Shown: piece by piece, positions 1 through 41,322 of the stretch
Numbering within the stretch: the stretch's first letter is position 1
How the letters are laid out: the number at the start of each line of letters is the position of its first letter
Origin: a virus
Virus record (IMG/VR): IMGVR_UViG_3300048822_000094
Coordinates: 1 to 41,322 of that record
Strand: one strand, 5' to 3'
DNA length: 41,322 nucleotides
Program-made: the position numbers and the translations under genes
Notes under the pieces: model-generated
Told to the model about the DNA's origin: nothing
What the model saw: the letters and a program-made list of their open reading frames with translations, nothing else
Database searches by the model: none

Positions 1-125
1 GGGGGTGTGGCCAGAACGAGTTGCATTTTTATTACTGGGAGTCACACACGACGCAAAATCCTAATTTCATTTTCCGCCGCCAAAATTTTTTTGACTTTCT
101 CTCCACCACACCATAAACTCCCATA
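1..125. other. Left-end non-coding segment
   Basis: No gene is visible before the first rightward start codon at 126. The segment ends in an A/T-rich stretch with TTGACT at 91-96 and TAAACT at 114-119, separated by 17 bases. This is a weak resemblance to a sigma70 promoter, and transcription would begin almost at the start codon. No clear ribosome binding site precedes 126. No direct repeat shared with the right end of the window was noticed. Confidence 0.3.
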
Positions 126-425
126 ATGAAAAAATCAAAACTTTGCCTGCGTGGATATCAGGCGCATGAAAAGAAATTCGCCGCCTTTTTAGAGTTTCAG
201 AAACGACAGCAGGATTTTTACGACGCTCTTGCGCCTTTGAAGGCCCAATGGCGGGACTGGGTGATTTGCCCTGTGTGCAGAAAAGAAAAACGCTACGACG
301 GCTATAATTTTGATTCCAGGGCGTCACGGTGCCGCGTGTGTGATAACAAACGCCGTAGGGCGTCCCCGTTGCCCCCGGGGGTTGTTTCAATCGTCTGGCC
401 TAAACGGGTACCGCTGCCTTGTTGA
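126..425 (+). CDS. Small zinc-finger-like protein of unknown function
   Basis: This 99-residue basic protein is not recognised. Two cysteine pairs are spaced like a zinc ribbon: C48/C51 (CPVC) and C69/C72 (CRVC), with a basic run just after the second pair. A helical, charged stretch occupies residues 10-45. It could bind nucleic acid, or the metal could only stabilise a small fold. It is the first rightward gene and sits apart from the replication genes, so its timing is unclear. No good ribosome binding site precedes the start, which lowers confidence in the exact N-terminus. Confidence 0.5.
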   Translation: MKKSKLCLRGYQAHEKKFAAFLEFQKRQQDFYDALAPLKAQWRDWVICPVCRKEKRYDGYNFDSRASRCRVCDNKRRRASPLPPGVVSIVWPKRVPLPC

Positions 426-502
426 CTTGGCCGCAGCCTGCCCGATATATTTTCCTTGCACACACCGCACTCGTGGTTTACACTGGCCGCAATGAGGTAA
501 AC

Positions 503-796
503 ATGTTTGGCAATCCTAACCCAACACAAGTTAAGCTTTTGACCGGTTCGGCGCTTCTCAAGAAAGCCACCGGGCTTGGCACTATCACCGGAATTTTATG
601 CGCCCAGTCCAGCAACTTGGTTATCTCCATCTGGGATGGGCAGGACGCGACGGGTACGCTGGGGCCTACGACGAAAATTGTAGATTCCTTGCCGATGACG
701 GCGGGTAACCCGTACCCTATCCCGGCAAAATTAAACAACGGATTGTACGTGCAGTTTGTGTCAGGCAGTGGTTCGATCTCAGTATTTTACGATTAG
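503..796 (+). CDS. Small beta-rich putative virion protein
   Basis: I place the start at the ATG at 503, because GAGGT lies a few bases upstream; a longer in-frame reading from 419 has no such site. The 97-residue product is rich in short beta-prone stretches with Gly, Thr and Ser. It ends in a pattern (IPAKLNNGLYVQF, then ISVFYD) that I associate with small beta-sandwich structural proteins common in marine and environmental phages. That assignment rests on general resemblance only. A head decoration or tail accessory role fits the gene's position beside fibre-like genes. Confidence 0.6.
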   Translation: MFGNPNPTQVKLLTGSALLKKATGLGTITGILCAQSSNLVISIWDGQDATGTLGPTTKIVDSLPMTAGNPYPIPAKLNNGLYVQFVSGSGSISVFYD

Positions 797-800
797 TTTT

Positions 801-1328
801 ATGGGACCTATGGCAGCAGTACCGGCGAACCTCACCCCGCAGATGGCGGATGCCACAATGTCGCTGGCGCAGGCGATTATGGTTCTCGTGCAGAACCCTA
901 AGGCATTTGCGGAGGCGGAAGCTTTGCATACGCAGCAGGTGGCTCTTACGCAGGCGGAGAAAGACGAGCGCGACCTTGCGGGGGCAACAGTGAATGCGGC
1001 GGCGCGCGCCAAGGCGGAATTACCTGCGGCGCAGAAGAAACTGGCAGCGGATATTGAGGAGCATCAAGCGGCGGTGAAGAAGCATAAGCTGGAAGTTGTG
1101 GACGTGTACGAATTAACGATGAGAACGCTTGCAACTCAGATTGAGGATAGTAAGGCAAAAGACCGCGCGGTAGCGGCACGTGAAACGGCGGTGGCGAAGC
1201 GGGAACGCTTCGTAGAGGGTCGTGAGCGCGATATAGGGAACCGCGAGATAGCTGTGGAGAAACGCGAAGGTCTGGTAACGAAGCGCGAGAATGCGCAGAA
1301 GGCGATTATTGCATCCGCCCAGGAGTAG
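801..1328 (+). CDS. Coiled-coil protein, putative virion component
   Basis: The product is about 175 residues, starting at 801, or at 810 if the second methionine is used. After a short N-terminal segment it is almost entirely Ala/Glu/Lys/Arg-rich heptad-like sequence. Residues 100-165 carry many copies of short patterns such as REIAVEKRE and KRER, typical of a long coiled coil. No catalytic motif or membrane segment is present. It lies 4 bases after a putative beta-rich virion gene and just before a 48-codon gene and a fibre-like gene, so a rod-shaped tail or scaffold role is possible. The function is unknown. Confidence 0.65.
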   Translation: MGPMAAVPANLTPQMADATMSLAQAIMVLVQNPKAFAEAEALHTQQVALTQAEKDERDLAGATVNAAARAKAELPAAQKKLAADIEEHQAAVKKHKLEVVDVYELTMRTLATQIEDSKAKDRAVAARETAVAKRERFVEGRERDIGNREIAVEKREGLVTKRENAQKAIIASAQE

Positions 1329-1331
1329 TGT

Positions 1332-1478
1332 ATGTTTGGTATAACCGGCCACATGTGTATATGGTTTCCGTATAGTACACAGGTCCCTGAGGACGTGTAT
1401 GTGCAAGAGGATGGTGAAACTCCATACGTGACGGAAGATAGCACAACACCTCCTGATTTTTATGTCCCTGAAACTTAA
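1332..1478 (+). CDS. 48-residue small protein upstream of fibre gene
   Basis: A complete 48-codon frame starts at the ATG at 1332, with AGGAG seven bases upstream. It ends at TAA 1476-1478, overlapping the first 17 bases of the fibre-like gene in another frame. The product is acidic and Pro/Thr/Tyr-rich (for example STTPPDFYVPET at its end), with no membrane segment. The following fibre-like gene has no ribosome binding site of its own, so translation of this small gene may couple to it. The function is unknown. Confidence 0.5.
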   Translation: MFGITGHMCIWFPYSTQVPEDVYVQEDGETPYVTEDSTTPPDFYVPET

Positions 1479-3537
1479 AGTTCTGGTAGCAGCGCTGTGT
1501 TTAGTGTGTTTGCCCGCGCACGCGCTTGGGACAAAACTTAGCCAGATAAATAATGGCGGCGCACTGAATTCTTCTACCGACCAATTGGTTGCGGTGCGCT
1601 CGGGTACGACGGACGAATTGGTTACCCCGCCCTCGAATATTGTGACCTACACCGGTACCCCACTTTCAGGAAATTGCACAAAGTTTGGTACTTCAGGCCA
1701 GATTTTAGACGCGGGTGCGCCGTGCCTTTCCTCTTCCACAGCCGTCACCTCCGTCACCGGCACTACAAACCGCATCACTTCCACTGGTGGCACAACTCCA
1801 GTCATAGATATTTCTGGTTCGTATGTGGGTCAATCTTCAATTACGACAGTCGGTACTCTTTCCGCAGGTGCAGTCCCAGCATCACTCGTAACCGCAGGCA
1901 CCTTCGGTACAGGGGCATATACGATGGACACCTCTCTCACTGAGCCATTATTGATTGGTGGGACAGGCACAGGTTCTGCTCTATCTCTACAATCAACTTC
2001 AGGTATAGGCGCAACTGATGCAATAAATTTTTTAGTTGGAAATAATGGCGCAACAAATGCTATAAAAATTTTAAGCAATGGATATATCGGAATAAATAAC
2101 ACATCAGCGTTTCAAGGACTGGATGTGAGTGCAAATGTCGATTTCGGACAATCTCCGGCAACACTTACCACCGTCACGGATAATTGTTTGAATACTGTCG
2201 CAACGACAATAGATGTCGTGTCTACCACAGGCTATGCTTCAAAGGGATATTTGCTTGTTCCAAATTATCAGCCTCTATTTTACAACACGTCCAATACAGA
2301 GGTAATGTCATACACAGGAAAAACAGGCAGTTCTTTTACAGGGCTGACTCGTGGATTATTTGGAACTTCCGCAGGAACACACTGTCAAACCGAGCCATTG
2401 AGTCCATATCTTTTAATGGTCAAAGATAGTGGCAATAATCCTAAATTCATTGTGAGCGCCAACGGTTCGGTGGGTGTAGGAAATGCTGGTCCATTTGAAT
2501 CACTAGACATTGGAGGGGGCGAACGAGTGGGGCAAGTACCCTCACCGGAAACCTTTGATACTGATAATTGTTTAGGGGCAAACGCAATAACTACAAATGT
2601 GGGTTCGACCGCTGGCTATCCTACTTCCGGTACGTTTGTCCTTGACCAAGAAGCTATCTCATATGCCTTCTATACAGGGAATGTCTTTCAGGGATTGATA
2701 CGCGGAGCATACAATACTACTCCAGCACAACATTGTTATGCTCTGTACGTCAATTCTCCGTTGATTGACCAAGTATTATTAAATGTTAGTGACAATAGTT
2801 ATAATACAAAATTATCTGTTCTTGGCACTGGCAAAGTTGGTGCGAGTACCATCACTCCGAAAGAAGCACTTGATGTCAATGGTAATATTCGATTTGGAAA
2901 TGGCCCATCTTCTTACACAACTGTTACCGATAATCCTATGGGCACAGGTTCATTTTGGTCTTATATGGATGTCGTTTCATCGGCTGGCTATCCGACATCT
3001 GGCGTTTTGAGAGTCGATAATGAGTGGATGGAATATACCAGTAACGGAGGTGGGGGTAATCAATTTTCTGGCATAACCAGAGGTATTTATGGTTCAACAG
3101 TAGCGAGTCACGCATCTGGAGCTAAGGTCTATGTGTATTTAATGGAAGTGGGTAAGGGTTCAAATGTCCCTCCGACCGATGTTATAGACGGATTAGGAAA
3201 TGTGGGGATTGGTACATATAGTCCAACCACTGCACTTACGATATTAGGTCACGAGAATTTTTCAGGGACAATTCCAACCCTTTCTTCCTGTGGAACTTCG
3301 CCAGCAATAGCAACCAATAGCACAGACGGAGCGGGTGAGATCACAGAGGGAAGTGTTTCAACAGGCTGTACAATAACTTTCGCTACTGCATATACAAATG
3401 CTCCATTCTGCACAGTAACAGAACAATCGGGATTATCAGCTTCTTATGTTCTTTCAACCTCAGCCATCACAATCACAAATATCGGCGCTTTGTCCGGCAC
3501 TAAAATTGATTATGAGTGTCATGCAGCAAGTTCTTAA
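1462..3537 (+). CDS. Fibre-like protein with signal peptide and three repeats
   Basis: This 691-residue protein starts with a typical Sec signal peptide (basic start, hydrophobic core, probable cut after AHA near residue 21). Residues of roughly 85-190 are Thr/Ser/Gly-rich, as in phage fibre shafts. From about residue 215 to 600 there are three imperfect repeats of about 115-120 residues. Each repeat has a LDV start, a TVTDN motif, a GY-x-S-x-G turn, and F-x-G-(L/I)-(T/I)-R-G followed by Y/FGTS-like residues. The C-terminal 80 residues are a separate cysteine-containing domain. The DNA from about 1980 onward is visibly more AT-rich than its flanks, which suggests a transferred distal part. 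A receptor-binding role is inferred. Confidence 0.7.
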   Translation: MSLKLKVLVAALCLVCLPAHALGTKLSQINNGGALNSSTDQLVAVRSGTTDELVTPPSNIVTYTGTPLSGNCTKFGTSGQILDAGAPCLSSSTAVTSVTGTTNRITSTGGTTPVIDISGSYVGQSSITTVGTLSAGAVPASLVTAGTFGTGAYTMDTSLTEPLLIGGTGTGSALSLQSTSGIGATDAINFLVGNNGATNAIKILSNGYIGINNTSAFQGLDVSANVDFGQSPATLTTVTDNCLNTVATTIDVVSTTGYASKGYLLVPNYQPLFYNTSNTEVMSYTGKTGSSFTGLTRGLFGTSAGTHCQTEPLSPYLLMVKDSGNNPKFIVSANGSVGVGNAGPFESLDIGGGERVGQVPSPETFDTDNCLGANAITTNVGSTAGYPTSGTFVLDQEAISYAFYTGNVFQGLIRGAYNTTPAQHCYALYVNSPLIDQVLLNVSDNSYNTKLSVLGTGKVGASTITPKEALDVNGNIRFGNGPSSYTTVTDNPMGTGSFWSYMDVVSSAGYPTSGVLRVDNEWMEYTSNGGGGNQFSGITRGIYGSTVASHASGAKVYVYLMEVGKGSNVPPTDVIDGLGNVGIGTYSPTTALTILGHENFSGTIPTLSSCGTSPAIATNSTDGAGEITEGSVSTGCTITFATAYTNAPFCTVTEQSGLSASYVLSTSAITITNIGALSGTKIDYECHAASS

Positions 3538-3564
3538 TTATTATTTTAATTAAAAAGGAAATTT

Positions 3565-3831
3565 ATGGATATTATAAAAACATCAATAGATCTATTGTCA
3601 GTCGATGGTGTTCAGGTCGACTTTAATCAACTCACACAAGATTTTCGACTGCAAGCTGCGCTAATAAATACATTGCCAGCTCAAATAAGTGGGTTGCAGA
3701 ATAAGTTAGTAGCCGCGCAAAATGATTCAGCTTCAACCGTTGCTATTGTAACGGCTATTTATGCACAATACCCAGCAGACGTACCAGCAGATGTTATTCA
3801 AATATTTAATTTAAATACATCTGGTTCGTAA
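3565..3831 (+). CDS. Small protein following the fibre gene
   Basis: This 88-residue protein has AAGGAA just before its start and follows the fibre-like gene after a short AT-rich spacer, where TTAATTA and TAATTAA could pair. Residues 20-65 are predicted helical, with alternating hydrophobic residues; the tail is short and Thr/Ser-rich. Its AT-rich composition matches the distal part of the preceding gene, so the two were probably acquired together. Small genes in this position often encode fibre assembly chaperones or fibre tips, but no known motif supports that here. Function unknown. Confidence 0.55.
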   Translation: MDIIKTSIDLLSVDGVQVDFNQLTQDFRLQAALINTLPAQISGLQNKLVAAQNDSASTVAIVTAIYAQYPADVPADVIQIFNLNTSGS

Positions 3832-3891
3832 GTTGATAACTTTTGGCGTTTATCCCTTCGAGACATTTAATTATTGAAAGTGAGGCAGCAA

Positions 3892-4026
3892 ATGGTTAAG
3901 AAAGATGAGACAGGCCAGCTATTTAATATTATTGATACTGATACAGCAAAGGGGGGTATACAAGATGCCGGAGAACCAGAGAGAGTGGGACGAGGAAAAC
4001 GACACAAACAATCCACCACAGGATGA
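3892..4026 (+). CDS. Possible 44-residue small protein
   Basis: A 44-codon frame starts at ATG 3892, with GTGAGG seven bases upstream, and stops at TGA 4024-4026. The product is charged and has a basic C-terminal stretch (GRGKRHKQ). It overlaps the 23-codon frame at 3965-4036 in another frame; one of the two, or both, may be translated. No function can be assigned. Confidence 0.35.
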   Translation: MVKKDETGQLFNIIDTDTAKGGIQDAGEPERVGRGKRHKQSTTG

Positions 4027-4036
4027 GGACGGGTAG
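3965..4036 (+). CDS. Possible 23-residue acidic peptide
   Basis: A very short frame starts at ATG 3965 with a run of six G residues about eight bases upstream, a strong ribosome binding site. It ends two bases before the KTSC gene's start. The peptide is strongly acidic and Asn/Pro-rich. It may act mainly to bring ribosomes to the next gene. Evidence is limited to the start signals and spacing. Confidence 0.35.
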   Translation: MPENQREWDEENDTNNPPQDEDG

Positions 4037-4038
4037 TT

Positions 4039-4248
4039 ATGGAATTCAGATCAGTCGTATCATCAAACCTTCGCGGAGTTGCTTATGATAAGGACTCTAC
4101 CACAATGGTAGTGGAGTTTATTTCAGGTAGCAAGTATGCGTATACAGGTGTTCCGGAAGATGAATACGAATCCCTTTTATCGGCGCCGTCGCCGGGATCG
4201 TACTTTGCAGAGAACATCAAGGATTCGTACCCTTATCAGAGGGTGTAA
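4039..4248 (+). CDS. KTSC-domain protein
   Basis: The whole 69-residue protein matches the KTSC domain pattern. It begins with a S-S-N-L stretch followed by G-V-A-Y-D, then a beta-strand with F-x-S-G-S-K-Y-x-Y, then V-P-x-x-x-Y-x-x-L, and finally S-P-G-S-Y-F-x-x-x-I-K-x-x-Y. This domain also occurs at the end of some lysyl-tRNA synthetases and as a free-standing small protein in many phages; its exact biochemical role is not established. GAGGACGGG precedes the start. The stop overlaps the terminase start by one base (TAATG), so the two genes are probably translated together. Confidence 0.85.
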   Translation: MEFRSVVSSNLRGVAYDKDSTTMVVEFISGSKYAYTGVPEDEYESLLSAPSPGSYFAENIKDSYPYQRV

Positions 4249-6212
4249 TGCTCAACAGCGAGAAACGCGAGTGGATGCTGCGGCGGTTTAAAGAGGACCG
4301 AATAGCGGCGCACCATCATCTTTTTGCACATCGGCATAAAGACGCGGACCCGGCATTTCATAGGGAACTCTTGGAGTTACTTTATAGCGAGGATTCGCTT
4401 GTGGCGATGATGGCATTTCGCGGCGCGGCTAAATCAACATTACTTGAAGAATATGTTTTACTGTCTGCATTATTCCAGGAGTTTGTGTTTCCAATCATCG
4501 TGGGCCCAAAGTGGGAAAGCGCATGTGAACGTCTGGCACCTATCAGGAATGAGCTCGAGAACAATGACGTAATTATAGAGCTTTTTGGCGACCAGAAATC
4601 TTCACCGTGGTCTATGGACGAATTGGTGCTGGCTAACGGCGTGAAGATTCAAGCTGTCGGCGCGGGGCAGTCTATGCGCGGTAAAAAGCATAACGACGAA
4701 CGTCCAGACGTAGCGGTGATCGACGATTTGGAGGATGAAGAAAACATACGTACAGAAGAATCACGGGATCGTACTGAGCGTTGGTTGACTGGTACGTTGC
4801 TTCCGGCGCTGCATCCGACGAAACGAAAGGTGCGGTTTGCAGGGACGGCCATTCACCCTAAGTCTTTGATCATCAAAAAATGCAACGACCCTAAATGGAA
4901 ATCTAAAATATTCCCGATTATCAATATTGATACCGAGACGGGCGAGGAAAAGTCGGCGTGGCCGGCGCGCTTCCCTATGGCATGGATAAAGGAGGAGCAG
5001 TTAAACTATCTTAATGCAGGCAGGTACGTGGAATTTGAGCAGGAATATATGTGCCGCGCGGAAGATATTGCGGGTAAGGCCTTTCAGCCCCGAATGATAA
5101 AAGTTGCTCCCGCACCGGTGCAATATTTACCTGTGGAGATATTTGTTGACCCGGCGCGCACAGTAAAGAAAACATCGGCGCGTACGGGGTATGTTGCGTG
5201 GTCGTGGCTTGGTAATCAGCTTATTGTGCATGAGGCAGAGGGGCATTTTCACAAGCCAGACGAGATTGTGCGGAAGATCGCGGAGTGGGACGAACGGTTT
5301 AAGCCAGTGCGCATCGGCGTGGAAGCTGATGGCCTTGAGGAGTTTTTAATGCAGCCGCTGCGCGCGATGGTGTTGCAGATAGGCCGGAGCATGCCCATAG
5401 TTGCAGAGCGTGCGCCGAGAGATAAGCGACGATTTATTGAAGGGCTTCAACCATTTTATATCGCGGGGGATGTGATTCATGTCAAACATTTGCCGGACCT
5501 TGAGCAAGAGCTTTTACAGTTTCCCACGGGACGAATTGATGTACCTAACGCCCTTGCCTATGCTCTTAAGATGCGAGCCGGACGCCCCGTGTACGAGGAC
5601 TTTACAGCCCGGCACCTTGCTTTGGCTCTCGAACCGAGGGCTAATTTACCTCGGTACTTATGCGTCTCTTCCCGCCCGGCAATGACCGCTGCGGCATTAG
5701 TGCAATACGACGATGGTACGTTAAGGATATACCGGGACTGGGCTATCAATGAGCCACCGCAGGAGTGCTTTGGAAGAATCTTACGAGAAGCGATACTGGC
5801 GGGGGGAAAGTTGGAAGTATGCGCCCCGCAGGAGCAGTTTGACAGGTATGCAAACAATGGTCTGCCCGCTGCGATAAAGGCGGAGTTTTTACAGGCAAAG
5901 AAAACTGGGTGGGCTGCGAAGTCAGAGGGCCAGCTTCGTCCGTGGTTGCAGAAGCAGAAGAACGGTTTTCCTTGCATAATGGTGCAGCAGGATTGCCGGT
6001 GGGTGGTAGGTGGGTTTTCGCGCGGGTATGTGCGCAGGCTGGATAAGTCCGGTAAGCTTTCTGACCAGCCGGAGGATAATCAATACAGGCTCATTATGGA
6101 AGGCCTCGAAAGTTTTGTAGCTTATTTTGACGGAATTGGTAAGATGGAAAATGACGGGTTGACGTACGCGCGAACCCCAAGCGGCCAACAATATATTTCG
6201 CTGAGGCGGTAA
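4248..6212 (+). CDS. terL: Terminase large subunit
   Basis: This is the 654-residue DNA-packaging motor, an ATPase plus nuclease that cuts and translocates genome DNA into the prohead through the portal. A Walker A-like loop (FRGAAKST) lies at residues 57-64 and a Walker B strand with acidic end (VAVIDDLED) at 155-163. The RNase H-type nuclease domain covers about 295-440. Its likely metal-binding acids are D301 (VDPAR), E359/D361 (VEADG) and D431 (IDVPNA). The extra 200 residues after that resemble a second, acid-poor RNase H-like fold. Start and stop overlap neighbours by one base each, between the KTSC and portal genes. Confidence 0.93.
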   Translation: MLNSEKREWMLRRFKEDRIAAHHHLFAHRHKDADPAFHRELLELLYSEDSLVAMMAFRGAAKSTLLEEYVLLSALFQEFVFPIIVGPKWESACERLAPIRNELENNDVIIELFGDQKSSPWSMDELVLANGVKIQAVGAGQSMRGKKHNDERPDVAVIDDLEDEENIRTEESRDRTERWLTGTLLPALHPTKRKVRFAGTAIHPKSLIIKKCNDPKWKSKIFPIINIDTETGEEKSAWPARFPMAWIKEEQLNYLNAGRYVEFEQEYMCRAEDIAGKAFQPRMIKVAPAPVQYLPVEIFVDPARTVKKTSARTGYVAWSWLGNQLIVHEAEGHFHKPDEIVRKIAEWDERFKPVRIGVEADGLEEFLMQPLRAMVLQIGRSMPIVAERAPRDKRRFIEGLQPFYIAGDVIHVKHLPDLEQELLQFPTGRIDVPNALAYALKMRAGRPVYEDFTARHLALALEPRANLPRYLCVSSRPAMTAAALVQYDDGTLRIYRDWAINEPPQECFGRILREAILAGGKLEVCAPQEQFDRYANNGLPAAIKAEFLQAKKTGWAAKSEGQLRPWLQKQKNGFPCIMVQQDCRWVVGGFSRGYVRRLDKSGKLSDQPEDNQYRLIMEGLESFVAYFDGIGKMENDGLTYARTPSGQQYISLRR

Positions 6213-8371
6213 TGAAGCCTAAAAACGAGCCCGAGTTAGACGAGGATGATGACACTATCGACGAGTCCCTTGAGGATCGCGAAAAGGATTATTCTGGCCT
6301 TAAATATATCCAGAAACAACTGGGTGAAATTTACACGCAAGTCGAGGGCGCGTTTCAGGATAAGTCGGAACAGAACGCAATGATTGACGAATGCTGGGAT
6401 ATATATCACTGCAATCTCAATGAGAACCAAGCTTATACAGGCAATTCAAAAATATATGTGCCTGTGGTGCGCGACGCGGTTGACGCGCGTATGACACGTT
6501 TTGTGAATATGCTTTTTCCGCCGTCGGGGCGGTATGCTGATATTGTAGGTAATGACGGTAAGGTACCGTACGACCTTATTGCACTTATGGATTATTATGC
6601 ACGCCGTGCGAAGCTGCGCGAGAATGTGGCGCCTGCGTTGATGCGTACCGGGGATTGTGGTGGGCAGTATGCATTATACCCGGAGTGGCAGAAACACACG
6701 CGCTGTATTGTGAGTAAGAAAAAAGTTGCGGAAATGCAAACGGATTTAGGGACTGATATTGACGGGTCACCGGAATATGACGATGTAGAATATGCGGAAG
6801 ACGTAGATGAATTTCCCAGCGCTACTGTCCTTGACCCCCGCGATTTTGTTATTTTGCCCGCTACTGTTGATACTGTGGAAGAGGCCGATTGTGTTGGTAT
6901 CCGGCTTCGGTTTTCGAAGGCAAAAATAAAGCAGTGGGTGAAAGACGGCATTTTTGAGAAAGACGCAGCCGATCAGCTTATTGGAAAAATGGGGTCGGCT
7001 ACCGACAAGCCGCAGCCCGACACAGGTAAGCAGGCCGCTGCGTCCGCTGGAGTAAAGACGGACGCGAAAGGCAGTAAGCGCGCAGAGATATTCCAAATAT
7101 GGACAAAACTGAAAATTAAAGGCGAATACCGCATGATGGTTTCGCACTTTGGCGGACCGCAAATTATCCTCGGTTGCAAGCGCAATCCGTACTGGTCTGA
7201 TCGCGTACCGCTGATAACGCAGCCCGTGGACAAGGAACCAGGTACGATTTGGAGTGCGCCACCCGTGTATCGCGTCGCGTCGTTGCAGTATCAGATAAAT
7301 GATTTTGCAATGATGGGCGCGGACTCTGGCATGTTCTCAATGCTACCTATCGTCATGACTGACCCTGAGAAAAACCCGCGCGCGGGGTCTATGGTTTTGG
7401 CTATGGCTTCGGTGTGGTTGACGAGTCCCAACGATACAAAATTTGCGGAGTTTCCGGCTTTATGGAAAGATGCAATTCAATTTATTGGTTCACTAAAAGA
7501 CCAAATTATGCAGTCGCTCGGGGTGAATCCGGCGATGTTACCGCACGGTAATGCGAGTAAAAAACCTTCCCAGGCGCAGGTGGCGCAGGAGCAGCAGGTG
7601 GCTTTGGAAAGCGCAGCGGATAATACTGCGGTCATACAGGAAGGAATTTTATCAAAGTGGCTGGAATGGGCGTATGAGCTCGATTACCAGTACCGTGATA
7701 AGGCCATTACCGTGAAAAAGTTTGGCCAGATGGGGTTGCAGGCGGATATGCAGCAGGTCGAACCGTTTCAGGAACGCCAGCGGTATGAGTTTAAGTGGTA
7801 CGGCACGGAAGGTTTTAAGGCGCAGCAACAGGTGCAAGCGATGATTTCCTGGACGAACGTATTGAAAGAACTACCGCCGCAGTTACTTAACGGGCGTAAA
7901 CTTGATCTTGGGCCGGTGCTTGAGTATATCTCTGAAGTTACCTACGGCCCGCGTATTGCGCCGAATGTTTTAATTGATCAGCGCCACCAGCTTTCTATGA
8001 GTCCCGAAACGGAAAATGCGCTTATACGAAATCATTTTCCTGTGCAGGTGCATGATATGGATGATGACATGGCACATATACAGTCGCACTTTACCGCTTT
8101 CAAGGATGTGCTGGATCTACCCCCGGAAATGCAACAGATGATGCAGGAAGCTGTTTTAGCGCGTGGGCATATTCTTGAGCACATGAAAGCAGCGAAAGCC
8201 AAAGCTGCGGCTGCGCAAGGGGCGCAGCCTGGAAGTCAAGGTGCCCCTGCCCAGCCGCAGATAGGTGGCCCGAGGCCGGGTGCAGTGCCGCAGGTACCGC
8301 AAGGTGCGCAGCAACCTCCCGGCATGGTTTCCACTGATCAGATGCCACTTTCCATGCCGCGTAAAGCTTAG
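6212..8371 (+). CDS. Portal protein (head-to-tail connector)
   Basis: This 719-residue protein occupies the canonical slot between large terminase and scaffold and has the size of podovirus portals. The N-terminal 30 residues are very acidic. The middle carries the mixed alpha/beta pattern of a portal wing and clip, including a stem-like stretch with NMLFPPSGRYADIV near residue 105 and a long helical region at 450-520. The last 60 residues are Ala/Gln/Pro/Gly-rich and probably flexible. It would form the dodecameric ring through which DNA enters and leaves the head. The start overlaps the terminase stop by one base. Identification rests on order, length and general pattern. Confidence 0.85.
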   Translation: MKPKNEPELDEDDDTIDESLEDREKDYSGLKYIQKQLGEIYTQVEGAFQDKSEQNAMIDECWDIYHCNLNENQAYTGNSKIYVPVVRDAVDARMTRFVNMLFPPSGRYADIVGNDGKVPYDLIALMDYYARRAKLRENVAPALMRTGDCGGQYALYPEWQKHTRCIVSKKKVAEMQTDLGTDIDGSPEYDDVEYAEDVDEFPSATVLDPRDFVILPATVDTVEEADCVGIRLRFSKAKIKQWVKDGIFEKDAADQLIGKMGSATDKPQPDTGKQAAASAGVKTDAKGSKRAEIFQIWTKLKIKGEYRMMVSHFGGPQIILGCKRNPYWSDRVPLITQPVDKEPGTIWSAPPVYRVASLQYQINDFAMMGADSGMFSMLPIVMTDPEKNPRAGSMVLAMASVWLTSPNDTKFAEFPALWKDAIQFIGSLKDQIMQSLGVNPAMLPHGNASKKPSQAQVAQEQQVALESAADNTAVIQEGILSKWLEWAYELDYQYRDKAITVKKFGQMGLQADMQQVEPFQERQRYEFKWYGTEGFKAQQQVQAMISWTNVLKELPPQLLNGRKLDLGPVLEYISEVTYGPRIAPNVLIDQRHQLSMSPETENALIRNHFPVQVHDMDDDMAHIQSHFTAFKDVLDLPPEMQQMMQEAVLARGHILEHMKAAKAKAAAAQGAQPGSQGAPAQPQIGGPRPGAVPQVPQGAQQPPGMVSTDQMPLSMPRKA

Positions 8372-8384
8372 GTGTAAAAAGTGC

Positions 8385-8412
8385 TTGCATCTATTAGTGG
8401 TAGGCGTATTAT
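8385..8412 (+). promoter_or_regulatory. Predicted sigma70-type promoter before scaffold gene
   Basis: TTGCAT (8385-8390) and TATTAT (8407-8412) are separated by 16 bases in the only sizeable gap (119 bases) between portal and scaffold genes. The -10 element matches consensus at five of six positions; the -35 element matches at only three. Transcripts would cover scaffold, small head protein and capsid genes and end at the terminator near 11050. The leader also contains a small inverted repeat, GTAGG and CCTAC, around 8429-8443. Confidence 0.35.
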
Positions 8413-8490
8413 GAAAAGTATCGAGCGGTAGGCGTTACCTACTATCACGACTGGCGGATCGTAATTCGCTGACTGACACGGGGAATTTGT

Positions 8491-9255
8491 ATGGCCGAAG
8501 CTGAAGAAGTTGTCGAAACTGAAACCGACGCTCTTGGAGAGGAAACTGTTGAGGCAGAAGAGGGGGCTGAAGAGTCCACTGAAACTGAAGATACAGAAGA
8601 ATCTGGTGAGGAAGGTGAAGAGGATGCGCAAGCATCTGCGCCAACTCGCGGAGAGACCCGGTTACAGAAACTTGCGAATGAAGCCAGGACGGAGCGCGAG
8701 GCGCGCATAAGGGCAGAGGCAAGAGCAGAAGCTCTTGAGCAAAGCCGGAGTGCGGCACCAGCAGATACAGCGGAAGCGGAACGCTTGAGGGCGGAGAAGC
8801 TGGCGTTGATGGACCCGGTGGAGCGTAAGGTTTTTGAGCAGAGCGAGACAATTAGGAGGCTCGAGCAGGGTCAGCAGATGACCCAGATACAAATCGCCGA
8901 CTCTTTGGATCAGTCCAAATTTATGTCGCTTTGTGCTTCTAACCCTGTGGCAAAGAAGCATAGTGCGGAGGTAGAAACTGTTTTAGCTAATATGCGTAGA
9001 AGTGGGACAAACGCCCCACGTGAAACGGTGTTGGCATACGTGGTAGGGCAGGCGGCATTGAAAACTGCAGCTTCCCCGAAGACAGCAAAACAAGTTGCAG
9101 TTGCTAAGGCTGCTGCAACGGCTCGGGTGAATTCGGCTAAAGGTACTGCCACATCGGCTAAAGGCGATACGGGTGGGGCTAAGAAAGGCGAAGAAACTCT
9201 TGAGCAAATGAGATCAAGATTACTCCAGCGTGAGCAGCGCGGAGATTATTTTTAA
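8491..9255 (+). CDS. Putative scaffold protein
   Basis: The 254-residue product has the layout of a phage internal scaffold. The first 50 residues are extremely rich in Glu with no aromatic residues. The middle (about 55-135) is an Arg/Glu/Ala coiled coil, and the last 60 residues are basic and Ala/Lys/Gly-rich, ending in a short helical segment with LLQREQRGDYF. In related assembly systems the basic C-terminus contacts the coat protein and the acidic part stays flexible. The gene lies directly upstream of the capsid genes. Identification is from composition and position, not from a specific motif. Confidence 0.75.
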   Translation: MAEAEEVVETETDALGEETVEAEEGAEESTETEDTEESGEEGEEDAQASAPTRGETRLQKLANEARTEREARIRAEARAEALEQSRSAAPADTAEAERLRAEKLALMDPVERKVFEQSETIRRLEQGQQMTQIQIADSLDQSKFMSLCASNPVAKKHSAEVETVLANMRRSGTNAPRETVLAYVVGQAALKTAASPKTAKQVAVAKAAATARVNSAKGTATSAKGDTGGAKKGEETLEQMRSRLLQREQRGDYF

Positions 9256-9257
9256 CC

Positions 9258-9280
9258 GCAGAGGACATTTTACCCTCTGC
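9258..9280 (+). other. Hairpin between scaffold and head genes
   Basis: GCAGAGG (9258-9264) and CCTCTGC (9274-9280) form a perfect 7-base stem with a 9-base loop right after the scaffold stop. There is no T-run behind it, so it is unlikely to be a terminator. A GGAGG ribosome site follows at once. It could be an mRNA processing or stability element that raises capsid expression over scaffold; this is inference. Confidence 0.35.
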
Positions 9281-9297
9281 ATGTAGCGGAGGACGGA

Positions 9298-9612
9298 ATG
9301 GCGCTTTTAACTGCGGGCACAAAACTTACGACGAGTCTAAAGACTCTTCAATTCCAACCTAGCGGTATGTCTCCTACCGACCTCGGTAATTTAATGGAAT
9401 TAATAAAAGGTCCTTCTAATGCCGCGGGCGTAGGGGGTGACAATGTCGCTATATACATGCAGAGGCTTCAAAACGGCAGGCTGTTTATTCCTACTGAGCG
9501 GGCCCCTCAAGGGTATCTGGTAAATCCCGGTGATTGGATAATGGTGGACGGCTCTGGCTGGCCCATTGTCGTACCCGGTTCTGTTTTTTCAACCTCTTGG
9601 CAACATTCTTAA
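9298..9612 (+). CDS. Small head-associated protein upstream of capsid gene
   Basis: This 104-residue protein is not firmly recognised. It starts after a strong GGAGG site and lies 12 bases before the capsid gene. The sequence is compact and Gly-rich, with a short helix near residues 25-36 (DLGNLMELIKG) and beta-prone segments after residue 50, including GYLVNPGDWIMVDGSGWPIVV. There is no membrane segment. Small genes at this position commonly encode head decoration or stabilising proteins made in amounts similar to the capsid protein, which is the most likely role here. Confidence 0.6.
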   Translation: MALLTAGTKLTTSLKTLQFQPSGMSPTDLGNLMELIKGPSNAAGVGGDNVAIYMQRLQNGRLFIPTERAPQGYLVNPGDWIMVDGSGWPIVVPGSVFSTSWQHS

Positions 9613-9624
9613 AAGGAGACTATC

Positions 9625-11001
9625 ATGGCCCAAGTCAATTCTTCAGGCACTTACGCAGCAGACGTAAGTAATTTTATTCAGAAAGAAAAGTTGCCGCTGG
9701 TGCAGCGTCAACTTGTTATGTTCCAATTTGGTCAGGCTTTGCGCCTACCCAAACAGCGTGGTACCACGTATACCGCTTCACGGTATGATCGTACCAATCT
9801 TCCGCTTGCACCGCTTTCTGAAGGCGTCCCGCCTGTAGGCGAGACGATCCCCTTGGCACAGGTTAGCGTGACCGCGCAGCAGTGGGGCGATACGATTACC
9901 GTGACCGACATTGCGGATTTTTCGATTGAGCATCCGCTGTTTGTCACTGCGAAAGACCTGATCGCGATGAACGCGCAGGAAACCCTCGAACGCAACACCT
10001 GCAACGCGCTGATGGCCAATACGCAGATTAACTACGTGAATAGCCGGGGCGCGCGCGCTTCGCTGGTCGCTGGTGACGTGATGAACTCGCACGAAGTAAA
10101 CCGTATGGTGACGGCGCTGAAGATTATTGGCGCGCCGCAGTATATGGGTCAGCTTGAGGAAGACCAGAAGGTTACCGCGGGTAAGCCTTCCATGGCTTCT
10201 AAGTCTCCTGCAGGTCGCAAGCACTACGTTGTGGTGACCCGCCCGGAAGTAGAGGCTGATTTGCGTGAGTCTCCGCTGGTTACCCAGGCATGGGCGCAGT
10301 CCGATATTAACCGTCTCTATAACGACGAGATTGGTGAGTGGGGCGGTACGCGTTGGGTGGCATCTAATATGCTTCCGTATTTCGTGTATGTAGCACAACC
10401 GTCTGGTACTCCGAGCACGACCGCAGGGTCGTACACCGCGAACACGACGGGTGGCTCGCTTGCCAACGGTACGTACTACCTTCAGATAACTGGTTTCTTG
10501 AGCCAGCAGGGCTATGAGACGGCGATTGGCCAAATTTCGGCTTCTATCTCTGTCGGCGGTAGCGGTGCGGGTTCAATTACTGTGGTGCTTCCTACCACGG
10601 CGGGCTACACTTACGCAGTATATCTCGATACCGCATCTACCCCCGTCCATCTGGCTGCATCTGGTAGTGGTCCTACGGTGGGCGCATTGGCTGGCCAGGC
10701 AGTTGGGCTTGCCCCAGGTGCCACGGTAACGCTTAATGCCATTGGTTCCTCACGTACCCCGCCTGCGTCGCCCGGTAGCGGCTTGACGGTGTTCCCGACG
10801 TTCTTTTTTGGCAAGGATGCGTACGGGCAGGTCATGCTTGACGACATGAAGTTTTACTTTCTGGATAAAGCAGAAAAGGTCGATCCGCTCAACCAGCTTT
10901 ACATGGTAGGCTGGAAGTGCATGTGGAATACCATTATCCTTAACAATAACTTTATGGGTCGCGTCGAGTCTGTTTCGAATTTCAGCGCAACCTTCGGTTA
11001 A
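9625..11001 (+). CDS. Major capsid protein, N4-gp56 family, with inserted Ig-like domain
   Basis: This 458-residue protein matches the N4-gp56 family of major capsid proteins. It has the N-terminal segment with FGQ and LP pattern, the central E-x-x-x-R-NTCNALM helix near residues 118-130, and the C-terminal GKDAYGQV and DPLNQLYMVGWKCMWN segments. Residues about 258-385 interrupt the coat fold with a Gly/Thr/Ser-rich, beta-strand-rich stretch containing GTYYLQITG and GYTYAVYLD, most like a fibronectin- or Ig-type decoration domain. AAGGAG precedes the start and a strong terminator follows. It would form the shell, with the inserted domain exposed outside. Confidence 0.88.
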   Translation: MAQVNSSGTYAADVSNFIQKEKLPLVQRQLVMFQFGQALRLPKQRGTTYTASRYDRTNLPLAPLSEGVPPVGETIPLAQVSVTAQQWGDTITVTDIADFSIEHPLFVTAKDLIAMNAQETLERNTCNALMANTQINYVNSRGARASLVAGDVMNSHEVNRMVTALKIIGAPQYMGQLEEDQKVTAGKPSMASKSPAGRKHYVVVTRPEVEADLRESPLVTQAWAQSDINRLYNDEIGEWGGTRWVASNMLPYFVYVAQPSGTPSTTAGSYTANTTGGSLANGTYYLQITGFLSQQGYETAIGQISASISVGGSGAGSITVVLPTTAGYTYAVYLDTASTPVHLAASGSGPTVGALAGQAVGLAPGATVTLNAIGSSRTPPASPGSGLTVFPTFFFGKDAYGQVMLDDMKFYFLDKAEKVDPLNQLYMVGWKCMWNTIILNNNFMGRVESVSNFSATFG

Positions 11002-11016
11002 GTAACCATGCTGGGT

Positions 11017-11050
11017 CGGGAGGGGCTAAATACCCCTCCCGTTAATTTTT
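11017..11050 (+). terminator. Rho-independent terminator after the capsid gene
   Basis: A perfect 9-base GC-rich stem, CGGGAGGGG (11017-11025) with CCCCTCCCG (11033-11041), encloses a 7-base loop and is followed by TTAATTTTT. It lies 16 bases after the capsid stop and before a new ribosome site at about 11056. It should stop or reduce transcription, setting capsid-gene expression above that of the downstream tail genes. Confidence 0.85.
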
Positions 11051-11067
11051 AATTACGGGAGAGTGTT

Positions 11068-11574
11068 ATGGCTAAAAAGAAAGACGAAACAGTAAAAGAC
11101 AGTTTTGAATTTGGGGCAGAAGTCGAAGATGAAACCATTGTGGCTGCATCCGATAATGCCATAGATGAGGGCGAAATATCGCTTGAGCTCACTGAAGCAG
11201 AGAAAACCAAACTTCGCGCTGAAGCGCGCAAGGAAGTTGCTGCTGCACTGAAGCTTTCTAAAATGAAAGAATTCAAAGCAGCCGAGAAGAAGCGTATTCA
11301 GGCTCAGGCCATGTTTGCCAACGGCAAGGATGATTCCGGTGAGGATTTAGTTACCGTCGAATTACAGCTTGCGTCTTATCCAAAGTACATTATCCTTGAT
11401 GGCGCACGTTACTACAGCGGTCGCAAATATACCAAGCGTCGGGCAGTGGCGGCAGTCCTCCTGGATCAGATGGATCGGGGCTGGAGGCAGGAGTTTGCAA
11501 GACGCGGTGAAAAAAACGAGTTCTTGGAATCAATGCCGAAGCGTCTGTCCCACTCTTCCGTGATGGCTCATTAA
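11068..11574 (+). CDS. Putative head completion protein
   Basis: This 168-residue protein is not recognised by motif. The first 45 residues are acidic; residues 50-90 form a Lys/Ala/Glu helix; and residues 95-165 look like a small folded domain (LQLASYPKYIILDGARYYSG, then a basic helix with two aromatic residues). The start follows GGGAGAG. Because it sits between the capsid gene and the connector-like gene, it is probably a virion protein, possibly binding the capsid or portal. It is the first gene after the terminator, so it is expected at lower level than the capsid. Confidence 0.55.
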   Translation: MAKKKDETVKDSFEFGAEVEDETIVAASDNAIDEGEISLELTEAEKTKLRAEARKEVAAALKLSKMKEFKAAEKKRIQAQAMFANGKDDSGEDLVTVELQLASYPKYIILDGARYYSGRKYTKRRAVAAVLLDQMDRGWRQEFARRGEKNEFLESMPKRLSHSSVMAH

Positions 11575-11596
11575 ACGCTAATTACGGGGAATTACT

Positions 11597-12094
11597 ATGA
11601 ATAACGAAAAAGCACAGGAAAACGCTGCGGCTGAGGCAACTGCATTGGTTAAGGCACCTTCTATTGGCTACGCCATAAATCTAGTGATGGATTATGGCAG
11701 CGGGCGGCAGGTTACTATTTCCGGTACGTTACCGCTCGGTGCAACGTTGAAGGACATGAACGAGGAGCTTGATAAGCTTCGCCTCGCTACAAACCGGCAA
11801 TCTTCCTTGGTGATATTGCGGGATATCGAAAACACGGTGGCACTTTCCAAAAAGACTATTGCTGCAATCGAATTGATGATCTCAACATACGAAGCAGAAA
11901 TGGAAAAGGAAATGGCTACGCTGAAGGAGGGGCCAAAGAGCGGTCATTCCATGGTGCAAACTCAGATAACCAATATGCGCGCGCAGGCCACAAATTACCG
12001 CGTAACGAAGAATGAAGAGCTCCAGCGCGCGAAGCTGGATATGGAGAAGGGCGAACTTGTTATCGCCCGCATCAAAAAAGAACTTGAGGACTAA
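11597..12094 (+). CDS. Coiled-coil protein of the head-tail region
   Basis: This 165-residue protein has an N-terminal 50-residue segment with beta character (GYAINLVMDYGSGRQVTISG). A long charged helical region from about residue 52 to the end follows, with heptad spacing of Leu, Ile and Met and many Lys/Glu pairs. No catalytic residues or membrane segment are seen. GGGGA precedes the start, and the stop directly abuts the next gene's ATG. It is likely a structural or assembly factor for the connector; the exact role is unknown. Confidence 0.55.
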   Translation: MNNEKAQENAAAEATALVKAPSIGYAINLVMDYGSGRQVTISGTLPLGATLKDMNEELDKLRLATNRQSSLVILRDIENTVALSKKTIAAIELMISTYEAEMEKEMATLKEGPKSGHSMVQTQITNMRAQATNYRVTKNEELQRAKLDMEKGELVIARIKKELED

Positions 12095-12784
12095 ATGCCC
12101 TATTCTGCATCACAGTTAGTCAGCCTTGCCGGACAAATCTGTGATGTGCCAGGGCGCGTTTCGCAAATCGGCCAGTTTCTTAATATGATTCTGGCCGATT
12201 ATGCGCAGACAATGGATGAAGATGTGGTGCGGCAGACCACTACGCTTAATATAGGGCCGCAGGCCGTCATCCCTTACGCTAACCCTCTTCCTTCAAACTA
12301 CTTGCGCGCGTACGACGTGTTCTACCTTGTCCAGGGGGAGCCGTTTTATGTCACACAGATGGAACTTGATGAATTTGACAAGTTGTTTACCGGGCAAGGC
12401 ATAGATAATTACCCTGAGCGTTTTGCCACGGATATGTCGCAAAGTCCTCCCGCGATGTATTTTTACCCCCCGCCTGCTATACCTCTTGCGGTAACAATTC
12501 GGTATCGCCCACAGACTTCGGATATAACGACTCCGGAAACGAGCGCTACGATTCCGTGGTTCCCTAACCAGAGGGCACTGTTAAAAGATCTCTGCGTGGA
12601 TACGATGATGTTGAGTGATAACCCGCAGCGCGGTGCATTGCTGGAGAAAGAGGTTGAACGGCGCATGAATAAGTATCTCATCATGAGCGACGATAAAGAA
12701 GGATATTCGCAGCAGGTCAAACTTGACCCCAATACTTTTCGGCTTCGTGGTAACCTTCCGCCATCTAAGAAACTCGGGTTTTAG
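12095..12784 (+). CDS. Head-tail connector (tail tubular A / P22 gp4-like adaptor)
   Basis: The 229-residue product has the size and helical N-terminus of the adaptor that stacks below the portal in podoviruses. It also has the proline-rich segment with PSNYLRAYDVFY, then FPERFATD-like and PPAMYFYPPP stretches. Its C-terminal half contains a helix with multiple Leu/Lys/Asp residues before a disordered tail. It comes immediately before the nozzle-like gene, the usual adaptor-then-nozzle order. I base the call on length, order and overall pattern, since no short diagnostic motif exists for this family. Confidence 0.7.
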   Translation: MPYSASQLVSLAGQICDVPGRVSQIGQFLNMILADYAQTMDEDVVRQTTTLNIGPQAVIPYANPLPSNYLRAYDVFYLVQGEPFYVTQMELDEFDKLFTGQGIDNYPERFATDMSQSPPAMYFYPPPAIPLAVTIRYRPQTSDITTPETSATIPWFPNQRALLKDLCVDTMMLSDNPQRGALLEKEVERRMNKYLIMSDDKEGYSQQVKLDPNTFRLRGNLPPSKKLGF

Positions 12785-12792
12785 GGGTATGT

Positions 12793-14403
12793 ATGCGCAC
12801 GCCGGAAGAACAACATATCCGCTTTGCGCCGCGCAGTGTGGCGGATACTGTTGACGGTGACGCATCGCCTCCAGGCGCTTGCTTGAGTCTTTCGAATTTA
12901 ATCTGGGACGATTCCACGCCAAACTGCCTTATATGCCGACCCGCCAATTCAAAAACGGTAAATTTTAGCACGTGGGGAGCGGCACCCGGCACTGTGGGCG
13001 TTATCACGGCTGAATTTGCAATCGACAACATAATTTACGGGATGGTAGGTATTACATCTGGGTCCTATGCAGGCCTTGACTACCCTTTCGCGTATAATAC
13101 AAACACCGGCGCTTTTATCGCGATTTCCGGTATCACAGTAGCCAAATGCCCTACCTCGCAAGCAACGACGGGAGCGTGGACGCCGCCCCAGTTTACCTTG
13201 ACGGGTATTGAACTTGTGCTGACACATATCGGGTATGACGGCGTAACACATTTCTTCGGATCGTTTAATCTTACGACACCCACCGCGCCGGTCTATACGG
13301 CGGGAAATACCAGTACGAACGGCCTTCCTTCAGCCCCCGTGGCCTGCAGTACGTTTAATAACAGAACATATTTTGCATGCGGTAATACCGCCTATTACAC
13401 TGATACGCTGGCGCTTAATATGTTCAATTCTAACCAGTCGTTGAGTTTTGGCGATTTGACGCCGATCACCGCGATGGCGCCGTTACCTATGGGCAGTACT
13501 TCACAGGCAATTATACAGGCGGTGTTACTTTTTAAGCTTACCCAAGTTGCGCAGGTAACAGGTGACCCTATCACGACTAACTTAGCGATGAACTTGCTAA
13601 GTCCGACCGTTGGGACGGCGGCCCCCCGTTCCGTCGTCCCAACACCTTACGGCGTGCGGTTTATGGCGATTGATGGTATCAGGGATATTAGTTTTTATGG
13701 TTTTGTGTCCGAGCCGGAGCCCAATATATGCATACCGTTCAAATACGCAGTCACACCGTCACGCGTCGCGGCAGCTTACAATTCGGAAATATATCGTATA
13801 TGCGTGCAAAACGGCGCGATGCCGGGTAGCCCGTTTCAAGACTGGTGGTACAGTTTTAAACGCGGCGGCTGGACAGGGCCGCATACTTTCCAGTATGACG
13901 TAGCGGCAGCTTTTAACGGTGATTTTGTTATCGCGTCTAACACCCTTCCCGGCGCGATTTGGGATTCTTACACAGATCAGGGGCACCAAGGCGGCGGGAC
14001 GTCTTTCGTCGAAAATGGTACGCAGCTTGCGTTTGTGTATGAAACTTCGAATATGACAGATCTAAATAATATCTACGCAAACAAAGTCCAAAAATCTACG
14101 ATAGAGATCGCGTTGCCTGCAAGCGGTGAAACTTACAATTGTACGGCTCAAGACGAAGATGGGACAGTGCTTGCTCAGGGGAGTATTACCGGAGGCACCA
14201 ATCAAGCAATTTGGGGGCAGTTCACGTGGGGCAGGGCAAACTGGGGGGCTTCAACTTCGGGCTTGAAACCTTTCACGATTCCGTGGAACCAGGCGGTCAT
14301 TTTTAATAAGCTCAGTGTCATCGTTCAGGGGCAGTCGTCGCTGAGTATGAAAATAGGCTGTTTACATAACGCATACAAACAATTAAACTACCTTCTAAAT
14401 TAA
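12793..14403 (+). CDS. Tail nozzle protein, beta-propeller type
   Basis: This 536-residue protein is rich in beta-strands with repeated aromatic and Gly residues (for example NNRTYFACGN, GVRFMAIDGIRDISFYG and FQDWWYSFKRGGW). These recur at propeller-blade spacing, as in the P22 gp10 and T7 gp12 nozzle families. It follows the connector gene and precedes the fibre gene. AGGGG lies just before the ATG at 12793. The protein would form the tube tip below the adaptor through which DNA is ejected and to which fibres attach. Several cysteines are near the N-terminus. The role is inferred from fold pattern and order. Confidence 0.7.
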   Translation: MRTPEEQHIRFAPRSVADTVDGDASPPGACLSLSNLIWDDSTPNCLICRPANSKTVNFSTWGAAPGTVGVITAEFAIDNIIYGMVGITSGSYAGLDYPFAYNTNTGAFIAISGITVAKCPTSQATTGAWTPPQFTLTGIELVLTHIGYDGVTHFFGSFNLTTPTAPVYTAGNTSTNGLPSAPVACSTFNNRTYFACGNTAYYTDTLALNMFNSNQSLSFGDLTPITAMAPLPMGSTSQAIIQAVLLFKLTQVAQVTGDPITTNLAMNLLSPTVGTAAPRSVVPTPYGVRFMAIDGIRDISFYGFVSEPEPNICIPFKYAVTPSRVAAAYNSEIYRICVQNGAMPGSPFQDWWYSFKRGGWTGPHTFQYDVAAAFNGDFVIASNTLPGAIWDSYTDQGHQGGGTSFVENGTQLAFVYETSNMTDLNNIYANKVQKSTIEIALPASGETYNCTAQDEDGTVLAQGSITGGTNQAIWGQFTWGRANWGASTSGLKPFTIPWNQAVIFNKLSVIVQGQSSLSMKIGCLHNAYKQLNYLLN

Positions 14404-14414
14404 GGGGCGGCGGC

Positions 14415-15668
14415 ATGAAAAAACTTTTAGCTTTCCTCATAGCTCTATTGCTGGCGCAGCCCGCTTTTGCGACTTGTATCCCTTCCATTCCGTACAATTT
14501 GACGAACGGTTCTCTTGCGGATGCAACACAGGTAATGGGTAATTTTAACACTATCGTTACCGACGTAAATGCGAATTGCGCAACGGCGGGCGTGAATTCT
14601 AATATTACGTCGCTCACGGGCTTGACCACGCCGCTAGCCCCCACGTTTGGGGGGGCCGCGTATTTTTTTGGCAGTACTTCTACGGGCACGGCAAACGCAC
14701 AAGTTTTAGCAACGATGGTCCCGAGTACGTTCTCGCTGACTGACGGGTACATGTTCACAATGACAGCGGGGTATACAAACAACGGGGCGTTGACAATAAA
14801 CCCCAACGGCCTCGGTGTGACGAATGTGAACAAGCCCGGCGCAGGTGCGCTTGCTTCCACGACTGGCGGAGAGTTACAGGCGGGCAATAAGTATTTGTTT
14901 ACGGTGGTAGGGTCGCAGCTTGAGGTAATGAATCCAAATTTTAGTACTGACGGCATAAATTTTACGTTTAACAGTGCAGGCAATCTTGCTTTTGGCAGTG
15001 CGCCTGTCCTTCCTGGCACGACGTTGGCATCGTCGCAGGTGCAAACGGATAATACCGCAGCGCCTGCGACGGATAAATTTGTTAATAGCGTAGCGCGCGG
15101 AGAACAGGTATTTACTACGACGGGGACATTCACGACACCTGCATCTGCGGTAGCTGGAACTCAGTATGAGTTTATTGTTACTGGCGGCGGTGGCGCGGGG
15201 GGTGGAGGCACGCAAGGTGGCGGTGGCGGTGCAGGCGCTACGTGCGTATACTATGTCAGTGCGTTGGCTTCAGGCCAGTCTGAGACGATTACCGTCGGCG
15301 GCGGCGGCGCGGGTAGTTCGACTACAGGAGCGAGCGGTACAAATTCAAGCATACTTGTCAACTCCGTTACAGTTACGGCTCCTGGCGGTAACGGTGCGGT
15401 AGGAGGCGGGGCAACTACAAATCTTGGCGCGGCTCAGTCTTCTGCGTGCACCAATGCGACGCTTAGTCTAACCGGCGGCGGCGGCATGAACGGTTCCGGG
15501 TCTTATACCGCTGGCCTAGGTGGGGCATCGTATTGGGGCGGCGGTGCGAATCCGCTGACGGGAACCACGGGCAATACCGCGACGGCGTATGGTGCGGGAG
15601 GGTCAGGTGCGAATAACGGTAACGGCGGCGCGGGTGCCGCGGGTGTAGCAGTTGTCAAGTGGTGGTGA
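14415..15668 (+). CDS. Glycine-rich tail fibre with signal peptide
   Basis: This 417-residue protein begins with a clear Sec signal peptide: MKK, a Leu/Ala core, and QPAFA before the probable cut near residue 20. Residues 20-230 are a Thr/Ser/Asn-rich fibre shaft. From about residue 250 to the end there are many glycine runs (GGGGAGGGGT, then GGGGAGSS, and GGGANP near 375), ending in GVAVVKWW. This matches glycine-rich tip domains of receptor-binding proteins such as the polyglycine adhesins of T4-like phages. The gene follows the nozzle gene. An exported signal on a tail fibre is unusual, since phage tails assemble in the cytoplasm. Confidence 0.8.
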   Translation: MKKLLAFLIALLLAQPAFATCIPSIPYNLTNGSLADATQVMGNFNTIVTDVNANCATAGVNSNITSLTGLTTPLAPTFGGAAYFFGSTSTGTANAQVLATMVPSTFSLTDGYMFTMTAGYTNNGALTINPNGLGVTNVNKPGAGALASTTGGELQAGNKYLFTVVGSQLEVMNPNFSTDGINFTFNSAGNLAFGSAPVLPGTTLASSQVQTDNTAAPATDKFVNSVARGEQVFTTTGTFTTPASAVAGTQYEFIVTGGGGAGGGGTQGGGGGAGATCVYYVSALASGQSETITVGGGGAGSSTTGASGTNSSILVNSVTVTAPGGNGAVGGGATTNLGAAQSSACTNATLSLTGGGGMNGSGSYTAGLGGASYWGGGANPLTGTTGNTATAYGAGGSGANNGNGGAGAAGVAVVKWW

Positions 15669-15669
15669 T

Positions 15670-15948
15670 ATGGAGAAGCGTCGTAAAGAAGATAGTGATA
15701 TAGCCCAACAGTGGTGGCACTGGATCCGTCCCTACTGGCATGTGGCGAGTTTTCTTATGCTAATGACCTTCATTGCAGCTACAAAATGGTCTACCGTGGA
15801 AGCCTACGGCGAAATGTTAAATGATCATACTAAACGCATATCAGCACTTGAGGTATGGCAGGCTGGCGCATCAAATAACCTTGCGGCGATGAAACAGGAA
15901 GTAGACGATATCCACGAATCTGTGGTGGGGAAAAATGAGCGACCGTAA
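15670..15948 (+). CDS. Single-span membrane protein, putative holin-type lysis protein
   Basis: The start is placed at 15670 (MEKRRK), one base after the fibre stop; a longer in-frame reading from 15652 would overlap it. The 92-residue protein has a basic N-terminus, one membrane segment (about residues 21-40, ending near AATKW), then a charged helical stretch that could form a coiled coil. The next gene encodes a cell-wall peptidase, and the two overlap by 14 bases. A holin or a membrane anchor that helps release the peptidase is the natural inference, although no family match is claimed. Confidence 0.6.
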   Translation: MEKRRKEDSDIAQQWWHWIRPYWHVASFLMLMTFIAATKWSTVEAYGEMLNDHTKRISALEVWQAGASNNLAAMKQEVDDIHESVVGKNERP

Positions 15949-16366
15949 TTTATCCGATCTTGATCCAAAGCTTCAACCGCTTTGCCAGCAGTTTCTTGCC
16001 AACTGTAAAACAGCCGGGCTACGCGCTATCATCACTCAAACATGGAGGTCTTATGCTAATCAGGATGCAGACTATGCTTGCGGACGCACGGCACCCGGTA
16101 ATATCATCACCAACGCTCGTGGCGGCCTGTCCCCCCATAATTGCACAGACGATGGAACGGCTACCGGAACTCCGGCCAGCAAAGCCTTCGATTTCGCCCT
16201 TTATGACGATGGGGATAACGCTCTAGATTGGGATGCCTCTGATCCTGACTGGCAGAAAGCCATTGCCATAGGAGAAGCTTTAGGTTTAATATCCGGAAGC
16301 ACGTGGCATAGTCTAAAGGACTCGCCACATTTCGAGCTTCCAAACTGGAACCAACCAACCGTTTAA
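15935..16366 (+). CDS. M15-family peptidase endolysin
   Basis: The 143-residue protein has the layout of a VanY/M15-type L-alanyl-D-glutamate peptidase such as T5 endolysin, which cleaves the peptide stems of peptidoglycan. The zinc site is built from H68 (GGLSPHN), D86 (SKAFDFALY) and H132 (SPHFEL). The SxHxxGxAxD signature has an insertion of about ten residues between the histidine and the aspartate. The N-terminus shows no signal peptide, so export through a holin is expected. It overlaps the upstream membrane gene by 14 bases and is followed by more lysis-type membrane proteins. Confidence 0.87.
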   Translation: MSDRNLSDLDPKLQPLCQQFLANCKTAGLRAIITQTWRSYANQDADYACGRTAPGNIITNARGGLSPHNCTDDGTATGTPASKAFDFALYDDGDNALDWDASDPDWQKAIAIGEALGLISGSTWHSLKDSPHFELPNWNQPTV

Positions 16367-16376
16367 GGAGAAATTT

Positions 16377-16739
16377 ATGAGTTTTTTCGCAACTATAGAA
16401 GCCGACATTGAGGCAATTGAAGCTAAATTTGCAGGCAACCCAATTGGCATTGCCCTGAAGGCTGACTATGAAGCTGCCCTCGCAGAACTTGAGACGGTTG
16501 GCGTCGCTGACCTTGAAGGGGCTGTTAAAACCGTTGGCGTGGCCGTTTTAGGCGGTTTAGCCTCTGGCGGCACTGCTGGTGCTATCGCTGCTGGTATTGC
16601 CGCTGCGCCTGCCGCATTTGAAGCTGCTGGTAAAGCTATATCAGCATCCACAATCACCACGTTGGTTTCCAATATCACAAATCAGGTTTCCGCTATCCCT
16701 GCCGTTTCTGCTTCCAGCGGTTCTGGGGCAGCAGCTTAA
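16377..16739 (+). CDS. Ala/Gly-rich membrane-active protein, possible holin
   Basis: This 120-residue protein starts after AAGGAG and has two helical parts: an acidic amphipathic N-terminus (about 1-40) and an Ala/Gly/Val-rich hydrophobic region (about 50-85, with GGLASGG and AIAAGIAAAPAAF). The tail is Ser/Ala-rich. Its position right after the endolysin and its hydrophobic middle suggest membrane insertion, so it could be the holin or a second lysis protein. Alternatively, it may be a small virion protein. Its stop overlaps the start of the next small frame by one base (TAATG). Confidence 0.5.
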   Translation: MSFFATIEADIEAIEAKFAGNPIGIALKADYEAALAELETVGVADLEGAVKTVGVAVLGGLASGGTAGAIAAGIAAAPAAFEAAGKAISASTITTLVSNITNQVSAIPAVSASSGSGAAA

Positions 16740-16804
16740 TGATACTCATATTGGCAGGGGGCTTGGCTATTATAGCCGTCTGCCATATATTTCCAGTGGG
16801 GTGA
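16739..16804 (+). CDS. Possible 21-residue hydrophobic peptide
   Basis: A TAATG overlap with the previous gene opens a 21-codon frame that encodes an almost purely hydrophobic peptide (MILILAGGLAIIAVCHIF and a short end). It stops just before the ribosome site of the next gene at 16807. Its size and composition fit a single membrane span, and it may be a small lysis effector or only a coupling leader. Evidence is limited to the coupling and hydrophobicity. Confidence 0.3.
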   Translation: MILILAGGLAIIAVCHIFPVG

Positions 16805-16806
16805 AT

Positions 16807-16986
16807 ATGCCAGGATGGCTCGTTTCTTTGGTTGTATGGGCGATTGAATACTTCCTTCAGAAAGAGGTCATTCAGAATCACCCTGTTATTAAGAAAATAC
16901 TGAACCCGGTGCCCTTGAATCCCGATCCTAACCCGCCCCTTTCGCAGCGCGACAACCCTAACGAGGCGAACCATTACGGAGGCTAA
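16807..16986 (+). CDS. Small N-terminally anchored membrane protein of the lysis group
   Basis: The start is at 16807, with GGGGTG five bases before the ATG. The 59-residue product has one hydrophobic segment (residues 3-20, with WLVSLVVWAIEYF), followed by a charged, Pro/Asn-rich cytoplasmic or periplasmic tail. Its size and proline-rich tail recall small spanin-type subunits, but there is no lipobox cysteine. It is therefore a membrane-anchored lysis accessory at best. It ends directly before the acetyltransferase start. Confidence 0.5.
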   Translation: MPGWLVSLVVWAIEYFLQKEVIQNHPVIKKILNPVPLNPDPNPPLSQRDNPNEANHYGG

Positions 16987-17430
16987 ATGGCTATCACTTT
17001 CCAGAAAGAACTTTTCGGGCTTATAGCCCCCGAACTCCCGGATTTATGGCTGCGTCACTGGGAAGAAATAGACCAGGAAAACAGGTTAGATCCGGATTGG
17101 CAGAAATATCTCGTGATGGAAGCTACGGGGTTGCTCCATGTCATAACGGCACGAAACACTAAAAAATTAATCGGGTACTACATGGCGGTTGTCACCCCGC
17201 AACTGCACGACAAGACTTGCCTTATGGCATTTTCCGATACGTTGTACATATTGCCGGAGTACCGGGTAGGGTGGACGGGGTATAAGCTTATCCGTGAGGC
17301 CGGTAAGATGCTGAAAGTGCTTGGCGTGAAAAAATCTTACCTCGTGACAAAAAAGAATTTCCCCCTTATAATGCTCTTGAAACGTCTCGGTTATATTTTT
17401 ACCGAGAAAATATACGTTAAGGTTCTGTGA
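16987..17430 (+). CDS. GNAT-family N-acetyltransferase
   Basis: The 147-residue protein has the GNAT fold pattern. An N-terminal helix and strand are followed by a strand with KKLIGYYMAVV, a central strand (LMAFSDTLYILPEYRVG), the acetyl-CoA-binding turn and helix (YRVGWTGYKLIREAGKML), and C-terminal strands ending in FTEKIYVKVL. Such proteins recur in the tail and lysis region of podovirus genomes, and their substrate is mostly unknown. Modification of a virion or host protein is a guess. The start directly follows the previous stop. Confidence 0.75.
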   Translation: MAITFQKELFGLIAPELPDLWLRHWEEIDQENRLDPDWQKYLVMEATGLLHVITARNTKKLIGYYMAVVTPQLHDKTCLMAFSDTLYILPEYRVGWTGYKLIREAGKMLKVLGVKKSYLVTKKNFPLIMLLKRLGYIFTEKIYVKVL

Positions 17431-17436
17431 GGGTAC

Positions 17437-18444
17437 ATGAGCAGCGTGGTGAGCGGTATCGGCGGACTGGTTGGCGGTTTGCTCGGTGGCAATAGCGCAC
17501 CTTCCGCGCCTAACGTAAACGTATACCAACCAGGCGGCACTTCTACAGCGGATAGCCAGCTTCAGGCTTTGCTGACACAAGGGTATAACACAGTCAACGG
17601 GTCATCAAACCCGTACACGCAGTATTCCCCGCAATTTGCTAATTTATATAACCAGATTTATGGCAGTCCGTACCAGGCAGGTGCGCAGACATCCGCCAAC
17701 ACCGGCGGTGCGAGCTACGGGACGGTGGGTACTGCGGGGGTGGGTAATTCAAGTGCAATAAGTGGCGCGGTAAATCCGCTGCTTTCGGGAGCGAGCACGG
17801 TACTCAATCAAGGCCTTGACCCCCAAACGGCACTCTATAATCAGACATTGCAAAATACAAATGACGCTGCGAACGTGGCTAATGCGCAGTACGGCCTCAC
17901 CGGTCAGCAGGCGGCGGGCAACGTAAACCAAGCGGATACGAATTTTAATATAGACTGGCAAAACCAGCAACTTTCACGTGCTCTAAGTGCCTTAAGCGGT
18001 GCAGGGACAGCAGTGGGGGCGGCGGGTACAGCGGGTACAGCAGCACAGAATGTCGGGTCAGCGGGCGCGGGCGCGCAGGTGCAGGCCGGTTCTATTCCAT
18101 ACCAGCAACAGGTATCAGGCGTTAGTAATCAGTCAACAGCATTGCAGCAGTATATTGCTTCGTTGCTTGGCCCGCAGACAAGTACGCAGACGACAATCGG
18201 CGATCTGTCGTCCTACCTTGGGCAAGGTATTGGGGCATCCACGGCAGGCCAGAATGCAGCATTGCAGGCGTACCAGGCGCAGTTACAAGGTGCAACAAGT
18301 GGTGCTATCGGCGGCGCGGGGTTAGGTTCGCTTTTAGGTAACGGTTTTAGTTCCGCTGGCGGATTTAACTTCTTGAATCCTTCTACCTCGGCTCTTTTTT
18401 CTTCTGGCAGTGCTGCCGGTTCTGCGGCGGCGGTGGCGGTATAG
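17437..18444 (+). CDS. Low-complexity putative internal (ejection) virion protein
   Basis: The 335-residue protein is rich in Gly, Ala, Ser, Gln and Asn, with a short hydrophobic Gly-rich N-terminus (IGGLVGGLLGG) and repeated ALYNQTLQN-like and YQQQ helical segments. GAGGG precedes the start. The composition and the position before two more low-complexity genes and a very large protein fit the ejection proteins of podoviruses, which leave the head with the DNA and help it cross the cell envelope. No specific motif was found, so the identity is inferred from context. Confidence 0.55.
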   Translation: MSSVVSGIGGLVGGLLGGNSAPSAPNVNVYQPGGTSTADSQLQALLTQGYNTVNGSSNPYTQYSPQFANLYNQIYGSPYQAGAQTSANTGGASYGTVGTAGVGNSSAISGAVNPLLSGASTVLNQGLDPQTALYNQTLQNTNDAANVANAQYGLTGQQAAGNVNQADTNFNIDWQNQQLSRALSALSGAGTAVGAAGTAGTAAQNVGSAGAGAQVQAGSIPYQQQVSGVSNQSTALQQYIASLLGPQTSTQTTIGDLSSYLGQGIGASTAGQNAALQAYQAQLQGATSGAIGGAGLGSLLGNGFSSAGGFNFLNPSTSALFSSGSAAGSAAAVAV

Positions 18445-18446
18445 AT

Positions 18447-19442
18447 ATGGTAGGTTTTGGTACAGCACTGGCAGGATACGGAAATGCCCAGCCCCAGATT
18501 CAGGCATTGATTCAGCAAGAACAGCAGAAGCAACAGCAGAAGCAACAGCAAGCTGCTTTGTTCAAGGCTATCCAACAGGCGCAACAGAGCGGGCAGCCGC
18601 CGCAGATGCCCCCTGTTGCTCCGCCGCCTAACCCCAATACACAAGCTCCGCCTATGCCGCCACAGATGCCTCCTGGCATGCAAGGCCCCCCTATGCCGCC
18701 CTCTTTGCAGACAGGCGGACCGCAACCGGCAGGCAACCCTTCTCCGACCCCGCAAGGCTTGCCCGGAGGTTCGCCCATGGCTAATTTTCCAATGCCCCCT
18801 TCGCCTCAGAGTAATATGCCGCAGGCGTTTGGTGCGGGCCTACCTAATATGAGCGCGATGATCCAGCAAATAGCGTCCATGGATATCCCGGCTGACCAGA
18901 AAATGACAATATTGGAGGAATACGGCGCGTTTGCGAATCCGATGGAGAAGCTTCAACAGCAGTTGGAAATCAAACAGACGCAGATGCAGTCCCAGCAGCA
19001 AATGCTCGATCAGAAGCTGCAGGAACTACGTGATTTGGCGGTGATGCGCGACCAGCGAAGCGGGTCGAATACAGATAAGAATAATACTACGCGCAAGGAG
19101 ATTGCGGATACTAATCGCCAGGAAAAATATGACCAGATGTCAAGTATTGACTTGCGTGCGGAATTAACCTCCGTAACCAACCGGCTAGATACGGACCCTA
19201 AGCTCTCATCCGAGGAACGTAAAACTCTACAAGAGCAATGGGCAGAGGCAAAAAAAGCGCTGGACGATAAGCGTAAAGCAGAAGGTCTGCCGCCGAGCAA
19301 AGAGAAGGCGCCGAAGTCTGCTACGAAGGAAGCACCCGCCGCCGGTACTGTGCATGTTATTGACCCGAATGGCGTTCCAGGTACCATTCCTGCTGACCAA
19401 CTCGACGACGCATTAAAGGCCGGTTATAAGAAAGCTTCGTAA
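18447..19442 (+). CDS. Gln/Pro-rich putative ejection protein
   Basis: This 331-residue protein has a Gln-rich N-terminus (QQEQQKQQQKQQQ-like) and then a Pro/Met/Gly-rich stretch (about 50-130, repeating PPMPPQMPPGM-like units). A coiled-coil region follows (about 150-280, rich in Gln/Lys/Glu). The C-terminal 30 residues end in a small domain with VHVIDPNGVPGTIP. The mix of disordered and helical segments fits an internal head protein that must unfold for ejection. The start is only two bases after the previous stop, without a clear ribosome site. Function inferred from neighbours. Confidence 0.55.
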   Translation: MVGFGTALAGYGNAQPQIQALIQQEQQKQQQKQQQAALFKAIQQAQQSGQPPQMPPVAPPPNPNTQAPPMPPQMPPGMQGPPMPPSLQTGGPQPAGNPSPTPQGLPGGSPMANFPMPPSPQSNMPQAFGAGLPNMSAMIQQIASMDIPADQKMTILEEYGAFANPMEKLQQQLEIKQTQMQSQQQMLDQKLQELRDLAVMRDQRSGSNTDKNNTTRKEIADTNRQEKYDQMSSIDLRAELTSVTNRLDTDPKLSSEERKTLQEQWAEAKKALDDKRKAEGLPPSKEKAPKSATKEAPAAGTVHVIDPNGVPGTIPADQLDDALKAGYKKAS

Positions 19443-19445
19443 CGT

Positions 19446-22400
19446 ATGGTGGATTTTACCCCCTCCCCCCAGGCAGGAGCACGTAAGGCGGTACTGGATG
19501 TGTTTGACCCGCCAAAAGACGCGCCTATTGCCTTCACACCCACGAGAAAGATAGATTTTAAGCCTGCACAATCGGCAGCGCCAAAAATAGACTTCAAGCC
19601 AGCGCAAAAAACAGAAAGGCTTATAGATAAGCTCCCCGGCTTGGATCCACGTGCGCTGTACAGTACATTTGAAAAAGGCACTGAAGCGGCGATAAAGGGA
19701 GGCGCGAACCTAGTGTCTGGTATGGCTGCGCCGTTTATGAAGAAAGAGTCTCTCGATACCTTGCAGAAGAAAGGGTTATACACACCTGGTGAGTCACCAG
19801 TTAAAGAGTTTTCGCAAGCCGCATACAATCCAATCATGGCCCCACTAGTGCCGGTGCTTGAGAAGGGTACGCAAGTGGCAAGCGCAGCAGCGACAAAGGC
19901 AGGCGTTTCGGATAAGACGCAAGGGCGGGTAGGCGACGTTGTGGGTACAGCTATGGATATACTTGGTGTGGCGGGGGTACCGGAACTACGTGGGGCAAAA
20001 GCACCTGTGGTAGAAATCCCCCGAGGTGAACCAAAAATAGCCTCCGTTGCAAAAGCTAATAACCAACTTGTGCAGCCGGAAACGGACCCGGACCAGCCTA
20101 CCGCACCCCCCGCACCCCCCGCACCCCCCGCACCCCCCGCGCCGCCAAAACGGCAAACTCTTCAAGTGCGGCATTCATCCAGTAACCCTGATTTAAAAAA
20201 ATTCTTACCTACTGATAAAGTTGAGATGGGGGCTAGATACGACGCAGGGGTCGGCGGGGCGTTTGGGCCTGAAACGTATTTTGATGAAACCGGCCAATGG
20301 CAGGGGTCGGTGGCTCTTACGGGGTTGGGGGGGCGCGGTCATTCATATAAAGCTACTGTAGATTTTAACAACCCGCTAGTGATAACACCTGAAACTGGAA
20401 ATATAGCTAAAGTACTGGGCCTTCTCTCTGAGAAAGGCAAACTATTAACAGGTCGTGAAATAGCTAAAGCGGCAAAAGCTGCGGGGTACGACGGTATTAT
20501 TGTGCGAGGGCTAGACACAGAAGAGGTGTACAGTAAACCTCTAACGGACCTAACGCGTAAATGGGAAAAGGGAGAGCTTACAGACAAACAGTATGAAAAG
20601 AAAAGAGCAGCCCTAGATAAATTAATGGATGCTTTTGAGCGGGAAAATGTGTCCAAGTTAGGGATGACAGCGGAGGGGTTTCAGAATCAGGTAGTATCTT
20701 TCTACCCTGATAAAAGTGCCAAAATACTAGGTAAAGTGGAAAAGGAGCAACGCCCTATATCAACTTACCAGTCAAAGATATTCTCTCCCGACCAGCCCAT
20801 TGCCTCCACTAAGGACGTTGCCACTACCCAGGGTCTTGCGGATAAGCTGTACCAGCACCGCGGTGCCTCTCGTGCCGACTATAAAGAATTTGCCCAATGG
20901 GCGAAGTCGTTTAAAGGCGTGCCGGAGCAATTCTGGGTTAAGGCGCTTGACCACCTTGACGACCCTAAAAAATACCCCCTTACGCCTGAAGAACAGCTTG
21001 TATTTGACCGTTCTATCAAGCCAATGCAGGACGAGATCAACGCAAACCGTGCGGAGATAAAAAAAGCGGGGCTCGACCCCGCTAAATTTGAAGAAGAAGA
21101 AGAAGAAGAATCCGGTAGCCTCGGCGGGGCAATCCGCCAGCGCAAAGGCATGGGGACACCGCTGGATAAGATGACTGGCACAAAAGGGCAGGCACCAGAG
21201 GGCGGCAAAAGCATATCCAAGCAGGCTGGTACGTTTAAAGGCCGTAACATGATGGCGCTGGTAAAAGACGGCGCGCGGCAGGTTGTCCACATAGATGGCG
21301 ACGGCAGTATATTCGACGCTTCCAAACGCGGTGATCCTATAGGCAGGGTAAATCCCGAAACTGGGCAGCCGGTGAACGGCGGTAAGATTGTGGATGCTAC
21401 GCGACGGGAAATTGAGGCAGCGACCAAAGGTCAGGTGCAGTATCATGACAACGCTTTCGGAGTGTACGGTACCACGCTCCTTCAGACCCGCCGCGCGGTA
21501 CGGTCGGCGCGCATGCTCGAAGAGATAAAGAAATCCCCTGACTTTAACCAGGTAGCGCATTCGCCGTTTTCCAAAAGCGAAGTGCCAGAAAATTGGCGAG
21601 AGATACCTAACGCTCCTGCTTTTCGCGGCTGGAGGTTCGAGCCCCGCTATGCCGAAGAGATTGAAGACTTCCTCGGCAGCCAGCGCCGTGACATGGGTGC
21701 ACTTACAAAGCTTGAGCAACTCAATAAATTTTCTCTCAACACGTTATTCTGGCTTAACCCTATCCACGCCTACAACATCACCGATGCCTTCCTAGTGACG
21801 AAGGGGCTCGGGGGTTTGGCGAAAGACCTGCCCGGCACCATTGGCGACCTACTCAAATCCATAAAATCAGTAGCTACGCGCGACAAATATAATATGGCGC
21901 AGGCGCGCGCGGGTGTACCGATGCCAGGGCTCGACACTGCAGGCGAGGAATTCCGCCGCATGACATTGGAGGCCATGGGTGTCAAGGCGCGACAAGACCC
22001 GCAAAGCTTCTTCCAGTTTGCAAAACGGTTTGGATACGACAACCCTAAAGATTTCCTCTCGCGTGTGGCAGAAGTATCACACAAAGCTGTTTTCTCTTGG
22101 CAGGATGTCCTGCAGCAAACGCTCGAGCGCGGGTATATGCGGAAGGGGATGTCGCAGGCGCAGGCGACTGAGGAAGCGGCTAAGACGTTTATGAACTACC
22201 GCACGCCCGCCCGCGTAGGTGACCAGCGGTGGATAGGGCAGGCATTGCAGGGGCAGGCATGGCTCGACTTTCCCAAGTATTCGTACGGGCGTCTGAAAGG
22301 GCTATATGAGATACTGAAGGGAAGCGCGAAACTTGACCCGCACTCTATCGACCAGCTTATAACAATCGCGGCATTGTACGAATTTGGCCAGTATGCGCTT

Positions 22401-22841
22401 AATCCCCTTATCCAGCAGGCTACGGGGCAGGATAATGCCGAATTTGGAAATTTTGGTTACACCGTATTGCCTGACCTTGCGCAAAAAACAATGGAAGGTA
22501 AGCGTACTGTGGGGCAGGATATCCAAAGCCTTGCGTCTCCAGGGTACGTCATGCAAGGTATGGACCTTGCGCGCGGCGTGAATTCGTACTTGGGTAAGCC
22601 TATATCCATTCCCGGTGAAACGCCTGGTGAGGTAGGCTGGGATTACGGTAGCGAGATAGCAAATAAATTTAGCCCAATGCAGCGTATGGGGCAGATCACG
22701 CGGGGGCAGATCACGCCGGAAGATTTATGGTTGCAGCAACTCGGTGTTAAATTTCCTGCGGATATGCCAAAGTCTGTTCGACGCCAACTCAAGACGCGCG
22801 AGAAATATGGTAGTCCACTTGAACAGGAGTTAGGCCAGTGA
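19446..22841 (+). CDS. Large putative injected protein with ADP-ribosyltransferase-like domain
   Basis: The 1131-residue protein is probably carried in the head and ejected. Residues 1-220 are linker-like, with two copies of KIDFKPAQ (35-42 and 47-54). A proline linker with PPA repeats (about 220-235) leads to a domain at 240-430 resembling the ART of polyvalent proteins: H243 (RHSSS), a GYDGIIV strand near 347-353 and a VVSFYPD strand at 416-422. The residue before that last strand is Gln415, where a Glu is often expected. Residues 540-1131 are a long helical region, with a GYM-x-KGMSQAQA-x-x-AAKTFMNY stretch like the LPD38-type part of polyvalent proteins. It could modify a host target on entry. 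Confidence 0.6.
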   Translation: MVDFTPSPQAGARKAVLDVFDPPKDAPIAFTPTRKIDFKPAQSAAPKIDFKPAQKTERLIDKLPGLDPRALYSTFEKGTEAAIKGGANLVSGMAAPFMKKESLDTLQKKGLYTPGESPVKEFSQAAYNPIMAPLVPVLEKGTQVASAAATKAGVSDKTQGRVGDVVGTAMDILGVAGVPELRGAKAPVVEIPRGEPKIASVAKANNQLVQPETDPDQPTAPPAPPAPPAPPAPPKRQTLQVRHSSSNPDLKKFLPTDKVEMGARYDAGVGGAFGPETYFDETGQWQGSVALTGLGGRGHSYKATVDFNNPLVITPETGNIAKVLGLLSEKGKLLTGREIAKAAKAAGYDGIIVRGLDTEEVYSKPLTDLTRKWEKGELTDKQYEKKRAALDKLMDAFERENVSKLGMTAEGFQNQVVSFYPDKSAKILGKVEKEQRPISTYQSKIFSPDQPIASTKDVATTQGLADKLYQHRGASRADYKEFAQWAKSFKGVPEQFWVKALDHLDDPKKYPLTPEEQLVFDRSIKPMQDEINANRAEIKKAGLDPAKFEEEEEEESGSLGGAIRQRKGMGTPLDKMTGTKGQAPEGGKSISKQAGTFKGRNMMALVKDGARQVVHIDGDGSIFDASKRGDPIGRVNPETGQPVNGGKIVDATRREIEAATKGQVQYHDNAFGVYGTTLLQTRRAVRSARMLEEIKKSPDFNQVAHSPFSKSEVPENWREIPNAPAFRGWRFEPRYAEEIEDFLGSQRRDMGALTKLEQLNKFSLNTLFWLNPIHAYNITDAFLVTKGLGGLAKDLPGTIGDLLKSIKSVATRDKYNMAQARAGVPMPGLDTAGEEFRRMTLEAMGVKARQDPQSFFQFAKRFGYDNPKDFLSRVAEVSHKAVFSWQDVLQQTLERGYMRKGMSQAQATEEAAKTFMNYRTPARVGDQRWIGQALQGQAWLDFPKYSYGRLKGLYEILKGSAKLDPHSIDQLITIAALYEFGQYALNPLIQQATGQDNAEFGNFGYTVLPDLAQKTMEGKRTVGQDIQSLASPGYVMQGMDLARGVNSYLGKPISIPGETPGEVGWDYGSEIANKFSPMQRMGQITRGQITPEDLWLQQLGVKFPADMPKSVRRQLKTREKYGSPLEQELGQ
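20102..20146 (+). repeat. 9-base tandem repeat encoding a proline linker
   Basis: Four perfect copies of the 9-mer CGCACCCCC and one altered copy lie in a row. They encode PPA units that join the N-terminal segment to the ADP-ribosyltransferase-like domain. Copy number can change by slippage. Confidence 0.85.
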
Positions 22842-24148
22842 AAATCCTTGTAATAGACCAGCAAGCTGCCTCCCTCGACTGGACCATGCGCTGCATCGCG
22901 GATGGTCACCAGGTGAAATGGTGTGTACGGCCAGATGAAAAAGTTAAAAATGTTGGTAAAGGCATTGTTGAACGCATCGACGCGCCGTCCGATTATCTCC
23001 GATGGCCAGATTTAGTATTCTTCGCCGATAACACCTACTATATGCAGTACGCGGACGCTTTTCGTGAGCGCGGCTGCGCGGTTATCGCCGGTAATGTGGA
23101 GTCTGTTGAGTGGGAGCTTGACAGGGACGTAGGTATGAAGGTTCTTAAACGGGCTGGCATTGCCTGCCCCCCAACGAAGGAGTTTAACGATTATGACAAG
23201 GCGATTAGTTTTGTTCGGTCTACTATGCTTAGGTATGTGTCTAAGCCTAGCGACAGTCCTGATAAAGCCCTCTCATACTGTGCCAAGTCACCCGCAGACA
23301 TGGTCTATATGCTGGAGCGATGGAAAAAATTCAACAAACTTAAAACTCCCTTCATACTGCAAGAGTTCATCCCCGGCATCGAAATGGCGGTCGGTGGGTG
23401 GTTCGGCCCCGGTGGTTTCAATCGTGGATGGTGCGAAAACTGGGAATTCAAAAAATTAATGAATGACGATCTGGGCGTAGCTACGGGCGAACAGGGTACG
23501 GTGGTGCGGTACGTGCGGTCGTCACTACTCGCCAACAAAGTATTAAAACCTGTAGAAGACCAGCTTGCGAGCCTCGGGTATGTAGGGTATATTGATGTCA
23601 ACTGCATTATTGATGATGAAGGTACGCCACAACCGCTGGAATTTACAATGCGTCCTGGCTGGCCGACATTCAACATCCAGCAGTCATTGCACAAAGGGGA
23701 TCACGCAGAATGGTTGATAAATCTGGCAGAGGGCACGGACGCGCGCAACTGGGAAATGGACAAGGTAGCAGTGGGGGTCGTTCTATCGATCCCAGACTAC
23801 CCATACAGCCACTTAACACGCAAGGAAGTCAACGGGGTGCCGGTGTACGCGGACATAGTGAAACACCGGGAGTTCTTGCACCCGTGCGAGGTGCGAATGG
23901 GCGAAGCTCCGCACGAGGAAGCTGGGAAGATTGTGTCAAAACCGTGCTGGGTAACGGCGGGGGATTACGTGCTGGTAGCAAGCGGGACAGGCCAGACAGT
24001 CAGCGAAGCGAAGAAAGCGTCGTACAGCCTTCTGAAAGAGATCTCCTTACCCAACTCGCCGATGTACCGGACAGATATATCGAACCGGTTGAAGAAGCAG
24101 TTACCGAAGTTGCAGTCGATGGGTTACGCGACCGGGATGACCTTTTAG
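22838..24148 (+). CDS. ATP-grasp ligase, PurD-like
   Basis: The 436-residue protein begins at GTG 22838, overlapping the previous stop (GTGA), with GGAG upstream. The N-terminus is a Rossmann-like preATP-grasp domain (MKILVIDQQ). The central ATP-grasp part holds D-V-G-M-K-V-L-K-R-A-G-I near residue 97-108, a lysine strand (RYVSKPSDSP), a hinge-like LQEFIPGIEMAVGG, and a metal-site strand, VNCIIDDEG then LEFTMRPGWPTF. This matches phosphoribosylamine-glycine ligase-like enzymes, which join an amine to an amino acid via acyl phosphate. The true substrate is unknown; a role in purine metabolism, DNA base modification or virion chemistry are all possible. Confidence 0.8.
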   Translation: MKILVIDQQAASLDWTMRCIADGHQVKWCVRPDEKVKNVGKGIVERIDAPSDYLRWPDLVFFADNTYYMQYADAFRERGCAVIAGNVESVEWELDRDVGMKVLKRAGIACPPTKEFNDYDKAISFVRSTMLRYVSKPSDSPDKALSYCAKSPADMVYMLERWKKFNKLKTPFILQEFIPGIEMAVGGWFGPGGFNRGWCENWEFKKLMNDDLGVATGEQGTVVRYVRSSLLANKVLKPVEDQLASLGYVGYIDVNCIIDDEGTPQPLEFTMRPGWPTFNIQQSLHKGDHAEWLINLAEGTDARNWEMDKVAVGVVLSIPDYPYSHLTRKEVNGVPVYADIVKHREFLHPCEVRMGEAPHEEAGKIVSKPCWVTAGDYVLVASGTGQTVSEAKKASYSLLKEISLPNSPMYRTDISNRLKKQLPKLQSMGYATGMTF

Positions 24149-24432
24149 CCGAAGGCAACCACGAAAAACTTAACCGCCAGCTTTTACCTTTGGCGCTCGA
24201 CGTCCTCATGGAAACGATGCGCCTGGATCCCAATGATTTTGATCCTAGCGAGCGTCCGCGTATCCACTCTATCAAAAAAGATGCTGCGGTAAGCACCGGG
24301 ACAATGAGTTTAAAAGCCGACGAGAATGTTTTCCGCCGACGTAATTTTAACGTGGTAGACGATTTGTTTGCTAAGATGTGGGCGGAAAAGAACGGCGCGC
24401 CGTATGTAGAGAATACGGCTCAAGCTGGTTAA
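23944..24432 (+). CDS. Candidate terminase small subunit (start uncertain)
   Basis: The C-terminal 110 residues look like a real helical protein, with LNRQLLPLALDVLMETM, a SIKKDAAVSTGTMSLKADEN helix-turn pattern and RRRNFNVVDDLFAKMW. This is reminiscent of small terminase subunits that bind the packaging site. No ATG fits: the only one upstream in frame (23710) gives a Gly/Arg-rich shadow sequence. The start shown is a GTG; GTG 23884 and ATG 24208 are alternatives. It overlaps the ATP-grasp gene by about 200 bases and the antisense O-antigen-ligase gene by 62. Small terminase function is inference. Confidence 0.45.
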   Translation: MLGNGGGLRAGSKRDRPDSQRSEESVVQPSERDLLTQLADVPDRYIEPVEEAVTEVAVDGLRDRDDLLAEGNHEKLNRQLLPLALDVLMETMRLDPNDFDPSERPRIHSIKKDAAVSTGTMSLKADENVFRRRNFNVVDDLFAKMWAEKNGAPYVENTAQAG

Positions 24433-25516
24433 GCCGGTGATAGGCGAGTGCCAGTCCTACCAGTATACTTATAGGCGGTACGTAGAGTTGAAATTCCACC
24501 ATCGCCTGCGCAAAAACAGTAAACAAAACCACTGCAGATAAGATGTTGCTTTTTCGTGTCGCGCGCACCACAACCAGGATAAGGGCTAGAAAAACAAACG
24601 CGAGTGGAAATCCAAGCTCGATAGCTAGTTGCAACAGATCGTTATGCGCAAATCCTCCACCGGTAACATGCTCGATCCGCACTGCGCTGTAATAAAACCC
24701 GAACGAACCTAGCCCTAATCCTGTGAAGGGGTTGCGCAAAGCTAACGGCCATGCAGCTTCCCATATCGGGAAACGCTCTACAAGAGCCGAAGAAAGTGAA
24801 GTCAGTACCGAATCCGGCCAGAAAGGGAAAGACACAATAACTAAGACGCCCGCCACGGTGACCACTTCCATTGCGGACAGGAGCCTGTTAAATCGCTCAA
24901 TAAGGAGAACCGTGCACGCGGCTACCGCGAGCATGCAGCCTGCTTTGCTTGCAGTCAGGAAGAGTGCAAAACTGAATAGCGCCACGAACCCCCACCATAA
25001 ACGCTTGCGCAGCGCCCGGTAGAAGCAAGGGATTAACCCACAGTTCAATACGCAGGCTGCGTTGTTTGGGTCTATGAGAGGCCACGCGTACGCCATGCGA
25101 GGCAGAAAAGAATGCTCGCGCCCTGGCAATGGATATTCGAAGATAGTGTAGTGCACGTGGAAAACAAGCTGCAGAATCAGCCCGGCGGCATAGACTACCA
25201 AGACCGTTAATGCGGCTATTAGACATTTGTTCAATGTCTCTTTGTCGATTGCCAGTCCCAGCATGGGTGCGGCTAATAAAATCCACATTGTCGCAGCGCC
25301 GTTGCCCACAGGCCTTAAAAAGAAAGTCGCTACAAATAGGGCAATTATCCACCCAAGATATGCTTTCCACAACCCGTCTTTGTGCATGGGAGGTTCGTAC
25401 ATAGCTGCGCACGAAAACAAAAAGAAAACCAGCCACGCTCCTGCGAGCGGGCTGGTCATTGACTGCACGAAAAGAGAAACCAGCAGGGCTAGAAAGAGTA
25501 ACCCCGCCGGAATCAT
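24371..25516 (-). CDS. O-antigen ligase/polymerase-like membrane protein (WaaL/Wzy_C family)
   Basis: Read leftward, this 381-residue protein has about ten or more membrane spans. The long periplasmic loop of the WaaL/Wzy_C family is present: R248-F-P-I-W252, then NPFTGLGLGSF (262-272) and the AHNDLLQLAIELG motif with H291. TASKAG at 188-193 matches the family's T-x-S-R/K-G-G site. Family members join O-antigen units to lipid A-core or polymerise them at the inner membrane. The start at 25516 is one base after the preceding stop (TAA-C-ATG), so it is coupled to the secreted-protein gene. A role in altering host surface polysaccharide, hence superinfection exclusion, is inferred. Confidence 0.82.
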   Translation of the reverse strand: MIPAGLLFLALLVSLFVQSMTSPLAGAWLVFFLFSCAAMYEPPMHKDGLWKAYLGWIIALFVATFFLRPVGNGAATMWILLAAPMLGLAIDKETLNKCLIAALTVLVVYAAGLILQLVFHVHYTIFEYPLPGREHSFLPRMAYAWPLIDPNNAACVLNCGLIPCFYRALRKRLWWGFVALFSFALFLTASKAGCMLAVAACTVLLIERFNRLLSAMEVVTVAGVLVIVSFPFWPDSVLTSLSSALVERFPIWEAAWPLALRNPFTGLGLGSFGFYYSAVRIEHVTGGGFAHNDLLQLAIELGFPLAFVFLALILVVVRATRKSNILSAVVLFTVFAQAMVEFQLYVPPISILVGLALAYHRLNQLEPYSLHTARRSFPPTS

Positions 25517-25517
25517 G

Positions 25518-26201
25518 TTACTGCACCGTGTACAGTAAGTTGACCATGAAGCTGGTCGTGGTAGCCACGCTCGTGCCAACATTCGAGATAAGTACGCTAT
25601 CGCCTGAAGCGCAACCCTGCCCAAAAGCGGTGGAAGTCAGGTTGCCGCCGGTGGCGATGGTCGTAGACGAATAGGGGTAAAACGCTGATAGGGAAATACC
25701 GCTGTTTAGATACGCGATAGGTACCGACATCAGGATGTTACCGCTCGTACACACGATCATAATGCGGGTAGCCGCAGAAGGAGACCCGCCGAGAGGTAAA
25801 AGAGAAACATTTTCAGGATAAATTGTACGCCCTGAAAGGCCGGAAATAAGTGGGAAACCGCCAGTAGCATTTACGCTTGCGACAACAACGTTCTGCACGG
25901 TTGCCTGGACTAGGGGGTTTGCCTGGACACCGGTACTGAAAGTCGTCGAACTTACATCCGTACCGTTACCAGGTATGGAAGCAGCGCCCGGGTATTTGGT
26001 TGAAATACCCACGGTCTGCGTGGATATGATCGACAGCATCTGATTAAATGCGTCTGTCAGGTTAAACGGTGATTGCGTGATATAGGTAAGTGGAAAAGCA
26101 GAACCGCCAAGCTGGTCGATAACGCCTATAGCAGCAGCGGGAATAAGAAGCGCGCACGCGAGGGCGAGCAGCTTCTTACGGAAGGTGTTTAGAAAGCGCA
26201 T
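25518..26201 (-). CDS. Secreted tail-like beta-rich protein
   Basis: The start at 26201 follows GGAGG by a few bases (the reading from 26213 would include that site). The 227-residue protein starts MRFLNTFRKK, then a hydrophobic segment (residues 11-26, LLALACALLIPAAAIG) typical of a signal peptide or anchor. The rest is Ser/Thr/Gly/Val-rich beta structure with two cysteines about 50 residues apart, which fits an exported fold. Its C-terminal half resembles the small beta-sandwich virion protein at 503-796 in general style. It is coupled to the O-antigen-ligase-like gene. It may be a virion protein, a periplasmic partner or a surface factor. Confidence 0.6.
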   Translation of the reverse strand: MRFLNTFRKKLLALACALLIPAAAIGVIDQLGGSAFPLTYITQSPFNLTDAFNQMLSIISTQTVGISTKYPGAASIPGNGTDVSSTTFSTGVQANPLVQATVQNVVVASVNATGGFPLISGLSGRTIYPENVSLLPLGGSPSAATRIMIVCTSGNILMSVPIAYLNSGISLSAFYPYSSTTIATGGNLTSTAFGQGCASGDSVLISNVGTSVATTTSFMVNLLYTVQ

Positions 26202-26256
26202 AATTTCCTCCATGCGGTAAAAGTCTGATTACCCCGTATTCCCAAATATATCACAA

Positions 26257-26565
26257 CTACGCTTTCCGTAAAGCTAAAAGATTGTATCGTGCTGCATGTG
26301 TCCTTGCTTCAAGGCAAAGAGAAAATAATTCTGCTTCTTCGGCGGATTCTAGGTACATTATGCAACGGTGATTGTGGTAAAGGCACACACCTGCAAAATC
26401 CCACCCTCGGCATAATTTTAGTGGTGGTAAAAGGCTGGTTTTCTTTTTGTTTTTACCTTTATTCAGTGCATTAGCTATATCCGCCGCGCGTTTTTCAGTT
26501 GAATAATAAGCTATAAGCTTACCTTCAAAGTATATGCGGTTTTTTTTGTTTGTAAATTGGGTCAT
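26257..26565 (-). CDS. Small unknown protein after the primase-helicase
   Basis: The start is at 26565, forming an ATGA overlap with the primase stop; a longer reading would lie inside the primase gene. The 102-residue basic protein has an N-terminal strand pattern (NRIYFEGKLIAYYSTEKRAADIA) that resembles a small beta-hairpin domain with a following helix. Three cysteines and CLYHNHRCIMYL lie in the middle, and a C-terminal helix is Ala/Leu-rich. No family is recognised. Because of the coupling it is likely co-expressed with the replication proteins. Confidence 0.55.
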   Translation of the reverse strand: MTQFTNKKNRIYFEGKLIAYYSTEKRAADIANALNKGKNKKKTSLLPPLKLCRGWDFAGVCLYHNHRCIMYLESAEEAELFSLCLEARTHAARYNLLALRKA

Positions 26566-29303
26566 TTGCGCAACGCTAAAACTGAAGCATGTTCCACTTC
26601 CTTCTCCGTTGCCTGCAATCCCCCGCTTAAAGCTGGATTTGCCATATCTATTTCGCAGCAATATATACGTGACGAGGCGAATTTAGTCCCGGCGCCTAGG
26701 GTCACATATTTTTTTCTTTCCTTTAAGCATCTTAGCTCTGTAAGCCTGTCCAGGAATTCTTCAAACATGATGCCGCGTTTAGTGCACCACTCCTGCAACG
26801 CTTCCCGACTTACGTACATCGTGGAGGTATCGCGCTCCATGCGGATTATTAACTTATGCGTAGGTTCAAGCTCGACCAAAACCGGCCCGCTCGTGCGTTT
26901 GAAAGCATGCGGGACAACCAGAGTTGACCGCAAATTATCAGACAGGAACGTATTAAGCTGGGATCCGCCATCCCCGGCGGTTGACTCAACCATACGCGTA
27001 CTGGCTTGCTTTACCGCCCAGTCCATAAGACGTTTAACGTCGAAGTGCATTATCCCCCACTGGGTCAAAATAAGCGCAGCGACTTCTACCGTGGACAGCA
27101 GCCATACAAGAAAGCGATGCTCCGCCTGCGTTTGAAGCGTGGCTCTATATTTCATAATTGTCGTGCCGGGCTGTTCTTCAGTCCCTCCCAGCATCGTGGC
27201 TAAAAATTCGACTATTTTGGTTACGGTAATTATCTGGGCAAACCGTCGTCCTGCATGCCCCCTATGCCGCATCATTTCGCGCGTGAGTCCGCTAAAATTT
27301 TCGAACGTTTTATTATCCGGTCGGGGCACGCGGATTTCAAAAATACGCCGTGATGCCGGGTCGTCTATAGGTCTTATGAGATCTACAAGTGAGTGATTGG
27401 ATACGGATATTAGGATTGTCTGGAAGCGGTCTACCATCACCTGCGCGCCTTTCATATTTAGCCGTCCGCGGTCGCAGCCCACTGTAAATTTCTTTATGCA
27501 CGCTGCGGCGATATTGGGATCGCGTTGGTGCATTTCTTCTGTGACGCGTGGCAAGTTGCACCCGCGCACTAAATCTTCAATCAAACGGTTTTCAGTAAAG
27601 TTGCCCGTGTCCACGACGGATTTCAAGTCACCCCATACGGACGCAATAGCCTCGGTAGTAGGCGATTTGCCTGTACCGGACTTTTCACTTACAAGCGACA
27701 GTATTGAACCGCCGTCCCCCATACCGGCGCAGAAGGGCATTAATGTCGAAGCAAAGCTGCATACGACGGCAAACAGATGGGCTTCCATACCTATCTGCCC
27801 GAGTTTATCCGCGCGCTGCGTCCACTCTTCCAACGAGCCTCCAACGGGGAGTGCCATAGGCGCGATGTAAGGTTGCAGCTTATCTGTCCCGAAAGCTTTT
27901 TGCGGAACACCGTTTTTTATAAGCACGTCGCCCACCAGGAATGCGCTAAAATTATCTTTCCAGCCAAACTGGTTGTAGCGTATGATTTCTTCACCGTTTT
28001 CTCTAAGCATGACTTCCACCTTCCGTGTGTAGGTTTTAAAATATTTATCCATGCCGGGTTCCAAACTGGCACCCCCGCGCTTGAATAGCTCTGCATACCA
28101 GTTTTGGCCGTTCATTTCTGCGGCACTTAAAAGTAGCTCCATCCATCCTTTTTGCGGGTGGTATTTCTTGAACATGTACGAATTATTCTGGGCGTCGCCC
28201 TCGTCATTCATAATGGCACCGGGGAAAATAGGAAACCTGGATACGAGACGCCAGAAAATTTCTTCGTCTTCCTCGATACGTACTTCCAGTTGCTGCTGGC
28301 CATTCCAACGGAAACCGGGCACTTGCGGCAGTAATTGCTGTTGTTCGACAGGCAGTATTGGCGGGTGACTGGTTAAGTGAGTCTGGTAGCAGCCCGCTAC
28401 TGTTTTACGTACCTTATCTTCCGGTAGCGGCGGCAGGTTGCAGTTATTCCATGCGATACACGTATCTATGGCTTGCCGGAGATCCATACGTCCCGCGGGG
28501 CTAAAACACCAGCCTGCCCGCCGCTTGAGTTCCTCCGTCCTCTGCCCGTCAGGGTAGCCTTGCGTCATACTGATAGACGAGCCTTTACTCAGGCCGCCTA
28601 GAAGGGCGTCGTTTACAGACGGATTACTTATGCCCTGCGGCGCAATTCCTAACGGTTTCCGTATATCCTCTTTGCTAGGTTGCCCGGATAGTAGGGATAC
28701 GTGTGCCTCCAGTACCTGCGTAATAAAGCCCAGCGTATCGTTTTCCCCAAACTCACCTTCTTCTATCTCGACCCGTCTCGCCTCAGGAAGTTTGCGATTA
28801 AATGTTTCTGGGGGTCGAAGAATGGAGGCAATGTCGGCGGTGCGGGACCCATCCGCGTGCAACCCTTGCGACTCTGTAAGCGCTTTAAGTTGCTTAGAAA
28901 CAGCGCACCAGGTAGCGCTGTCGATAGCGCGGTCAAGAATCCAGTAGGCATGCAGGCCAGAACCCGACTTAACCAACCCTGGGTATACAAGACCTGCCCG
29001 GTCGCAGAATCCATCGAGAGAAATGATTGCTTGTTCGACTGTTGCATAAGGTTTACCCTCTCCTACATCTATATCCAGCCAGAAAGACTTCGCCCAGCCC
29101 GCGTTTACTTGCCGTCGGTTCTGAACTGTTTTAAACGACGCGCAGGCGAAATACGCCGTTTGCCCGCGCGCATCAATGTCACGTATCGTAGCTGCCAATT
29201 CATCGAAGGATTCTGTAAAGTAGTGTTTTTTATTTGGAAACTCTACCGCACACTTAAACCCCTCATGCGGAAGAACCAGCTTTAGAAACTCTCCCAAGCG
29301 CAT
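26562..29303 (-). CDS. Primase-helicase, AEP primase fused to DUF927-type ATPase
   Basis: The 913-residue protein is a probable two-part replication initiator. Residues about 1-175 form an archaeo-eukaryotic primase-like domain with the metal acids D77 and D79 (FWLDIDVG), the SGSGLHAYW motif at 113-121 and DIASILRPPETFN at 157-169. Residues about 255-310 look like a PriCT helical linker (RKTVAGCYQTH). From about 345 on there is a DUF927-type helicase with Walker A EKSGTGKSP at 540-548, in a region typical of SF3-like ATPases. It would synthesise primers and unwind DNA at the phage origin. It overlaps the HTH gene by 41 bases. Confidence 0.82.
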   Translation of the reverse strand: MRLGEFLKLVLPHEGFKCAVEFPNKKHYFTESFDELAATIRDIDARGQTAYFACASFKTVQNRRQVNAGWAKSFWLDIDVGEGKPYATVEQAIISLDGFCDRAGLVYPGLVKSGSGLHAYWILDRAIDSATWCAVSKQLKALTESQGLHADGSRTADIASILRPPETFNRKLPEARRVEIEEGEFGENDTLGFITQVLEAHVSLLSGQPSKEDIRKPLGIAPQGISNPSVNDALLGGLSKGSSISMTQGYPDGQRTEELKRRAGWCFSPAGRMDLRQAIDTCIAWNNCNLPPLPEDKVRKTVAGCYQTHLTSHPPILPVEQQQLLPQVPGFRWNGQQQLEVRIEEDEEIFWRLVSRFPIFPGAIMNDEGDAQNNSYMFKKYHPQKGWMELLLSAAEMNGQNWYAELFKRGGASLEPGMDKYFKTYTRKVEVMLRENGEEIIRYNQFGWKDNFSAFLVGDVLIKNGVPQKAFGTDKLQPYIAPMALPVGGSLEEWTQRADKLGQIGMEAHLFAVVCSFASTLMPFCAGMGDGGSILSLVSEKSGTGKSPTTEAIASVWGDLKSVVDTGNFTENRLIEDLVRGCNLPRVTEEMHQRDPNIAAACIKKFTVGCDRGRLNMKGAQVMVDRFQTILISVSNHSLVDLIRPIDDPASRRIFEIRVPRPDNKTFENFSGLTREMMRHRGHAGRRFAQIITVTKIVEFLATMLGGTEEQPGTTIMKYRATLQTQAEHRFLVWLLSTVEVAALILTQWGIMHFDVKRLMDWAVKQASTRMVESTAGDGGSQLNTFLSDNLRSTLVVPHAFKRTSGPVLVELEPTHKLIIRMERDTSTMYVSREALQEWCTKRGIMFEEFLDRLTELRCLKERKKYVTLGAGTKFASSRIYCCEIDMANPALSGGLQATEKEVEHASVLALRK

Positions 29304-29571
29304 AGTCCCTCACCTTTTCGATGTATTTTTTTCTCTCGAATTGCGTAACAGACGGGGGGACAGGCAACGGACTATGCGCGCGTTTGAGCACTTTCATCAG
29401 CAAAATTATCCTGTCTTCCATGTGTTTGCGCCGAAGAGGGTGGGGTCTTTTATTTGTGCCGGCGATCCACGCATTAACGGTATTTTTGCTATATTCCAAC
29501 CATACCGCCAGTTCCGTTCGCGTGAACCCCGCTTTGGTGCATGCGATGCGTAGATACTCACTTAAGGTCAT
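29263..29571 (-). CDS. Helix-turn-helix DNA-binding protein, Cro/CI-like
   Basis: The 102-residue protein has an XRE-type helix-turn-helix near residues 12-42 (KAGFTRTELAVWLEYSKNTVNAWIAG), the usual spacing of this fold. The C-terminal half is basic and helical with no clear dimer domain. Its start forms an ATGA overlap with the stop of the upstream cysteine-cluster gene, and it overlaps the primase-helicase start by 41 bases. It could bind an origin or operator. Repressor function is not shown, and no partner integrase or lysogeny gene is visible. Confidence 0.7.
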   Translation of the reverse strand: MTLSEYLRIACTKAGFTRTELAVWLEYSKNTVNAWIAGTNKRPHPLRRKHMEDRIILLMKVLKRAHSPLPVPPSVTQFERKKYIEKVRDYALGRVSKAGSSA

Positions 29572-30686
29572 GTACTCATCGCCTTTGCAATGAGATCGTC
29601 GAGTGCGGCGTTAGTAACCGCCGGCGCCAGCACGGCGGCGTTCTGAGGTGATACCGGAGGGGCGGCACGGCGACCGACTGTGAGGAATGAAGGCGTGGCA
29701 GGCGGCGGGTTAGCTGGAGTAGCGGGAGGCTGTGCGGGCACTCCTGCTACTCCAGCGGTGGCCGCTTGCGCGGATCCTGTCATTTCCGCCTTTGTCCGGC
29801 GGGTACGTTTTGGGGGTTCCACCGGAGCCGTATTTGCTGGCGGGGTTTGTGGAGCCAGGGCAGGCGGCAAAGTTGGGGCAGGCGGCGGTAATTGCGCACG
29901 CTGCGGCTGGGCTGCAATAACTGACGTTGCCGCTGGTGCCACTCCTTGTGCGGGCTTGTCTTTCGCACCGATGCACAGCGACACTTCCTCGCTGCCCGTT
30001 ACTTCGAGCACATCTTCGAGCATTTCAGCCGTAATATAAGGCGATTCACCCTGTTGCATGACCGGTGTGCCGAAGGTAAGCTTGGGATAGTCCGAATTGG
30101 TGTCAAACGAAATACGCGTGATAATCGCGGAAGCAGGTATCTTTGCTGCCTTTAGCGATTTCACGTAGGCAGTCAAATTTGTCAATGAATCGCCGGGGAT
30201 ACGGAATTCAAACACCGGACCGTTGGTATTATTGGCAATAAGCACGGCCAATTTCTTCACATCCGCACAGGCCTTAATTTGCTTACCGGAAGCCTCAGAG
30301 ATTTTTGACCCCCATACGTTATTAGGGCAAGTTGCGCAAGAGGGAGACTGCGGGGATGCAGCCTGCGAAGACGGACCCACGCCGTTATCACTATAGCAAT
30401 CCGGTGCGCGGCCTTCCGCATTAGGGTCATATTTTGAAGCATAGTAAATCTTCGATGCGTTCGGGTTCGCCCCGACAATTACCACATCTAGAAAGAATTG
30501 CGGTACCAGCACTTCTTCGCCCTGCGGCGAGCAAAGACGGAATTTGCCGCCTTTGATGGATATGCGTGGCCATCCGCCGGATGAAAGCCCCCCGGCTGCG
30601 GCATCGTTCAAGCTTGCCAGGGACGTGTTGCCGAGCAGTGCCTGAAGATGCGCGGGAAGTTGGGTAGTCGTTAATGCGTTAGACAT
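29568..30686 (-). CDS. Putative single-stranded DNA-binding protein with cysteine cluster
   Basis: This 372-residue protein is placed amid the replication genes. Residues 35-230 look like a folded domain with a probable zinc site: DCYS near residue 96, CATCP (about 117-121) and ACAD near 139, a spacing I associate with phage single-stranded DNA-binding and repair proteins. Residues 250-350 are a long Ala/Pro/Gln-rich disordered linker, and the final 20 residues are a small hydrophobic helix with acidic residues (NAALDDLIAKAM). Such acidic C-tails recruit partners in SSBs. The start and the preceding gene's stop overlap by one base (TAATG). The SSB role is inferred. Confidence 0.55.
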   Translation of the reverse strand: MSNALTTTQLPAHLQALLGNTSLASLNDAAAGGLSSGGWPRISIKGGKFRLCSPQGEEVLVPQFFLDVVIVGANPNASKIYYASKYDPNAEGRAPDCYSDNGVGPSSQAASPQSPSCATCPNNVWGSKISEASGKQIKACADVKKLAVLIANNTNGPVFEFRIPGDSLTNLTAYVKSLKAAKIPASAIITRISFDTNSDYPKLTFGTPVMQQGESPYITAEMLEDVLEVTGSEEVSLCIGAKDKPAQGVAPAATSVIAAQPQRAQLPPPAPTLPPALAPQTPPANTAPVEPPKRTRRTKAEMTGSAQAATAGVAGVPAQPPATPANPPPATPSFLTVGRRAAPPVSPQNAAVLAPAVTNAALDDLIAKAMST

Positions 30687-31159
30687 TATACTCTCCTTAT
30701 GTTGATAACTGTTGTTGAATTCAGAGCGACACCAGGTACTTGCCCCTGATCGTTCTCCTGATAATCCGTGATGCCTTTCTTACCCACCCGGAAATCTACC
30801 ATGTCCCACATCGGCAGGTCACGGATTATTTGCGCGATGTGCTGCTTATCTACATCTTGTAGGTCTATGCCCGTAGAGGCCAGATATGTAGTAACGCCGG
30901 TTGCGGCGGGTGCAAACACAAAGTCCTTAAACGCGATCGGGTCTTGCAACTGGACTGATCGTTGCACAGCTTTAAACGCCGTCCCCGCTTTCGTCTTAAA
31001 GGCCTCGGCTCCTGTGGCGTTAAGCTGGTGCAATATGTAGTTCTCAATGCTGTCCATAGCCTCAGTAAGAGGCTTCATTTCCTCAGATTGCTTTTTGGCA
31101 AGCTCGGCCTTGCGGTCACGAAGCTCGATGTATTTTGATATTACCTGTTCAACGTCCAT
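30686..31159 (-). CDS. Conserved-looking phage protein of unknown function
   Basis: The 157-residue protein has a helical N-terminus (residues 1-45, DVEQVISKYIELRDRK and a Lys/Glu stretch). A mixed domain follows, whose end reads W-D-M-V-D-F-R-V-G-K-K-G and then GVALNSTTVINIRRV. This sequence style recurs beside helicases in podovirus replication blocks, but I cannot name a family with confidence. Stop and start of neighbours overlap by one base (TAATG), so it is co-translated with the cysteine-cluster protein. A replication or recombination accessory role is the likely setting. Confidence 0.55.
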   Translation of the reverse strand: MDVEQVISKYIELRDRKAELAKKQSEEMKPLTEAMDSIENYILHQLNATGAEAFKTKAGTAFKAVQRSVQLQDPIAFKDFVFAPAATGVTTYLASTGIDLQDVDKQHIAQIIRDLPMWDMVDFRVGKKGITDYQENDQGQVPGVALNSTTVINIRRV

Positions 31160-31161
31160 TT

Positions 31162-32745
31162 TTATCCCTCTTTCACTAAATCCAACACTAAACCTTGCAT
31201 CTTTTCACGCCCGTCGAGGCGCCTGAAGATTTCACGTTCGACCGGTGTTGCTGCAAGTCGAACAATAAGCATTGCGTTTTTCTGCCCCGGCCTATCCATG
31301 CGCCGGTTTGCCTGCTGGTAAAGCTCAGGCTTATCAGTAGGGCCATACCATATTGTAGTGTCAGCAGCGGTAAGAGTGAGCCCGTGAGCCATAGTTCCGG
31401 GATCAGCGACAATGATTCGCGGGTTGGTCCCATCCTGGAAGCCTTTAAATATCTCGTTTCTGTCTTTCGCACTGACCGCTCCTGTTATCTTTGCGACTGA
31501 ATAGCGTTTATGTAGTTCATGATATAGTAGGTTTATGACGCTTGTCAACGGGGCAAATATAATTATTTTTGCCGGTGCCTCTTCGATGATTTCTTCCAGC
31601 ACCGCAAGCCGGGGCGCGCAATCGACCTTATGTACCTCGTGGTCAGGGCCATACACGGCACCGCAAGCAATCTGGATAAGCTTCATCCGCAGTGTCGCTT
31701 CGTTTATTGCGTTTATCTGCCCGGCGCCGACCTGGGTGCGTAAATTTTGTTTGAGCTCTTCGTACGCTTTCTTCTGTAAGGGCGAGAGCTCGACGTCACG
31801 AGTCTCAATCATGACCTCAGGTAAGTCAAAGCAATCGTCACGCGCAAAGCGAATAGACGGTTGCAGCACCTGGGCAGCAAGAGCCGGGCCTTCGCGCTTG
31901 GGCACCCATTTAAATTGGCTTACCCGCGTCATTGTGCGTTCGCGCAAACCCAGATACGCTTCGGTATAATCCTTGCGTACGATGCGCGCCTGGCTCCAGG
32001 CGTTCGTCGGTTCTACCGGCGTGGGCGTCCCCGTGAGCCAAAAGACGTACGGTTTGTCTGCAATGACCTTTCGGAGTACTTTATACCGGTTGGTATTTCC
32101 GTCTTTGTATACTGATCCCTCATCGACGACGACGGCGTTGAAGTCAGGGTTGTCTTTAATGAACGTAGCAATATCACCAAGCTGATAGCCACGAGTAGAT
32201 TTAACACTGCCCACGCCAAGCCCGTCGTGGTTAATGATATAGAAATCGGCTGATTTAGTGGCAAGCTCAAGACGTTTAGCGCGGTCACCATAGAGCACAC
32301 TAAGTTCGCGGCGGCCAAGAAAGTGATTGCGTATTTCATCTTCCCATACCCTGTAAATGGTTGATAATGGTGATAGTATAAGCACTTTCTTAACGGCCCC
32401 CTGTCCCATCAGGTAGTCGAGCGCCCAGAGGGTCGCCATTGTTTTACCTGTACCCATGTCGGCCAGATTGAAGCAACGGGGATGCAGTGTCATGAACGCT
32501 GCCATCTGGCGCTGGTGGTCGAAAGGCTTAGGTATTTTGTGCGGGTTGCTCGGCCAATCATAGCCCGTCAGAATAGGGCTATAAGCCTCGTAGCCCATGT
32601 GCCGCATTACCTGCATAGAATGGAGGTCGTGGGGGATAACAACGTGGTGGCCGTTAAGCCGGCGCGCCTCAGGCAGCACTTCGCAGATACGCGCAACGTC
32701 CACGCCGGAATAAATGACGGCTTTATGTTCGGGGCTATATATCAT
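31162..32745 (-). CDS. SNF2-type superfamily II helicase
   Basis: The start is at 32745, giving an ATGA overlap with the VRR-NUC stop; an upstream methionine at 32763 is less likely. The 527-residue protein has the full set of helicase motifs: ADMGTGKT (95-102), VVVDEGS with D208/E209 (DEGS instead of DEAH), LTGTPTP (237-243) and a C-terminal QANRRMDRPGQ arginine-finger motif. This set is typical of SNF2-like translocases found in phages. It would remodel or unwind DNA at replication or repair forks. Its neighbours are two nucleases and the DNA polymerase, suggesting a recombination module. Confidence 0.9.
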   Translation of the reverse strand: MIYSPEHKAVIYSGVDVARICEVLPEARRLNGHHVVIPHDLHSMQVMRHMGYEAYSPILTGYDWPSNPHKIPKPFDHQRQMAAFMTLHPRCFNLADMGTGKTMATLWALDYLMGQGAVKKVLILSPLSTIYRVWEDEIRNHFLGRRELSVLYGDRAKRLELATKSADFYIINHDGLGVGSVKSTRGYQLGDIATFIKDNPDFNAVVVDEGSVYKDGNTNRYKVLRKVIADKPYVFWLTGTPTPVEPTNAWSQARIVRKDYTEAYLGLRERTMTRVSQFKWVPKREGPALAAQVLQPSIRFARDDCFDLPEVMIETRDVELSPLQKKAYEELKQNLRTQVGAGQINAINEATLRMKLIQIACGAVYGPDHEVHKVDCAPRLAVLEEIIEEAPAKIIIFAPLTSVINLLYHELHKRYSVAKITGAVSAKDRNEIFKGFQDGTNPRIIVADPGTMAHGLTLTAADTTIWYGPTDKPELYQQANRRMDRPGQKNAMLIVRLAATPVEREIFRRLDGREKMQGLVLDLVKEG

Positions 32746-33050
32746 TCGTCCACGTAACCCCAACTCTCAAACCAGTTTTTTACCGTCTCGATGGTGCTCG
32801 TAGTCCACAAGAAACACGCAGCACCCCCCGCGTCAATAATTGCTTCATGCTCACGCTGTTGCCAGGGCGATATTTTGCCGTTTTTGCTTTTTGTCTCGAT
32901 GCTAAAGAAGTGACCTTTATAGCATCCCATAAAGTCAGGGATGCCTTTGCGACCATACCCCATCATCATTGGGCAAAAGTACCAGCAATCCGGCCCCAGT
33001 GATTTTAGGAAAATCTTTACTTCTTCCTTTATTTTTCCTTCAGGAGTCAT
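32742..33050 (-). CDS. VRR-NUC domain nuclease
   Basis: The start is at 33050, where the sequence MTPEGKIKEEV begins; the longer reading starts inside the upstream gene. The 102-residue protein is a stand-alone VRR-NUC fold. It has the GIPDF motif near residue 37, IETK near 52-55 (PD-(D/E)xK-type acid and lysine) and a GKISPWQQ segment after it. Such proteins act as structure-specific nucleases on branched DNA. It overlaps the upstream gene by 11 bases and the helicase start by the ATGA signal, so the trio is probably co-translated. Confidence 0.85.
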   Translation of the reverse strand: MTPEGKIKEEVKIFLKSLGPDCWYFCPMMMGYGRKGIPDFMGCYKGHFFSIETKSKNGKISPWQQREHEAIIDAGGAACFLWTTSTIETVKNWFESWGYVDE

Positions 33051-33333
33051 ACTTAACCCCTTGCGTACTCTGCAAGGCGCTACCCGCTTTTGGCGCACCT
33101 ATAATCTGGCCTATAAGCACCCACAGATTCATTAAATTATTCACGGACATAGCCACCGCTGTGCGGGGGTATGCTTTTTTCTCCGGCACCAACTCTTCAA
33201 AGAAAGTAATCCGCGCAACTTGGTTGGCCTCGGCGGCAATCTCAAAACTGTTGACCAAGACCGCCGGAGGCAAACGTGGCGTGTCAGTGTTACCCATGGG
33301 CGGCATTTTAGGCTGTTCAAGTGTATCAGTCAT
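33040..33333 (-). CDS. Small unknown protein of the recombination cluster
   Basis: The 97-residue protein has AGGAG about twelve bases before its start. Its N-terminus is Pro/Thr-rich. Residues 30-80 contain RITFFEELVPEKKAYPRTAV and a hydrophobic helix with LMNLWVLIGQII, vaguely like DUF3467-type proteins. That resemblance is weak. The end overlaps the VRR-NUC start. A DNA-repair accessory role is suggested only by its neighbours. Confidence 0.5.
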   Translation of the reverse strand: MTDTLEQPKMPPMGNTDTPRLPPAVLVNSFEIAAEANQVARITFFEELVPEKKAYPRTAVAMSVNNLMNLWVLIGQIIGAPKAGSALQSTQGVKYDS

Positions 33334-33343
33334 TTTGTTTATA

Positions 33344-34030
33344 TTAACTCCTATTAAACTCGCAGGTTTTTACCGGGCACCAGCCGCATAAGCCCGATGG
33401 TTGCGCCTGCCACGTCATTGTCGCAAGCGCGCGCTCCATTTTCTGGATCTTCACCAGTATATCCGTCCATATTGCCCTGGTATCCGTGGCATCAAAACTA
33501 TACGGCTGGCCCACTTCATTGCTCTCCAGGTACAGATTGACGCCAACAATACGCTTCACCGTGGGGAAATGCTTAAAGAGGAACGCGGCCATAATTTTAT
33601 GCTGCGCATCACCAATATTGTACTTCTTCCCTTCGTTATTCTTGCCCGTCTTCCAGTCAAAAACCAGTATGGAGTCATTTACCTTAAGCACCACGTCTGC
33701 AGCCGACCGCCCCCATACATCCCTGTCAAAAAACCCGCAGGGCTTAAATTCTTTCGTCAAGCCCATTTTTAACTCCGCATACACTTTCGTCCCCGGCTTG
33801 TAAGCATTAATGACCGACTGCACCATGGAGTTATATTTCTGGTACGCTTCCGGCAGCGGCTTGTCGTGCTTGATCCGTTCCTCCAGCGCCTTATGCACTG
33901 CGTTGCCGTGCTCGCTTGCGGGCGACGGGGGTTCCTTCTCCTTCAAGATATATTTGTGAAAAGCCGATTTTGGGCAATTTTCGAACTTGTCCAGCATGCT
34001 GTATGACCACGGGGGGAGGGCAAAACTCAT
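33344..34030 (-). CDS. RecB/Cas4-type nuclease with likely iron-sulfur cluster
   Basis: I choose the start at 34030, after GGGGTGG; the longer reading begins in the spacer. The 228-residue protein is a PD-(D/E)xK nuclease of the RecB/Cas4/AddB group. It has HGNAVHKALE near residues 41-50, AADVVLKVND with its aspartate, and VFDWKTGK with catalytic lysine. Four cysteines are placed as in iron-sulfur nucleases: C19 near the N-terminus, then C215, C218 and C223 at the end. It probably acts on DNA ends as an exonuclease in recombination. No CRISPR array or other Cas gene is present. Confidence 0.85.
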   Translation of the reverse strand: MSFALPPWSYSMLDKFENCPKSAFHKYILKEKEPPSPASEHGNAVHKALEERIKHDKPLPEAYQKYNSMVQSVINAYKPGTKVYAELKMGLTKEFKPCGFFDRDVWGRSAADVVLKVNDSILVFDWKTGKNNEGKKYNIGDAQHKIMAAFLFKHFPTVKRIVGVNLYLESNEVGQPYSFDATDTRAIWTDILVKIQKMERALATMTWQAQPSGLCGWCPVKTCEFNRS

Positions 34031-34108
34031 TGGCCACCCCGCACAAAGTGATATAGGCATGCCACAAGCATTACGCCGGGAAACCCGACGCACCCGACCC
34101 ATACGGCA

Positions 34109-35884
34109 TCATTTAGAATAATTTGCAGCATAACCCCCCTCTGCATCCAGTGGACACCCAGCCAGCCAATCCGGCGGGGTGCGCAGTGTGTTTAAAACAA
34201 ATTCTAAAGCCTCATCGGCTTCGCCGGCGGGTGCCGCGCATACGATCTCGTCGTGGGTTGTGAGCACCACTTTATAGCGCCCGGCAACTTTTAGCAGTGC
34301 TTCCCCTATCACCACGCGCGCAAGTGCCTGTACGACGTTCTCAACCAGCTTGGCGCCGTACATCTTCACGCGGCCAGTACGCGGTGACTCAGTGTAAAAA
34401 TCCTTCCCGTCGTAGCCGAGGTGCGTATAATCACTCCAGGATCCGCCGGCAAAGTAGATACGCTGGTTTTGTATATTCAGCGGGCCCTCCACACTTATGT
34501 CGCCTGGCTCATATAAATTGCGCAGCCACTGGTCGGCACGCTTCCACAACGCTTTTACGTGCCTATGGCTTTCCCGGTACGAATGTACGGCCTGCTTGGC
34601 CTCGTCGTCCGTCAGTTCTATAGAAGGGCCGCCAAGTGCACCTGCTTTGCATGTAATTTTAAACTTCTCCGGGCCCATACCATACCCGCACCCCAATTCG
34701 AGCGTTTTGCCCAGGTGTCTCTCGACTTTATCCTGTTTTGTAATTGTCCGGCCATAAAAGCGGGTAGCGCCTTCCGAGTATAAATCCCTACCTGTTCTGA
34801 AAGCCTCTAACACATCCCCCTGCCCCGCAAGCCAGTTTAAAATACGGCACTCAATCTGCGACAGGTCACCCACCACAAGCACACATCCCGCAGGCGCCAG
34901 TATAGCCTCGCGCAGCACACCGCGTTTGAAATTTTGCCAGTTCATCTTATCCCCACCCGCCCAACGGCCAGTGTGCGCGCCATAATATTTCAGGTACACA
35001 CACATCGCCCCGCGTCTATCCATATCCAGCAAGCGCTGCGCGCGTGTCTCCACCATATTAGACTTAATACCCAGCCGCGCGCCAACCAGCGCCTGTACGC
35101 GTACGTCGTCATGCTCCTGCAGTTCTTTTAAAACACTGTCCGTTCGGGCAAAAGCGAACGTCTCTTTGCCCGTTGTTTTTGATATCTTCGTTGGCGGATC
35201 GACGCCAAGATTTGTGAGAAGCGTCGCAAAACGCGCTGAAGAATTGAGGGACTCTTTCGTTGCCCCAATGGCTTCAAGCATGTCGGTTTTACTGACTGCA
35301 GAATCTCGTAAATAAGCAGCAAGTTTATCCCTATCAAGCCTGAGTGCAGGCTCGGTGAAGAGTCGGATAGTGAGGTCAATGAGCCGCAGTTCGTTTTTTG
35401 GCACGTGCGGAAGCAAAGCTTTGAAGATTGCATAGGTCAACTCCACATCATTAGCGCAGCCCTCAGCTACGCGGGTGTATAAGTCTGGAGGTAAGTCACG
35501 TATACCTTTAAAACTCTCATAAGGCACGGTTTTTTCCTGTAAACCCAGCATCTTCGCCAGGCTGCCCAGGGAATGGGATTTTGCATGCGGGAAAACCAGC
35601 CGCGCCATGGATAGCGTGTCAAACCAAAACGCAGGTTTAATATCGTAGTGGTGGGAGAGAATCAGGCCGTCGAAATGAGCGTGGTGGCAGACAAGCCCTC
35701 CTTCTTGGATATCTACTTCGGTACTAACAGGTGTGTCATCCCAAACTTCAGCGATTTCATCATACTGAAAACCAACACAATGCACCTTAAACCGCGGATC
35801 GCGCACGTAGCTTTCCGTCGTCATCTTGGACAGCGTATAGTCTGCGTCAAAATATGTCTCAAAATCAAGGGTTATCAGATTCAT
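34109..35884 (-). CDS. DNA polymerase I-family (family A) replicative polymerase
   Basis: The start is at 35884 (MNLITLDFET); the longer reading runs into another small gene. The 591-residue protein has the 3'-5' exonuclease domain with D7/E9 (DFET) and FD at 71-72, and the third site D146 (CANDV). Gly142 stands where a Tyr is usual in the Exo III site, so proofreading may be weakened. Polymerase motifs are A at D340 (VVGDLSQIE), B at R389/K393/Y401 and C at H544-D545-E546 (THDE). It replicates the phage genome. There is no thioredoxin-binding insertion that I can see. Confidence 0.93.
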   Translation of the reverse strand: MNLITLDFETYFDADYTLSKMTTESYVRDPRFKVHCVGFQYDEIAEVWDDTPVSTEVDIQEGGLVCHHAHFDGLILSHHYDIKPAFWFDTLSMARLVFPHAKSHSLGSLAKMLGLQEKTVPYESFKGIRDLPPDLYTRVAEGCANDVELTYAIFKALLPHVPKNELRLIDLTIRLFTEPALRLDRDKLAAYLRDSAVSKTDMLEAIGATKESLNSSARFATLLTNLGVDPPTKISKTTGKETFAFARTDSVLKELQEHDDVRVQALVGARLGIKSNMVETRAQRLLDMDRRGAMCVYLKYYGAHTGRWAGGDKMNWQNFKRGVLREAILAPAGCVLVVGDLSQIECRILNWLAGQGDVLEAFRTGRDLYSEGATRFYGRTITKQDKVERHLGKTLELGCGYGMGPEKFKITCKAGALGGPSIELTDDEAKQAVHSYRESHRHVKALWKRADQWLRNLYEPGDISVEGPLNIQNQRIYFAGGSWSDYTHLGYDGKDFYTESPRTGRVKMYGAKLVENVVQALARVVIGEALLKVAGRYKVVLTTHDEIVCAAPAGEADEALEFVLNTLRTPPDWLAGCPLDAEGGYAANYSK

Positions 35885-35897
35885 TCCTTCTTCTCCG

Positions 35898-36071
35898 TTA
35901 CTCCGGCGTGTATAGAGAATAAAACGCCTTCTCTCTAAGAGCAGTATTGAAGAGGCATCCGCCATTGACAATATATCCATATTCGTGCTTTCCAAAATAG
36001 TCGTCCAGGCACCATACATCATGTATCTCGCTCGTTGCCTTATTGCGGGCTTTCATCTTAAAGCTGCTCAT
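35898..36071 (-). CDS. Small 57-residue protein beside the polymerase gene
   Basis: A complete 57-codon frame starts at ATG 36071, which overlaps the stop of the next upstream gene by one base (TAATG), and ends 13 bases before the polymerase start. It lies in a different frame from the polymerase's apparent upstream extension. The product is mixed alpha/beta with several aromatic residues (VWCLDDYFGKHEYGYIV). No motif is recognised. The TAATG junction and clean spacing support it as a real gene. Confidence 0.6.
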   Translation of the reverse strand: MSSFKMKARNKATSEIHDVWCLDDYFGKHEYGYIVNGGCLFNTALREKAFYSLYTPE

Positions 36072-36256
36072 TATTGACCGCCTTTGGATAGCGTTAACAT
36101 CTTGTCGGCAAGTTGCACTTTGTCGTAAATACAGCCCAGGATCATGATTTCGTCATAATCGCACTTCAATATGGCATTGCCGGGAATATTGGTTACGCAG
36201 TCAGCGATTTTATTTGCCAACATGGCTATATGTGCCGCTTCTGGACTCATCGCCAT
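36071..36256 (-). CDS. Small helical protein of unknown function
   Basis: I choose the start at 36256 (MAMSPEAAH), because GGGGA lies five bases before it, and not the methionine four codons upstream at 36268. The 61-residue product is mostly helical with a hydrophobic middle (ADCVTNIPGNAILKCDYDEIMILGC), a mixed composition with two or three cysteines and no metal motif. The stop overlaps the next small gene (TAATG). Function unknown; it travels with the early genes. Confidence 0.55.
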   Translation of the reverse strand: MAMSPEAAHIAMLANKIADCVTNIPGNAILKCDYDEIMILGCIYDKVQLADKMLTLSKGGQ

Positions 36257-36258
36257 TT

Positions 36259-36855
36259 TTATCCCCATTGCGCGGCCATCGCTTCCGCTATGCCTTTGAA
36301 GGTTTCTGAGCGGTCGCGTTTGCGGTTGGGGCCCGGCGGCATGTAGTGGAGCCGCTCACGCTTATTCTTAGGTAGCTTCATCATTGATTCATATACGTTA
36401 TTTGTAGGTTTTAGGGGTGGCAAACTATAGAGCCAAAGACCAGTCTTTTTTTGCTCCAAGTGCCCAAATTGCCAAGGATGAATATAGAGCGGGCCCGGCA
36501 TTATGCCTTTTGGCAAAACTCCTACTGGGTTCTCAAGGCATACCCCTATACTGGCATTCGAGCAGGCTAGGTCAAACAAGGCAATCGTCCAGTCAATAGC
36601 TATCTGACGCTCTGCATGTTTTGGCATTCCCCGCCCGTAGGTGGAATTTCCGCTTACAGCTATTTTGGTACATTCTGGGTGAAGGATTATTATATCCCAA
36701 GGGCCATCTTCGACAATGGCCATCATAACATCCTTTTGCAGATGCTTGCCGCCGTTCCTTGCCGGTATCAGGTCATTGCTCCAGGCGTCATGCCCTCTGG
36801 CTGCAAAAGCATCGCGCACAACCCCTGACTCTTCGCACCCTACAAGAACCCTCAT
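36259..36855 (-). CDS. Cytosine-methyltransferase-like protein, possibly inactive
   Basis: The 198-residue protein resembles the C5-cytosine methyltransferase-like family seen in many phages. It has an N-terminal SAM-site pattern (MRVLVGCEESGVVRDAF), a HPECT segment around residues 59-63 in place of the usual P-C-Q or HPPCT motif, and a CLENPVG segment near residues 106-112. It is about half the length of a full C5 methyltransferase and has no clear target-recognition domain. It might modify phage DNA or be a degenerate relative. It is followed, tail-to-head, by early small genes and preceded by the zinc-ribbon gene. Confidence 0.6.
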   Translation of the reverse strand: MRVLVGCEESGVVRDAFAARGHDAWSNDLIPARNGGKHLQKDVMMAIVEDGPWDIIILHPECTKIAVSGNSTYGRGMPKHAERQIAIDWTIALFDLACSNASIGVCLENPVGVLPKGIMPGPLYIHPWQFGHLEQKKTGLWLYSLPPLKPTNNVYESMMKLPKNKRERLHYMPPGPNRKRDRSETFKGIAEAMAAQWG

Positions 36856-36858
36856 TTC

Positions 36859-37026
36859 TTAATCCCCTCTGTCTGTGTGCATCCTGCATTTATCACAGCA
36901 GATATCTTCAATCTTAGCATTCTGTGGATTCCGTATGCGCTGTTGCTTATTACCGCAATGCTCGCATTTCAGGTGTTCCACCATTTCTCCCTCAAGGAAG
37001 TCTTCGCTTAATTCCGTCAGGCGCAT
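36859..37026 (-). CDS. Small zinc-ribbon protein
   Basis: A 55-codon frame with a plain zinc-ribbon pattern: C21-x2-C24 (KCEHCG) and C43/C44-x2-C47 (ICCDKC), 18-22 residues apart. The N-terminal 20 residues are acidic. Stop and next start are separated by three bases. Small zinc-ribbon proteins often bind nucleic acid or partner polymerases. No specific role can be assigned, but its place before the methyltransferase-like gene fits a transcription or DNA-binding helper. Confidence 0.65.
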   Translation of the reverse strand: MRLTELSEDFLEGEMVEHLKCEHCGNKQQRIRNPQNAKIEDICCDKCRMHTDRGD

Positions 37027-37044
37027 AAGTCCTCTAAATCATTA

Positions 37045-37398
37045 CTATAGTAACCGGCTATTGGCAGATTCGCACTGATCCAGCCCACTAGTATTCGGAT
37101 AATTTAACTGAGAGCCTTGTGTCACCTGCGATTGATACGCGGCCATTTTCTCTGCCTGCTCTTTTGCCATCTTATATTGGGCGTATTCGCGAAGCTCAGT
37201 CCTGCTAACGCCTAAAACGGTGATTTGTTCAATGTCTTTGAACTTAATGGCCACGAAAGGGTCATCGCTGATTGCAACAAGATTATCTTGGCCGTAATGC
37301 GTGGCAAGACCATTGATAATATTTAGAACATCATCAATATTTTCATAGTCTATTGAGTGAGTAGTTCCTGCGTAGGTAATTCCGATGCTGTAGGTCAT
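37045..37398 (-). CDS. Unknown 117-residue early protein
   Basis: The gene has a strong GAAGGAG site before its ATG and follows the helix-turn-helix gene after three bases. The N-terminus is beta-like (SIGITYAGTTHSIDYENIDDVLNIINGL). A middle segment is mixed, and the C-terminal part (about 70-95) is a charged helix. No cysteine cluster or catalytic motif is visible. A regulatory or structural role is possible. It is likely expressed early because it lies in the leftward operon. Confidence 0.55.
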   Translation of the reverse strand: MTYSIGITYAGTTHSIDYENIDDVLNIINGLATHYGQDNLVAISDDPFVAIKFKDIEQITVLGVSRTELREYAQYKMAKEQAEKMAAYQSQVTQGSQLNYPNTSGLDQCESANSRLL

Positions 37399-37401
37399 TA
37401 T

Positions 37402-37593
37402 TTAGTCTCCTTCGGTTGCCTTGTTATATGTTTCATGCCCATACGCCGCCCAGGCGTAGGTTTTAGACCCGGCGCCCTCGCGCTCGAGTTTCCAGTAGTG
37501 CTCCCGTGAACACCCCAGCGCCTGCGCGCATTCCTCCGTTGTCCAGCCCATACGCGCGCGCCATGCTTTATAATCAAAAGGTGATTTTACCAT
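37402..37593 (-). CDS. Small helix-turn-helix protein
   Basis: This 63-residue protein has an XRE-type helix-turn-helix near residues 10-40, with EECAQALGCSREHYWKLERE resembling the recognition helix of small phage regulators. The tail is Tyr/Ala-rich. GGAGG lies seven bases before the start. It overlaps the end of a small membrane-protein gene by seven bases. It could be an early transcription regulator or a DNA-binding accessory. No operator pair was identified. Confidence 0.7.
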   Translation of the reverse strand: MVKSPFDYKAWRARMGWTTEECAQALGCSREHYWKLEREGAGSKTYAWAAYGHETYNKATEGD

Positions 37594-37781
37594 GCGCTAC
37601 CCTCCACTACATGTTTACTTACAAACGGACGTATAAACATAAGTGCCATCCACGCAATCACCAGCGCTGCCATCACAAAACGCGCGACAATCCACGCAGT
37701 GCGTTTAATAATAGCCAAAATATCTAGGCCAGGTATTATTTTTTGTGCAGTTTTTACTAATCTGTTCATATAAATAACCAT
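37587..37781 (-). CDS. Single-span membrane protein
   Basis: The start is taken at 37781, ten bases after the alanine-repeat gene's stop; 37769 is an alternative and the longest reading (37814) overlaps that gene. The 64-residue product has a basic N-terminus, then a strong membrane segment (about 33-50, FVMAALVIAWMALMF-like) with a short basic tail. It might alter the host membrane early in infection, for example blocking superinfection, but there is no direct evidence for this. Confidence 0.5.
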   Translation of the reverse strand: MVIYMNRLVKTAQKIIPGLDILAIIKRTAWIVARFVMAALVIAWMALMFIRPFVSKHVVEGSAW

Positions 37782-37791
37782 GCGTTGTGAG

Positions 37792-38616
37792 TTAAGCTGG
37801 TTCTGTAAGATCAAGCCATTCCGTGCCTTGTGCTTTCATGGTGATAAGAATTTGCACCACTTCTTCAGCAAAGAATGATAATTCTTTATCTCTAGTAGCA
37901 GCATCAGCAGAATAAGCAACAGCATAAACAGCAGCATCAGCAGCAGCATCAGCAGCATCAGCAGCATAAGCAGCAGCATAAGCAGCAGCATCAGCAGAAT
38001 AAGCAACAGCATCAGCAGCATCAGCAGCATAAGCAGCAATACAAGCAACAGCATCAGCAATATGAGCAGCATTAGCAACATCAGCAGCAGCATCAGCAGC
38101 ATCAGCAGCAGCAGGATAAGCAGTATAACCATTTTCTTTTCTGACTGAATCTCTTGCTTTCCGGCAATTCTCAATGGTGGGTTCTTTTTCTATCGTCGCC
38201 GCCCATTCTTCCAGCAAGACTTTCATTATTTTACCAGAAACCCGTGCTGCCGTTCTAAATGCTCTTGGCACGATCTTCTGCGTAGTCATTTGCGCCAACG
38301 CTTTGATAAACTCCCTATCATCTATCTGCCCAGCGGTTCCTAGCTGTGCAATAGACAGTCTTCTCATGCCAGCGGCGCGGGCGGTATTAGATGACCAGTT
38401 TCTATCGTTAAGACTGATCTTCAATGAGCGCACTGCTTTGCCCACGCATGGGGGATTATCACCGTGCGGCAATCCCATTGCATAGTTTACAGCGGCTTCT
38501 ATGCACATTTCTCCTTCTTTGGGACTGCCCAAGCCCTTGCAAAGCCCTTTATCGACAACGGATAGGACTTTAATAGCAAGTTCACGGTTGATCTCTACAG
38601 TTTTGGCTTTCGTCAT
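37792..38616 (-). CDS. Alanine-repeat protein with degenerate short tandem repeats
   Basis: This 274-residue protein has a normal folded N-terminal part (about 1-165, with helices and several Trp/Arg residues). Residues about 167-245 are then dominated by A-A-D-A, A-Y-A and A-V-A units, with Asp, Tyr, Ser, Val and Ile at regular spacing. The last 30 residues are a mixed helix. The Ala-rich tract is encoded by long GCA/GCT-type triplet repeats. Such Ala-repeat tails are seen in some phage proteins and may form a regular helical or beta-solenoid surface. No enzymatic motif was found. Confidence 0.65.
   Translation of the reverse strand: MTKAKTVEINRELAIKVLSVVDKGLCKGLGSPKEGEMCIEAAVNYAMGLPHGDNPPCVGKAVRSLKISLNDRNWSSNTARAAGMRRLSIAQLGTAGQIDDREFIKALAQMTTQKIVPRAFRTAARVSGKIMKVLLEEWAATIEKEPTIENCRKARDSVRKENGYTAYPAAADAADAAADVANAAHIADAVACIAAYAADAADAVAYSADAAAYAAAYAADAADAAADAAVYAVAYSADAATRDKELSFFAEEVVQILITMKAQGTEWLDLTEPA
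37897..38117 (-). repeat. Degenerate GCA-type triplet tandem repeat
   Basis: About 220 bases consist of imperfect repeats of AGCAGCATC and AGCAGCATA units on the + strand, that is, alanine codons with spaced Asp, Tyr or Val codons on the coding strand. Unlike a CRISPR array, the repeat and spacer are not distinguishable. Length changes by slippage are likely. Confidence 0.85.
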
Positions 38617-38673
38617 AATTTGATACCCTTAAAATTTAAATTTATACTATATCATGTACGTCATAATCTAATT

Positions 38674-38853
38674 TTAGTATCCGCGCAAGGGGTTTTTTTG
38701 ATCCAGCATTGCTTCTATTTGCGCGCGGGGAAATCCGCGCGTAGCTGTCTGTCCGAATGGCGGGACGGCCATCACGCGGGCAAACAGCAAGTGCAACTGT
38801 TCGTCGTCAAACTGAGCCCATTTGCTCACGCGCGCGGGGTATTTATTTTTCAT
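38674..38853 (-). CDS. Small 59-residue protein
   Basis: A 59-codon frame starts at 38853 with an ATGA overlap onto the upstream gene's stop. The product is basic and mixed (MKNKYPARVSKW start, then helices with QFDDEQLHLLFARVM), without metal-binding cysteines. No family is recognised. Its existence is supported by the coupling signal and by its place within the tightly packed early operon. Confidence 0.55.
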   Translation of the reverse strand: MKNKYPARVSKWAQFDDEQLHLLFARVMAVPPFGQTATRGFPRAQIEAMLDQKNPLRGY

Positions 38854-39272
38854 AGGGCTTTTCCCATACCTAAAAAGCTTCTAAAGTCGTCATGGTCATA
38901 CCGCCTTATACTTTGCAGGCTTTCAGCATCTTTTTCCATAAGCCAGTCCTTCACGCTCTCATACCGTTGCGCCCATACAGCCGAGTTAATAAGGTGCGCG
39001 TCCCACCAGGCCGCGCCAACCCGCTGCACGCCCTTTTCCTTAGCAATACGTGCCCAGCCTGCAATACGCTCCCGCGCCGGCGCGTTTAGCCACTTCTTTT
39101 TTGAAGGCGGAAAGCTACACCATAATTCCCGGGCGCCGGTCGTGTAATTGCACATGCCGTGTGAATACCATATCACACCATCACGCATCTGCGTTTTGAC
39201 TTCCGCCGGCGCCTTTTTAGACTTTACCGTCTCAAATTCATGCATGCAGCACGGGCATGTTATTTTAGCCAT
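38850..39272 (-). CDS. Zinc-ribbon-containing unknown protein
   Basis: This 140-residue protein has a CPCCMHEF motif at residues 6-13 and a further C41 and C52, a partial zinc ribbon. The rest is mixed alpha with many Trp/Lys/Arg (for example KKKWLNAPARERIAGWARIAKE). A GGGGG site lies before its start. No family is recognised. The cysteine motif and basic helices suggest binding to DNA or RNA. It overlaps the following gene by the ATGA junction. Confidence 0.55.
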   Translation of the reverse strand: MAKITCPCCMHEFETVKSKKAPAEVKTQMRDGVIWYSHGMCNYTTGARELWCSFPPSKKKWLNAPARERIAGWARIAKEKGVQRVGAAWWDAHLINSAVWAQRYESVKDWLMEKDAESLQSIRRYDHDDFRSFLGMGKAL

Positions 39273-39284
39273 ATAAATTACCCC

Positions 39285-39482
39285 CTATATTTTAGTTAAG
39301 CAAATTTGCGATACGCCATTGGCAAACACCGTATGACGCTCATAACTTATAGTGCCTCTGGTATACATAAAAACATCCTCGGTGACTTCCACAATGCTGC
39401 CCTCGCCGGCCTCCCCCGCTTCTTCGTCATAAGCAAAGAAACGTACCGGGACGCCTGTCAGTGGTTGAATATCCTTTATCAT
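39285..39482 (-). CDS. Small acidic early protein
   Basis: A 65-residue protein with an AAGGAT site before its ATG. The N-terminal half is acidic (YDEEAGEAGEGS), and the rest is strand-like (VEVTEDVFMYTRGT). No motif is recognised. Its leader, like those of the genes at 40040 and 40416, contains a TTAACAA element followed by an A-rich ribosome site. Confidence 0.5.
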   Translation of the reverse strand: MIKDIQPLTGVPVRFFAYDEEAGEAGEGSIVEVTEDVFMYTRGTISYERHTVFANGVSQICLTKI

Positions 39483-39557
39483 AAAATTTATCCTTTCTTG
39501 TTAAGTTTACACCAACGCCAAGCGATTGCTAGCGCAAAAAGCAAGCATTGGTTTGTG

Positions 39558-40040
39558 TTATTGAATGTGGATTTTCTTATCATCCCCGATATATAAATTT
39601 ATCTCAGGAAAAGAGGTTTTCCACCCGCAAGCGCTTTGCAGTTTTTCACCTGTATCCCCTAGCCCCCTATCAAAGAATCCCGCGCCGTGACCATTGCGGG
39701 AAAGCCAAAAATCATGGCCTGCCTTTGAGCTGTTATAATCAGTACCCGGGCGCAATCGCTTGCCGTCATCGTCGCAAGCGGTTTTGTCATAGCTGTACGC
39801 CAGCTTAAGCAGCTTAGCGTGCTCTTTCTGGAAGCGCTTGCAGTCCACAATCATGCTTTGCCATGCTTGCGGTGCTATGTCCTCCAGATCGTAGTTATCG
39901 CCTATAGGTTCACCTCCTTCCGGGGTGCTTTCATCATTGCTTGACCATAACGCACATTCCATATAGGCGCGGGTGAAGGCATCAAGGCTATCAATATCAT
40001 CCGCCGCAATCTTTGCATCTAATTCTTTATAGTCCGTCAT
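39558..40040 (-). CDS. Conserved-type phage protein (AGHDFWLSRNGHGAGF motif)
   Basis: The 160-residue protein has the AGHDFWLSRNGHGAGFFDRG stretch (about 108-127) in its second half, which I have met in many phage and plasmid hypothetical proteins. It is followed by a strand pair ending in INLYIGDDKK. The N-terminal half is acidic and helical. No function is established for the family that I can name. AAAAGGAG precedes the start. Its leader is similar to that of the gene at 40249-40416. Confidence 0.6.
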   Translation of the reverse strand: MTDYKELDAKIAADDIDSLDAFTRAYMECALWSSNDESTPEGGEPIGDNYDLEDIAPQAWQSMIVDCKRFQKEHAKLLKLAYSYDKTACDDDGKRLRPGTDYNSSKAGHDFWLSRNGHGAGFFDRGLGDTGEKLQSACGWKTSFPEINLYIGDDKKIHIQ

Positions 40041-40055
40041 GATAAAATACTCCTT

Positions 40056-40247
40056 TTAGTTGTTAAGTGGAATTTCAATTATAGGCGGGTTAGGGTTTTT
40101 ATGTCCTATACAGCGTAGTAATGCGCTCGGATAAGAGCGGAAAGAGTCTAAAAACTCCCCGCAAAAACGCGCTACATACCTCTTTTGTGGATAGCCGCAA
40201 AACTCTAAAGCGATTGAATAACGCTTATCATTATGGATTGACGACAT
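40056..40247 (-). CDS. Small early protein
   Basis: A 63-residue protein, second gene of the leftward operon. It has a strand-rich fold (YSIALEFCGYPQKRYVARFCGEFL) with three cysteines and a basic character, ending PPIIEIPLNN. The gene starts a few bases after the end of the first gene. A similar C-terminal coding stretch appears upstream at about 40435-40470 as an apparent remnant. Function unknown. Confidence 0.5.
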   Translation of the reverse strand: MSSIHNDKRYSIALEFCGYPQKRYVARFCGEFLDSFRSYPSALLRCIGHKNPNPPIIEIPLNN

Positions 40248-40248
40248 G

Positions 40249-40416
40249 CTATATACTCCCTTTAATTATAGTTAAACGATAGCCTGCAAGCGTGGCCTCA
40301 ATCATCGTTACGTTGCGCCATGATGCAGGGCTTGCCATTAATACGCCGATTTGACGCAAGCAATTACTCATAGATCCGTGCCATATCTGCTTGCCGTTGT
40401 GTGTGAGGACGTACAT
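40249..40416 (-). CDS. First gene of the leftward operon, small protein
   Basis: A 55-codon frame from ATG 40416 to TAG 40249-40251, with AAAGGAT upstream of the start and a strong promoter about 65 bases further back. The product is small and hydrophobic-basic (MYVLTHNGKQIWHGSMSNCLRQIG, then mixed strands), with no recognised motif. As the promoter-proximal gene it is probably made first in infection. Confidence 0.55.
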   Translation of the reverse strand: MYVLTHNGKQIWHGSMSNCLRQIGVLMASPASWRNVTMIEATLAGYRLTIIKGSI

Positions 40417-40436
40417 TGTGTTAATCCTTTGTTAGA

Positions 40437-40470
40437 TTGTTAATTGGGACTTCAGTTATAGGCGTGTTTA
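40437..40470 (-). pseudogene. Possible remnant of a duplicated small gene end
   Basis: On the minus strand the sequence encodes TPITEVPINN, then a few codons and a stop, resembling the PPIIEIPLNN end of the gene at 40056-40247. A stop codon lies a few codons upstream, so no intact gene can be read. Upstream leader sequence is also similar between the two places, suggesting an old duplication of a small gene plus its leader. Confidence 0.4.
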
Positions 40471-40479
40471 GTGACTACT

Positions 40480-40508
40480 CTTATATACCGTGTGAAAACC
40501 GTTGGCAA
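40480..40508 (-). promoter_or_regulatory. Predicted leftward sigma70-type promoter of the early operon
   Basis: On the minus strand TTGCCA (40508-40503) and TATAAG (40485-40480) are exactly 17 bases apart; each matches consensus at five of six positions. It lies upstream of the first leftward gene (start 40416), giving a leader of about 55 bases, and no other gene intervenes. It probably drives the whole replication operon with host polymerase. Confidence 0.7.
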
Positions 40509-40745
40509 GTAAATAATTAGTCTAAAACTAACTATTTTAGATTAGGCATTATTTATGTTGCTAAATAGCAACGGTTTTAAAGGTCGTACAGTATGGTTAG
40601 CCATGCTACCGGCTAGGGTAGTGTCACTTAAAATACGTATCATAGGTTGTGCTATTATACTGACTTCAACTTATGGTTGACCAATAGGACTAACTTTCAG
40701 GTGACTTGGTTTTAAAACAATGCAAATTTAGTCATTTTTTACACG

Positions 40746-40821
40746 GAACAGTTGCATTTATTTTTTAGTTTAATACTAATTACTTATATATAGACTAATC
40801 TATTACATAAATGCAATGTTC
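40746..40821. repeat. Inverted repeat, possible cruciform or replication element
   Basis: GAACAGTTGCATTTAT (40746-40761) is the reverse complement of ATAAATGCAATGTTC (40807-40821) apart from one extra base. The two arms are separated by about 45 bases of AT-rich sequence that contains a TAGACTAA element. A cruciform or protein-binding dyad at an origin would fit. Confidence 0.7.
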
Positions 40822-40839
40822 TAACACAGTAAAAAACAC

Positions 40840-40910
40840 ACTATCGCCCTATATAAATCAATAGGTTAGTAATTAGTGCTAGACTAAGGCGATAGTATCT
40901 ATTTATATAG
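40840..40910. repeat. Interleaved inverted repeats
   Basis: ACTATCGCC (40840-40848) pairs with GGCGATAGT (40888-40896), and CTATATAAAT (40849-40858) pairs with ATTTATATAG (40901-40910). The order is A, B, A-prime, B-prime, so the two stems cannot nest and would form either alternative hairpins or a pseudoknot-like fold. A TAGACTAA element lies between. Confidence 0.7.
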
Positions 40911-41322
40911 TACAGCTACTTACTAGTGTTAGTGCATGACTAAGTATTATGTTAAGCGTTTGTTATGTAAAGATAAAGAGGTTAAAAACGTCATACTCTA
41001 CCATGAATTTTGGGAAAGTGTGAGTGGTAAATATTTTTTATTTTATACCTAGAAAAAAAGAAATACAACCTGGAACTTTTGACATAAACGCACTCTTTTT
41101 TTTCTCGAATTAAAATATAATAATAATAATATATATAATCTATTGTTTTTGTCGATGGATTTCAAAGGGTAAGTTATAAACTTAGTGTGTTTTTTCGTAG
41201 GTAGTATCCGACAGTATCGGTTAGTATATTGGTATTCCACAACTATTTTATAGCAGATGGGTGAAGTAGTATAGGATTGAGTTGGTTATTTTACGCCGCC
41301 GGCAAGTGCCCTAGTTGGTTTA

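Follow-up and report, generated by a model that had tools for sequence, protein, structure and literature searches.

A coupled Wzy_C membrane protein and its exported partner in phages: a candidate protein O-glycosylation pair

Two adjoining phage genes encode a membrane protein of the O-antigen ligase superfamily with a predicted WaaL-type fold (P0001) and a partner with a predicted signal peptide (P0002), and the same coupled pair occurs in unrelated phages. We propose, with confidence that stands at about even, that they form a mobile protein O-glycosylation pair in which the exported partner is the predicted acceptor. That P0002 is O-glycosylated, where on the protein this would occur and what the phage would gain are inferences from these observations. 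The pair lies in an IMG/VR virus record that was analysed over its whole 41,322 bases (the window), which carries tail-fibre, endolysin, helicase, DNA polymerase and primase genes and in which no tRNA genes were found.

P0001 (24371-25516, minus strand) has 381 residues counted from its ATG; the longer TTG start chosen by the ORF caller would overlap the partner gene. The first-pass annotation had described it as O-antigen-ligase-like and had said that the lack of a Wzy_C HMM match would speak against this. P0001 matches Pfam Wzy_C (PF04932) at 58.1-61.8 bits against a curated cut-off of 31.7 (E = 1.1e-15 at 58.1 bits), and a crude scan finds nine hydrophobic segments. An AlphaFold2 model built with 35 viral homologues as input (pLDDT 83, pTM 0.84) has as its best PDB match in Foldseek the ligand-bound WaaL 7tpg (E = 6.4e-6, TMq 0.58), followed by FtsW/RodA, so that match and model together bear out the superfamily assignment. 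The chain stops soon after the long helices at the end of the model and has no counterpart of the C-terminal periplasmic/TPR domain. No match was found by phmmer against PDB sequences or by single-protein searches of cultured phages and viral contigs with either P0001 or P0002; PHROGs, NCBIfam and PADLOC gave nothing convincing for the two proteins, their weak sub-threshold matches being judged to be chance.

The motifs RFPIW, GLGLGSF and AHNDLL are present in P0001 as originally read, and R, G.G...F and AHND are all kept in its three closest relatives. In the numbering of the conserved E. coli WaaL residues R215, R288 and H338 (PMC3643930), R288 corresponds to Arg248 (codon 24773-24775, minus strand), which is kept in nearly all viral Wzy_C rows, and H338 to His291 of the AHND motif (24644-24646, minus strand), while the R215 position is occupied by Lys191 (24944-24946, minus strand), which is K or Q in the P0001 family. 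Because AHND was part of the pattern used for the viral search, its invariance in the viral set, including that of His291, is there by construction and counts as no evidence; R248, W252 and the G motifs lay outside the pattern and were free to vary. Glu341 (24494-24496, minus strand), within QxMxEFQ, falls in the register of PglL H400-xxx-E404-x-P406. The glutamate is kept and is invariant in the four P0001-family members, but the histidine and proline are not, and PF15864 (PglL_A) had no match in P0001 at E<=1.

P0002 (25518-26201, minus strand) has 227 residues. Its predicted Sec-type signal peptide, seen on inspection and called by a rough predictor (positive for OmpA, negative for LacZ), has a basic n-region, a hydrophobic core and an AxA site after residue ~24, which supports the initial view of a secreted partner; a Ser/Thr/Gly-rich region and a C-terminal beta-rich domain follow. 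The N-terminal module of the mature protein (residues ~33-69; 25993-26104, minus strand) resembles a fibre-like protein found in the same genomic slot of phage L003, a weak match (phmmer E = 0.0018). The structural model is poor (pLDDT 49), with a C-terminal half that looks beta-rich, and Foldseek against viral models returned only low-TM matches to phage proteins, the model being too weak for interpretation. A search of 754 gamma- and alphaproteobacterial genomes with the P0002 family gave one marginal 47-residue match only. A Shine-Dalgarno-like GGAGG (26207-26211, minus strand) precedes P0002, and no strong one precedes P0001. The stop-start junction TAA-C-ATG (25514-25520, minus strand), confirmed in the sequence, leaves one base between the two genes and suggests that they are translationally coupled.

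We collected viral Wzy_C relatives with a DNA pattern for AHNDx[LF]QxxxE[LF]G, which returned 39 viral stretches. P0001 and the enzymes of L130, L151 and L124 are the four mutually closest proteins, with 38-46% identity to P0001. In all the sequence fetched there are just two significant homologues of P0002, in L130 (1.9e-22) and L151 (3e-16), and both are signal-peptide ORFs immediately upstream of P0001-type genes, with junctions TAATG in L130 and GTGA in L151. A protein predicted to be exported adjoins the P0001-type enzyme in 3/3 pair loci, the exact pair being known from these three only. When viral contigs were scanned with either family, partner or enzyme, the L130 and L151 contigs were the only ones returned. 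The partner had been called new; it is not unique, since it recurs beside the enzyme's nearest relatives. L124 is a second Wzy_C in the L130 contig, partnerless and overlapping the end of the preceding gene, which from its position and sequence appears portal-like. The L151 contig (wider stretch L157) is 63 kb long and of HK97 type, with portal (PF04860) and capsid (PF05065) genes, and its pair lies between the capsid gene and the head-tail genes. Apart from the pair, no common protein was detectable between this contig and the window over the 12.4 kb compared; the L130 contig has two further small or fibre-type matches to the window. Because the L151/L157 phage is otherwise without detectable similarity, the pair seems to have stayed together while moving between unrelated phages. 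It behaves as a mobile cassette, and the same coupled order in the L130 and L151 contigs bears out the two-gene cassette of the first-pass annotation.

In the window the two genes share the strand of the replication operon and lie at the end of it that converges on the late genes. They occupy what appears to be a variable cargo slot (24149-26561, no strand assigned) between a gene for a 436-residue ATP-grasp protein (22838-24148, plus strand), which adjoins the pair, and a DUF927 primase gene (minus strand). Viral contigs contain 131 relatives of the ATP-grasp protein, and we kept 80 loci; identity across these 80 is 54-72%, and the best match in the annotated phage collection is just 46%. The order ATP-grasp (plus) then primase (minus) is conserved in most loci with sufficient flank, while the content between them differs: the slot may be empty, may hold fibre-like proteins (L002-L005 and L054, the L003 protein having Gly_rich_2, BppL_N and beta-propeller matches) or may hold a tyrosine integrase (L035 and L041 by Pfam, L080 by resemblance). 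None of the 80 loci yielded a P0001 homologue. The whole records of 48 viral relatives contain one other Wzy_C gene, at a different genome position and with a signal-peptide protein nearby after it. Promoter and terminator scans gave no clear excess over shuffled sequence, and a Methylococcaceae/Acetobacteraceae host was not adopted, its basis being two MAG contigs only.

Several other genes of the window and its relatives are recorded here in their own right. A small ORF (26257-26661, minus strand) overlaps the end of the primase gene and has a weak PADLOC match to JAB (E = 0.0027), probably by chance, and a 274-residue protein (37792-38616, minus strand) contains a long Ala/Asp-rich repetitive stretch (AADAADAA). 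Apparent Sec signal peptides stand at the start of two tail-fibre-like proteins (14415-15668 and 1462-3537, both plus strand), which have PHROG tail matches and of which the first also matches Gly_rich_2; the second protein's homologue in L003 has no such peptide. By resemblance of three proteins, a fibre-type gene block occupies the L003 cargo slot (11778-18108, minus strand) and the left end of the window (419-3537, plus strand). The late region of the related phage G024 (L094-L096; e.g. 11341-12861, 25422-27083, 27322-28356) encodes many fibre- or spike-like proteins with signal peptides, and the Wzy_C gene of this phage is close to genes that look methyltransferase- and glycosyltransferase-like by eye and have no Pfam match.

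Simple sequence comparison cannot separate WaaL from PglL (PMC3643930), and the adjacency of enzyme and acceptor genes has been used as a hallmark of PglL O-oligosaccharyltransferases, 21/31 of which adjoin pilins (PMC3643930). The P0001-family profile was searched in 369 gammaproteobacterial genomes and the 12 best loci were taken, all encoding Wzy_C proteins of 640-740 residues. In 8 of these 12 an adjoining gene encodes a pilin with a GFTLIEL-type prepilin motif; among Wzy_C loci of that class taken without selection the figure is 2/30 (p = 1.5e-4). Three further loci (L165, L167 and L168) are beside minor-pilin-like genes by eye, and both counts are slightly low because these three and the unselected L194 escaped the motif scan. 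Pfam recognises pilin-type domains in two neighbours. The pilin-locus proteins score 50-82 bits with the family profile, E. coli WaaL 3.7 and the Wzy-beta of phage D3 0.6. A maximum-likelihood tree groups the P0001 family (support 100) with the pilin-locus proteins (SH-aLRT 94, at an open fork), a grouping that is partly expected because the 12 were chosen by similarity to P0001. By the published PglL locus logic these relatives would be pilin O-oligosaccharyltransferases, and there is indirect support for P0001 being kin to them rather than to D3 Wzy-beta. P0001 shares with the pilin-locus and PglL-PglS-TfpO enzymes a Wzy_C domain with the R and H and a gene that adjoins one for an exported protein; it shares with the pilin-locus proteins its best profile scores, its place in the tree and a [DN]PN..A..N motif, and with PglL a glutamate in the register of E404. 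P0001 differs from these enzymes in being phage-borne, in having 381 residues with no TPR or C-terminal domain, and in lacking PF15864, and its partner is a predicted Sec-signal, beta-rich protein, not a pilin.

The main and serious rival, to which we give appreciably less credence than to protein O-glycosylation, is that P0001 is an O-antigen or capsule ligase or polymerase. It would remodel the host surface glycan for superinfection exclusion or to lessen re-adsorption, as D3 Wzy-beta does, and P0002 would assist it in the periplasm or at the surface, or would be an exported protein with no connection to it. There are precedents for a phage Wzy in D3 (PMC4815439) and in an A. baumannii prophage (PMC9241936). 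In phage VarioGold the Wzy_C protein VG_p25 is beside and co-oriented with a 299-residue signal-peptide protein, VG_p26, which from the published description resembles our pair; its authors propose that it is expressed in lysogens and modifies LPS (PMC9658991). WaaL itself is the fold match of P0001, with the catalytic His and the Arg288 equivalent in common, and the PglL motif is kept only in part. On the other hand, P0001 differs from E. coli WaaL in its low score with the family profile, in having Lys for Arg215 and in lying outside an LPS locus. D3 Wzy-beta is, like P0001, a phage-encoded Wzy_C membrane protein of ~385 residues, but it has no detectable homology to the P0001 family, and the D3 unit consists of Iap, an acetylase (Oac) and Wzy-beta, the gene of which has no signal-peptide neighbour. 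Beside P0001 we recognised neither an Iap nor an O-acetylase gene, which flank wzy-beta in D3, nor any other LPS-modifying neighbour. D3 is temperate and has an integrase, whereas the earlier remark that none is seen in the window holds among its ORFs; neither an acetylase- nor an integrase-like gene was recognised among these, part of which were family-scanned, and Iap, at ~31 residues, could escape notice. Two members of the enzyme family are moreover within late structural operons, near the capsid gene in L157 and overlapping the portal-like gene in L124, a placement ill-suited to expression from a prophage. These points, together with the pilin-locus setting of the nearest bacterial relatives and the linkage of one partner family to the enzyme across unrelated phages, tell against D3-style serotype conversion, the precedent named in the first-pass annotation, as the leading reading.

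After removal of near-duplicates, the same-strand immediate neighbours of viral Wzy_C genes are signal-peptide ORFs in 27/60 cases, as against 30/239 for other genes of the same loci (p = 1.3e-7). We rejected this adjacency as proof of coupling: signal-peptide genes cluster anyway, their own neighbours being signal-peptide genes in 26/73 cases, not significantly below 27/60 (p = 0.29), so the statistic places Wzy_C in exported-gene clusters rather than making every pair work together. Stronger support for pairing comes from partner families that appear to be co-inherited with the enzyme (P0002/L130/L151; L129/L137/L148/L142/L132; L125/L149; L119/L156; L119/L122; L135/L154), some of the phages behind them being mutually related, with other genes in common. 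The Wzy_C proteins of other viral groups had no match in cultured phages. Twenty of the viral proteins form an all-viral clade (support 100), and many of its members have an ORF downstream of Wzy_C, mostly overlapping its end, whose part past the Wzy_C stop looks TPR-like (L129, L133, L142, L146, L148, L135, L138, L154, L123, L139 and L127). Enzyme gene and ORF together possibly correspond to the single Wzy_C-TPR protein of bacteria, split in two. Matches inside the overlapping stretch may be frame artefacts; in L142 the two genes hardly overlap. We rejected these ORFs as proven TPR proteins since their Pfam TPR scores are below the cut-offs. In L124 (9401-10498), L121, L126 and L139 the Wzy_C gene is just downstream of, or overlaps, a portal-like gene, with no recognised exported partner upstream.

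The same clustering of signal-peptide genes suits an unlikely reading in which the two genes merely share an accessory hot spot for exported and fibre-like genes, P0002 being a secreted fibre-like protein and P0001 an independent moron. The fibre-like proteins of the slot in relatives, the resemblance of the P0002 N-terminus to one of them and the two other signal-peptide fibre proteins of the window all agree with it. It does not account for the fact that every P0002 homologue found adjoins a P0001 homologue, with gene order and coupling preserved and with 33-47% identity, across unrelated phages. We consider it very improbable that P0002 is a virion protein, a decoration or fibre tip glycosylated by P0001 so that particles carry host glycan: its fibre-like N-terminal module, its beta-rich C-terminal half (in a low-confidence model) and the L157 cassette close behind the capsid gene would fit, but a signal peptide would remove it from the cytoplasm, where these virions assemble.

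Our preferred reading, protein O-glycosylation, thus draws on the WaaL fold and superfamily membership of P0001, on P0002 homologues that occur only directly upstream of P0001-type enzymes and coupled to them, on the joint travel of the pair, which is all that the window and the L157 phage detectably share over the 12.4 kb compared, on the pilin-adjacent bacterial relatives with their profile scores and tree support, on the gene adjacency that is a PglL hallmark (PMC3643930) and on the co-inherited signal-peptide partners of other viral Wzy_C lineages. Against it are the absence of PF15864 and of the C-terminal periplasmic/TPR domain that PglS and the pilin-locus proteins have, the clustering of signal-peptide genes, and the small base of three exact-pair loci and 12 similarity-picked relatives whose pilin role is presumed from locus context. 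In the proposed mechanism, P0002 would be made and exported by Sec through its predicted signal peptide, and coupling at the junction would have P0001 inserted into the inner membrane at the same time. With His291 and Arg248 as the putative catalytic residues, P0001 would then, by analogy with its superfamily, work on the periplasmic side, where it would remove a glycan of host origin from its undecaprenyl pyrophosphate carrier and transfer it to Ser/Thr of the co-exported P0002, probably in the flexible Ser/Thr-rich stretch. We speculate that glycosylated P0002 might function on the surface of the infected cell or beyond it, perhaps as a decoy or shield that hinders further adsorption, or might be a fibre-like component encountered by virions once the cell has lysed.

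The usual reading of a phage Wzy_C protein is that it alters the LPS or capsule of the host. We suggest, somewhat more tentatively than for the pair itself, that phages carry widespread, largely virus-specific modules for the O-glycosylation of proteins. Each would consist of an exported acceptor and a WaaL-fold oligosaccharyltransferase (those of the all-viral clade among them), and often of a small overlapping downstream gene that possibly supplies the TPR-like part of the one-chain bacterial pilin-locus enzymes. On this view phages would make glycosylated proteins for secretion out of the lipid-linked glycans of their hosts. A limited literature search with partial coverage, of titles and abstracts, turned up no description of a phage-encoded oligosaccharyltransferase, and the novelty of the idea rests on that search. 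VarioGold, a cultured phage with a Wzy_C gene beside a signal-peptide gene, suits tests of both glycosylation of the partner and O-antigen remodelling, and the two-gene system is open to direct testing. If the pair does glycosylate its own partner, phages would have captured the en bloc protein O-glycosylation chemistry that serves pili. Many uncultivated phages would become candidates, given 39 loci from one strict motif pattern; they may hold new oligosaccharyltransferases with new acceptor rules, and would allow a fresh look at why exported fibre-like proteins are encoded by phages.
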